Part shown: positions 1 to 64,000 of the stretch, in pieces
Layout of the letters: every line of letters starts with the position of its first letter
Position numbering within the stretch: position 1 is the first letter of the stretch
Assembly (NCBI GenBank): GCA_030248195.1
Contig: JASAND010011303.1
Coordinates: 1 to 64,000 of the forward strand
Origin: Trissonchulus latispiculum
Lineage: Eukaryota; Nematoda; Enoplea; Enoplida; Ironidae
Length of the DNA: 64,000 nt
Direction of reading: 5' to 3'
The notes under the pieces: model-generated
Told to the model about the DNA's origin: nothing
What the model saw: the letters and a program-made list of their open reading frames with translations, nothing else
The model's database searches: none
Program-made: the position numbers and the translations under genes

Positions 1-156
1 CTATAAAAACTATTTTATGGTTTAAAAGTATTTTCACTTTAAAAGCTTCAAAAGCTTATTGAGTTTATTCTCTACAGTTCACCCTTTACAGCTCATGAGT
101 ACATACACGCTTTAAGCTAGCAATTCAAAGGAAAGCTAATGTGAATTGTTAATGAT

Positions 157-2663
157 TTATTTGTTTATGTTCATTCTGGAGAAGGCATCATTCAAATTCT
201 CACGCTTTCGCTTTATGAAAGTGGCAGTTGTGATAGACTTGTCGTATCGTCGCAACATTGCCTGAACCGTATGCAAGGGAACATTGTGTGTAGATTTTTC
301 AGAGCACTTTCTGAAAGAAACAAAGATCCTCTAAGACTTGAATAAAAATAATTGCGGCAAAGCATATTAAAATTTCGCTCTGTTTCAAGCTAAGTGTTCA
401 CGTGAAGCAACAGCAAAAGGCTGCACTAATCCGAATAAAAGGTTGTTTATGGACAGGGTAGTAAGCTCCGTGCCGTAAGACCCGGTGAAAAACGTTTGGG
501 CCCGGCCCGCAGCCAGATGACATGCGATATCCGTTCTCGCTATCAACTGTATTCTCACTATCCCAAGAATACATACAAACTGAGGCAGCGTTCGATAACT
601 TCACCAAACATTAACGTTAACGTTTTTCTAGGAATTCTCCTTAAATTTAACTACAGAATTCCCATTTAGAAAGCTATCAGATGGTTTGCTGACTCTAAGA
701 GTGAAATAATCGGGTGTACACTAATACATACGAAGTTTTTACAGAAACATCGCATTTCACTGACAATTAAACAAAGACATCAAGCTATATTTTAGACAAT
801 GCAGCAGTATTTGGGGTCTGGACTTGTAGGATGAACCCGGTGTTGAAAGTGGGTGTCGATCCTAGACTGTTGTGAACCCTGAATGTGGTTGTGGACCCTA
901 AACGTTTCAATCGAAACTATCCTAAAACTGCTTTTATACTAGGAAGCACGTTATGTTTCAAATAAAATCTTGTTCCAGCTATAGTCCTACTTTTCTAAAT
1001 AAAGGGAAAATTCTAGTTCAGTTACAAAATGCTGCATTATTACTATTATATAACTAAAATATAGATTTAACAGTCAATACTTTGCATCAAATTTCCATTC
1101 TGTCTGCGGCTCTATCACATGAATCCGATATCCGTAGTTTTCCGCCATGTCGCTATAATCTTCCATTTCCCAATATTCCGTATTTGTATTGTCGATTATT
1201 AGAGGGCTTACATGCTCTGAAACGAAAAATTCGTAATTTATAAGAAGAAAAAGGTAAATTACATGGTATAAACCGTCAAAGTAACAAAAACTATGGTCTT
1301 AGGCGCCATCTGGATGTTCTTGCTGCGAGGGTTGATTTTGGGAAGGAACCGAATACGCTGCGCGGTACTTCAATCTGTGCCCTACTCCTATAACCAGCAT
1401 CAGCAGAAAATGCAGAGCTGCCAGTTTACAACAGGAACTGGATTTGTTTGGGTTGAATACCAAACCGAAGCTCGGAATTTGTATAATTTTAAGGGCTATA
1501 GGGACTGCTGACACTTTCAGCTGGGTTTATTGTCTTCATCTAAAACAAGACAGACACCAGAAACGGAGACAGGCCCGTAGGACCTACAATTTAGGCCAAT
1601 ATAAAAAAATCACTAAATGATGATATAACAGTTGAGACCCCTTAATAGGAACAATTCAAGTTGTGGTCTATAAACGGGGCAGAAAATTTTCTTTACTTGT
1701 CAGGCTTCTCTCAGTCCGATTTTTATTCCATCCATGAGCTTCTTCCAATTGGCTTGGATCAAAGCGATAAGCAGATTTTCTTTGGAAAAAATCATCAGTA
1801 CTCAGAATGGATCCCTGATGTTGTAAAGCTCGTGCAAGCGTTGTTTTACCACTACCCGGAAGACCTCGCATTAAAATAATTACCCGTTTACCTAAAATCA
1901 GCAAACATGAAATAAGTATTTTTAATGCTCACAGGCTCACAGGATGCAGTGCACACGCCATATTTATACTAGTTTCTTAGTAGGCAACATTTTTGATTGT
2001 CATAAAGTATAATTTACTAAGTCTCATAGAGTCAGACATCACACAAGTTGTTAAAGTTTACAGTGTTCTTTAAACACACCATGTGCACTCTCGAGCGTTT
2101 TGAATAATATTTATATAAATCAACATTCTCCTCCAGGTCAGTAAATGTAATATTCTGCAACTTTTAAATTTTAAAGGCGACTTAAAAATCAATTCAGCGA
2201 TGTAGATTTAAAGACATTCCTCGTTTGGATTTGCACACTTCAAAACGTTAATCACGGGTTAGATTAACTTTTAAACAGACACTGATGCAGTCCCCAAAAT
2301 TTGATAACGTATATATAATGGCAAGAGTGCATAATTACATTATATATAAGAAGAATTAATATGATACATGTGTATGTCTTCTATAATATAAGTAATTTAT
2401 TACTGACTCTTGATAATGGCCTATGTTCTTGATTCAAATTATATTTAACTTTTCGTATGTGTCAGTCGTGGCAAATTTTGGTATAGATTATACAACGTGA
2501 AAGCAACATGATGACATAGGAAACAATAAATTTCAGCAAAACTAATTCGAATCTGAATTTTTAGCACTTCAGTCTTACCATTATGAATATCATTAACGGC
2601 ACTTTTAACTGAATAGCAGTCAGCAGGCACTAGTTCCAGGCTACGACAGCGGTGATCTGTCAT
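157..2663 (-). CDS. N4BP2L-like P-loop kinase-type protein, complete four-exon gene
   Basis: Exons read on the minus strand are 2663-2579, 1891-1697, 1216-1081 and 310-157. All junctions are GT-AG, phases join without a break, and the total is 570 nt (189 codons plus stop). A Walker A motif GLPGSGKT lies near residues 38-45, followed by [25 protein letters not shown] and a tail with HNVP and MLRRYDKS. This order is the signature of the N4BP2-like (AAA_33) family, related to polynucleotide kinases. Vertebrate N4BP2L1/2 have the same domain in a similarly short protein. The start at 2663 gives an in-frame first exon that joins at phase 1. A splice-acceptor-like TTTTCAG ends at 2696, 32 nt upstream of the start, so a leader exon or spliced leader is possible. 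An AATAAA overlaps the stop at 160-155. Cell role is not established for the family; nucleotide-dependent phosphotransfer is inferred. Family call is strong, exon ends fairly sure. Confidence 0.85.
398..530. repeat. Short GC-rich GGGCCCGGCCCG fragment in intron 3 of the N4BP2L-like gene
   Basis: Around 485-520 the AT-rich intron contains a GGGCCCGGCCCG tract like the subterminal sequence of the hAT-like elements at 3.8-4.5 kb and 35.9-36.9 kb. No inverted repeat or target duplication was found, so it is read as a relic. The 69-residue open frame crossing it has no coding support. Confidence 0.3.
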
Positions 2664-2699
2664 GCTAACATGTGATAAGAGGCTGATAGCTGGGACTGA

Positions 2700-3800
2700 A
2701 AATGACAAAAGCAATTTTGTGAATTACTGAAGCGTTGCTTACATCGAACCAGTCCTGTCAAAAAGAACTGTCAAAACAATCTACACAGTGCGAAATTCAG
2801 TTGATACTGTTTTTGTTGAAATAATTTCTGCTCCCTGTTAGAAGAAAAGTGCCATGGTAACGAACGAATGTAGATAGCTGATAGCTGAGTTATACTCCAG
2901 GCTGGTCCTAGTCTGAAAGCAAAATGGTTAGCTTGGTCTTAGTGTTAGCATAAACGTCATCCAGAAAATCAGTTCATATTCTGCTGAGTAGGAGAACCAC
3001 AAGTCCTGTTTTGCTGAGAACTTGCAAAAATAAGAAATTCAGCTCATGGCGCTTAACGTGGAGCAGTGAAACAGCTAATTATACCAACAGTGCTAATTGC
3101 ACTATATATAAGAAGACACAGTAAACAGTAAAAATGTACGTATGCGATAGGTTGCAGGATTAGCAACTCGATTAAGAACCGTGTCAAAAATAAAGTTGTG
3201 TAAAGTGTAAACGATTGAATTTACGATTTTCAAACGTTTGCTTTCAATATTACACTATTTCTAAACGTTTTTATGGGATTGTTTTTGTTACGAGGGTTAT
3301 AGGTTCCGCCTGCAATATGTCTATGTTAAGTTTAGCACGCTTTGGAGAATACATAAAAAGTTAAGGATATGGTGTTTGGTGCACTGTAACACAAGCGTAA
3401 GTTGTAGCACTGCCAGCAGTACTCCCAGAGTTAAATGCACACTATAGCAGGCGAGTGCCCCTTCACGAGGGCTTCGCCTGCCAGTGAGCTCACAAACTTC
3501 TGTGAGCGCAACAAGCAGTGTTACGACTGGCTTGTAATGGCTCAAAAAATCGAAGACATTTCGACTTCTGTATGTCATGCCTTTAAAGACTTACATATCT
3601 TCTGAAATTTCAGTCGTTTATATACTATCCAACCTAATTTGCATATTTATGTTCGTGAAAAGTATTGAGAAATGGGAGAAATTCTTGATGAGTGAAGTCT
3701 GTTGTGTTGGCTGCCAGCAGTCAAGCTGCATACTCCGGCAGGAGAGCAGCGAAAGCTGGCCGTGCAGGTGTACTACGCATTCAATTGTATACGCACGCGG
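2700..3800. other. Intergenic stretch with no recognised gene
   Basis: AT-rich sequence with scattered stops in all frames. The longest open frame (3578-3321, minus, 85 residues) is rich in Leu and Val but shows no family motif, splice context or poly(A) signal. It is not called as a gene. Confidence 0.4.
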
Positions 3801-3808
3801 TTGTATCA

Positions 3809-4535
3809 AGTTGTTCCCGGGCCGTGTAACGGGCTCCGGGCCAGGGCCGGGCATGGGCCCGGACCCGTTAAAATTTTTAGGGCCCGCTACAAGGCCCAGG
3901 CCCGGTCACCGGGCCAAAAATAGGTTTTTCAAAAGCAAAATTGCTTTCTGAAGCCTCATCGGAGTATTATTTTATTACTACCGGGACAATTTAAAATTCC
4001 GCATATGTTTCCAAAATTCTCTCACGATTTTTCCCTACTTAAAGTATCTAGTCTGCGTCCCCACTATCGAACGATAGCCTTATCGGTGCACTTTAAAGTT
4101 TACTACAATGGTCCAATTTATCTTATGGAGCAAACGTTGAAATCATTTCATTAGCATAAGGGCTCTTTGAACTGAGACAAGCTATCGATTTTTGAGTTAG
4201 TCGTGGACTATTAGTAAATAAATGAAAAGTAGATGTCCTCCTCAAAAAGATCGAAAATGGTTTCAATTAAAATCGACAATGTTAATTTTCAAGTTATTGG
4301 TATTTAGCAAATGTGGAAGGAGACAGCGTAACTATGTATATATGTAACCATAATAAATGCAGTGTTATTCCTAAAATCACATATTATATACTTAGAATTG
4401 TATACAGACGACAAACTACGTTTTAGACCTTGTAGCGGGCCGCCGAGCCCGGGCCCCGGGCCGTGTAGTGGAGCCCGGCCCAGTTGTCCTCGTAGGCCCG
4501 GGCCCGGCTCGGAGAATTTCTTATCGGAACAACCC
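3809..4535. mobile_element. Non-autonomous hAT-like element with GGGCCC-rich ends
   Basis: About 727 bp. The left end reads AGTTGTTCCCGGGCCG and the right end finishes ATCGGAACAACCC, so the tips are inverted copies of GTTGTTCC. The flanks are TTGTATCA on the left and TAGTATCA on the right, an 8-bp target duplication with one mismatch, as expected for hAT. GGGCCCGGGCC tracts fill about 100 bp at each end, a known look of some hAT TIRs. The interior is AT-rich with no transposase frame. Confidence 0.65.
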
Positions 4536-4624
4536 TAGTATCATGATTTGGTTACACTGAGTCATGTTGCAAGAAGGACTTAAGGCTTCCTAAAATTCTA
4601 GATTGACGTAGCAATCCGATGCTA

Positions 4625-5511
4625 TGACTTCGAGCTTGGACTGGGATTATACTGGGAGTAAGGTAGGAGTGACTCAGCTAAATATTACAGAGAAGTATAT
4701 CGTTCAGTATAACTGACAGCGCTCGGTCGATGAAAGAAATACAAGATGTACAAAAAAGTGTAAAGACATAAAAAGGTAAACAAAACCAAAACACGTAGAA
4801 AAGCAAGAATTAAGTATGTCTAAAGCAGACTTGGAGTAGGCTCGGTGTTTACTCAGTGTTTACTTAGTGTTTACTTGGTGTTTACTCAGAGTGACTCGGA
4901 GCATGAAATTAGATATTACAAAGCATAGAAGGTTTTTTTCGAAAATTTGAAACAGGAAAGGATACAAATTAAATAGAAAACTCATACAAGGGCAGGCTCG
5001 GAGTAGGCCCAGGGATAGTTAGGACTGACTCAAGTACAAAAGCTGGGATAGTTTCGTTCGAAAAGTAACAAGTTAAGCTCATGGATGGCAGTTTACAATA
5101 TTAAAAAATTTTGGTGTATGCACGGAGTAAGACAGGAGTGATCAGACATGTGCAGGAGGAGAAATTCTGGGGGGGGGGGTGAGCCGTGTTTTTTTGCCCA
5201 AGTAACCGGAAAAATCCGGATTCTGGGAGGGGGGAGGTGAGGGACCTCTCTGGGGGTGGGGTTAAACCCCACCCAACCCCCCCCCAGCACAGGTATGGGA
5301 GTGACTCGATCACCCAAAAACATAGGGATGACTGGGGGATATGACTCGTAGTATGGCAGAGAGTTACTAGGTGTATGACTGGGTGTTTGTGTGGGCGTAC
5401 AGGATACATGAAAGAAACAAGTAGTATGACTGGGAGTATGACTGGCAGTATATGTGGGCGTACTAGTAGTGGGCTAGAGGTACTAGAGGTAGGATTTAAA
5501 AAACTATATAA
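4625..5511 (+). promoter_or_regulatory. Promoter-like region: repeated TGACT motifs leading to a TATA box
   Basis: TGACT occurs at least ten times on this strand (4625, 4670, 4892, 5026, 5302, 5329, 5342, 5376, 5427, 5439), several as TGACTCA or TGACTCG, the core of AP-1/bZIP sites. A TATATAAA box starts at 5505, and an initiator-like TCAGTC lies about 30 bp further on, before the ATG at 5615. The region also looks like a decayed tandem repeat, so some motif counts may follow from repetition alone. Confidence 0.4.
4845..4888 (+). repeat. Four tandem 11-bp units, each with a TGTTTAC site
   Basis: The unit GTGTTTACTYR repeats four times without gaps, at 4845, 4856, 4867 and 4878. TGTTTAC is the complement of GTAAACA, the consensus bound by FOXO/DAF-16 forkhead factors. 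The 11-bp period places the sites on nearly the same DNA face. Binding is inference. Confidence 0.6.
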
Positions 5512-5614
5512 ACGGTGAAAATTTCTATATCGCGTCAGTCTGGCTTGTTCTGTCGTCGCGAGTGGTCGGAGGAGCTCTGAAGTAATTAAACTCTGGAAGA
5601 TACAAGGAAATACG

Positions 5615-5888
5615 ATGAAAAGCTTTGTCTGTGAATTCTGTCAGAAAATGTTTACCCGGAGGTATAATCACACTAGACGATGTTAAGGAGAAGCGCGACG
5701 GGGAAAAGGCAACCTGTGAGAAATGTGGAAAGAGTTACAGTCAAGAAGACACTATAAAACCGATATATGCAAGCCCGTGCAAGAACCTGCTGCGTATCCA
5801 TACCAGCGTTGTACAAGTAAATTTATACAACTCTTTTGCACTTTTCCTATGTAAAGACTGTGCATATAAATCAGATAATCAGAACTGA
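5615..5888 (+). pseudogene. Broken C2H2-type zinc-finger gene
   Basis: The ATG at 5615 opens a 23-codon frame with CEFCQKMFTRRYNHTRRC, a C-x2-C finger that lacks part of the usual spacing before its His, and stops at 5686. A second finger-like segment, CEKCGKSYSQED, lies downstream in another frame (5730-5765). Together they look like two adjacent zinc fingers separated by small deletions. The TATA box and initiator upstream (5505-5540) fit a transcription start. A functional very short peptide cannot be excluded. No spliced model was found that restores both fingers. Confidence 0.4.
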
Positions 5889-6159
5889 GTTATACGAACG
5901 CTGCACGCTGGGAAGCCGGTCCGTTATCTAAATTGCTGTAGCATACAGATTCCTGCATGCCACAGCAGTGTGTACAGCAGAGCTCCAACCTAGACAGCTC
6001 TGCTGCACACCAAACATTAGGCCTCCCAGGCATGGCAAGCAGTAATGTTGCTGCCACTTCATGTTGAAATTTGTCTAAACTTAGCTGTCAGCTGCAACAT
6101 AAATGAGTAAGGTTTCATCAATTAATGAGAGGTTGAATCGTTGTATAAGTACTTTACAA

Positions 6160-6291
6160 CACACCTTAGCGTTGTTCACTAATTTCTACTGCGTACGTCG
6201 TATGGGAAGCCCTCGTGCGTGGCACTCGTGCCCACACTCGGAGCTTCCCACACGGCGTGCGTATAAATCAGTGAATGCACGCTAAGGTGTG
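6160..6291. repeat. 132-bp fold-back element
   Basis: The left part starts CACACCTTAGCG and the right part ends CGCTAAGGTGTG. Much of the interior (GTACGTCGTATGGGAAG against CTTCCCACACGGCGTGC) is also inverted, so the whole segment forms an imperfect hairpin. No clear target duplication was found. It is probably a MITE. Confidence 0.5.
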
Positions 6292-6299
6292 CTATAAAG

Positions 6300-8225
6300 T
6301 ATACTTAAAACACAAAAGGGATTAGATGGTCGCATGGGAGTACATGCTAATTTCTATAAAGTACTTATGCAAAGAAAATGACCCCGGTTACTGCTCCTTA
6401 AAGAAGATCCGCCAGAGACCTCAGAAGACTACCTGGATCAACAACCTGGACCGATTAGAAACATTTATATTCGAAATTGGGATAAAATCAGGACTAAGTA
6501 CAATCTGGGTCCAGGAATCTAATTTACCTACAACTTTCGTTTGGAAGACAGGAGGGAATCTTACCTTAAGAAACTCCTTTACTCCGTTTGCGATTGTCAA
6601 TTCTACTCCATCAAAATTAACTTCTCATTCGGGTTCATTCTGCAAAATGTTTCGGATCACGAGTTAGTATATACCCTATACTACTTTCGTTTACTTTCAC
6701 TTCGAAAACTATAGTTGTCTGTCTTAGCTAGTGCTTTGTCATGCAGGAGTTGTGGTCGGGGGTTTCCCCCCGCTCATACCTACAATCTCCCCAATCCAAT
6801 AAACATTTTTGGACTCCTTCTGCCCCGGGAAACTTTGGGAAAATGTTGGAGGCACTGTAGGGCACGTTTTGAGTTTTTTACACCTAAATGTTTTCATCCC
6901 CCTACCCCCTTGGGCTCCGGATCTTCAACATTTGGGGGGAAACTGAGTTGAATGTGACCTAGATCTAGCGAGACCTAAAAAATCCAAGCCTGGGAAAACA
7001 TGAAAATATGTACGTATAAGCCAAAATTACAAATCAAAATGGAGGTCTTAGAAAAATTTCTTAAATGTTAAAAATTCTTACTGAGTTGGTACAAAAGACA
7101 CCAGGATTCATTTTTGAACACTAGAAAAAATCTCAGATGGAGAGGGGGTCCAAAAATTTTCTACTTTTTAGACTCAAAAATTTTTTGAAAATGGGGTCTT
7201 TAGAAATAGATTACAAATGACCATACACTAAAACTTTGACTGGCGTTAATACATGTGGGGTAGCCTATTCTAACGCAATTTAAGCAAAATTTTAAAAATT
7301 CTAGCAGGGAGGGAACCTGAAATAAGTTCACAATTTAAACCCCTAAATTATAATTATTTTTATGGCTTAATTTAAAGCAGCCCTGGGAGGCAGCCAGGTA
7401 GACTTTGCTGCTAACTATATAATTTACTTAAATTATAAAATTACCTAGCCTGAAGTTTGATTGTTCACGTGTTCGCCAAAAGGTGATCCTTCCAAATTTG
7501 GGTAATTCTCAGCCTATCTACGACTAAAACTACGGTCGTACAACGTGTTACAACTGTTGATTCCAAGGAGGTATTTTTGACAAAACGTGCGATTTTTAAA
7601 TTTTTAGTTTTGACCCCCACCCAAGTAGATTTCCATTTTTTAGCGATTTGGCTATTTCGCTCACTACTACGTATAAATCCACGAACGTTGAGCATTAAAC
7701 AACGCTAAACTATTGGCGACTGACCAGATGTTTTCCTATTTTTCGCCAGACTTCGTGATCTTTCACTTTTCTGACCGTGGGCTTTTTTGAGTTTTTTATG
7801 AGGCTTCTAATTTTGGTTTTTTGGTACGGACGGTTAGAGCGAAACTCATAGATTAATTCAGCTTTTTATTTCACGCGATTCTAATATATTGTTCGAAAGC
7901 TTTGCCCAAATTTGATATCTTTCGTGTATGTATGTATGCCTCTTTAATAACTGAACTTTCACTTTATTAATTGAAGTCTTCGAATGTTTGATTTAGAGTA
8001 AGTATCTACGGCCTCATATCAAGGCAAGCTAGAATGTACAAGCTATTTTTCTATATTCTTTTCTACGAGTTTTCTAGTTTTTCTTCTTTGTCGGACCACT
8101 TGCCTTTTGCGACCTATATTTCGGCGCAACAACCTTTGGTACAACATCGCGAACACTGGTACAATTGCATTGGATTTATTTTTAATTACGCGCCTAAGTT
8201 ATCACAGTAGCGATTCTTTTCTGAG
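6300..8225. other. Long stretch without a supported gene
   Basis: Open frames at 6326-6667, 6715-6951 and 7695-7465 show no recognisable domain, splice context or biased codon use. The sequence is AT-rich with G- and C-homopolymer patches near 6750-6940. The last few hundred bases may be the LTR and leader of the decayed retroelement that follows, but no LTR boundary could be fixed. Confidence 0.35.
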
Positions 8226-8229
8226 AAAT

Positions 8230-8840
8230 ATGGCTGACACCAAAACTTACCTTGCGTTTTTTAAAAGCTTGAGCCCTTACAATGGTAGAGATATTACCTT
8301 CACCTGGAGTTTTGAGGCAAGTGTCCAACGAATTCTATTCCAGATGTTAACAAGCGAGCTCTTCTTCTTGCAAAGTTTGAGGAAACTATTCATTATAGAT
8401 TTTCTTCTGTTGAAATCCCAAGCACCTACGAAGAAATGGTCACTCGTTTAAAGGCTTTTTACGAACCTGTTGCGTGAACAGCGACTGAACATTCCCGACG
8501 TTTTTTGTTTGTGTTCAGAAGGAAAATGAAAAGGTACAAGATCTTGCCGCTGACTTGGAAAACATTTCTAAAAAGCTTTTCCGAATGACGCTAATAACGT
8601 TAGGTCTACGAATATTTTTGATCAACTACGAAAAGGTCCCCGTTCTGAACTAAAAACGCTGACTGTACCCCTCTTAATTGGTTTAGAAAATTTGAAACAA
8701 ACTATGGAGAAATTGCACAAAATTGTGATCCAGCTTTCAAGGTTGGAGGAAGAACAAGAATCGGATTTGTCAACCGCCCCTTCCACTTCTAAAACAGGAT
8801 TCAAATCGAAAGCTGAAGTCAGTGCATCTCTTACCCCTGT
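8230..8840 (+). pseudogene. Decayed LTR-retrotransposon gag
   Basis: From the ATG at 8230, gag-like coding runs through at least three frame changes (about 8335, 8475-8520 and 8585). Recognisable features are an acidic helical segment around 8365-8390, the typical KAFYEP-like block near 8450, and a later stretch with LRKGP and LENL-type helices ending in a Ser/Thr-rich tail near 8800. This layout is that of Metaviridae (Gypsy-type) capsid domains. No zinc knuckle, protease or pol follows, so only the 5' part of an element remains. Element family is uncertain. Confidence 0.5.
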
Positions 8841-9434
8841 ACCCATTTTTTACTTAAAATCACTATGTTTTGCTAAAAAGTGGCCAAAAAACGTTGTTTC
8901 TGCTAAAATAGTTGTTTTTCGTTAAAATCCGCAAAAATCGAATCAAAATTGCTTTCAAAGGTACTCATAAGAAAAAGTGCTGCCATAAGGGTATGCATTA
9001 ACAGAGAGTCGGGTCCTGGGGGTTGTACCTTGAACTAAAATTTTTACGGGGGCGTGTACCTCAAAAATAATTACTAAAATTTTTCAAAAAATGAACGCTA
9101 ATTTTATAAATTGCAACAAAGTCTTCAATTTCTAGAAAAAATGTAAAAATTGTGGTTGATTTTAACGAAAAGCTAAAAAGTTTAACTAAAAATTCCAGCG
9201 AAGCCGGAAATTTTTTGAAAGTTTAGTGTAAAAACTAATTTTTGCGGCCATTTCTACCTACCGCTTGGTTATTTTTTCCGACGGCGGTAGGGTATGTCCG
9301 ACGGCCGTAGGGCTTGCACCTTGTCCAGGTTGGGAGGGGGCTTGGATCCCCGGACCCCCCCGCGTTAAGCTATTCATAAGGGGTGCCAAAATTTGCTTAC
9401 ACAAGGGTCAGTGAAATTTGACTTCCAGTTCAGG

Positions 9435-10539
9435 TATACGCCCGGATTAAAGATAGTTGACTCTTTCACTTACTTTGGCCCCAGCATTAGCGGCTCGCAA
9501 GGTATCTGTTACTAGCGACATTGGAAACCGCATAGGAAAAGCCTCCCAAACCTTGCACAAGCTTTAAAAACATGTGTTTGCAAGGACCTATCGATCCATC
9601 AAACCTAAGATGAAAGTGTTCAATTCTGCTGTCATACCTATCCTTCTGTACGCTTCAGAGTCCAGGTCCTGCAACAAAGGAGACCTCTCCAAATTGGGTG
9701 TTTTTCAAATGCATGTCCTGCGCTCTATTCTGGGAATAACTTTGCGAGACTGAGTGAAGAATGCCGACATCTGCGCAAGGGGCTGCGACCAGCCAACAAC
9801 CGAAGCTGTTATCCTACGCCGGCGTTTGCGGTGGCTTGGCCTTGTCGCCCGGATGCCAAATGACCGCCTGTGAAAAGCCATCTGACGAGATCCAAAACCA
9901 GCTGATTGGCGACGTTTTATAAATGCTGCCAAACGTACCTGGGACACTCCTGTTGTAAAAGATCTTGATTGGCTAAGGACTACATATGGCTCGGTGGTTG
10001 GGAGTAAAGCCCGGTTCACACTGCACATGGTTTAAGGTTTAAGGTTTAAGGTTAAACATGTTTATTTGTGCTGAAGCGTTCACATTGGAAGGTTTAAGGT
10101 TTAAGGTTTAAGGTTTTAGGTTTAAGGTTTAAGGTTTAAGAAAGCCGAGTTAAAATATTTTAATTTTGTATTTAGGTTTAAGCTTCCTACGTCTTATATA
10201 TAGAAGATTTATTTAATAGTTTTCGTTATATATATTGTAGAATCCCTTACGTGTGCACAGAACTAAAAAATTTTAAAATCCATAAAGATTTGAATGCACA
10301 CTGTTTGCTACAAGAAACCACGTGATATTCAGACATTCCTTAAACCTTGTTTAAACCTTAAATCTTAAACCTTAAACCCTAAACCTAAAACCTTAAACCT
10401 TAAACCTATTGCAGTGTGAACCGGGCTTAACTCCTCGACGAGCATGATTGAAGATGTGGCTACACATCGGGCTCAGTGGAGGCGTATTGTTTGGGGACAC
10501 GTCACCGCGGGTGCTGATCCTGTTCTCCGGCGTTGTTAG
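9435..10539 (+). pseudogene. 3' end of a non-LTR retrotransposon (LINE) reverse-transcriptase ORF
   Basis: Short frames joined by shifts give the pattern of the C-terminal part of LINE ORF2: VDSFTYFG, SDIGNRIGKASQTLHK, a YASES-type block, LEVFQ..LRSILGI, and RRRLRWLG near 9820. After removal of the inserted MITE (10008-10427) the frame continues to a TAG at 10537-10539. The 5' reverse-transcriptase core, the endonuclease and any poly(A) tail are absent. It is a dead, 5'-truncated copy of an RTE- or CR1-like LINE; which clade is not decided. Confidence 0.65.
10008..10427. mobile_element. Harbinger-like MITE with GGTTTAA repeats
   Basis: Perfect 18-bp terminal inverted repeats AGCCCGGTTCACACTGCA lie at 10008-10025 and 10410-10427, flanked by TAA on both sides (10005-10007 and 10428-10430). 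A 3-bp TAA duplication and short TIRs fit PIF/Harbinger. Next to each TIR are runs of GGTTTAA on the left and the complementary TTAAACC on the right. The element splits a LINE reading frame, and removing it plus one TAA restores that frame, which fixes both ends. Confidence 0.85.
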
Positions 10540-10738
10540 GTAAGTCAAATAAGTAAAATTATGAAACGATTAACTGGGAACAACCCTGCCTAGCTCCATC
10601 CTTTATTCCTCGACTTATATGTAGCTGCATTACAGAATGTTTAATAAAATTTAAACGTGATTCATGAATTCTGTCATCTTCAGACAAAGCTCAAAAGAAA
10701 TCAGCACTTTGCATTCCCAATTTATAATCTTTAATATT

Positions 10739-10802
10739 CTGCATACATTGAAATCCTATTTTATAGGTAGAAACCTATAAAATAGGATTTCAATGTATGC
10801 AG
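10739..10802. repeat. Perfect 30-bp inverted repeat with a 4-nt loop
   Basis: The arms 10739-10768 and 10773-10802 are exact complements, with the loop AGAA between them. Transcribed, it would fold into a perfect 30-bp hairpin. It may be a minimal MITE or a small-RNA precursor; perfect pairing is unusual for a conserved animal microRNA, so a recent inverted duplication is more likely. Confidence 0.7.
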
Positions 10803-11081
10803 TTCTGACTTGAAATGATGACCTAAAATTTTTCAAATTTAATGGCAGAACTCAGAATAGCAAGCACGGTGTCCTCCTAAGCAAGAAAGCCAAAAATTCC
10901 CAAGTTCTAACAGTCCCAAGCTCATCAGAAAATAATAGCAACACAAGTCAAACAAGATTTATTATTACAACTGATACCCAATCTATGTAGCTAGTTTCAT
11001 ACTATCCAAAACATCATTCAGCCGCTTCATTGCATTTAGATCGATTAAATTAAGGCTTCCAAGGCTTTATTAGTGCTTGGT

Positions 11082-11288
11082 TCAGCCACAGGAGTACTGA
11101 AAACCACTGCAACATCTGTAGCCGCAGAACTTGGCACAGCATGGTGCTAATTGGAAGCCTCGTTTGGCAAGTTCTCCCATGCTGCTTCGATCTAGTAGCA
11201 ATAAACCAGCATTTGCGACTGATAACTGTCCGAGTATGAAAAACGTAATCAATAAGCAGCACAATTTTGATAGCGGCAAAGTTGACAT
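11082..11288 (-). CDS. Precursor of a small secreted Cys-rich peptide, probably amidated
   Basis: The ATG at 11288 opens a 68-residue frame. Residues 1-27 form a signal peptide (hydrophobic LLITFFILG core, ending VANA). Residues 28-43 are a short pro-segment ending in the dibasic site LAKR. Residues 44-68 are a 25-residue peptide with six cysteines spaced CC-x3-C-x3-CC-x6-C, ending in Gly just before the stop, the usual signal for C-terminal amidation. AATAAA lies at 11071-11066, about 11 nt after the stop. A splice acceptor TTTGCAG ends at 11297, and a CCAG/GTATAG donor at 11350/11349 gives a 53-bp intron after a non-coding first exon. The layout is that of a neuropeptide, antimicrobial or toxin-like peptide. 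No named family was recognised, so activity is unknown. Confidence 0.7.
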   Translation of the reverse strand: MSTLPLSKLCCLLITFFILGQLSVANAGLLLLDRSSMGELAKRGFQLAPCCAKFCGYRCCSGFQYSCG

Positions 11289-11589
11289 TGTAGATGCTGC
11301 AAATTTACAATAGTTGAAATGTGCTTCACTGTAATGTAGTAAACTATACCTGGAATACGAAAACGTTGCATTTGATATAAACTACAGCTATTTACAGCTA
11401 CAGAGAAAGATCTTGCAAAACATGCAGAGGATTGTATTATGATCTGGCACCTCAAGCGCCATGTACGGAGTGGACCACGTTAATACGTTATATCCAACGG
11501 GATTCTTTAATGAAGGGAAAAAGCAGAGCGTTCACAGATTTGAGTGTGACAGTTTACACTTGGGACATTAACCATCAATGAACAGCTGC

Positions 11590-12140
11590 ACGTTAACAAC
11601 CTGTGTAGTGGAAAGTTTCTGGTTTTCAACTGTTGCCATCAAGACAACATTATAAAAAGACAGATTGTAATTGGCTTAATCTAAGCCACACCAGGTAGGT
11701 AGTCTTTAACGGTTGGCATTTCTCAGAGGGGCGAAACAAAGGTTCATTTTTCAAACGATGGCATGTTTTTCCCAAGAACAGAGAAGGAGAACGTGCCATT
11801 AACGACATGTGCCCGATGGGTTGAAGTAGCTGGCAATCTCATCAACTAAAAGGGTCAATAAAACATTTTGATTCATGTCAGTTTATTTGAAAAGAAACCA
11901 TAAATTGGATATATAATTCTCATCTTACAAATAAAAAGGTCATATGTTGCTTACAGTTACACCTATCTTTTTTCTGATTAGAACGTGGATAATAAAAATA
12001 ATAAACTTGTAAAGCGAAATGATGGAGGTTGAGAAGCAAGTTGGACACTTTTAATCTTTGAGTTAGCCAATGTATTTGGAATTGAACTGAATTCGTTGAG
12101 TAAGACATTACTATTCTCAATGGCTGACACGATCAAGTAC
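11590..12140. other. Intergenic stretch, nothing recognised
   Basis: AT-rich sequence with an AATAAA on the plus strand near 11858. Overlapping short open frames on the minus strand (12166-11920) show no motif or coding bias. Confidence 0.35.
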
Positions 12141-12144
12141 AGAA

Positions 12145-13065
12145 CACGCATGGGCAATGCCTGCACAACCCCTGCGCATGTGCAGGCTAGGAAGAATTTA
12201 CCCCCGCGCAGTGCGCAGCAAAAATTTTGCCCCCGCGCAGCAATCTTTCTACACGTTTACATTTTGACGTTTTACACGTTTTACATTTGTGTTTACCCTT
12301 TTTTACGTCTTAGAATCAGCACTTGTGCATTAGAAATAAATATAATGGTTTTTGCAATGAACGTTTAGCAAAAATTTGTACTTTGCCCGACTTTGACGGC
12401 TTGTAACTTTTTCTGGGTGCATCGGGGACCCTTCGATGACGATTATGAAATGTAGAGCAATTAATTCTCTATCGATATGTGGCACTCCCATTTCTCTAGG
12501 TGGTCTCAGTAAAAAACGGCAGCCAAAAAGGTAAAACTGGTCATTCTCAACCGCTTTCCCTGAGAAGTCTTGGGCAGTAAAGGCTTAATGTTTCCCAGCT
12601 GGATCTGTTTCTAATACTTTGTACACTGATTTTTGCCAAACCATAAGGTTGCAAAACTGTCCCCCACTATCAGTTTGGTTAAAATGCCAACTGTATGCCC
12701 GACGCAAATATTTGATTGTTTCCACCAAGGCTTTTTCCAGCTCTATAAGGGCTCCATCAAATCAAACCCCCACTGCTTTCTCAACTGTCAAAATTATTTG
12801 TCATTGCTTCGGCTGTTGACAACTAATTATATATAACTTGGTTACCTAATAAAGCGAGTTGAATTTTGGGATGAAATATAACTGCATTCTTAAAATTCCC
12901 TTGCTATATTAAATCTTTCCGTCAAAGGGGCTTGAAAGATGTGTGACAAAAACACAGGTTTGTAAAAACCATAGTCGACACATATAGTGAAAGTTAAAAT
13001 TTGACCCCCCGCGCAGTGAGGTCGAAGTCTGTGCAGGCTAGAGCCAAGTTCATTGCCCATGTATG
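12145..13065. mobile_element. Non-autonomous hAT-like element, 921 bp
   Basis: A perfect 8-bp direct repeat GTACAGAA (12137-12144 and 13066-13073) flanks inverted ends CACGCATGGGCAATG and CATTGCCCATGTATG, which match at 13 of 15 positions. CCCCGCGCAGTG-type tracts and GTGCAGGCTAG copies sit just inside both ends. The interior has no long open frame. The 8-bp duplication and TIRs fit hAT. Confidence 0.75.
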
Positions 13066-13646
13066 GTACAGAAGTGATAAATAAATAAATTTCTATTGTA
13101 GGGTTATTATAGGGTATATTGTTGGTACATACAAGTAAGTCTTAATGCTTAATTTGTCAGACTTAACAGACCAATAATTATTTTTCTATCTTGTTATCCG
13201 CAAAGTTTACGCATTCTAATTTTCTCATGCAGTATTACCTATTATGCCAAACACTTTAACCATGTGGGTGTTGGGAGTAGTCCCACAATTTTCAATTCTT
13301 TTTCTTTATTTGGTTTCAAGTCTATCCCGTTATCCTCCCGCCCAAATGCTAAAACTTGATGAATAGAGATTTTGCCAAGAATGTCACAAGATCACCAAGA
13401 AACCACTGCTTCCCACGGCTAATTATGCATGGGTGTTTCTAACCGAATGTTCGAACTAAGCAAGAGTATGGCTACTTATGATTTGAACATTGAATACCTA
13501 CATAACGATAATTCTAGCAAAATTGTTGAAGGACATGCTCATATATTGTACCGTGTCAGCCTTGTGTCCACTACAGTTGACCGCTCGTCAAGCTCTGACA
13601 CTGACTCCCATTGATACGCTAGTAAGTTTTTCACTGATCCCTGCTA

Positions 13647-13651
<5 letters not shown>

Positions 13652-13679
<28 letters not shown>
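13652..13679. repeat. (TC)14 microsatellite
   Basis: An uninterrupted TC run in otherwise non-repetitive DNA. The short open frames at 13429-13705 end in or cross this run and are not supported as genes. Confidence 0.9.
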
Positions 13680-13682
<3 letters not shown>

Positions 13683-14505
13683 TGTCTAAGACAACCGCAT
13701 CATAGTCGGACCCGTCCGGCTGTAGATGCTTCGACGGCAGAGGAAGATGCCCATGAAAGCGTATACGGACTATGACAACCCCTGAGGGAGAGAGGGAGGG
13801 AGTGCCATTGAAGGATTATGTTGAGATGGGATTACCAGAGATTACGGGAAGTAGGAGGCGAACTGACAGGTTCAAAACTCAAACCTGTTTTCATACGACG
13901 ATACGCTTACAATACCAGTTTGATTTCGATTTAGTCGATAATTAAGATGTACAGGAATGCTTTCTTTTGTTATATATCAGAGTAAGTTTGGACTCTTGAA
14001 GAATACAACGCTGAATAAATTATAACCATTAAACAGAGTCAAAAATCTCAGAAAGTAAACAGTTGAAAGACTAATAATTTCAGAAAGTGTTAGCCCTTTA
14101 ATGGGCGCTGCCTTGACTTTTTTCATGCACTTGGCAGCTACTGCTTGAAACGTTTTTCAGGAAAGTTGGCAACTCTCACTTGACGTATGACACTTTCAGA
14201 ATAAATGATGTCTTCAAAGTTATGGCTACTTAAACTCGGAGCAGCTGATGAAAATCCACAGATTTGCATAACTAACACAATTTCTCCTTCACCTCATGCC
14301 AGAATGATCCAATTTGAAAAGCCCGCTCATGCAATATATTAGAGTGATTCAGTAACCCATATTAGAGTGATTCAGTAACCCTTATTTTGGCATTTGAAAA
14401 TTTCACCAAATCATAAAATGATTTTACATATTGACTCATTCGTGCAAGGTCAGCCAACAGCATCCACTTCAAGTTTCTGTGGAATTTCACTTCCCGTTTC
14501 TCTGT

Positions 14506-15531
14506 TTATCGGTTGTGGTTAAGTGCGGGGTCCGTTTCAAACGTTGAGGTTCTTTGAAGAACCAAGGATTCAGTTTCCTAATAATTCAGTTTTATAATAA
14601 GAGGAAAAGAAACATACCTTCCGGATTCGTTCTAATCCCACCTCATCTGCGATAGAAGCTCGGAGTGGCGAAAAATGCTGTTCCTTTATGCTCACTATGA
14701 TTGAGCGAGTACTGAACGTCTTACGACTACGAGTTACTATAGGGGCCCACGGGCGTTGTTTTCGGATCTGCAAAATTTAGATATTATTTTTGTAATCCAA
14801 AGAGTCTACCCGTCAAAAAGAACTGCCGGTGGGCGACTTTTGGAAACAAGTTTACGGTTTTAGTTTTGACAACTTTCGATAAATTCACTAAATTTATCTG
14901 CACAGCAGACTCCTCAACCAATGACAGTTTTCCGCCGAGTAATCCAAAGAAAATGTCATTGACTCTGAACCAGGAAATGTAGCTTTAGCTTAATCACTTC
15001 AGAAATTTATGATTTTGTAATTCGTGACAGAGTCATTTGATAACCACACAATGCCCGAAAAAATGCCCATGGGCGTTTCATCGGATGAGCCACGGTGGCA
15101 TTATGAGGTGGCGAGGGTTTAGAAATGTTTTATCAAATTGTATTCAGCTGCAAAGTTCCATCATATCATATCATATCATATCATATCATATCATATCATC
15201 CAGTGGGTGGGATGGATGTTTGATTAGCTTGCCTTGAAAATTTTAACACTACCATAAGATATGACGTGTACTCCGTCAAAATGAATTAAGACAAACAAAG
15301 GAAAACCAAAGAAAAACATTCCGGCCCCTTTCAAACACAGAGGTTGTACTAATGCAGTATGCAGAACACAACGTTCAGCATTAGTTTTTCTGTGTGGGCA
15401 AAATGTAATGCTAAACAACCAGATTCTATGTAAATAGTCCTGACTCCAGGAACAACAATCTTTGCTGAATCTATAATGTTGAGCTTTACCAAACTCCAAC
15501 AGAGTGAGAATAAGAAATTTTGTAACTGCAT
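14506..15531 (-). CDS. Tentative four-exon gene for a small basic secreted protein
   Basis: Proposed exons on the minus strand are 15531-15490, 14897-14856, 14767-14618 and 14577-14506. Every junction is GT-AG and every intron is phase 0. The last intron is only 40 bp. The total is 306 nt, 101 codons plus stop. Residues 1-20 (MQLQNFLFSLCWSLINLVNL) are hydrophobic and could be a signal peptide. The remainder is basic in its first part (KVVKTKT, IRKQRPW, TRSRKTF) and has no cysteine pattern or known domain. The 150-nt exon is the strongest piece: only one frame is open and both splice sites are good. The first two exons are weaker, since a 592-bp intron with an ATATC repeat separates them. I do not recognise the protein. 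Confidence 0.4.
15161..15199. repeat. (ATATC)n minisatellite
   Basis: Near-perfect pentamer array TCATA repeated about eight times inside the proposed first intron of the small basic protein gene. Confidence 0.9.
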
Positions 15532-15549
15532 GAAATATTCATCTGTTTT

Positions 15550-17280
15550 TCCAAAACAGCGTAAACCTGACTAACTGTTTTCCACTGTATTCCGTTCGAC
15601 CATCGGGGCAAACACGAAAAATCACTAATTAAATTATGAAAGAAGGACGCTTACTGTATGATTCTTATCTGAAAGCTTCGTTTACACTTTTGAGTATTCA
15701 AATTGTACTATGTAATAGACATTTGGTATGCCTAAAATCATCCTCTACCAATCGTAAAGACCAAGTATATAAGTATGTACCTACTGAAAGTATTTCATTC
15801 GATCCTGTAGGAATAAAGCACGGAATGTGAATAGATTAAGTATATGTAGAACTCTTAACGGGAACAGAACACCGATACCGAAATTGGTAAATCAGCTGTG
15901 TGTTTGCAGTTTCAGCAAGGCAAATTAGTATATTAGCTTGCTGTTCTTCGGCAGGGTAGAAAATGGACAGAAAACTGAACGCAGTGATTGGCGCCCGACT
16001 GGAGCTGCATTCAAGCAAGCACTTGCAAGCAACATGTAATTTTGGTAGACGATTAGTGACTTGACATTTTACTGGTTATATTCATAACACCTCCGTGCCT
16101 TAGAACGATTAGAAGGCCGGTTTCGGAGGTTCAACCAACCGACAACACCGGTCGAAAAAATTTTACTGATGAAACAACAGCAGCAAAAATGTGCTCACTA
16201 CTCAGTCAGTGTAACTCATGTGCACAAATGTGTAACTTATAATAATGCAGTCATGTCGTGCACAATTTGAGGCATGAAACTACAACTAGCTAAAAAGGAT
16301 CTTAGATTTATGTATTATACATTAAGTTTATCTTTTTGGCTACAAATCCCGCAGTTATCAGCAGCAGATAATGCAGTGTTAGCATTCACCATATACTATG
16401 TTGACAATGCACAGAGCTCAAAGGTTAGGTTTGAGCTAACGAGCCAGACTTCTAAAACCAACTACCTCCTTTCATTAGGGTTGCTGAGATACAAGAACTT
16501 AAAGAAAACTGATGTCCACAAACGAACTTTTTAAGGCGAGTATAACTAGGTATTTGTATAGCATTGGGTATGCAAAAAGTTTCTAACCAAAGCTGGATAA
16601 TTTTAATGAATATTAGCCTTGATAAAAGATCAGATACGGGCCTGCGAAAATGTATGCTCAGAATTAGATTGTTCACCAACTTACGACAAGACTTAAGCAG
16701 ATGAGACCTTTCACTTTATTGGAGCTTTATTCACACTATAAGCATTAAAGTTTGTCAATGAACACACTAGGCCGTGAGCAGTTTAGAAGAGAAATTAAAT
16801 CGTCTTGACGTAGAATTAGATTTCCTGGACATCACAGATTTTGTGCCGAAGTTTGTCGACAAGCGTTACTAAACACATCCAAAGAAGATTTTGCAGAGAT
16901 GCGTGCACTAATATAAAAAGTGCCACCAGGGCGATCCTCGGGCGGATCGCCGTGCGTACATCAGACTCAAGAAAACCTCACCCACAAATCAATACCAGCT
17001 CGAAGTGGTACTGTGGGTGGGTACGCTCACTCGCTGGCTGTTTACGTACTCAAGGGGGGCGCGTGCATTACAGGGAACGGTTCTGCTGAATTCATTCCCC
17101 AACAAATACTGTTTCAAACCTTCGGGAAAGGTAGTTGATGTTAAATAAATGTGCTAAATGTGAAGAATACAGTGCTTGGCTTGCGACGTAGCCAACAGGG
17201 GGATAAATTGACATTTTCAAAACGGTGTCATTCGTTAACGGCTGAATAAAATTTGTTGAACTTTTGCACAAATTTGTCCA
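15550..17280. other. Stretch without a supported gene
   Basis: Several 60-90 codon open frames on both strands (for example 16274-16534, plus) have no domain, poly(A) signal or consistent splice sites. A run of TTG units at 17283-17303 ends the region. Confidence 0.35.
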
Positions 17281-17312
17281 AATGTTGTTGTTGTTGTTGT
17301 TGTTCCACAAAT

Positions 17313-17830
17313 GTTGACCAATAACTTTAAAATTTTGTATGGATGCATACTGGAGGCTGATGAATAAAAAAATTTAAAAATTTAAAAATTTAGAAAAGAT
17401 TTTAAATTTTAAGTTGAAAAGGGAGGAGAAAAGGGATCAAAAACATTTTTGTCCCCGAATTTGCTGAAAACTTGCACACAGGTGTTTTCTGGGGCGCTGA
17501 GCACGAATCTGACATCCGTTTTTCGATTTAGTTTAGCGTTTTTCGATTTCGTTGGCTCAGGATAAGCTTACATCTTAAGCTATTAACTTTAGCTCATATT
17601 AAGCTAACTTAAAGCTTTATCGAAACATGGATTTCAGATTCGTGTTCAACTCGCCAGAAAACCCTGACTGCAAGTTTTAAGCAAATTCAAAGTAAAAATT
17701 ATAATCACCTTGGTCCTCTTTACCAATTTAAAATTTAAAATTTTTAAATTCATTAGCCTACAGCATGCATCCATACAAAACTATAAAGTTATGGGTCAAG
17801 AAATCAAAAGTTAAGGCTAAGGAGAATTGT
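17313..17830. repeat. Fold-back element, degraded copy (family also at 38.9 and 61.6 kb)
   Basis: The left arm starts near ATAACTTTAAAATTTTGTATGG, and the right arm carries the inverse CCATACAAAACTATAAAGTTAT. A central pair of AAGCTTA-rich inverted blocks is flanked by GAGCACGAATCTGACATCCG and its inverse. The outermost 20 bp seen in the 38.9-kb copy are missing on the left. No coding frame. Confidence 0.6.
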
Positions 17831-18499
17831 GCACGAGTCCCGTAACGTTTATGAGAAAATCAAAATAGAAGATTTCGTAATAGTTGCTTCCATACATATT
17901 AGGATTATTAGGATTTCTACAAGTTACACAATGCGTTTGATAAAATAATATTCAGTCATACATGTGCTTGGGGGTTGTACGGTTCCCTCCTCCCCCGCAC
18001 CATGCCAGGGGCTCCCCACCCGTTGGTCGGTCACCGCCCCAGAATCCAGTTTTTTCGGTTTTTTGGGCAAATAAAACCATAAAAAAGGCTGTTTACCGGA
18101 AGTTTGCATCCGCCTGTTCGCCCCTCCCCGATAAGATTCCCGTCCGGCACATATCTGCTCACAGGTAACACAAAACAACCATTTTAAACATTAAAGATTT
18201 CATTCTTGTATGATCTGATTTTACTTTGCCATGCGCGAAAGGAATGTAAATTGCCAATGTAAATTAGCTATATCTATAACTGCCCGTAACTTAGATAGAA
18301 ACAACATAGAGATATGCACATAATTTTAAAGCTCTTTTTCCGCTCTTAGTACATTCGAGTTTATCATCTGAAGCTTAAATAAAATTTCGAATTTTTAAAC
18401 CAGCTAGCTATCCTATAGGTTCTGTGCTACCGAAATTTTCTCAAAACATACTGAATCAATCAAGGTTGATTCAGTAGATCCCACCCCAAGCTTGGAAGC

Positions 18500-18680
18500 A
18501 CAAGCTGTATGTTTTTTCCGTACGCCCCACTCCAGTTGGATGTGCACCGGTTAGGAGTAGTGTCAGCCACGATAATTTTAAATTTTGACTATTCCATTCG
18601 AAGGCGACCGCCCCTTAACTGTCGGACAATTAATTGACATAGGCGGGAAGGGGGATTGCTGAAGTCCGTGCCAGCTAGCC
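18500..18680. repeat. Dispersed repeat, related copy at 62.75-62.98 kb
   Basis: TTTTTTCCG, CAGTTGG, CCGGTTAG and GTAGTGTCAGC occur in the same order and spacing here and near 62748-62802, and both copies continue into GGCGACCGCCCC/GGCGGCCGCCC-type sequence. Long open frames on the minus strand cross both copies, but no family could be named. Confidence 0.4.
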
Positions 18681-18999
18681 CGTTTGAACAACAAACATTG
18701 TAATTTTGTTGAGGGATCCTTAGGATCCAATGTCTCATGTTTGCGGCCGATTGATGCAGATAGTACATTCTCCCAATCTGATCAGCTTTTTGTGTTGCGT
18801 AGAGCCTTACAGCCGTGACGTGGTAAATATTTAAAACAAATTTTAATAAGACAGAGACCCGGGGGGCCTTTTTCACCCCCAAGCCTTGTGTCTTTAATAG
18901 AAAAAATTAAACTAACATACTTTGGGTTTGTGCTTACCACTCGCCTGGTAACCCCTGGCGAGCGAGGGGGGCTCCTGGATAGGTGTGGTATGCTGTTGC

Positions 19000-19130
19000 T
19001 GTTGTGGCAGTTGCAGCTGTTGGTGTTAATGCTGGTGCTGTTGATGTTGCTTTTGTTGCTGCTGTTGCTGATGTTGATACAGGAGCTATTGGTGCTGTTG
19101 GTGCTGAAGTTGTTGCCGATGTTGTTGCTT

Positions 19131-19168
<38 letters not shown>

Positions 19169-19170
19169 GC
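19000..19170. repeat. Degenerate (GTT/GCT)n trinucleotide tract
   Basis: Mixed TTG, CTG and GTT units ending in a pure TTG run at about 19127-19170. All frames here read as low-complexity Leu, Val or Cys runs and are not genes. No gene was recognised in the neighbouring 17.8-20.1 kb. Confidence 0.8.
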
Positions 19171-20406
19171 TGTTTTTGTCGTGACTGTTGGTCCAAGGCG
19201 AGGCGGGGGCTTGAAGTGGATGGCTGTAAAGATGGTACGAAATTATTAGAATTTTGCAGGATGTCTACAAAACTTTGCAGCCATCCCCTTCAAGCGCTGG
19301 ATGCAATCTGTAAGCATGAGTTTTCCAACTCCATTTCTGGATCAAGCTGTATGTGCGTGTTTGTGTGTTAGTTCCAAGTTTTAGCTAGCAAACAAAGCGG
19401 GCGAATTTGCTTTGTTAACCAGAGCTTGATTTGCGGGAAAGGGGGTCAGTTTGTTTGTTCGCGTGCAGAGCATAGTTTTTGCAGTCAGACCCAGGCCCAG
19501 AAATTGAAATGTTGGAGCTGAAGTATGTGTAATGAACTGACTGACCTGGAGACTTCTTTTGCTTTCAAAATGATTGATTTAATATGATTTGCTATTAAAC
19601 CGTGTTGGCTTACTTTACTTGCTTAGGTCAGACAAGTTCTAATTACACAGAAGGTCGGCGCGTTTGCCTAGTTAGACAAACTTATGTACTAGATTCCCGA
19701 AAGGTGGTTTGCCAAAATCGGGGATCTCTACAGCCAACCTGGTTAGGGGTACTACTGTGAGTTCGTTTAGTCTATAAACAACAGCGAATGGCGAGAGGGG
19801 TCGATTCTCGCTCTATTTGTTCACTGCCGAAATCAAATAGAGGGCCTTGACACGCTGATCAGAGGCACAAACTTAGGTCTTCTCTTCTATGAGAGGTTCT
19901 AGTCAGATCTCTTGCAGAAATCTGGGAAAACTTACTGTTTATACGGAAGATCACAGCCGGATCTGTAGGTCACTGGTCCACAGTCTCGTGTAAACACTGC
20001 ACTCTGTTTAATGTTCTTACGACAATTACTGACAAACCGATTACTAGATAAAATAATGATAATAGCAATTTTAATATTGAAATAATATAATGAAGTGCTA
20101 AATACAAGTATATTGACAATTACTATTCACAGTCAATATACCAGAGTTGCCAGACTTTCTGTAGGGACGGTTTTGATTAATCTTAAATTAGCTTTACCCC
20201 AAATGGTATATGAGGTTACGCACGTTCAGCCAAGGACTAGACTCTTCTTCAGGTTACTGTAATTTCTCTACTCCGACGGTGATCCGATTCTATAAACTAA
20301 CTCACTTCAACTACTGGTGTCCTATGTGCTTTATGTGCGTGTTATGCTGGTGCACTCTCTCTTTATCTGTCCTTTACAGTACCAAAGGACCAAAAACCAA
20401 TATTAA

Positions 20407-20422
20407 TTAATAATAATAATAG

Positions 20423-20512
<90 letters not shown>
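20407..20512. repeat. (AAT)n microsatellite, about 105 bp
   Basis: Nearly pure AAT array inside the large element, about 270 bp from its left end. Confidence 0.95.
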
Positions 20513-20513
<1 letters not shown>

Positions 20514-23500
20514 AATTGAGGGTGGGCTCGGACTTTGGGTGAGCTCCCAGTTGCTGTAAAGTAGTCACAAGGACTCCACAGCCCACTTTAGAGATTGCTA
20601 TCGGAAAGGTTCCTGCAGATCAACTCCAGTTCAGGAGGATCAGACAATACATGGTTAGGAGAGGTTGGGGTGATGCTGATGGTGATGATTTAAAATTAAA
20701 CAATTAAGTTAAAGTTCTAATAAGTTTAGATCTGTCTTCTGTTGTTTCTTCTCCACTAATAGTTTCTTAAGATCAGATAGTAACTGAACTTTTAAAGCAG
20801 AGCAATGGGGATATCCACCCCCACTAGTGTAAGTAGAACGGAGATCATCATTTTCAATTAATTAGAAGTTGAAATAAGGTTGTAAGGTTCAAGATTACAA
20901 TGTTCGAGAATCAGGAGAAAACTTCCGGTTTACGGACAATTTCACAGTTTTACAATAGGTTTTAAACACCACAAATGATTCTGATGCCGGTACGAATTGT
21001 CTCTGCCTCAAAGATCCTGTTACACTTCCAAATAGACTAGATCACCTACAGCTAATAGATCCAACAATTGATTCCACTGATACGAATTGACTGAGCACTT
21101 CCGGCTCTCGAATACTGATTCCAATAGATTATTCACGAATATCTCTCCAGAGGCACGACAGACTAATTCAGGCAGGAGATCTTTCGACTTCGCACCTGAA
21201 TCAAATGGGTTAAAACCCATTAATGCATAGTTATGGTGCCGGAATCGAACCCAGCAACCATTATTCACTCTTTTGGCTTTCGGATCTTGAATATGAACTT
21301 GTGATATCGAAACTGTCAAAACGTTTAGAACTGGTCACATATTAGGCGGCATTTTGAATGTTTTGATGTTAGTTTCTAATTTTTAAGACTAATACGCAGA
21401 ATGTGATATTTCAGCCAATTTCCTGCAATGTGGTGCAGAAAATTGTGATTAAAGCATACTTCTGTAACATACATTCTGCTTCTGCACTGTCTTGAACTGT
21501 AATACTAAATTCAACTAATTTCGGTTTCTGACTGCGAGCAGGAGCCCGTTTCTTAGACCAATTGACGATTGCAGCAGTAAATTGTCTATTGAACAGAAAA
21601 GATGCTATAATTGCAGATCCAGATAGTTTAGGACGATTTCTGGTCCCAAACTGCAGGAAATTACCCATTTCCCGCATAACCGATTCATAACTTTGATATC
21701 GACATTAGATTGAAAATTCGTGCATAAACGTCAATTTTGCTGCTATTGGAAGATAGCCGGGTACATATTAATTATTAATCGTACGCAACTGATTAATCGT
21801 ATACATTATTCCTGGGTTACTATTTCCTTCTGCATATAGCTGTTCAAAGTGCTTGCTCATCCTTTATGTTTTAAACCACCTGTCAAAGCGCCATGCTTGC
21901 AGTAATGGATTTAGTTCCATTTTTATTGGTTTATAGACCATTTTTGTGGCCTAAACCTGACGGAAGTTAAAGTGTCAAACGCAATTCCGTCCCATTGAAT
22001 GATTTCAAGAACATAGTACTGACAAACATAAAGGTCGCAATATGGCTCATTCCAGACAGGAGCTACAGTAATCACAGATTTTAGCCAGAAATCATGTTAA
22101 CCACAGCAATCAATGCAACATTTTACCTAAAACTGACTTCTTACGTATACCTAGGTAAATTTGATAAAGAATGCAGGAGATTTTAATTTCGGACGAAATG
22201 ATGTCATTATTATGTAATTCGAATTTAAGTGCAGCGTCCTTTTGTTGCGATTTGTCCGCCCTATCTCGTAAAGCTGCCTATGCGGACGAACCGAGGACTT
22301 CCTGAGTATTATCTAATGATTATGACCTAATCCGGGGTCCCCGTGACCCTAGGACTAGATTCACTACCTCATTTGCATATTTTCACTCATGCTTTAATTA
22401 TGCTGTTTGTGACCACATTCCGACACACACTCCATCCAATCGGACTCACATACACCACTAACTAAATCTAGCTCCCAATTATGTAATTTCCTGTTTATTG
22501 TCTGATTCCTAGGTAGTTATTTTGTAATGCCCGTAACACCACGGGTACTGGAACAGAGAACACACACATACATACACAAACACCTATATTTTTTACCTCC
22601 GATTGCTTCATTTAGCATATAACCATCAATTCATTACAAACTTAGCTAAAAGCGCACATTCATCAATCATACACATCCATTAACGTAACATTCATACCGT
22701 GCCACTCCTGGCATACCTATGCAGCATTTATGCAACACTTACACCCACATACTAAATTGTGGGTATTCGGGTGCCTGCTAATCAAGTCACCCTTGATCCT
22801 GCCTAATATCTCAAGATCAATCACACCCGGCAAACCTCAAGACCCCTATCGCACAAAAGGAGTTTACATGAGTTGCCTCATTTATACACTCATTTTTACA
22901 CTTTCACACACACTAGTTTGATTTTTCGTTCTCACCCTTGCAGTTCTCACAACCTTCGTCAAACAGAAGGAGTTTACGTGATCTGCATCACAATGCAAAC
23001 ACACAAAATAGGCATTCACACACTTTCACGCACCTTCTTAACTAATACCTCCTAAATGCTGAAATAAAGCATAATTACTAAACATGACTATAATCACTTA
23101 AACAATCCCTAACTACAAACTTTTCCTATTTCTAATCTAAATTCTAGGTACTTCCCTAAACTACTGATTTATGCACATTCTTGAAACTTTCTCGTCGGAG
23201 TTGCTGTTTTATTTAACTTTTTGTAAACTCTGAGACTCGGGAACTCGAATTTTAGGAAAACCTCACGTTTTCCTCACTTAAAACAAAATTTGATGGAAAT
23301 TTGCGAAAGCCTGAGTGAATAATAATTGCCAAGCAATTATTGTTAAACAAGATTACAGAAAACATATTTTAATTTACTGATCGGAGGAAGCCGGCCATTC
23401 CTCCCCAAAACTCAGAACTATTAATCAACAGGATAATGTAAAGACTCAAGATTTTTGGATTCAGTTTGAGAATAACCTATATTTTAGAAGCCTAACAATT

Positions 23501-24227
23501 TTGAAGCCGACCTAACGCTGAAAATAAAGACAATTATACAAACAGTGATTATTGAATCATTAGCGCCTTCGTTAAAGAATACGGCCGGCAACACCTTGTT
23601 ACTGGCTGTGGGGTGAAAAGATCCTTAGAACTAGCTTAATAAAATTAGGGTCGTAATTAAGGGACCCTCTATCTCAGGCTCAAAAGGTGAGGTCCCCACT
23701 CAAATCCCGTAAACTACAAAACCCCTATAGCCACGAGGGCCTTCTTCACAATGCAAAACTGGCCTCTAGGGCCGTGGCTTGGAATGATAAAAAGTTGGCC
23801 CATTGGCCGCATAAAAAATGGGCCCTGAGGCCAAAAATCACACAATATAAAAAATAGGCCCGAAGGCAAACAGTGCAAAGTTCCTAATTCTGGCCTAGGC
23901 AGTAAGTATGAGCCGAACATAAGACACCCAATGGCTCCTCAGACTGTAGGTGTTCGCGGGTATAATCTCACATCCTTTTCTCGCCCGAAGGCCAGAAAAG
24001 TTCTTATATTTTTTCCTAAAAATTTATAGTGAGCGCGCAATCCTAGGTGCTGCAAACCACAGCCCACTATAAGGATGCGCACTCGGAGAAGAAACTTTGG
24101 CCGACCGCTCTCGGTCGGCCCTCAGCGACATTGAGTGAGTCTAAAATTTTGGGACTGGGCTGACAGCTCTCTGACAGCCCAGTGACAACACGATTCCGTC
24201 GGCAAAGCTTTGAATTTAAGGCAAAGC

Positions 24228-24255
24228 TTCTAGAAAGTTCTAGAACTTTCTAGAA
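24228..24255. promoter_or_regulatory. Six-unit heat-shock element array
   Basis: TTCTAGAA occurs three times with 2-bp spacers (24228, 24238, 24248). This makes six alternating TTC/GAA units at exact 5-bp spacing, the consensus bound by HSF trimers. It lies 108 bp from the palindrome at 24099-24120. A matching four-unit array lies in copy 2 of the element. HSF binding is inference from the motif. Confidence 0.7.
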
Positions 24256-25742
24256 GCTTGCCAACTTTAACATTGCAGGATCCAGGCTCATTTTGAGCCT
24301 GGTGGTCATCCAGGGGAAGATTAACGATAATGGCGAAATACTGCCCCCCAGCTGACCACTTTTCTGATTAATTTCGGGGCCCGAAACTTTCTAGAATTTT
24401 ATAAAATTTTGGTTAACATGTAAATGCAACCAAAGGGGGAAGTTTCGGATCTAATTTTCAACTTTCATGAATTCGACTGAAACGGGGCTCAAAAATTAAG
24501 CCAATCCCGGCCGATTATGGAAAAAATATTTTGAATTGCCTTTTTTAGGCACAATTTCTACGTCTGTTCTTAATTTCTTAATTTTCTTTGGCTTCTCTTG
24601 TCCTGGGTCCCTACTTTGAAATTTCAGGTAAACTTTTGGCCACAAACAAGAGAAGCCAACGCAGCAACCTTAGCAGCAATTGCTCCCTATTGCTAGAAAC
24701 TCAGTGTCCTCGCTCGACCGAGGAAGTAGGGAACAATTGCCTAAAAATGTGCATAAAAATTCGTACGTAATTTTCTAAGTAAAACTAACTACAATTCCTA
24801 ACTCTACGTATGTTATTACCTAAGACTACTAATTTTCATTAATTTTAAATTATTAAGGAGGAGGCTATGCCCCCTCCGGACGTGTACACAAAAAGTGTAT
24901 ACTAACTCTTCTCTGGAGAGGCAATTCTCTCCTGGCCTCTTGGCCCAAACTAGAGTTCAAGTGAGGACAAGCCCACGTAGAATAAATGAATGGACGTAGT
25001 TGTACTCCCACTACTACGCTGTCTGGGAGGTAGACGACTTCCCAGACAATGAAAAAGGGAGTTTCCCAAAGTTAACACAAAGGTGGGTGGGTACCAAGTT
25101 TTGAGGTAAACCTTTTAAAGAGGTAAAATTACGGAATTAGAAGTAATCTTATTAAAACATTTTCATTAATAACTCACTCATTTTTGAGAGTTAGAAGGTG
25201 GGGATTGCATTTTTGAAATCAGGAGAAAATAGCCTTTCCAATGAACCCGAGTTGTTTTCTAACCAAAAATTATTAAAATTAATAATTAAGGCCTAATTAC
25301 TACTAATTAACTCATACAAACACTAGCTAACTAATAATATATTCATTTTATGCTATATAACTAAATAATTTATTGCCTTAAAACTGCACTTTAGAGAATT
25401 TCTACAATCGTAAACACAATTTTGTGTGATTCTTTTCTGCAATTAGAAACTAAAATTGCTTTGGCACGGGTTTCTTAACTACCATGGATTACAATATTAC
25501 TGAAAAGGTCCCATCCCGGACCAATTCCAAATCAAAGAAGAATATCTCCTGCCAATTCACTCTGATCAATAAATTCTTTGGCTGAGTTATTAATTGCGGG
25601 CGTGCGTACTGCTATTCTTAGTATTTTAGATGGTGAGATATTCCTATTACGCGATTGATTGAGTCTACTTCTATTATTAGTTTAACCTTTTGGGGTAGAG
25701 ACCGGAATATTAATTATTGGTTTTAGTCTGGCAACTCTGATA

Positions 25743-26880
25743 TTTTCTTTCCAATACAAAATATCTTTACAAATATGAACTTGGACATTTGATTCTGGCA
25801 AATATGATGAAACATGTGAAACATAATAATCTCCAATTGACCGGACCTCAGCACATTCCTTCTAACTTGATAAATAATTTCAACCAACTTTGACCATTAA
25901 TGAAAGCCTTTTCATTACATATGTGCTAGGCTGGGCAGGACGACGTCATTTAAAATTTTCGTGCTCGGCTGCGAGATAATGCCCATGTAACAACCTGATA
26001 TATTTCTTACTTAAAATTGTTGATAAATGTGTTAAGTACCGGCTTACTGTCCGGTGACTAAACCGGCACTTAAATGGCGAAACGATTGCTGGTTTTTACA
26101 GTCGCCCTCAAGGGTGCAACTCGCTCATGAATTAAATTAGTAAACCCTACTTCCTAAAAGAAAAGATAAAGGCCATGGATTTACTGTTACGGTTCTAACG
26201 GTTACGGTTTTACTGGAGCGAAATATTGGAAATCATTTAGCAGTAAAGGCAATCATAATCATAATAATATATAAGGTCTACAGGCCGACCGAACAGTAAC
26301 GCCGATCAACAACAACTAAACAAGATTCCCTGTCTAGCTGTCTAGACAATGATTGATTTCTTCAAGGCCAGCGCAGTTACACAACAGTAACAAACTTAGC
26401 ATTAATGTTTGCATCATTTGCATAAAGTTTAAGGAAGCGTTGAGTACCGAAATTACTGGTTTTTAATAAATGTACTTACCATATGATGGTGCTTTGGCAT
26501 TTGACCTCTATTGTGCTTTTGTCCGTTTTGCTTTTATCCTTTGATCTTTTTGTATTGTGCTCACAGTGGTGGCACTATGGTCCATATGTGGCGCAACTGG
26601 CAACAGATAGCAGTTGGGTAGCTCCTGACACACCGAAAGACCGTACCGACCGAAAAACGTAAGTATAACCGGCCAATTAATTGTTGGGGGAACTGTCGCA
26701 CGAATGGATAACGCACCGGCCACAGAAGAATACAAGCTGGAGGGAGCCTCGCCAAACCCGTAGGTTAATATAAATATGCCTAACAATCTACCTTCTAAAA
26801 GCAGCAAACTAACTAGAATATGTATTACAGAAATACAGCATAGTAATACAGACAGACAGACTAAGCATAAGCCTCCAAAT
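25743..26880. other. Stretch without a supported gene; possible LTR relic near 26.6-27.4 kb
   Basis: Sequence near 26640-27320 resembles the 880-bp LTR-like insertion at 57 kb in layout (a GGCCAAT segment, GGAGCCTCGCC, a CTCCCAACTC block on the minus strand). The similarity is patchy and no LTR boundaries could be set. Confidence 0.25.
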
Positions 26881-26888
26881 AATCATAC

Positions 26889-27072
<184 letters not shown>

Positions 27073-27399
27073 CACCCACGAACTACCTTAAAATACTGCA
27101 CAGCTTACCAATCCAGGGGACAGAGGTGATGCAGGAGCGTATCCTCGGTGAGAGTTTTCTGAGAAATGAACCCAGAGACTTCTTGAGTGAGACAGCCGGC
27201 GACTGAAAACAACTCAACTGATGAGTTGGGGAGAATTTGTGGGAGACGCCAAGTAGGTGGGGCCAGGACAATCCTATCCCCAGACCGGAAGAGAGACAAG
27301 TACACACAGCGCCCCCAAGTTAATCACCTACCCAATAAACAAACAAAACTCAACAACATGTTCCCGACACAGCCACTAACATGATGACAATAGCTAAGC

Positions 27400-29970
27400 C
27401 AAACGCTACCTAAGTGGAGAAAGAATATTGAGCGGGTCGCAATAACAGTGTATAAATACGTATATCCACTACATTTCTCCTGGGCACCCGGTACGAGCAC
27501 TTGCGAGGACGCCAGCAGTGGAACAAAGCTGCACTACATTACAAGCATACAAAACAAGTATTCAAAACATCAAATACAAAGTGATTAACTCATATACTAT
27601 GCCGCAGATCAGTAACAGCACAAATGAGGTGCTGGTAAGAGTACTTTTAGCTATGTAGCAACATAGCAAAAAGACTTAAAAGAAAAAGAACCAGAAAAGA
27701 GTAACTAAGCAAGTAGATATATAAGGTTAAACTCAAGGGGAACAGAGAATTAAGTTATCCCCTTTGGGATGTTTGGTGAAACGGTAGTGGTAAAGAACTT
27801 TACCTGAAGTGGTACGGTAAAGCAAAACAAAAAGTAAGTCGGAGTATATCAGAACGGGCAGAAGTATCCTTTCTTTCCTCTGGTACACGGTAAAATGGGA
27901 GAAAAATAACAAGTAATAAAAACGTACTAATTTTAAACCCACGATAAGGGACCTGCCCTAAAGGAAAAAATAACAAACATAGAAGACCCTTCCTATATGT
28001 ATTTACTTACTCTTAATGAGAAATTTTAAATAGTTCAAGTCGAGTATATGACCGTATAGGACTAGTATATAAACATATCAAATGAGTATACATGTAAGGG
28101 CAAAAATTCAATCTTAGCCTACCTAGAGGTAAAAGAAAAAGTTTAAAACTTCTAACTTTCTGTAATTTGTAATTTTCTGTTTTCAAACTCTTGACTCTGT
28201 GTAATTATGAATGCTCGTGCGCTAATCTCATTGTGAACTAATCCAAATTATGCTTGTAAAAAAGTTGTCAGTTTTCATAGTTCTCATAATTGTTGATCGG
28301 ACTGACTTATATGTTCAGGATCCTACGTGTTTATTGATAGAACCAATATTCGTCTTTTGCCCATTGTCTAAACTGCACTGCACTGTCTGTGTAAAACTAA
28401 TGTTTCTGTTTGCCTGAAATCTCCGTTTAATTGGTGTGTTTTTCTCCTAAAAGGTTCAAATTTGGGAAGTGGGGTTAATCGTCTTAAGTTAGAAATTTTG
28501 GGAGCCCCATGAGCCCAAAAGCAAACCCATACGTCATGCTTATCATTGCCTTCCTTTCGTAAATGGTCGCTCCCAAATCAAAAGACTTGAAAAAAGCCGA
28601 AATTGCAGAATTTCACGTGCACAGGTAGTGAGAGGGGAGAAGATGACTGAACCCCCAATCCCAGGCAGTTTGAGGTTGACGCTGGTTGTGAGAGGTGGTG
28701 TTTTGAGACCACTGCTCTATCTTGTTGGTTGGTTGCTACGCCTGTATTTTTCTCGTGTCTACGTCTGTACGGTTGGCCGGTTGCGCCTTGTTTTCGACAG
28801 TGTTTCGGATTGAGGTATTCTGTGTTTAGTTCTAAGTCACCTCTCTCTCACCCTGCCCCTGTGATCGTGTATTCGCTTATTTTATTTCACTCTTGGACTA
28901 TTTCTACTTCCCATCTCTTAAACTTGAGTTCTACGAACGGAGTTTTTCAGATTGATGTCTAGTAATCTACACTGAGTCCTATTGATCAGCTGGTTGAGAC
29001 TTGTTCTTATGTTTGGAGATTGTACTCGCTAATATCTGATTGGCACTGTGTTGACTCGACAAATCGTTTAAAGTTGGAATTGTGGATTTAGAAATGTATG
29101 TATAAGTAAATTGCCTAATCTACGTTAACCAGCACTCTACCTGACTGTATTCGACTTTGGTAATAGGGAATTGATCTGAGAACAAGATGGACCAGAGTTT
29201 TAGTTACGGAAGCCTTGTTTAGGTAGAATAATTAGTTGACCTCAAAGTTCCATTGAATGGTCAACTAATTATTAGGTAAATTTAAGATAGATTGACTTGA
29301 TTTCCTGAGCCATTTAACCAGTGCTCAGATTGTGCTAATTCAAGCCATTTCACCAGTGCTCAGATTGTTATTTTGGCCAGAACAAGTTGGCCCGACCCCC
29401 AAACTTGTACGATTAGAAAGGGCTGAGAGAATAAAGTTTGGAGATTGAGATTTGCAAAGACCTCTCAGTGCCTAAATTGACCAAAAGCAGTGACTACCCG
29501 AAATCCGTTTCATTACACGTGGAGCCTGCCTGAGAGGAAAATTTTAGGACGAGAGTTAACTTACTATTATTATTCAAAAACCTTGCAATTTTAAACTTGC
29601 TGTTCTATTGAATATAACTAGTGGCTCCGTCAATTTTCCTTTAAAAAGAACTCACAAGTGACAAAGTTTTACTTTCAGAATCTCACTTCCCCCTGGTTTA
29701 CAAGTCTACAACCGGTAATTAATTTTAGATAATTATCAATTAGTTAATTAATTTTCGTTACCGTACGTATCATAAAGTGCTTGTTTTATTTCAGCGTATG
29801 CTTGTGAGTGTGACTGTTAGGAATACCTATGTAGCTATGATAGGTGTGTGAGCGAAAATAATTTTTTTAAATGTAGATAAACTTCCGAATCTCAAATTGC
29901 ACCTTGTGACAGCTGTTTGGAATACGTAGTAAAATCACCAGAAACCTTGAGTTGGCATTTTGAAAAGCCT
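27400..29970. other. Leader region of the following retroelement and unassigned DNA
   Basis: No host gene was recognised. A 15-bp hairpin (AATAATTAGTTGACC and its complement) lies at 29226-29273. Two copies of a unit of about 33 bp (CCATTT..CCAGTGCTCAGATTGT) lie at about 29309-29370. AGTGGCTCCGTC near 29622 could be the primer-binding site after a 5' LTR, but the LTR itself was not delimited. Confidence 0.3.
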
Positions 29971-29975
29971 AAAAG

Positions 29976-31632
29976 ATGTGTGATTCAGGGGAACACGAGG
30001 TTCCCGAAAATACTAATTCTGATGGGGAAAGTACTAAAAGTGAAAGCGCAGAAAACCAAGCGCTTAGCAAATTGACTGAAACTTTGACTGAATTGGCGTG
30101 GCTGCCCGTGACGAGCTCATGGCGTGGCTGCAGCATACAGTTCGATGAACATGTCGAGCACTATGAGCGGTTCTGCCAGATTATGAGTTTCGATGAGGGG
30201 CAGACTATTTTCTTTTCCAGTTCTTTGCGTGGAAGAGCCCTAAAGTTATTTCGGTCGGTACCAAAAGCTTGTCGGGGTACCTGGGAAGAGTTGGTCACGG
30301 CTGCTAAAAAGGTGATGACCCCTCCTCACACCGCTCTGCATGCCTCTTCTCTAATGTTTCAAGTTATGCAAGAAAAGGGAGAAACTGTTACGGATTATTT
30401 TAAGCGTTTAAACCGCTATGCTAGGTTGAGTTTTAAGGAGGAAGATGGTTTTAGTGACCAACAACTTGAGCTCTTAAAATTACGATTGTTTTTGTTTGGT
30501 TTGCGTAACGATCTGAAAGTTCGGGTACCGCCTGGCTGTAAGACTCTGGAACGTGCGGTTGAAAAGACCCTACAGGCCAAGGTAGAATATACAGGCGAGG
30601 CCTACCCTTCTTTTCTTGAGCCGAATTTTATGAGCGAAAAAATGCTCCACCTGCCATCGCAGAAACAGAAAAAGCCATGAAAGATTTGAAAATTCGTTTT
30701 GAAAAGTTAGAGACTGAAACGGCCAAGTAGTTGAATGGCCCCAGCCGCAGTGACCGTGGCCGAGAACTACCGCCGGCACCACTTGTTTCAATTGCAACAA
30801 ACCGGGGCATGTTCGTAGGGAATGCCGACAGCCTGGCGGAGGAGCTTACAGGGGGGGAAATCAAAATTCTGACCGAAATTACAACCGAAATTCAGGCGGA
30901 AACCGAGATTTCAGGAATTCGGGAGGAAATGGAAATTACTCCAACCGAAACGCCAATCATAGGAAGTTTTCGAATCACAACGGTACTGGAAATTGGCGTG
31001 ACAATCGCGGAAATTACTCTGAACGTCGGGAGAACCCGCAGCAGTCAAATTATCGGTCTAATCGAGATTCTTGGGGTGAACGTCGAGAGCAGCGGCGGGA
31101 TTGGGATCGGCGAGATCCCACAGATCGGATGCCTTCCGAGATGAAAAGGGAATACGCTCCAAAATTCAAGGTGACGCGATCAAAATTGCAAAGAGGAGAG
31201 CAAGATTGGGAGGGCACCCGCCGGCATCCCCGAAGATCTGGTAACTCGGACTCTAGTGGCAGTGACCGACCCTCCGACCGGTCGCATGGAAACCGGCAGA
31301 ATCGCTGTAGCTCCGATTCAGAATCATATTATTCAGACCATTATTCTGTGCGGTCCGTGAGACATGCATCTCGGAACTGTATGATGCATGCTAAGCGCTG
31401 CCTTGTTTCGCCCCACTTTGAGCACAAAGTAATGATGTGTAGACAGCCGTTGGTGTGCACTTGTCCAGGCACCACATATGAACCAAGAAACTTTTCTCCT
31501 GAGCGTTCACTGAGCTTGAGTTCTGTAACCTCCACAGAGGAGGAACTTTTCATTCCTGTGTCTGCTCGGCAGGCACGTCGACAAGAGGAGGTCCGTCCGT
31601 CTCTCCCGAGAGGGAGATTGGTAATATGTTAG
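29976..31632 (+). pseudogene. gag of a Gypsy-type retroelement, interrupted
   Basis: An intact 234-codon frame (29976-30680) has an acidic N-terminus, then a retrotransposon capsid-like region with the typical W..F..RL..YARL helices. About 100 bp downstream and in another frame lies a CCHC zinc knuckle (C-F-N-C-x4-H-x4-C at 30784-30825). It is followed by an Asn/Arg/Gly-rich, nucleic-acid-binding-like tail that stays open through 31632. At least two frame changes (near 30640 and 30730-30755) and an in-frame TAG separate the parts. An A6 run at the first shift could be a slippage site or a mutation. Protease, reverse transcriptase and integrase are absent, so an internal deletion is likely. 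The region 31129-31632 may be a chimeric tail. Confidence 0.65.
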
Positions 31633-32450
31633 CTATTTTGTTTTTACCGTTTTTGTCTGTGTATGTGGGGTTAGGGGCTCTTCGAAAATTTGCAGTCCCT
31701 TTGTTTTGGTTGATCATGACTGTTTTCGTAGTTTCCGCTCACACACAAACTGCTTCCGACATGTCCTCCTCGCATTTTTAGCTGACGAAATTGCCAAAAT
31801 TGGAACTGCCGTTTGCCTAGGTGGGGAGCCGGATTGAGTCCCGCAGGAATTGGGGTTATCTCTCAAAAGACCGAGTACTTGGCCCTGATAATGCAGTTAG
31901 CCGTGCCTCCGATAGGTCCAAATTGGAAACCGCCCGAATGGGCAAACGAGGAGGATTGTATCGACTTAACCACCGGAAAATCTAAGGCCGACCAATACTG
32001 CGTTAGAATGATCAACCAAAGTGGCCCGCAACATAATTTTTTAGATAAGGAAAGCTAACAGATCAAAGCCGAGTACCGAAAGTTATACTCTGGAGTTTTG
32101 AATACGCATTTTTACTCAAAATTATTGGCCAGTCTTTGTAGGTCTACCCCTGGGGTCTGTTCCTCTTACCCAATGACAAGCGAAGCTCCAAAGCGACGAA
32201 AACGCTTTATTGAATTTCTACTAGCCGGCGCCTTGGGAGTAGGAGGGATAGCCAACAGTCTTGCAAATACCTATCACATGGGCAAATTGGATGGGAAGGT
32301 TCAGGCTGTCGAGCAAGGATTTCATACACTCGAGACTCGGGAGGAACAAACTGCGACATTGTGCTTCGTCACCACGGACTGCACTAGACGGATCTTGCTT
32401 CTGACACAGGGGTCAACGTTGTGTTGCCACCTCTTTTGTTGGCCGCCAAC
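31627..32450 (+). pseudogene. Env-like remnant of the same retroelement
   Basis: A frame starts with an ATG overlapping the gag-side stop (31627-31632) and begins with two hydrophobic stretches that could be a signal sequence. It is then broken by stops near 31780 and 31820. A second frame (31813-32058) and a third (32098-32454) continue the decayed coding. In the third, a basic furin-like cluster of Lys and Arg (near 32190) is followed at once by a Gly/Ala-rich hydrophobic segment, the arrangement of a cleavage site plus fusion peptide in retroelement envelope proteins. The copy is clearly dead, and similarity ends at about 32450. The envelope assignment rests on this architecture only. Confidence 0.4.
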
Positions 32451-32855
32451 CTGATTCCTGATCCCTTTTCAGAGGCTGACCAACATTGCATCGCTTTCGA
32501 CTGCTCAACAGCCGCTTCTACCTGACGGGCGATTTCCAGGGCTTTCGTTAGGGTTAGATTTTTCTCCAGTAGGAGGCGTTCTCTAATCCTGTTTGGCGAG
32601 GTTTTCTCAACCACTTGATCACGAAGTAGCTGATCTTGCATATCACCAAAGTCGCAGTCACTGATCAAACTTCGAAGACCAGCAACCCAATAGTCCGTAG
32701 ATTCCCCCAGGAGCTGTCGCCGCTGCTTAAACGCGTAGCGCTTGGCCACAGTATTAAAAAGAGGGTCCAAAAGTGTCTCTGCTAGCAAAATAGCATTTTC
32801 CAAGGTAAGGTCTTCTTCGTCTGTTCCTGGGATGGTGTAAAAATTCTCTGCCCTT
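32384..32855 (-). pseudogene. gag fragment of a second retroelement, inverted
   Basis: The minus-strand open frame has a Gypsy gag signature (AKRYAFKQRRQLLGES, W..GLRSLISDCDFGDMQDQLLRD, ERLLLEKNLTLTKALEIARQVE). Its middle block is clearly related to the gag of the element at 43 kb. The frame extends upstream of its first possible start to about 32850, where a shift occurs. A leader, primer-binding site and LTR end follow at 33042-33052 on the same strand. The junction near 32450 with the plus-strand env-like remnant marks a rearrangement. Confidence 0.65.
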
Positions 32856-33041
32856 CAGTGCCTAGCAAGCTTACGAACAGAGCAAGCCGCCTTTGTTCCC
32901 CAAAATTGTTGGCCTTGGCTCCGCAAGCCACCAGATAATTGCTAAAAGATCCAAAGCGCGCTCAAGTTCGCTATAAGACTGTAAACGTATACATCAGTTG
33001 TTATACAATTGTCAAGTCAACACCTATATATGAACACATCA

Positions 33042-33258
33042 ATGGCGCCACTGTTGTGTTTTCCTCTACTCCTGCTCCTTTACTCGTCAAGCACGCACCA
33101 TACAACTAACGATACTAACTCAATAACTAGTTCAAGATCTATGGCGTGACAACTGTTATACATGTTCTACAAGAGAAAACCTACAGTATGTGATCAAACC
33201 TAAGATACCACATATACACGAACCCGAACCAGCACCATAACCTTTAAGTGCATATGTC
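33042..33258 (-). repeat. LTR end and primer-binding site of the inverted gag fragment
   Basis: On the minus strand an LTR-like end ...AACACAACA (ending at 33052) is followed at once by GTGGCGCCA. The same TGGCGC start follows the 5' LTR of the 43-kb element and the LTR-like end at 56.14 kb. The outer LTR boundary is not visible because a fold-back element begins at 33259. Confidence 0.5.
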
Positions 33259-33596
33259 CAAGAGTACATAACTAAGAGTGTGATAAGCGTCACGCTCTTA
33301 GTTATCAAGCAAAAACATCATCTGCACAATAACGGCTGACCCCTCCAACACCTGAGTATGTGCACTTCAAATATTTTTGCCCGCTATGCCTACGTTCTAA
33401 AGCTCAAAAACACAACTAGTCAGTAGGTTCAATGTGCGTCTGTTGCGAGCTTTAGAACGTAGCCATAGCGGGCAAAAATATTTGAAGTGCACATACTCAG
33501 TTGTGGGAGGGGTCAGCCGTTATTGTGCAGATGATGTTTTTGCTTGATAACTAAGAGCGTGACGCTTATCACACTCTTAGTTAATATGTACTCTTG
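33259..33596. repeat. Long near-perfect fold-back element, 338 bp
   Basis: Two arms of about 150 bp (from CAAGAGTACATA at the left to TATGTACTCTTG at the right) are near-perfect inverted copies around a spacer of about 40 bp. ATATGTC flanks both sides (33252-33258 and 33597-33603). No coding frame. It is a fold-back MITE; the same CAAGAGTACATA tips occur at 63.46-63.60 kb. Confidence 0.8.
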
Positions 33597-33604
33597 ATAT
33601 GTCT

Positions 33605-35320
33605 TTCTTGCTAGGGCATTCGGCGGCCTCTTCTGATCCAACGCTTTATCTATTTTTTACGAAGTCAAGAATACTGTTATTAAAGCACAAAAACACCTGA
33701 AAATGTTGAGCTCGTCTCAACATTCGAGAGCACATCCGAAAGCACAAAAGCACAAAGCACATTTTGGAAGTATGAGTTAGAAAAGCACAAAGCACTGTGC
33801 TTTTCTAAAAGTTATGAACCGGAAAGCACGAAGCACAAAGCACACAAAGTATGAACCGGGCTTTAGGTTTTACCAAATTAGCGAGTATACACTCGGTTAT
33901 GTTAAAACATGTATTTAGTACAAAGTAGGCTTTCTGACATCTTCGGAAGGGTCCAGATTTACCGCAACGAATATAGATCTGGCATGATTCCTACTTCTGC
34001 GTTCTGTACTTTTTATAGTCAGGCTATCAGTTATATTAAAAGATTTTTGCATCGACACTTATAACATAACATACGTTAATTAAAAGCGATTGAAATCTTG
34101 CAACGAGATGCACAGATAAATCTAAGCTCCTACTTTTCAAACATATGTTATATTCCCAGAAACTTCACATGATGTATCCATTAATTTTAAAAGAAACTGT
34201 CGCCAGCAAATCCCTAGAAAACCAATAGTGTAAAAACTCTGAAAAGCTTTAAATGGCATTCACAGCACATTAAAAATACGCCTGAGTTTTTGTAAAAAAC
34301 CGAATTAGCAAAATCAAAAATCTAATTTCATTGCAAGAGACAAACACTAGAATTGGGGGATTCATCATAAACATGTATACAGTGATCTAGCTAAAGCGTT
34401 TTTAGTGCTAATTATTAGCTTTACTGCAAAGCACCCAATTTTTCTTGACTGCTTAGGCACAGCAAAGCAACTCCGAATCTAACTTCGAAGATTAACTTCT
34501 TCGTGGAATTCGTACATGTGTTCAAAAGGGTACCTCAAACCTGAATGGCTATATACATATTTGAAAAACCATGGTATTACCGTACGGACAGTTTTCTTAC
34601 AAAATTGTTGCAACGCCTGATTTTTTGATCATAAGTTAGTTACACAATGATATCACATTCTGGTTAGTGTTATGAACGAAGTGTTTGATTTTTGTTCGTA
34701 TGTACAGAGTTGAAGTAACGTAAAACACAGGTAAGTCAAGAAATAAAAACTCAAGAGCAATATGAAGTAAAAGATCAAGATCAAGAACCATATTTACTTT
34801 TGGTTGCACGACAAGGCTTCTTATAGTATCAGTCTCAAGACATTCAAGCTTTCATGTTCCATTCTCATCCTTATAACAACTATTTGTTTTTTGCTCAGGC
34901 TGAGACCGAAAATGCTGACGCATGCTTTGCGAGCTGTGATAATGAAGGTACAGATGAACAAACGGTAGCTTACGTATGGGATGAGTTAATGATATCCTAT
35001 TTTGGAAAATACCGGGGTATTGTTGTGTTTCGAGTCGAGTTATCGAAAATAAAAAGTTTTAGGTCATGCTTTTCATAACCGAGTTGTGCAATTAATCTGC
35101 TTTCGTTTTAATATGAGGTTGTGAAAAACTGCAGACAAAATAAAGGGATACAGAGACAAAAAATTTATGAAATAGTACCCCTCTGTTGGATTTAAAATAA
35201 CAGCACTATTAAACGTATGAAAAACAGAAGCTGAACAAACATGATATCATTATTTATTTAATTATGCGAAAAATGGTCATACTTTACCGATTGCGGTTTA
35301 TTCGTTCTCGATTTTTTACA
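33605..35320. other. Stretch upstream of the astacin gene
   Basis: AGCACAAA-rich repeats with GAACCGGGCTT lie at about 33690-33870. One possible exon (34899-34948, acceptor TTTGCTCAG, donor AATGAAG/GTACAG) sits in a 74-codon frame with AATAAA near 35048, but no partner exon was found. No clear promoter motif was identified for the astacin gene. Confidence 0.3.
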
Positions 35321-35332
35321 GGCCAATCCAAA

Positions 35333-38300
35333 ATGTGGCTTACACTAACTGTCCTCATCAGTTGCATTCTGCCGGGGATCCGCAGTGAAGCAATCAGTAC
35401 GTTTTCGTAAATCATAATACTCTTTGAATTATCTTCAATGGTAGAACTAAGCTGTTGAACTCTCAGCTGTGTCGGCATGGAGTTAAGGCATCATGCACTG
35501 TGCTCAAATGGATGTTTTTCTAACCAAGCCCAAATTATTAACCAAGCTGACTTAATTAATTAATTCATCTTCGCCTCTGTGGTTTTTTACCATACCGTAT
35601 AATAATTTATATTAAGTGTATTTAGCTAATTGAATATGAGCCTCGCCACATGTAGCGCTTCTACCAGGGCTAGTGAACCATTAAGTAACCGGTCTAGTCC
35701 AAAACCAAAGGCGGGAGCAACAAAGAACCTAGGAGAAAGAAGGGAAGAGGAAATTCAGCTTTTCGCTCATGATTGAGAGTATAGAATTGATACGGTTCGG
35801 CTTCTAACCACGGTCCTTCCGCTTGTAAGCCAGACGTGCTAACCACTACACCACCTGGCCATCAGCTACTCCTATCAGGTATATCAATTTTCCCATGCCT
35901 GCTTCCCTTACAAAACTGTGTTGCGCAAGGCCTGCAGGGCCGAACTTTTGCGGCCCGGCCCGTGAAAAATTTTTCTCGGCCCGCCCGGCCCGGTCCGTCA
36001 ACTCCTTCGGGCCGGCCCGTCCAAATTTTCGGGAAGCCGGGGTCGCGAAATTATTTCACTTGTCCCAAAATGCAAAATTACGTAAATATTTTTCCTAAGC
36101 TTGATTTTTTCGAAGCAGAATCTTTGCTTTTCAGTGCTTTTTCCAGGAAAAGTGTGTTTTTCTAAAAATTGATTTTCATCTTTGATTTTTAATTGCTTTT
36201 AAACGCAGTTTTAAGGACAAAATAATTTTTGTCGTTCTACAAATGAAGGATACTGAGTTATATTGACAATTTGTAAGACTGGAGCGTTAGAAAAACAAAA
36301 ACTTTTAAAATTCCCATTTAAATATTGACTATTAAATATTAAAGGAGTTGAAATTTTGTAAAGTGCACATTTTTATGAGAATTAGTCGAGAATTAAATGA
36401 AAATTAGAAAGAATGGATTTTAGAAAGATGCAAATGCGCAGAATCAGCAATTTTAAAGAAGTAGTAAATCGCTGCTACAGAAATTCAAAACTTTGATTTT
36501 TTTAAACAGCGTTTTTCTAAGAAAATGTAAGGTTTTCTAAAAAAACATTGCGAACACATTAAAACCAAATCAAAACTACTTACACGGTTCCTAATACCGT
36601 ATATTACCATACCGTCAAAGTTTTATATACTTTCTAATGTAGTAAACGCTAAACGGACTTAGATTAAGGATTTGGCATTAATGATGTGATTGACGACAAA
36701 TACATATTCATGGAACTAAAATGCTGAAGTTAACTGCGAAAACCAGGGTTGGTGTGAACGAAATATTTCAGAAACACAAAACCTTTTAAGCTAAGATATG
36801 AGTTACTGTTTTAAATCGTAACGTTTGCTAATCATTCAAAAAATTGATGGCGAGCAGGTCTGTCCTGAGTATCGGCCCGCGGCCCGGCCCGGCCCGTGAA
36901 GTTTGGTCGTCGGGCCGCGGGCCGTAATGCAGGCCTCTATTTCGCTGCTCATAATAAAAATTATTTGCATCATACATTAGGTTGGTCAAACCACTACAAC
37001 CACAATGCAATGACACTTAACGATGTCAGTGTGTCAACAGTTATTTCAAATATGCTCCAATTCTTGTCACAACAAAATCTATGTTCACTGAGATACTACG
37101 AGATTAACAACAGTCTGTGATTGTTAAACTGAACCTTCGTGCTAAGAGATAAATTAATCAAGACTGGCGAGCTAACCTAACATTTAACAAAAGCTTGTTC
37201 GTCGAGCTTACTTAGCCAGATTAAAGTTATAAATTTGAAATTCCTGCTTTCTATAATATGTAGTATTGTGACTTACCTCGAAAGCTGCAAACTGAAGTAC
37301 TAAGTTGAAGCTGATGCTTGAATAGAATGCTCTCACAAATATTGTTATTTTTGAGTACCATTCACAAGTCATTTCAACCAGAGTATAACTGTGTATTCCA
37401 TCTTGTCTCATTACTCAAATTTATGTATTCTTGTGTTTCCAATTCGAATACACATAAATTTAGTGAATTTATCCCCACCAAACATTGATTGAAACGAAAT
37501 AACAGAAATGGAACATTGATAGGTTTACTTATTACTAATTAATCAAAAACTCCGGGTATAGCCAATGTATCAACAAGGATGTATCGGAGATTGACATATC
37601 TCCGAAATATCCTTGTTACGAACTTACGCATGATGATCTAAACCATTTTATTCATTATATTACGTTATTTAGGTTCGAAAGTGATCAATCCAGAGGAACC
37701 CCCACCGGGAAACAGAAAAGAGCAGGGTAAGAAAATGCAAGACTTGAACACAAAAGTAAACTGTATCCTAAAACGATAATTGTATAGAATATATTTGGTA
37801 GTAGATACGAAAGTACATAAGATTTCGTGATGATTTCGTGGTGAACATGCGAAGCACCATAGTTGTTAGGAACTACAATCTCAAATTAAATTCATCTTAT
37901 GTGATTTAAACAAAACGAATAATTTCTAGCTGAATATACGATTTAGGAAATAGCATTATGCGTTTGGTTTTTCTTTGTTTTCACTAAAACAGTTGCACCT
38001 TTGAAAGCTAGTAGAGTTTTTATGATATATATTACATTGCAGGAGAGTTTTAGAAACAGTCGCTGAAAGACCGTAAAAACAGCCAATTAATGTTTGCATT
38101 TAGGAAGTTTGGTTTGCTGTTACAAAAAGCGTGTATACCTGGTCGTAAAGACTTTTGCCCTTGTTCGAAAAATGCGTTTTCAGCAATCGTATGATTTGAT
38201 TTTGAAATAGTATATTTGTTTCCAAAATGCGTTTTATTGCAGCATTTGATTTGAGACAGTTCCTTAGTCAATCTCTGGCCAAAAACATAGGATAATAGAA

Positions 38301-41300
38301 CCTACGAAATCGAACAAAATAGGCGAAAATAGGTCAAAACTCTGACAAACGTCAAGCTCCACTCCTATACAATCAATTGCATAAACTAAATTCTGTTGGT
38401 TAAATAAACTAAACTAAACAAAATAAACTAAAACTGTTGGTTAATGTTTCTGAGGACACCTAACACATTAGCAGCTAGTTTACTAGACAGTCGTAATGAT
38501 GAGTATAATAATACATACTGGATCAAAGATCAAACCTAATGTTTCTTAGTTCTGGTCAGACCACATTCTTCAACCTTTACAACCTGAAATATTATCCAGC
38601 TTTCCCTAGTATTTTTACATTTTGTTTTCTTATTGTTGTTTCTGCTCTAAAGTTATGGTGACACGGCTCAGGGCAGGTTGATCTGAACATTAATTCTTTA
38701 GGAAGTGGGTTTGACAATAAGGGAAATAAACTTTTCCAAGGAGATATTGCTGGTGTAAAAGAAGGCGAATCAGTAAGCAGTTTCTATTCTTAATTGGTTG
38801 AGGAATTTGCTTAATTTTTTCAAACTAAATCAATAGTTGCAATTGTGTCGGATCTTTTGCGCTTTTCACCACTCAAAACCCATAACTTTTGATTTTTTGA
38901 CCAAATGAGCTAAAATTTGGTGTGGGTATGTTTTCGACCACGCTGAGTTCAAATATTAAAAAATTTTAAATTTCGCGAAATTTTTAGATTTTAAATTTTT
39001 CGATTTCTAAGGGGGACCAAGAGAAACCGAAAACTTTTTTTTTTGAAAAAATTTTGCTGAAAACATGCATATAGGGGTTTTTGGGGCGCTGAGCACGAAT
39101 TTGAAATCCGTTTTTCGATTCAGCTTTTCGTTAGCTCAGTATAAGCTCACATCTTAAGCTTAAACTTGTAAGCTTATACTGAGCTAACGAAAAGCTGAAT
39201 CGAAAAACGGATATCAGATTTGTGCTCGCGCCGCTGAAAATTCCTGTATGCATGTTTTCAGCAAAATTTTTTCAAAAAATTTTTTACCCTTACACAAACA
39301 AAAATTTAAAATTTTTTAAAAATTTTAAAAATTTTAAAATTTTTTAATTTTTGAATTTACCAGCCTCCAGTATGCACCCACACCAAATTTCAAAGTTACT
39401 GGTCAAAAAAATCAAAAGTTAGGGCTGGGGGGGGAAAAGCGCAAAAGATCCATTGTGTCTTACCTAGTTGACTGTCGAATCATCCGAATCTTGATTTTTA
39501 CTCGGGGTTTAACGTCAAGTTAATGTCAATTTGCTTTCATCGCTTGTTTGTAATTTGAGTGTTGTATTTTTAAGGCTACCAGAAACGCAGTACTGGACAG
39601 TTACTATAAGTGGCCTAAGACCAATGGGCTTGTTACTGTTCCATACACCTTCAGATCTCTAAGTAAGGACTAATGAGCCAAGTCAATCTTGATACTGCAT
39701 AGGGTTCAATAGTTATTCCAGTAGCCCATTTTAGTTGTAATTCAGCAGACAATCCAGAGTATACAATTTTGGTTTCTGTGTTGATCAAAACTAGTACAGC
39801 TTAGGTTTTAGTGGATTTTAGGTAGCCAAAGTTGTATTCAGTTTCAGTTTTAATTTTGATCAAAAGAAAAGAATCTAAAGTTTGAATATAACGGATAAGC
39901 AGCTTCAGCAACTTTGATGTTCAGTTAAAATTGGGCCCTTTATCTTTCGGTCTCTTCGTGTCTCCTAGTTAGTCTTCTCATTCTCATTCTAATCTTTGAA
40001 ATGGCGAAGATCTCAGTCACCCCCTAAAATTGGGGAATGTTTGGAGCTTTTCAAAAATGCATCCTACAAAAGTGCACCAGCACCTTAAGATGAAAATTTT
40101 AAGCTCATCTGGCAGCTGATTAATAAAAATCCATTTTTAAAAACTCTTGGTTTAAGCTGTAAACTCAAGGTGAATAGAGTGAACCCATTTTTGTAATTTA
40201 GATTCCAGAGCTCAGCGCGCAATTCAAAGTGCAATCTCTGACTACAGTGCCAATACATGTGTCCAGTTTGTCCGAAGAACCACAGAACGTAACTACTTGG
40301 AATTCTTGCCTGACGATGGGTAATCAAAACTAGTGATGTTTCAGTCACTGAAACTGAAACTGAAACTAGGTTTCAGTTTGTACAGGTTCCAGTTTCAGTG
40401 ACTGAAACTGAAACTGAAACTGAAACTATTTTGAGAAGAGACCTGGTCCGGCGACTGAAACTGAAACTGAAACTGAAACTATTTCGAACCACCGACTGAA
40501 ACTGAAACTATTTCGAACCACCGACTGAAACTGAAACTGAAATTGAAATTAAAATCGGCTACTGAAACAACACTAATCAAAACATATATATAAATAAATT
40601 TTATGCAATTTTACGATTCAAATCACCAAAATTATTACAAAGGAACAGTTAAGTGCTGTGTATCACAGCATTCCCGATTGTTCCTAAGTTGTTTTATAAT
40701 TCTTTAGTATTATTCAATATCGTAATCCTTTGCTAGACGTCTAGAGGAGAGGGATCTTGGAATCTGAATGCCTGCCACCTACTGCTTTTGTCAAACGGCA
40801 CTATACATATACTCCGATCCTCCTCACCAAATGGCGTAGTCTGACCAGCGCCAGTGTAACACAAGTGCGCCTGGTACGCAGAAAGCAATGCAGAGGAAGA
40901 AAGCCGTGGGGCCAATGTTATCAACGTCAAAATCCTGGTTAACTGGGCTATCTTTGACCCACGACGTTAACCCGGGTTAACGATTTAACCAGGTTTTGGG
41001 CGTTGATAACATCGGTCCCAGATGTCTCGTCTCATCCTAAGTTACAAACAGGTTTGCTTGCTGAAACACTCTTGCTGCCATTAATGTCTAGAAGATGCAG
41101 GACAGAGCGTGCATTCACATAGAACGATAGAACCTTGATCTGTTAGAGCTTAACAGAACATTCTTGACTAGTTCTTAGAACATTCTGTTTGAAGTAATTC
41201 GGAAGTTCCTATTTAATGAGATTTTACAGTTATGAGCACTGAGCAGCGGATCAAAAGCTCAATAGCTAAAACAACGACTGCTATTGGTACAACTATCGTT

Positions 41301-44300
41301 TCAGCTGTTATTCCTATGTTGGATATTATCATGAGAGAGCACAAACTGTATCCATTGGCTCAGGATGTGAATACAAAGGAACTGCAGCTCATGAAATGAT
41401 GCACGCTCTTGGCTTCGATCACGAACAAAATCGACCCGACCGCGACCAATATGTCGAAATTCATTTGGAAAATGTGGAACGAGGTACTGTATCAGATTAT
41501 GTTGTACAGTCAAACAGCAAAGAAAAGTACAAATGTACATTCTTTCTTCACTATCGCAGAAAACTGATAAATATGAAGCAATGAAATGGCAATTTTCAAG
41601 CACTGCAAATTAAAACATTGCAGTTATAACAGCATTTTGTAATGCAAAGAATCAGTAGGTATCAATGATCGTTGTATTTTAATCAAGCTGTAGTTTCCCC
41701 ACAAGAAACAAGAACCGTGAGTGTTTTTGTTTGATCTATCGAAGAACTTAAATGTAACCTAAAGTCTGATTTTTGTACAAGAGAAGTTATCAACTATTAT
41801 AAAAGACTTGTTGCACTTCAACTTAGGAATGGAAGGAAATTTCGAAAAATGCCGTGACTGTACAACACAAAGCCTTCCATACGATTATAGCAGGTACCGG
41901 TTTAATGTCTCCTGAGCTCGTATCTAATTATGGTATATATTAAACCACAGAGCTTCTCAATTGGTTCACCCAGTTGCTCTAACTTCACAAAAACCAAACA
42001 CCGAAAATGGGTTCAATCGCTCGCTAGCCCGGGTTAACTCTATGTATTACAGATGCAAATAAAGCAGCAAATAAATAAATAATAAAGCTCTTGCCTCATT
42101 GGTCTAATTTAATTTCCACTGTAAATGGTGATTATATTTCAGCGTAATGCATTACGGCGACGATTATTTTTCACGAAACGGACGAGCCACAATTGTGCCA
42201 AAACAATCAAAGTATTACGCATATTGTTGCTAGATATAAATATCAGATGATTGATATTGATATATGCATTAATTAATACGTTAATATAATTATTTATTAA
42301 TTTAAGTAGTCATCAAGATTGGACCATGTACGTACATATACAGTGATTTTCCAGGCACTGAAACTGAAACTGAAACTAGGTTTTAGGTTGTACAGGTTTC
42401 AATTTTAGGAACTGAAACTAAAACTTAAACTCAAACTATTTTGGGAAGAGACCTAAAACTGAAATTGAAACAGAGATTGTTTTAGGCCGCCGACTGAAAT
42501 AGAAACTGAAACTATAAATTGTTAATGAAACAACACTATATATGCATATATTGTTCAGCGTTTGATAGTGGATCTTAATAACATTAGTGTTTTGTTTCCA
42601 GTGCACGCATAGGTCAGCGTGAAGGTTTAACGGAAATGGATTTCAAAAAGATTAACACTCTTTATGCTTGCGGTAAGATGTCAATCCGATTAGTTAGGAC
42701 TGGGGTCATCAAAACGTTGCTGTGTCGGAGACTGATTTTAATAATATGTGAGAGTAATACTGAGAAAGTCATATGCAAGAGTGCCGACCGATTGTGAGAC
42801 ACTTCGCCACACTATTGTTCTGATTCGGTACTTGACCTTTGACTTAAATATTAGGAAAGGTTTTGAAGAAGTCTTGTATAAATCTTAAAATTCTGAGTTG
42901 TTTTGAACTCCTACTTTGATTCCTTCTTTGTTGGTTGAGATTGAGTAGATTGAGTAGCCGCGTCGTGTTTTATCAAGTGGCGCACTGGTGTAGCTGTTAA
43001 TCTGGGTTTTTCATATTACCCATGGCAAACTACTTAGGCACTTTGGACAGTTTCAGCCCAGAAACTGAACGCTGGACATCCTATACTGATCGTTTAAATC
43101 AGTTTTTCGTCGCCAACGATGTGGTGGATGACAATAAGAAAAAAGCTATTTTTCTCACAGCGGTTGGAGCAACTACTTATGCAATTTTGGAAAACTTAGT
43201 TGCTCCAAGGAAGCCATATGATTTCGATTTGGCGGAGCTTCAAGAAAAGCTTCGAAACCACTTTGAGCCTACGCCGTTGAAAATGACTGAACGTTACAAG
43301 TTTTATCATCGAAAGCAGTTGGATGGTGAGAGTGTAACTGACTTTTTGGCGGAGCTAAGGAGTCTTTCCGCAAAATGCCAATTCGGGGACTTTCTAGAGG
43401 AAATCTTATGTGACATTTTTGTGTTTGGGTTACGGAATCAAGCCATCATGAAGAGACTCTTGGCTGAAAAGAATCTCACCGCACAACGTGCATACGACTT
43501 TGCCAAGACAATGGAATTTTCTGAAAAGGGTACGACGGAGATTCAAAGCAAAAGCCTTACCGTTAATGCCATAAAGCAGCAAACAAGGAACCTGAAATCC
43601 TCAGAATTTGCCAGACAATCGCCGTCCAATTGTTACCGGTGTAACGGAACGGGACATTGGTCAAACAATTGCAGATATAAAGAGTATTTATGCCACAACT
43701 GCGGCAAGAAAGGTCATCTGGCTTTCGCCTGCAAAGCCCAACAGAGAGCTCCTGCAGCCAAGAAAGATTTCAGAAAAGTTCCTGCTTCTGTAAAGAAACC
43801 TCAGAGAAATTATTGGATACATGAATCCGATGATAAAGAACTGTCTGAAGACGACGAAGACGAAAGCCCCATTTACCATATATTCTCTGTGCATTCGCGA
43901 TCGACACCGCTCACGGCAGATTGCCACATTAACGGTGTCAAAATCAATATGCAAATTGATACCGGGGCAGCTGTGACGATACTGCCTTATCGACTAATTA
44001 AGTCGAGGCTGCCTGGCCTTCAAATGCGCAATACCAACGTTCGGCTGAAAGGATACAACGGCCATAACATTCCTGTTTCTGGGGAGGCTGTCGTCAATGT
44101 TTTGTACAATGGTCAGCAGTATGACAATATGCATGTTGTAATTACGAAGGATAGTAAAGGCCCGCCCCTGCTAGGGAGAAATTGGCTACAGAAGATCAAA
44201 CTAAATTGGGCAGACATCAATTTGGTTCGTGATCGTACGGCAGATGAGAATTTTCTAAAATCCCGTATCTCTGCTTTATGCCAGGAATTTAAGGAGCTGT

Positions 44301-47300
44301 TCACGCCCGGTTTGGGTAAAGTCAAAGGAGAACCTGCCAAAATACGGGTTCATCCAGATTCCAAGCCGAAGTTTTTTCGCAGCAGACCCATACCTTTTCC
44401 ATGAAGAAAGGTGTTGAGGAATCAATAGAGATATCCAAGACGGTATTTTGGAGAAGATTAACGTTTCTAGCTGGGCCTCACCCATTGTGCCGGTACCCAA
44501 GCCTTCTGGGGAAGTGCGCGTTTGCGCTGACTTTAAGGTTACCATAAATAAAGACTTAGAAATTGATCAACACCCAATCCCAAACCCCGAAGAATTGTTT
44601 CAAGTCCTACTGCAAGGCAAAAGATTCAGCAAACTGGACTTAGATTCAGATTCCTCTTTGGAGCAAGCAAGATTCCTTACCTTGATCTTGCTATTGACGG
44701 GAACGGTATTCGACCACTGGATAATAAGATTCAAGCCATTGACAAGATTCCGCCACCTGAATCAGTCCATGACTTGAAAGTGTTTCTAGGAAAGATCAAT
44801 TTCTATGCATCTATGATTGAAAATCTAGCCGTCATAGCAACGCCTCTATACAATTTACTGAAGAAAGAAACAAAATGGAATTGGACAGAAGCTTGTCAGA
44901 AAAGCTTTGAAGAACTTAAAGAAAAGTTGAATCAAAAGCCAATCAGAGTTCCTTACGATCCGAATAAAGAGGTGGTTCTGGCGTGTGATGACTCCTCTTT
45001 CGGTGTTAGCGCCGTTCTTTCTCATCGTTACAAGGACGGTTCTGAACATCTGATTTCAGCAGCCTCAAAGGCGCTTAATGCTCAAGAACAAAAAGTCGCC
45101 CAAATCGAAAAAGAAGCCTACGCCATCGTTTTCGGCCTGAAGAAGTTTTACCCATACTTGTTTGGAAGGAAATTCATCTTAGTCACCGATCATCAGCCTT
45201 TGGTTAAAATATTTGGTCCTTACAACGGAGTCCCGGCCTATGCAGCAAACCGCCTGCAGCGATGGGCACTCATTCTGTCAGGGTTTCATTATTCTATTGA
45301 ATACCGCAGATCAAGGGATCATGGGAATGCTGATTGTCTTTCTCGTTTTCCATTACCGATTTCCAATGACGCCCCGTGCGACTTAGTTGTGGAAGAAATA
45401 AATGTGATTCATAACGACAACCTCTCGCATCTTCCGATTACTACCGACGAAATCGCTACTGCAACAGCTGATGACGACATTCTAGTCAAAGTGCTGCACT
45501 ATGTCAAAACTGGTTGGCCTCCGAAGTTGCCGAAAACGGAAAAATTTTTATTGCCCTATTTCACCCGAAAAAAAGATTTGTCGATTACCAATGACTGCCT
45601 GTTTTGGAGGGATCGAGTGGTGATTCCAAAGTGTCTACGTTCCTCCGTTCTATCTGAACTACATAGCGGTCATCCTGGCGTTTCACGCAGTCATTCATTA
45701 GCTCGACGTTTTGTCTGGTGGGATGGCATATCCTTGGATATTGCTGCTCAAGTTGGTTCCTGCCAGGCATGCAATGATTATAAAGATAATCCCAAGTCCG
45801 TCGCCAAACAGAGCTTTTGGCCACCAGCAGCCCTTACATGGGACAGGGTTCATATAGATTTTCTTTGTCCGTTCAAGAAGAAGTTGTGGTTTGTCTTGGT
45901 TGACGCTTCTTCCGGTTGGCCAGAAATTTATCCGGTCAATGATGTTTCAACAGGCCACACCTTGAAATGTTTAAAAGAAATCTTTGCCCGGTTTAGAATT
46001 CCAAAAGTTCTGGTTTCTGACAATGGTTCCGCTTTTGTCTCCAGCACTTTCGATTCCTTTTGCCAGAAGAATGGTATCAAGCATTTCCTATCCCCTCCCT
46101 ACCACACCAACTCTAATGGGTTGGCTGAGCGCATGGTGCGCACGTTCAAAAGTTTTATGCGCCGGGCTGGCAACGATCCATCCGCGCTTCCAAAGTTCTT
46201 GTTGTCCTACAGAACCACTCCCAACCCATCTACTAACAAAAGCCCCGCCGACGTTTTAATGAATTATCCGGTGCGAACTCGTCTGTCCCTAGTCAAGTCT
46301 TTCCCGCCACTGAAAGAAGAAGAGGGTCCTAAGGCTAATTTTAACATCGGGGACAGAGTGTGGGACCAAGATGGATAGCTGGAACAGTTCGTGGTCTAAA
46401 AGGGAACCTGATGTGCTCAGTACGGGTAGCATCTGGTACCTGGGTACGTCATGTGGATCAACTTCGAAGGCGCCTGCTAGAGAAGACCAGCGTTGACGCC
46501 TGGGACGATTGGTTTTGGGACACAGAGGCTGACCGTGCGCCGGCACGCCGAGTAGAACAGGATCATGCTCAGGAAGAAGAACCGGATATAGCGCCTCCGC
46601 TTCGCAATTTGCGTCCTAGGGAGGCGCTCCGGTGTCCGGAAAGATTTGATCTAATATCAGGACAATTTCACAGACCGGACCGGCCTGTGCAATCGTAAAA
46701 GAACAAAAGTCCATCCTGATTGAAGGAAAGGGGAAAATGAAGAAGTCTTGTATAAATCTTAAAATTCTGAGTTGTTTTGAACTCCTACTTTGATTCCTTC
46801 TTTGTTGGTTGAGATTGAGTAGATTGAGTAGCCGCGTCGTGTTTTATCAGGTTTTAACTGTAATAATGAAAGAGGGGGCAACAGCTATGAAATGTTAAGT
46901 ATTTGTTAGTGAGTTTATTGTTTGTTGTTTTTATTTCGGTAAAGTTTTTATAAAATGTTAATAATATCTAAATATTAGTTAAGACTAAAATTTCATTTGC
47001 ACTGATTTAAATTAAAAAATTTTCTTTAATTTCGTAATAAGCAATATGTGTTTTGAGTTAAAGATAGGAAAGAGTTTGCAGGCGAAATTTATAATTTCAG
47101 ATTGAAACTAAGCTAAAATAAGGCTATGCTTTTTATAGTTAACATTGCTATATAAGTGTTGGAGTACAATAAAAAACCATATTGGTCAAAACTTTATTGC
47201 TGTAGTTTATCAAAATTGTCTCACGTTTAATACGTAGTTTGTCCTGCCCCCTCCCTTTCCTTCTCGTTTCTAATTAAGTGTAAAGGGCATTCCCTTTCGC

Positions 47301-48113
47301 ATCTACAAAAGAGCAATTAAAGTGTGGCGAAGTGTCTCACACCGTGCCGACCAGTTTCCTAGCGTTTATGACCAATATACGCTGCCCATTATTATCCGCC
47401 GCGGCTTTCTCAAGAAATAAGATCTATATACATTGAACGTATTTTCTTCGCTATGAACTGGGACTGGACATTAATAAATTTAGTTTTAAATCTACATTGG
47501 TAGTTAATTTTTAAGCTTGTTACGCACAGCTTCAGTTATAATTAATAAGTAATAAACACTGGAAGTACATGTTGACATCTAACAGACAGATTTTTTCAGA
47601 TAGAACCGTGAACGGTGGTAGTATCAGTACCGGCGGAGGAGGAGGAGGAGGCAGCGAAGGTGGAACTGGAGGAGGAGGAGGGGGAGGAAACGGTGGAGGT
47701 ACTGGCGGCGGCGGTTCCAACTGTAAGTAACCACTTGATCCCTGGTACATGTATTAATGTATTTTATTTTTAGTTTCTGTAGTGATATGAGCAGAATTTA
47801 TGTAAAGCGTCCAAGGGAGGCCAAAGGTTGGGTTCCGTTGCATATGTTTGACAACAATGTAAAATGGCTTCTTTCGTCTTTCTCATTAGTATGTACTTGC
47901 TATACAATACCTACTAAATAATTGTCAACCATTGTATTAGTTTAATTATTATTTGCAAGCCATTCCATTCAAATTAATTTGAGTTATCAATTAGTCATTT
48001 TTGTCATATAGTTTTTACCTTTAGGTCAGGATAAATGGGGCTGTGATGGACTGAACAGAAGATTGTGTCCATATTATTATGATATCTGTCCAAGAGCTTG
48101 CGGACGTTGCTAG
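35333..48113 (+). CDS. Secreted astacin-family zinc metalloprotease with ShK domain, complete 11-exon gene
   Basis: Exons: 35333-35396, 37673-37726, 38702-38772, 39575-39662, 40202-40319, 41305-41483, 41827-41893, 42143-42211, 42602-42672, 47600-47722, 48025-48113. All introns are GT-AG, phases agree at every junction, and the sum is 993 nt (330 codons plus stop). Residues 1-18 are a signal peptide. FQGDI (51-55) is the astacin pro-segment motif whose Asp caps the zinc. The catalytic domain runs from about 66 to 260: zinc site HEMMHALGFDH (161-171), the RPDRD box, Met-turn SVMHY (214-218). C133/C153 and C112/C260 match the conserved disulfides. C200 and C203 are extra. Residues 266-300 are mostly Gly, and 302-330 form a six-Cys ShK module. 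An acceptor ends 11 nt before the ATG, and AATAAA lies at 48165. A secreted endopeptidase for matrix or cuticle proteins is the family expectation. Confidence 0.92.
35640..35862 (-). repeat. tRNA-derived SINE-like sequence in astacin intron 1
   Basis: On the minus strand 35860-35790 starts GGCCAGGTGGTGTAGTGGTTAG, with a good A box, an anticodon-like loop CTTACAA and a weak B box (GTGGTTAGAAGCC). Stems are imperfect, so it is not a working tRNA. The sequence downstream on that strand carries no gene. Confidence 0.55.
35927..36937. mobile_element. hAT-like GGCCCG-rich element in astacin intron 1, 1,011 bp
   Basis: Ends AAGGCCTGCA and TGCAGGCCTC are inverted copies. The 8-bp flanks TGTTGCGC and TATTTCGC match at six positions, consistent with an old target duplication. 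CGGCCCGGCCCG tracts lie inside both ends, as in the 3.8-kb element, while the roughly 800-bp middle is AT-rich and non-coding. Confidence 0.5.
38850..39451. mobile_element. Fold-back element with 18-bp perfect ends in astacin intron 3
   Basis: GGATCTTTTGCGCTTTTC at the left is exactly inverted at the right, and the 8-bp ATTGTGTC flanks both sides (38842-38849 and 39452-39459). Most of the 602 bp is palindromic, including AAAAATTT-rich arms and a central TAAGCTTA region. It is the best-preserved of three related copies (17.3, 38.9 and 61.6 kb). The 8-bp duplication fits a hAT-type transposase acting in trans. Confidence 0.8.
40331..40575. mobile_element. 245-bp ACTGAA-repeat MITE in astacin intron 5
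   Basis: Ends TAGTGATGTTTCAGT and ACTGAAACAACACTA are inverted with one mismatch. ATCAAAAC is duplicated on both sides (40323-40330 and 40576-40583). The interior is mainly tandem CTGAAA units. The left duplication starts at position +4 of the intron, directly beside the splice donor of astacin exon 5. Confidence 0.8.
42343..42539. repeat. Second copy of the ACTGAA-repeat MITE, diverged, in astacin intron 8
   Basis: It shares CACTGAAACTGAAACTGAAA, a GTACAGG block and the end GAAACAACACTAT with the 40.3-kb copy. Ends and duplication are degraded. Confidence 0.6.
42864..42975 (+). repeat. 5' LTR, 112 bp
   Basis: Starts TGAAGAAGTC and ends TTTTATCA. No mismatch to the 3' LTR was found by eye. 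This is very short for a Gypsy element. Confidence 0.95.
43022..44404 (+). CDS. gag-protease ORF of the Gypsy element
   Basis: 460 codons, starting 46 nt after the 5' LTR. Residues 1-170 form the capsid-like region. Two CCHC zinc knuckles begin near Cys204 and Cys224 and bind the RNA genome. A retropepsin-type active site DTG lies at 313-315, with the LLGR flap-end motif near 381. The frame continues into the start of reverse transcriptase sequence and ends at a TGA caused by a frame change near 44400. Gag and protease themselves look intact. The middle of gag resembles the inverted fragment at 32.4-32.9 kb. Confidence 0.85.
   Translation: MANYLGTLDSFSPETERWTSYTDRLNQFFVANDVVDDNKKKAIFLTAVGATTYAILENLVAPRKPYDFDLAELQEKLRNHFEPTPLKMTERYKFYHRKQLDGESVTDFLAELRSLSAKCQFGDFLEEILCDIFVFGLRNQAIMKRLLAEKNLTAQRAYDFAKTMEFSEKGTTEIQSKSLTVNAIKQQTRNLKSSEFARQSPSNCYRCNGTGHWSNNCRYKEYLCHNCGKKGHLAFACKAQQRAPAAKKDFRKVPASVKKPQRNYWIHESDDKELSEDDEDESPIYHIFSVHSRSTPLTADCHINGVKINMQIDTGAAVTILPYRLIKSRLPGLQMRNTNVRLKGYNGHNIPVSGEAVVNVLYNGQQYDNMHVVITKDSKGPPLLGRNWLQKIKLNWADINLVRDRTADENFLKSRISALCQEFKELFTPGLGKVKGEPAKIRVHPDSKPKFFRSRPIPFP
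44448..46698 (+). pseudogene. pol of the Gypsy element: deleted reverse transcriptase, RNase H, integrase
   Basis: Three frames carry the remains. At 44448-44645 the first reverse transcriptase blocks are present. At about 44645-44690 the catalytic core with the YxDD box is missing and the frame shifts. From 44774 to 46378 a 534-codon frame holds the thumb and connection region, RNase H (ACDDSSFG near Asp72, TDHQPL near Asp139), and integrase with an HH-CC zinc domain (His297, His300, Cys330, Cys333) and catalytic D362, D416, E452 (D-x35-E). A last shift near 46365 moves the C-terminal chain to 46360-46698. Integrase and RNase H are otherwise well kept. Confidence 0.9.
46738..46849 (+). repeat. 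3' LTR, 112 bp
   Basis: Same sequence as the 5' LTR, preceded by the purine tract at 46722-46737 and followed by the GGTTT duplication. Confidence 0.95.
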
Positions 48114-48164
48114 CTGGTGCTAGCTTGATGTTAGTTAGCTGGTACTATGTGTCAATGATTGATA

Positions 48165-48170
48165 AATAAA
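48165..48170 (+). terminator. Poly(A) signal of the astacin gene
   Basis: AATAAA, 52 nt after the stop codon. Confidence 0.6.
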
Positions 48171-48737
48171 GCAAATTATTGTGTAGTGCAAGTATGAATG
48201 ACTTGAAATCGACGTCCGTTGGACCAGAAAAGTCTCAAAGAGTTATTTTGAATGTATCAGCCCATATTCAAAGGAATCCTCTTATTTAGAAATGTCCGTA
48301 GCGGTTAAAGTTTGTGTAAATATGGATAATAGATCTTTTCTGGCTTCATCTTCTTTTTCTCCTTCACAGACTTTTTTCTTGTAAAACAATAAAAACGAAA
48401 TTACTTGAGAGTATGTACTCCTGAATCTGCACATGCCATATTGAACAAAACTAATGCACAACTAAAACTGCACAGCTCAAGATTGATTGATTAGTTTTGT
48501 TTGGTTTGCCTCGCAATTTATTAGCTCTAGTTTTGAGGAGATCAAGATAGAAGTCCCCAATTCTGAATTTTTTCAAGTGTCTGAGACATCTTAGGAAGAT
48601 TTTGCCAATAAAAATATCACACGGTTTCAATTCATAGTAGAATTTCGAAATGTACTCGAAACCATAGCTGAAGTGGAAGGACGCAGTCATGCTCCCATCA
48701 AGAACCAAATATCATGCATTTATTTAACTAATTTTTT

Positions 48738-48928
48738 ATAGAATTTGTCAAATTGAAGGCAGGTTTGTTAGCGATGAGGACAAGAAAAAACAAGCTATCA
48801 ATATCTTTATCGTGTCTCTGACGTCATCTGTTCATGAATATGCTCTAAATTGGGAATGGGAAGTTGGAAAAGTTTGGACCAAAGCTTTGAGGTTGGTAGA
48901 GACTTACAAACTTTCGTCAAACCTTTAG
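48738..48928 (+). pseudogene. Short gag-like fragment
   Basis: About 63 open codons with FVSDEDKKKQAINIFIVSL, EYALNWEW and KALRLVETY. This is the pattern of a retrotransposon capsid N-terminal region, like positions 30-90 of the gag at 43 kb. No start, LTR or downstream domain is present. Confidence 0.45.
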
Positions 48929-48929
48929 C

Positions 48930-50165
48930 ACTGAGCTATTCTTGGACGCACTCTCTTAAAAGTTTGACTAATGCCGCGTCTAAAGTTAGATATACCCCCT
49001 AAATAAAGTGTTGGTCATTGAGCTAGCAAGCTTTCATAGGATAGCTTTACGCTAACTTAGACCCTTCTCCCTTTTTAAGCTTTAACTCATCCTTGAATGA
49101 CTTATACTGCCCTTAGCTTACATCGATTGGTAGAAGCTTTTAAGCTGGCTTTTTGACACTGTGTTGGCCCTGCTTTTCGGGAAACTTGAAAGTTTTGAAT
49201 CAGATTCTAGAAAGACTAAACCCAAAACGTTTCAAGACTCTTCTTGTAAATAGCCAGCTCATCGTCAAAATCCAAACTACTTTCAGCTTTGTTAAGGGTT
49301 ATTAATCTGAAAATTTTTGGAGCTGCTGCACTCGTTCTTTTATCACGTATATTTATTTATCATCCTTAATCAATTGGGTTCAATTAAATTTAATTGCGTA
49401 AAATCATTATTAGTAATGTGTATCTGTAGATGTACATTAACAGCTGATTTTATCAATACAGACAAGCAGAACTCAGGATAAACTTAATTTCTATTATTTT
49501 TCATAATACACTTGGGCTTCCCCTCTGGCTAATTATCTCGGAAAGACATTCCCGAGACCGGATGAAAGCGTTCGGGACGTCTGCGAGGTATGGTTTAACG
49601 ACGCACTGTTTTGTAGATGGACGGAAATGGCGGCGGTAGGAAGGTGAGCATTCAGCGATCCGGCCATCCAATATATTACGTGAGACCAACCGTCGCCGTC
49701 GATTGGGACCATTTTGTAGTCGGACAAAAGAAAAAGACAAAGCTTTGTAGCCCTATAATCTTGATTTTCGGTTTCGAAAATCTAGACCGGACTTTGGATA
49801 AGTGATTCTTTTTGCACCCTACGAAGTCATCGACTTTTAAATATTGGCTTCCATCTTTGTCAGTAAAACACCACTTGGTGATCGGTTTTCTATCGACTAT
49901 CGACGCAGAACTCAGAATAACTTTTTTATAATAATACTTTATATATTTTTATAATATATACTTAGATTAGTATAAGTTTGTTATCTCTAAAATGCATTTC
50001 TTTAATTTTGCAAAAATCATAGTATTAATTTAGTGTGTTACTTCCTGCATTAATATTTCAAATCCTTATTGTCAGCAATATCCAGACTCTTTCTGGAGTG
50101 ATAGGAACAAATTAGTTTGAGTTAGCTAGCAGTGTACTTCAACTTTGGTAACTTTAGTCTTGCAA
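48930..50165. other. Stretch without a supported gene
   Basis: Overlapping open frames on both strands at 49501-49805 have no recognised domain. The rest is AT-rich and non-coding. Confidence 0.35.
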
Positions 50166-50171
50166 ATGTAG

Positions 50172-50883
50172 GTGCTTCCTAAACTGCGGCCCGGCCCGGC
50201 CCAAATTGCCTAAAATGCGGCCCCATGTTAGATTTTAAAAATACACTAGAATTGGATTTTTGGGCCGCAAACAGCCTAAAGTGCGGCCCTAGGCCGCAAA
50301 CTTCCTGAACTGCGGCCCGTCATCCTTGGCCGCAGTTCAGGAAGTTTGCGGCCTAGGGCCTAAACTGCAACCCGAACTGTTTCTGGGCCGCAAAATGCCT
50401 AAAATGCGGCCCGCACTGTCTTTGGGCTGCAAAATGCCTAAACTGCGGACCGAACTGTTTTTGGGCCGCAAACTCCCTAAGCTGCGGCCCGAACTGTCTT
50501 TGGGCCGGAAAATGCCTAAAATGCGGCCAGAACTGTCTTTGGGCCGCACCGCAAGCTGCCTAAAATGCGGCTCCAACATTTTGTTTCCTGCTGGGGGGGG
50601 CATAGTTTGGGGATTAGGGGTATCTTCCCAACTTATTTGGCCAGATCCTCCATATTTGGTGACATACCCTCCCCCCAAGTCTCCGCTACCCCCTCGAACT
50701 CCCTCCTCAGCCCTTTTTGGAGCTAACAACTAAATAAAGTTGGCTAAAAAGTAGTAATGTTTTGAAAATAACTGAGTAAGAGTAAAAGAAGAACCACGAC
50801 AAGACTCAGTGTTCTTCCTAATTTCAATGCATTTCTGCGCTGGAATCTTTTGAAAACTGATGTCAACTTTTTGTCAAGCAAAA
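50172..50883 (+). repeat. GCGGCCC tandem-repeat element, copy 1
   Basis: Starts GCTTCCTAAACTGCGGCCC and contains at least six degenerate units of about 45 bp built from GCGGCCCGAACTGTTTTTGG and GCCGCAAAATGCCTAAA. A C-rich block (50640-50730) and a 150-bp tail ending at TCAAGCAAAAG follow. The copy at 56.74-58.34 kb is inverted. The Lys/Arg-rich open frames across the array are products of the repeat. Confidence 0.7.
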
Positions 50884-52593
50884 GGTGGGTCAAAAAATGA
50901 TAGTAAGTTCTATTCTTCACATAAATCAGCAATATGTAATGGAAAAAGCTAAGTGAAACTCAAAAATGACAGAGCAAGCTCAGTTTGTTATCGATTGTGA
51001 TTCTCGATCGAATTGTTTGATGCCTTGATTATGAGTGATGTGCCTGTAAGATCCTAACGTGACCAATGAAACGTCCAAGCAAATGTATGAAAATATTTGT
51101 CATTTAACTACCAGAGTTGCCAGTCAGTCTAAAACACTCAGAAATTCACAATTCGGGACATAGGTTCTAGCGCAAATAGGAGAATAATGTTAGAAGTAGC
51201 ACTATGACCCACTCAAATGACGCAAAACGGAATAGAACTTCAGCAGAATGCAGCTTGATAAGTGTTAAGTAGGTTACCAATTAATAATGGAGGGGTCGTT
51301 ACCCTTCCCGGGTCAGTAATAGGCCCTATCATTGCTCTTATTGCATAATGGAGGAGTCGGTACTCTTCCCAGGCCACGAATAAGGCCTCTCGTTGTCCAG
51401 AAGCTCTTCAAAATTCGATTACAACAGCTTGAAATTATCAAAGAAAATGGGTGCAAAGAAAGATGTTGCGAAATAACCAGTAATTTAACCGGAGAATTCG
51501 AGTTTAAAACGTTTTTACATTGTCAGTAAGCGCAAATATTGGAAGATGGGTTAATAAATGGTCATAATTTGCTCGTTAATAGCACAGGATAACGTTAATT
51601 TGTGTTAGTAAGTGTTCTTAGGCACAAACTGCAATAATTAGGTAGTAATTAGTTAAATTGTGAGATTTTTAACAAAAATACACGTTAGGCTTATCTGAAA
51701 AGCAATTCTTTTCTGATTCCGAAAATCCAAACCCGGTCTTTTAACTCCCAATATTGCGAAAGATATAAGTAAAAGAAGTTTTGACTAGTTCCGTTTTAAT
51801 TTCGTAATATTGGCCTTTTTGTGACCTTTATATTAACAAGGCGTAACAATTGCGTGTGGTTACGCCCATTCATGTTTTCATTCATTCCATTGAGCCTCTG
51901 TTGGCTCTCTTCCAGCAAAGACTTGCCTCGCAGAGAAAGAGTTAGTATACACCTTTAGGTATAGTAATACGGACGGAGGAGGGCTTAACTCCCTCCCAAA
52001 TAAATAAAATACAATGAAATTGGTCAGTCTTAGGTAGTTTCGTACGTAGAATAATAATATTTGATTTTTAGTTTACAGAAAAATACGTAATTCCTTGTAT
52101 GCACATTTTTTGCGCAACAATTGCCCTCTTGAGTCACTTACTGGAAACATAGAAGTTCCAGCGAGGGAGAGCAATTGTTGCTAGGATTAACGAGCGGCTT
52201 CTCTTGTCTTCGGCTGAAAGGTCATGCCCAACAGGAAAGAAAGGGTCTTGGAAACAAGGAAACGCTCCAATATAATAAATACAAAATTCATTAAATAATT
52301 TAGTCAAGTTAGCACTTAATATTTGGTTTTTTATAATCGGCCCCGAGAGGCCTTCATTTTGTACAATTTTGTTTTCCAATTCACGAAAACTAATTTTTAA
52401 GTCAACAATTTCCCTTTTGGTTACCTTTACTTGTTAACCAGAACGTCTGCAAAGTTTCCTAAAATTCAGCTTGGGAAATTCATCAAAAAGGGGTCAGTTG
52501 GAGGGTCATAATTCCTTTTTCTCATTAATCTCCCCTCCAACCGACCAGCCGCCTCGCCAGCCCGCGTCGGGCACACGCTTTAAGATAGGGAGC

Positions 52594-52611
52594 TTCCAGA
52601 AAATTCTGGAA
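52594..52611. promoter_or_regulatory. Four-unit heat-shock element in the large element, copy 2
   Basis: TTC, GAA, TTC and GAA at exact 5-bp spacing, 105 bp from the palindrome at 52716-52729. Copy 1 has six units 108 bp from its own palindrome. The spacing and triplets are kept although the intervening bases differ between copies. Confidence 0.65.
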
Positions 52612-54519
52612 GCTCCACCCAAAGTCAAAGGAAATCCGACAAAGGCAGTGAGCTGTCAGACTCCTGTCAGCTCACTGGAAATTTCAAAAACTTAGTCAGT
52701 GTTCGTCTGAGTTTTGGCCGAGAGCGGCCGTGTTTCCTCTCTTCAGCAGTGCACTTTCCCGTTGTACCAACGATTTGGCCGGGAATAAAAAGTGCACTTA
52801 GGACACGAGTTAGGGCCTCTTCTGACCCACACAGGTCAGAAGGGATGAGCTGAGCTTACACGACGAACACCACACGTTGAGGGCCATATGAGCGCATTAT
52901 GGTCGGCAGATTCGCACAATTAGGAACGCATTGTTAGGAACTTTCAGGAGGCCCTTTTGGCTTATTTTTCTTCCTTTATTCGCCTTTGGGCCACAATTTT
53001 AATCAGCGAATTGGAACCAAGCCACGGTCTAGTTGGCCCTAATTTTTAGGAGGGGCTTTATGCCCAATTTTTACCTTTTTCTCATTTTTCGGGGTTTTGT
53101 AGAAGAATTGGGATTTTTGAGTGGGGACCCTCCCCTGAGCTGAGTTTAGGAGGTCCCTTGGTTACGGCCTCAAATTAGATCTGAGCTAAATTAGGGATTA
53201 ATTCTCCCCACAGCCGGCTTAGGAATTGCCGGCCGTAATTGCAGAAATAGGCGCTATTGAAGCAAAATATATCGTCTGTAATTGTAAATCGTAGTTTTGT
53301 GTAGGTCGGCTACCAAACTTAATAGGAATTAAAACCTGAATCGCTTTTAACTATTAATTATCAGGTTGTTTTAGGGGGAATGGCCGGCTTCCCCGAAGTT
53401 AATTTAATAAAATAAAACTGTCCTTAGCGGAACTTGTGTGTGTGGTTTTGTTTTCTAATAATAGTTGCCTGAGCAATTATTACTCGGTTTGCTTTCCAAG
53501 AGGTTGTCAAAGTTCCAAAATTCGTAGTCTCTGTCAAACTTACAAAGTTCATGAATTTCAAAATAAAAACGGAAGTTAGTCAATGTCAGAATTAGAACAA
53601 AAATGTGCATACAATAAGTAGTTAAGTTTTGTTAAGGAGTAGCTAGGATTTGTTGTGCTTGTATAAATTGTACGAGTAAATGTTGACGTGATTGCAATCG
53701 TGTGAATGTGATCCCCAAATTTACGTAAGCGGCTCCTTGGGTAAACCCCTCTTGAGTTGCGAGGTTCCAAGAGTAGCCCCATTTCGAGAGTGTGATTTAT
53801 AGACCGAAATTGGGTAGTTGTGAGTGTGAATGAGGGCATACCATGTAAACCCCCTTTTTGTCTGATAAGGGTCTTGGGACTGCCAGAATGAATGGGTAAA
53901 TATTCAGATACTAGGCAGGAATTGGGCCAAGTTGAGTAGCAATTTGGCCCCTAACTGTAAATAATTAGGGTTCATTCAAAACTTGGCTGCTAGTTTGACG
54001 CGAAAAGGCTGCTTTTGGAATGAATGTTGTGCGAATTCTGCAAGGAAACGGTGGGCTGTTCTGTGGTTTAGAATGGGTTTGCAGCCTAGGGTCACGGGGA
54101 CCCCGAATTAGGACTGTAAATATGTTGGGTTTCCGGTCATCCGTGTAGGTAGCCCTGCGATTAGGGGACGGATGAGCCGCATTCATGGAATCCAGGACCA
54201 GCCAAATCAGAACTATAACAGGAGTAAGGCACAAAACAGCATGGTGTTCGCTGCAATTCAGTATTAGTAGTAGTAGCGAGTAGCGGACTAATAGGTCATC
54301 TAGTTTTAATCTAGAAACTAATGCTAGTTTTGTTGTGTTGGTAACTTGTTAGTCGGATAGTGTCTAGTCGGTGTAGTTAGTTCCGGCTAAGGATAAGCGT
54401 ATTATTTGTCTTAGTTAAAACGGTTATTGTTTCGCAACGTCGAATACTCAAAATCAAGCCAGTTGTAATGCCAGTTTAAAATGGCAAAAGAATAAACCAA
54501 ACTAAAAGAAAAGAAATAA

Positions 54520-54591
54520 ACCCGTGCTGAGACTTGAACTCAGGGCCTTCGGCGGCCTGGGCCGATGCTCATCCATTGAGCCACAACGGGT
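54520..54591 (-). repeat. tRNA-like sequence inside large element copy 2
   Basis: On the minus strand: acceptor ACCCGT/ACGGGT, D arm GCTC/GAGC, anticodon stem TCGGC/GCCGA with loop CCAGGCC, and T arm CTGAG/CTCAG with loop TTCAAGT. The D arm is offset by one base and position 33 is C rather than T, so a working tRNA (the anticodon would be AGG, Pro) is unlikely. It is read as a tRNA-derived sequence or pseudogene. Confidence 0.5.
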
Positions 54592-55962
54592 TATGATTAG
54601 AACTAGTTCCAGCTAGCTTATGTACCGTAGCAATTTGGCAACCCAGCACGTGTGCGTTTGAGCTAATGCACTATATGTACAAATTACGCATATGTGGACA
54701 CAAACTTTGATAACGATTTTCTCTTCAACAGCTGAACGGTTTGATCTGTTTCGAAAAGGAAAATGTTCAACTCTTCAAACTCTACAAAATGATATAATTT
54801 TTACCCATTTGGCCCATTTGGTGACAAGAAGTTACTAGAAGCGGTTAACATTGTCAGAAAGGCAATAACCAACAATTTTGAGTCATTTCGTCAATTTACG
54901 AGCTCAAATGGGGCCCAAAATGCACATTTTGGGCCTGGCAAGCAAAAGAACGAGTAATGGTTGCTGGGTTCGATTCCCGCACCATAATTTTGTACTAATG
55001 GGTTTTAACCCATTTGATTCAGGTGCGCGGATCGTCTCCAGTTCGGAATCAGAGTCAGTGAGCTAGTCAGACTTGGATCAGTCAGTGGAAGTGCTTAATC
55101 CAGGAGCTTTGGTCAGAATCAGTATTGTTGGTAGATTATTGGATCCGGAAGTGATCCCAGATTTGGATTATCAGTCAGACTTATGTGGAGCCTAGTCACT
55201 GTAGGTACCTTGTGGTCTTAGAGCATAACTAAGGTCGAAATCAGAGACGAATCCTGCCGGCGCTTGACATCAATTGGGCAAACTGTAGAGAGGAATTTAG
55301 CATTCAAAAAATCACTCGCTAATTCGATTCGGAAAATGTACAACCTTATCCAGTTCAACCTTTTCACCTCCGGGGCTCAGTCCCCTTTGTCTCTGGCTTG
55401 AGCTTAGGTAGCAGCCAGAAGTTCATAGTATCTTGATAACGGAAGAGCTCGAAGAAGAACTATCTCTCGAACTTTGTATTTCGTGTTAAATTTCATTAAT
55501 CAGAAATAAGTAAGGCAGAACCAGGAATTCCCCCGTTTCATTACTTCCTCAAAAGGACATTTCCGTACAGTAACCCTGTCTAGGTGTTGGAGCGGACCTT
55601 CAGGAAAGCAGTGTCCAACATTCGGGGACTCACCCATAGTCCGACCCCAGGTTTATCTTAGTAAATATTTGCTGATTTGTAGTTTTATTGATTTGTAGTT
55701 TGGTAATCCGTTTTGTAAGGACGGATAAAGAGTCGCACAGCACAAGCATATAGGCGCACGATAAAGCATATAGGTGCTAAGTAGCAGAGTATCGGAGACA
55801 GTGTAATAATTAGGTAACTGATACCAAGTTAGAGAAAGAGAAGAAGAAGAGGTACCGCTAAAGCTAAAACTTGTCCCTAAAACACATATAAACTGGGTAA
55901 TATTATCCTAAATTAGGATCATATTAATAGACTGCTAAAGACGGTAACTGGCAACTCTGGTA

Positions 55963-56160
55963 CAGTAACTGAACACTGTACTGAACGGTATTTGTATCTG
56001 TTTTTGCACAGCTTGTAACGATCCCTAGTAATAACGCTTGTTGTATATTAATTGTCATAATTTTAGAGTGTACCTATCATAATTGTATTAATCCTAATAA
56101 ATAGCTGGCGTGTCAAACTCAGAATCTTAGTGTTGTGTAAAGTGGCGCGATTGTCTTCTG
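55963..56160 (+). repeat. LTR-like end with TGGCGC primer-binding site
   Basis: AATAAA near 56097 and a terminal segment are followed by AGTGGCGCGATTG near 56144, matching the start of the primer-binding sites at 42976 and 33051. The large element at 51.1-56.0 kb may have inserted into this LTR. No gag follows, only about 370 bp of leader-like sequence. Confidence 0.35.
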
Positions 56161-56529
56161 AAACCAGGCGCGATTGCCATACAAAGAATCCATCACAAGA
56201 ATTGGATCAGGACTGATCAAGGTAAGTTCTGTTCAGAGATTGGAGGATTCATCATCAATCCGGCGATCAAGTCAAAGCAAGTGCTGACCCTTCCTGCTGA
56301 TCTGCTGGAAACCAGTGCATCAAACGAACTCACAGCGAAGACCCCGACAAAGGTTGGCCGCAGGGAATCTCTGATTTTGGAACACCACCTTTCGGAGATC
56401 CGGTGCCTAAGTCTGCTTCGATAAGTGGACGTGCTAACCTTCCGTGTGATCAAGTCTAAAGTGGATCGAGATTCAGATCTCACTGACTTCATTACAAATA
56501 TCATTTGATCAAAATTTTGCTGTATTCAA

Positions 56530-56632
56530 AGTAGTGTTGTTTTGTTGTTTCAGTAACCGATTTTAGTTTCAGTTTCAGTTTCAGTCGGCGGTCCAAGACG
56601 GTTTCAGTTTCAGTTTCAGTTTATTCGAAAAA
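56530..56632. repeat. Partial ACTGAA-repeat MITE, inverted
   Basis: TAGTGTTGTTTTGTTGTTTCAG followed by TTTCAG arrays is the end structure of the 40.3-kb MITE. The other end is missing. Confidence 0.6.
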
Positions 56633-56737
56633 CTGCAGATTCTAGCGTTGAGACATACTATAATGCATAAATTTATGGTTATTTATACAACTTCCACTGC
56701 AGAGTATTAACGAAAAAACCGCTTATGAAAAAAACTT

Positions 56738-58340
56738 TTGCTTGACAAAAAGTTGACATCAGTTTTCAAATGATTCCAGCACAGAAATGCATTGAAATTA
56801 GGAAGAACACTGCTTACACTGAGTCTTATGGTGGTTTCTCTTCTTTTACTCTTACTCAGCTATTTTCAAAACATTACTACTTTTTAGCCAACTTCATTTA
56901 GTTTTTGGCTCCAAAAAGGGCTGGGGAGGGAGTTCGAGGGGGTAGCGGAGAGTTGCGTAGCGGAAGTGTTGTAATATAGCGATTACCAACGACTTGGTAC
57001 TGGAACTGCGCCCAATGGATAAACGCGCCTGGCCAATCAAGAGCCAGTCCGGGGTAGCCTCGCCAGTACCAGATGTTACACGCACAAACTAACCTAGCTA
57101 CTCCTAAATAAAGCCCTAGCAACACAATTAAAAAATGTGGTTTAATAATGGCGCGTAGGCCGAAAATGACACTGATGTACAGATGGAAAGTACACAATAC
57201 AAGTATAGCAACAATATTAGATATACGTAGATAATACAAGGCCGTACTGGCTGTTAACACACGTACACTCGTACACAGAGAAACAATACCTTACACAGGA
57301 GCCGGGAGAGCGCGGAAATACAGATGGGGTGGGGGACCCAACTGTGCTGACAAGGGAGGCCAAAGGCGAATGCACACAACAAATACTACAAAGGGGGAGA
57401 AACAAACAAACGTGACAAAGTAAACCCAACACTGAGTTGGGAAGGGAGAGAATTATTGAGACCCCCCAGGAGGCGGGACTTGGGTAAACCCTCCCAACCA
57501 ATAGCAGTGTAACACATACATGTAAAATGGGGAACTCCCAATAGGATAACAGACCCAGTCCAACCCTACCTTCCCCGACCAACTATTGCATTGGCAACAA
57601 GCACAGTCAGCACATAGCTGGGCGAAAGAAGAAGTGTTGAGCATTACACACATAAATACACAATATATACCTATATTCCTTACAGTTGGGGGGGAGGGTA
57701 TTGTTGTAACTTAACTAGTCCAGATTATCACCAAAACTAACTTTACTGATTATAACATGGGCTTATATAGCCATCATTGTTCAATCAGTAGAACAATCGT
57801 TACGGTCAGGTTATGCATAACTATAACAGTGGATCTGATCACAACAGGTATGTCATCAAATATGGAGGATCTGGCCAAATAAGTTGGAAAGATACCCCTA
57901 ATTCCCCCCAAACTATGCCCCCCCCCGAGCAATAAACAAAATGTTGGGGCCGTATTTTAGGCAGCTTGCGGTGCGGCCCAAAGACAGTTCGGGCCGCATT
58001 TTAGGCAGTATGCGGCCCAAAAACAGATCGGGCCGCAGTTTAGGCATTTTGCAGCCCAGAAACAGTTCGGGCCGCATTTTGGGCATTTTGCAGCCCAAAG
58101 ACAGTTCGGGCCGAATTTTAGGCATTTTGCGGCCCAGAAACAGTTCGGGTCGCAGTTTAGGCATTTTGCGGCCCCAAAACAGTTCGGGCCGCATTTTAGG
58201 CAGTTTGCGGCCAAGGATGACGGGCCGCAGTTTAGGAAGTTTGCGGCCTAGGGCCACAGTTTAGGCTATTTGGGCCCAAAAATCTAATTCTAGTGTATTT
58301 TGAAAATCTAACACGGGGCCGCAGTTTAGGAAGCCCCGCA
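56738..58340 (-). repeat. GCGGCCC tandem-repeat element, copy 2, split by an LTR-like insertion
   Basis: Inverse of the 50.17-50.88 kb copy, from CTTTTGCTTGAC at the left to GGGCCGCAGTTTAGGAAGC at the right, with the same array of about 45-bp units at 57950-58260. An 880-bp insertion (56967-57846) interrupts it at a point where copy 1 is continuous. Confidence 0.7.
56967..57846 (-). mobile_element. Probable solo LTR, 880 bp
   Basis: It begins TGTTGTAATATAGC and ends GATCTGATCACAACA on the plus strand, with TG...CA termini and TGTTGT/ACAACA tips. The other copy of the host repeat lacks it. Flanking pentamers GGAAG and GGTAT match at only three positions. A TATATAAG box near 57764 on the minus strand suggests minus orientation. 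Open frames inside have no domain. Confidence 0.5.
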
Positions 58341-58344
58341 AATG

Positions 58345-60150
58345 TATGTAAATAATCAATGAGTTTAGAAATTTGAGTAAGTCACTGTATGTTTTGCTGA
58401 AGGATGTATGTAGATCATCAAAATAAAATGACGGACCCAAAGCTTCTTTGAGGGCTATGAAGTGAAAACCAACTCGTTTCTTGCTTGCACAGTAGAATCA
58501 GGTTATGAATTAAGTTGTTTTTTGCAGCTGATATTTAGGGTAAACTCGTTTATAATGGACAGTTTATAGTGTAGTTTATAGTAGAGACAGAAACAAGTTA
58601 GATTTCTTTAAGTCGAACTTTGTTTGCATATATGAAATCATACCTGTATTGAAAAACATTGAAAAACATACCTGTACAAATTTTCAGCTCAATTGGTTAA
58701 GCTGTGAGACCTACAGGCGTAGGAACGTGACAGGACAAAACGTTTTAAAACCTCTCCCGCAAAACCACTAATTTTACAATTTCAACATTTGCTACTAATT
58801 TCTTGTTTTTGGCTTTTATTGCAGTAAAAATAGGTGTAAAAGATACTTGACAACATTAGCCGAGTTGTGTGAACTTAGCTCGGACTATGTGTCAATGTGT
58901 CCACATTATCCGAGCTGTCGAAAACTTAGTACAGTTACAGTTTTCCGCAGAATTTTTATTCCGCTGGAGCGGAATATCTTCACCGGTTTTGTAGTATAAA
59001 ATGCATGTACGCCATTGTTAGGCTCTGATGTTTCTCCTATGTTTAACACACGGCCTAGTATATTACTTTTTTAGAAGCAACAAAATGCGATGAAGATAGC
59101 TGTTTGGTTTTTAGAGGAATCCAAACTAACCCTATTGCAGAAGTTTCAATGAGTTTTAGTAAATAAATGCTTTGAAATTTTAAAATACGCCGTGGCGTTA
59201 TTTGTAACTGTAATCCTCCGCAGCTATCGATTAGTGAATGTTCGCTTACACAAAACGTATACCATACAATCAAATTGAATTTGCACCAAATCAGATGAGG
59301 ATTAGCAATGGTCTGTTAGCAACTCCTCCTCGACGTTCGATGCTCAAAAAATAAGACTCATCCCCTAGCTAATCTCGGATTGCCTATTCTTTTTGGGCAA
59401 TAGCCAGAGATCAATTCACAGTTGAGTTTCAGTGTTTTAATTTTCTACTCGCTGTTCTTCTTACTGTCTTTCTTACCGCGTTGGATGTGGAAGCAAAATA
59501 ATAGATTTTTCGGAAAGTCGTTAGAAAATAAGCCAACGTGTTTTCTACAGTTGTATAGATACTGTAAGTCTCTGGTGTAACGTCTGCTTGGGCAGGAGGC
59601 CCGACACTTGCACGCTTCGGACACATCAAGTTTTAACTGAGTTCCATGGAATGTTGCTTCCGTGCGTGGCATTTTGCTCCTCAGATTCTAGTTTTACAAT
59701 TAATAACTTTCATATCAGTTTTATCTTCAAGTCAATGTTGCAATCAACGCTGTAAGTAAAGTGAGTAAAGTCTTTATAATTTGATTTTGGGAATTTTTAA
59801 ACTAAGATAAATAAAGGGCTCAGCGACGGAATATTACCCCTTTTAGGGGTGATCTTGTTCCACTTCTCAATATAAAACTACATTTGAAATGTCATTAGTA
59901 AGAGGGAAAACGTGCTTTTACTTGATATAAAATTTATATGGAATAACCGCTGAAAATTTTGAGTAATTTTTCTCGGAATCAAGTTTTGTCAAAAAGTGTT
60001 AACTATAGACGTATTTACCCTACCGACGTTAGGTTAATTGGATGTTCTGTATTATTTAGATACGCCTAATTAATATGCATTTGAATTCCAATATAATTTT
60101 CCACAAAACAACATTTAGTTAGGTGTCAACAGGTCTTCGACAGTACAGTG
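58345..60150. other. Intergenic stretch upstream of the esterase-like gene
   Basis: A TTTCAGCTCAATTGGTTAAG segment near 58682 is a widespread repeat motif. Overlapping minus-strand frames at 59672-59429 and 59273-59055 show no family motif and no splice support. Confidence 0.35.
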
Positions 60151-60157
60151 AACAGAA

Positions 60158-62567
60158 GTGAAGCTTTTGGCCTGCCATATGAAATTATATTTAGTGGGAA
60201 CCCAGCAAATCCTATGTCTGGTTTGGATCACAATTTGGATCCAGGAATCCAAATCAAGCCACGTTCCAACAGAAACTGCCATTTCAACTGGTCGTATCAG
60301 GGGTGAGCGGATAAAGCCAAAATGGAGTGCTGAATATTTCAGTGTATATAAAGGCATACCTTATGCTGCCGCTCCGGTTGGTGCCTTACGATTCCAGGTA
60401 AATTGTTTATTTTCTTGAGTAGGTATACTTATGTTTATTCAGTGCACTTGCACAAAATTGAATTCTGCTCATTCAAACGGAAAAACCGCTTTTACCGACA
60501 ACAGGGCCCGATGTTATCAAAACCGGTGTTTATTTGTCCAATTCTTTCTTCTTCGAATGATGGCAGTTAGTGCCAAGACCAATATTTGTTCAACAGCAAC
60601 AACAAGAACACAAAATCAGCACACCAGAAGACTTAACTGAATGAAGCACTATAATCGCCCAAACCGCAACGTGAACTCATTGTACTTAAATGTTCCTATT
60701 TATCAAAAAAGCCACATCTGTATAAACATTTATTTTTTTAGCCTCCGTCACGTATCAAAAAGTGGAGAGGAATAATGAATGCCACAAGATTTGCTGCAGC
60801 CTGCTCACAGAGAAAAAGACCAAGCAATCAGCGAAGAGAGTTTGGTAGATTCATTACAACAGGCCGGTATGCCGAAGACTGCCTCTATCTTAATGTTTTC
60901 GCGCCATCTCAGGTTAGTAGAATGGAATCTGATCTAAGAACAACTTGGCTATTTGACCGAATCAATCATTGTTCAAGCCGTTTATTGGTCTTACTGTACC
61001 GGGCAAGCAGATTGGTGGTAAACAACTAGTACTGAGTACCCCCACAGTGGTATTAGAAATCTGCTTGATGTTTTGTCCAACTGCCGGTTCGAGCAATTAT
61101 CGGTCGGGGGGACAGCTGTCAAGTAATTGTCGACAAGTTCTGTTTCTTCCCCAATTTGCTTCTGCAAATTTCGTTTAGAGCAGTTGTTGTGCACTGAGGA
61201 AAACATCGCCTGGAGGGAGACTGGTGTGTTAATAAAACCACGATTTGTTAAAATAAACTGGTATTCATGCAACATTACATTGAACTCAGAATTCCGGCTA
61301 ATCTGACAAGAATGCCAAGGTCTAAAAATGGCAATATCTTTACAGATAGGCAGTTTCGATTTTATTGGTCCACAAGAACACTTTATAATTTCTATGCCGT
61401 TTTAGCTGAAATAAGCATTAACTGCTGTTTAGAGATGGAATGAGACCTTCCCTGTAATGGTGTGGATTCATGGTGGAGGATTCCAAATAGGATCTTCTGC
61501 TGACTATAAACAGGATCCAATTTTACGGCATTTTGTCAGCAGAAAGGTCATATTCGTAACCCTCAACTATCGTTTAGGACCACTTGGTAAATGTGTAACA
61601 AGTGATATGACGTAACGTAACAAGGTTTTTCGGGGTCGCTGATCTCGAAGTTGAAATCAGTTTTGCAATTAATTTTTGTTAGCCTAATAAGCTTAAGTTG
61701 TAAGCTTAACATGTATAATCGTATACTGAGCTAACAGAAACCGAACTACAAAAAACGGATTTCAGATTCGTGTTTGGCAGCTCCGAAAAACCTACTAAGG
61801 GCCTTTTCGCGCAATGAGTTAAACGAGTTAAAAAAGCTAAAATGAACTCAATCCTTTTCGCGCACAGGGTTAAAAAAGTTAAACAGTTCATTTTAACTCG
61901 CCAACTGGGTTAAACGAGTTTATAGCTTTTAACTATACTGTTTTAATTTGCGCGCGAAAAGGCCCTAAGACAAAAATGTTTCCCCTTACGAATCCAAAAT
62001 CTAATTTCGCGAAAAGAATGCAAGAGTAAACAGAAAGTAAACGCCGCATCAAAAGCTTGGTGATTCTGAAAGAAATTAAAACTACTTTAAAAAATTATAG
62101 CTCAGCTCCGTTAATGTTATCCAACTATACGTTGAACGATAGTGTAGTGCATTTAGTTAAAGCCGTGGTAAGTAAATGTGCTCATGGGCGGCACTGTTTA
62201 CAAATTGCAGCAGTTAAGGGCGACTTATTCCAGCTGTCGACATTGTCCTACATACATATCCTGGTGTGCTTAACGACTCAATATTATTCCCTTGAAAATC
62301 CAAGATTGAAAGGATGCTGATTAGTAAACCAATAAGAGTACCAATTTATTACCAATTTTAATGTTTTCACATGTTACTTAGGCTTTCTAAGTACTGGAGA
62401 TTCAGTGATCCCAGGAAACAATGGACTTCAGGACATTGTAATGGCTCTTGGATGGGTTCGTGAAAATATTCGTGAATTTGGTGGGAATCCAGGATCGATT
62501 ACATTGATCGGTCACGGCTCAGGAGGGGCTGCAGCTTCACTTTTGTCCTTGTCGCCTGTTGCTAGTG
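60158..62567 (+). CDS. Cholinesterase/carboxylesterase-like protein, 5' four exons, nucleophile replaced
   Basis: Exons 60158-60397, 60742-60912, 61433-61586 and 62382-62567 join in phase (751 nt, 250 codons plus 1 nt). The gene continues beyond 62567, and no further exon was found before 64000. A hydrophobic N-terminus (ILCLVWITIWI, residues 18-28) is a likely signal peptide; ATGs at 60158 and 60179 are both possible. Family motifs are VYKGIPYAAAPVGALRF, C101 with EDCLYLNV (125-132), oxyanion-hole HGGGF (150-154), NYRLGPLGFLSTGD, GNNGLQD and FGGNP (221-225). At the nucleophile elbow the usual GxSxG reads G232-H-G-S-G-G. By spacing from GGNP, Gly234 occupies the serine column and Ser235 is one residue late. 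Neuroligin-type adhesion relatives also lack this serine, so a non-catalytic role is likely but not proven. Confidence 0.85.
61626..61793. repeat. Partial fold-back element in esterase intron 3
   Basis: It carries the centre of the 38.9-kb fold-back family: inverted TAAGCTTA blocks and AAAAACGGATTTCAGATTCG near its right side. Ends are eroded, and a MITE sits at its right edge. Confidence 0.6.
61799..61965. mobile_element. Harbinger-like MITE, 167 bp, in esterase intron 3
   Basis: GGGCCTTTTCGCGC and GCGCGAAAAGGCCC are perfect inverted ends, flanked by TAA on both sides (61796-61798 and 61966-61968). The interior has GTTAAAC/GAGTTAAA repeats. Confidence 0.8.
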
Positions 62568-62984
62568 GTTAGCTATATACTCATTTATTTTTCACGCATG
62601 TGTTCTAAATCTGTAAGTTTCGTTGTGGTTTGTTTGTGCGTCCTACAGTCAATCTAAAACAAGGAAACGAATAAAGCAGATTGAAAGGGAAATGCTATAA
62701 TCTCTGCTTTGAGATCTTACAAGCATCGTAAACTAGTTTACTTGATTTTTTCCGACACCCAACCACAGTTGGTATTCCGGTTAGAGGTAGTGTCAGCTTG
62801 TTTTCAAAGTTTGTTTGGGTATGGGAGCAGACACTGAATAACTGCAATAGCAATTATCCGAGGTGTTTTCCAGGGCTATCGAGGCGTCCATTGCTTTTAC
62901 CGTAATGAAGGCCCTGTGGCAGCGCTCATTAAGCAGGCGGCCGCCCTTTGCACATGCTCGGTAAATTGCCGGAAGGGCGGATTT

Positions 62985-63310
62985 CAAGGTTTCCTTTTCG
63001 CGAATGGGTTAAACTAGTTGAAATAAACTCGATCCTTTTCGCGAATGGGTTAAAATAGTTTAATTTAACTAGCCGAGTTAAGCAGAGTTAAAAATTTTAA
63101 CCCTCCGGTCATTCGCGAAAAGAGTTAAAATTAACTCTTTTAACGCTACTCTTTTCGTGAATGACACGTAGAGTTAAAAAGCTGCAGAGTTATATTTAAC
63201 TCTACCCTCTTCATAATGGGTTAAATTTAACAGTGTTAACTCGCTCACGATAAATTGAATTGAATTTTGAATTAAATTTTAACCCTCGTTCCAGCACGCG
63301 GGTTAAGCGA
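62985..63310. repeat. GAGTTAAA-rich MITE-like cluster
   Basis: Several copies of CCTTTTCGCGAATGGGTTAAA and its inverse are interleaved with GAGTTAAA units. It is related to the 61.8-kb MITE and probably consists of nested or tandem copies. Confidence 0.5.
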
Positions 63311-63464
63311 GTTAAAATTTTCGATGGTTTGCATTGTTATTGCCAAACTTTGCGCGCGTAATAAAGTTTTAAATATATGAGAAGATAATGCAACCAATGA
63401 AAGCGTAACACATAATTTCATTGGATTGTTCATAATGCTTCAAAATTTTAAAAATTATTATTAT

Positions 63465-63505
63465 CAAGAGTACATAATAACTATTATGGTTATTATGTAC
63501 TCTTG
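63465..63505. repeat. 41-bp palindrome with CAAGAGTACATA ends
   Basis: CAAGAGTACATAATAACTAT and its near-complement meet at 63485. The tips equal those of the 33.26-kb fold-back element, and a third CAAGAGTACATA lies at about 63586. Confidence 0.6.
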
Positions 63506-63667
63506 CTATTATTATGATATAAATAAGTAATAAACTCTAAATTATTTTGTCACAGTTATATTTGACAACACTTTATGAATGCCAACAAGAGTACATAATA
63601 GATAAGAGTAAGAAACTCTTACGCTAGCATGTACAAATCATGTAAGGTATGCTCGGTTCATTAACTC

Positions 63668-63703
63668 GGGACCCCCCCGTAACTTCCGGGGGGGAGGTCC
63701 CAC
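63668..63703. repeat. GC-rich hairpin
   Basis: GGGACCCCCCCG and CGGGGGGGAGGTCCC pair around a short loop in AT-rich DNA. Confidence 0.5.
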
Positions 63704-63835
63704 TTTGCACTAATTACACGGTTTCATATAAGCGTGTGTCTGATCGCTGATTGGCCCATTAGCCCAAGGCTTATGGTAGGTAATTTATTATTAGTTATTT
63801 TAATTAATTAATTATAACTTTAATTAGGTTAATAC

Positions 63836-64000
63836 AATTAAAAAACTAATTCGACAACTTTATAGCATTTTTTCTGCTCTTTCCAATGATATAAAAATTG
63901 TAGCATATAAAAATCCGAAGGAATGTAATCTGCAACAATTTTTATATCATTGGAAAGAGCAGAAAAAATGCTACAAAGTTGTCGAATTAGTTTTTTAATT
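63836..64000. repeat. Fold-back repeat with arms of about 70 bp, running to the window edge
   Basis: The left arm from AATTAAAAAACTAATTCG (63836) to about 63905 is matched by an inverted right arm from about 63932 to 64000. The spacer is about 26 bp. The true right end may lie outside the window. Confidence 0.75.

Follow-up and report, generated by a model that had tools for sequence, protein, structure and literature searches.

Heat-Shock Element Arrays in a Repeat Family, Most Likely of Giant LTRs, in the Nematode Trissonchulus latispiculum

Introduction

Is the long run of alternating TTC and GAA triplets at 24228–24255 of contig JASAND010011303.1 (Trissonchulus latispiculum, assembly GCA_030248195.1) a binding site for heat shock factor (HSF) that a mobile element has kept for its own use, or does it merely resemble one? 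The window in which it was found is the first 64,000 nt of that contig, and a second array of the same kind lies about 28 kb away in a related, inverted repeat copy. Transposons carrying heat-shock elements (HSEs) are already known in plants and in Caenorhabditis, and the Trissonchulus family would add a case from another genome. The plant element ONSEN belongs to the Copia class and has its HSEs in the LTR. Also named ATCOPIA78, it is described as a heat-activated LTR retrotransposon of Arabidopsis (for example PMC3907296). The Helitrons of Caenorhabditis, according to PMC6927752, carry tandem, overlapping HSEs that make up a large share of the HSEs in a genome.

Two HSE Arrays in the Window

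A scan of the 64 kb for arrays of at least three alternating nTTCn/nGAAn units at 5-bp spacing, the sequence criterion for an HSE, returned two, of six and four units.

24228..24255, no strand: six-unit HSE array of copy 1 (motif scan, other copies)
52594..52611, no strand: four-unit HSE array of copy 2, in opposite orientation to copy 1 (motif scan, other copies)

A first-pass annotation of the window had described six and four units at exact 5-bp spacing, lying 108 and 105 bp from a GGCC-flanked palindrome, with the triplets kept and the spacers differing between the copies, and all of this agrees with the scan, the coordinates and both copies. The palindrome at 24099–24120 ends 108 bp ahead of array 1, and its counterpart in copy 2 (52716–52729) starts 105 bp from array 2. 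Both arrays double as palindrome arms, within a perfect palindrome of 36 bp in copy 1 and in 13-bp arms in copy 2.

Chance or base composition can be ruled out as their source. In 60 third-order Markov sequences the mean number of three-unit arrays was 0.93 and that of four-unit arrays 0.033, and longer arrays did not occur; the analytic expectation for a six-unit array is 1e-5 to 3e-5 per 64 kb. Across the genome there are 1185 perfect six-unit arrays, compared with none in the reversed control and an analytic expectation of 0.13–0.3.

The Carrier Repeat and Its Class

Each array lies within a discrete insertion, the limits of which are as follows.

19528..25919, minus strand (likely sense): copy 1 of the element, 6392 bp and non-coding, a probable solo giant LTR (ends common to other copies)
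19524..19527, no strand: target duplication TATG of copy 1 (end comparison)
25920..25923, no strand: target duplication TATG of copy 1 (end comparison)
50935..56496, plus strand (likely sense): copy 2 of the element, 5562 bp, in inverse orientation to copy 1 (ends, AATA duplication, colinear patches with copy 1)
50931..50934, no strand: target duplication AATA of copy 2 (end comparison)
56497..56500, no strand: target duplication AATA of copy 2 (end comparison)

Both copies start with TGTAATG and end with CATTACA, their termini form an inverted repeat of 9 bp, and a 4-bp target duplication flanks each of them. Among other copies with both ends read, matching duplications are present in p0 (AATA), p2 (AATG), p8 (AATA) and p9 (TATT), and absent from p3 and p6. 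The right end was seen in 14 of 20 further stretches of the copy 1 type (10 with exact CATTACA, four with one difference) and was not found in the other six. In ten stretches of the copy 2 type it reads CATTACA in eight and CATTAGA in one; none of the ten left ends was found at the guessed places, so that the target duplications of this subfamily rest on copy 2 of the window. Copy 1 has four stop-to-stop open reading frames (ORFs) of at least 75 aa, the longest of 104 aa, none with a Pfam match, and copy 2 has eight (longest 127 aa), with no Pfam match for the six that were scanned. The two copies align in patches only, and so they are old sister subfamilies within a single family of non-coding repeats.

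A Helitron leaves its target site unduplicated and has 5' TC and 3' CTRR ends, unlike the Trissonchulus unit with its CATTACA ends. Given the TG..CA termini and the 4-bp duplications, the latter seen in copies 1 and 2 as well as in p0, p2, p8 and p9, Helitron identity was ruled out. The comparison with Helitrons in the first-pass annotation thus holds for the HSE motif but fails for the element itself.

The TG..CA ends and a duplication length within 4–6 bp are those of an LTR element, and further signs lie outside the unit. Among 30 right flanks, those of p6 and C635 (L110) share the junction ACCTCCACAARTAA, directly outside CATTACA/CATTAGA, plus similar letters beyond it; the other 28 have no common junction. 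Read on the opposite strand, this is the purine-rich TTAYTTGTGGAGGT, directly before TGTAATG or a one-letter variant, and the polypurine tract of an LTR retrotransposon lies directly before the LTR. The two copies concerned belong to different subfamilies, one being of the copy 1 type and the other of the copy 2 type. Beyond p6, on the minus strand, is a gag domain (Retrotrans_gag, E 2.5e-07, over the cut-off) accompanied by a weak zinc knuckle (E 0.003, below it), and the missing target duplication at p6 is as expected of the 3' LTR of a larger element. This is the one gag-bearing neighbour, and it is from this gag that the minus strand is taken as the likely sense strand of copy 1. The stretch beyond p6, near the polypurine-like junction, also has a 68% match to a stretch beside p1 that holds ORFs for an aspartyl protease and a NADAR-domain protein. 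Neither window copy has a direct terminal repeat inside it, and no pol, primer site, intact LTR pair or complete element was seen. A purine-rich stretch left of p3 was considered as an LTR junction and rejected, being G/T-rich at length and probably misassembled.

A non-autonomous DNA transposon bounded by short terminal inverted repeats, its palindromes serving as sites for a transposase or other protein, would account for the 9-bp inverted repeat, the 4-bp duplications and the 28 of 30 right flanks without a common junction. Such ends and duplications are also common to LTRs, however, and this identity appears quite improbable when set against a polypurine-like junction common to a copy of each subfamily, the gag beyond one of them, a hairpin block that lies some 1.6 kb inside the nearer end, and the lack of any transposase among the ORFs scanned, in a family surveyed in part. 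The polypurine-like junction and the gag beside p6 make a giant LTR the most probable identity of the repeat unit, which would occur mostly as solo copies and be read from the strand opposite to copy 1. The likeness to ONSEN that had been proposed at first therefore fits better than that to Helitrons, given gag and a polypurine-like tract by one copy.

The NADAR-domain ORF beside p1 (L011:1730–3193, minus strand; L022, about 3853–5783) may be part of the full retroelement.

A Conserved Row of Inverted Repeats

The array of copy 1 forms part of a row of six inverted repeats of about 330 bp (24031–24358), absent from the first-pass annotation, which we designate K, A, B, C (containing the array), D and E; those of copy 2 follow in identical order (52798–52492).

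24031..24084, no strand: inverted repeat K, copy 1 (24031–24044 with 24072–24084; two-sided changes)
24099..24120, no strand: inverted repeat A, copy 1, GGCC-flanked with a CTCT loop (pairing across rows)
24154..24183, no strand: inverted repeat B, copy 1, two CTGACAG copies with an A.A mismatch kept (pairing across rows)
24224..24259, no strand: inverted repeat C, copy 1, 36-bp perfect palindrome enclosing the array (sequence comparison)
24282..24302, no strand: inverted repeat D, copy 1 (pairing across rows)
24303..24358, no strand: inverted repeat E, copy 1, whose counterpart in other subfamilies served as the array-blind anchor (pairing, genome scan)
52748..52798, no strand: inverted repeat K, copy 2 (two-sided changes at two pairs among 40 copies)
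52716..52729, no strand: inverted repeat A, copy 2 (pairing)
52646..52678, no strand: inverted repeat B, copy 2 (pairing)
52589..52616, no strand: inverted repeat C, copy 2, 13-bp arms (pairing across copies)
52560..52572, no strand: inverted repeat D, copy 2, the weakest, with 92.5% of cells paired (pairing across copies)
52492..52546, no strand: inverted repeat E, copy 2 (pairing)

Read in the likely sense direction, D and E come before the array, and B, A and K after it. Such a row invites the explanation that the array is just one stem of a conserved multi-hairpin retroelement RNA, such as a leader, packaging or dimerisation signal, that its HSE appearance comes from palindromy, and that HSF is not involved. 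Much of the structural evidence is what this would predict. Besides the six consecutive inverted repeats in both copies, the fold z-scores of the row are −7.2 and −6.5, the minimum for copy 1 falling within the row, and in 40 copies the stems vary at 3.3% of positions compared with 9.3% for unpaired positions. In K, 7 of the 13 pairs have changed on both sides (14 distinct sequences), and the covariation score, the two-sided cells and the percentage paired are above all 500 shuffles and the slid controls, although the count of two-sided pairs was reached in 91 of the 500 and further pair types fell below the shuffles. Across 21 diverged rows, two-sided changes were counted at 6 pairs of A, 3 of B and 3 of C (12/37); this total was reached in 41 of 500 shuffles and the covariation score in none. 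Helix A is 68.9% paired in these rows, its outer pairs being mostly unpaired. The spacers of C also co-vary (AG/CT, GT/AC, AC/GT). Among 40 copies of the copy 2 type, two-sided changes are found at just two pairs, both in K, and RNAalifold detected none in 40 near copies. Rfam gave nothing at gathering level except a tRNA, with otherwise weak matches below it, and a comparison by eye of G.U and A.C changes gave no clear answer as to the transcribed strand.

Several features of the array itself are not those of a simple stem. Its innermost triplets are separated by just 2 nt, too short a loop for a hairpin, yet they hardly vary; its length differs by 10 bp between six- and four-unit copies; arrays of the same design adjoin host HSP70 genes (see below); and in 6 of 10 six-unit copies, chosen blind to the array, the spacers are incompletely Watson–Crick complementary with all triplets intact. 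On balance we regard an exclusively structural role as unlikely. Pairing and HSF binding are in any case compatible, HSE arrays being inherently palindromic.

Outside the row, a second structured stretch is present in copy 1 at 24801–25100 (z −5.0 and −3.7), and copy 2 has single structured windows at 52101 (z −4.2) and 51801 (z −2.3).

Conservation of the Arrays across the Genome

Two sets of related copies were assembled from the best-scoring 40 of 1432 (copy 1 type) and 40 of 926 (copy 2 type) first-look candidates; 35 of the former were analysed and five left out. Six units are present in 31 of the 35 rows of the copy 1 type, the remaining four having 7, 5, 4 and 3, and four units in 36 of the 40 rows of the copy 2 type, with three units in two and five units in two. 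To avoid circularity, a further sample was anchored on stem E (828 places, none in the control), and the first 43 places in list order were taken, 23 being matched by coordinates to the genome list of six-unit arrays and 20 read directly. These carry six units in 33 cases, four in eight, three in one and two in one. Copies without the triplets at this position, named at the outset as the result that would speak against the idea, are thus rare: 41 of the 43 retain four or more perfect units there. At the level of sequence, the family does spread HSF-type sites, as had been proposed.

From the start of the array to repeat E the distance is 113–114 bp in six-unit copies and 103–104 bp in four-unit copies, a single step of 10 bp. 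One four-unit copy (L154, 104 bp to E) is a six-unit array minus one spacer base. Among 11 array-blind places that were read, one has four perfect units and ten have six, and in these ten no triplet letter departs from the majority (0/180) compared with 19 of 100 spacer letters. Invariant triplets together with drifting, partly non-complementary spacers are what selection for an HSF site would predict.

In the larger sets the contrast is less uniform. Triplets of the copy 2 type (n = 40) vary in 2 of 480 cells (0.4%) compared with 7.1% for the block and with 11 of 560 (2.0%) for the other arm positions of the same stem (p 0.03); stem B varies equally little (6/1040, p 1.0). In the copy 1 type, 3 of 630 triplet cells vary, which is unexceptional, as the triplet mask is matched by 17% of offsets. 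Another 20 places were selected because their spacers are non-canonical (the first 50 contain 24 such places), a choice that fixed the number of units at six. Each of them aligns to copy 1, copy 2 or both, in most cases with about 70–85% identity; a near-duplicate, L129, was omitted from alignment A4.

The number of arrays, more than 3000-fold over the Markov expectation, could also be read as a sign that the copies are mainly HSF sinks or enhancers of host genes, kept by selection on the host. It is very hard to credit, as numerous insertions at unrelated sites retain the array, and selection on the element explains this more simply.

Host HSF and HSP70 Genes

The host genome has eight matches over the cut-off to the HSF DNA-binding domain, and 82 matches to HSP70. 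Perfect arrays are present in two of seven stretches adjoining HSP70 matches, L170 (6, 3 and 3 units) and L171 (5 units); the other five have no array of at least three units, and several of these start at internal exons, so that their promoters may lie outside. The six-unit array of L170 adjoins TATTTAAGG and is followed by an apparent leader intron and an ATG with an HSP70-like start (read by eye). Among the matches listed, L170 and L171 have only short, motif-sized pieces in common with the element.

Proposed Role of the Array

Taken together, the sequence comparisons lead us to put the probability at roughly two in three that selection has kept the array as a binding site for HSF, located in the regulatory core of a giant LTR whose copies are mostly solo. 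This is argued by the discrete insertions with 4-bp target duplications, by triplets that stay in register across diverged subfamilies as their spacers drift, by the host HSF genes and the arrays of the same design adjoining HSP70, by compensatory change in the neighbouring inverted repeats, and by the polypurine-like junction and gag. Against it stand a weak TATA signal, triplets that are not clearly better kept than other stems in the copy 1 type and no better than stem B in the copy 2 type, HSP70 arrays in just two of seven stretches, a single gag-bearing neighbour, and the fact that no primer site or intact LTR pair was seen. As to the TATA signal, TATA[AT]A occurs 130–190 bp off on the plus side in 5 of 18 scored members (those of 20 loci with the CTGACAG condition), with no clear conserved TATA box, and in 12 of 21 rows a loose motif of the TTAAA type lies about 7–13 bp past the array on the likely sense side, too weak for a TATA box.

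From the array, the host HSF and the LTR junction, which are facts of the sequence, we infer binding, transcription and mobility. Under stress, HSF would bind the array, and the bound array would drive transcription on the strand opposite to copy 1. The repeats B, A and K, being downstream on the sense strand, could then form the leader of the transcript. The element would in this way act as an HSF-responsive LTR promoter or enhancer, like a heat-activated LTR retrotransposon of the ONSEN kind, and its solo copies would bring strong HSF sites to new places. A fuller scenario, which we put forward as speculative, is that a giant LTR took up a perfected, HSP70-type HSF array in a conserved row of inverted repeats, that heat switches the element on with a leader folded by the downstream repeats, and that the mostly solo copies supply most of the strongest HSF-type sites of the genome and may serve as a genome-wide sink for HSF or rewire the response to heat.

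Giant LTR retroelements and LARD-type elements have very long LTRs or long non-coding units and a high copy number, and the Trissonchulus family, a long non-coding unit of high copy number, resembles them by description only; we know of no HSE arrays in such elements. Unlike ONSEN, a Copia element, the unit is 5.6–6.4 kb long and mostly solitary, has Retrotrans_gag beside one copy, and carries its four- or six-unit arrays among successive inverted repeats. Shared with ONSEN are LTR-type ends with HSF-type sites and the proposed use of the host heat response for the element's own transcription. With the Caenorhabditis Helitrons it shares transposon-borne HSEs in tandem, overlapping order, as described in PMC6927752, that make up a large share of the HSEs in a genome. 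Among the open-licence papers listed, we recognised none that describes HSE arrays and a conserved row of hairpins in one element.

The family is of interest as one repeat spreading around a thousand perfect arrays of six units in a genome where arrays of the same design lie beside HSP70. Its natural series, of four and six units and many spacer variants, makes the grammar of HSF sites and the effects of transposons on the heat response measurable, and the hairpin row, itself conserved, offers an independent way into the working of a very long LTR.

Other Features of the Window and Related Copies

An 85-bp block (21191–21275, 54943–55027) is 91% identical between the otherwise diverged copies 1 and 2. 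It reads as tRNA T-arm-like, with a B-box-like GGTTCGATTCC adjoining a palindrome; as a primer site it was rejected, its spacing being a misfit to a normal tRNA 3' end (reasoned). A tRNA-Pro(AGG)-like sequence lies inside copy 2 (54518–54592, minus strand). ARAGORN detected no tRNA-Pro in 19 stretches around ten copies of the copy 1 type; it reported four tandem tRNA-Thr (L010), one tRNA-Thr (L021) and a doubtful tRNA (L014). An ORF with two TBP repeats is present at L021:471–1169, with 31–33% identity to the three relatives found.

Copy 2 sits in a large inverted-repeat element (50258–58282), the arms of which have 39-bp GGCCGCA-rich tandem repeats. Elsewhere in the window are a Gypsy retrotransposon with K02A2.6-like relatives (42864–46852), between 115-bp direct repeats that are 99% identical, another gag at 29973–30680 and a zinc knuckle at 30754–31632. 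The end of the window (63836–64000) is occupied by an 81-bp inverted repeat, 93% complementary, with a 3-bp gap.
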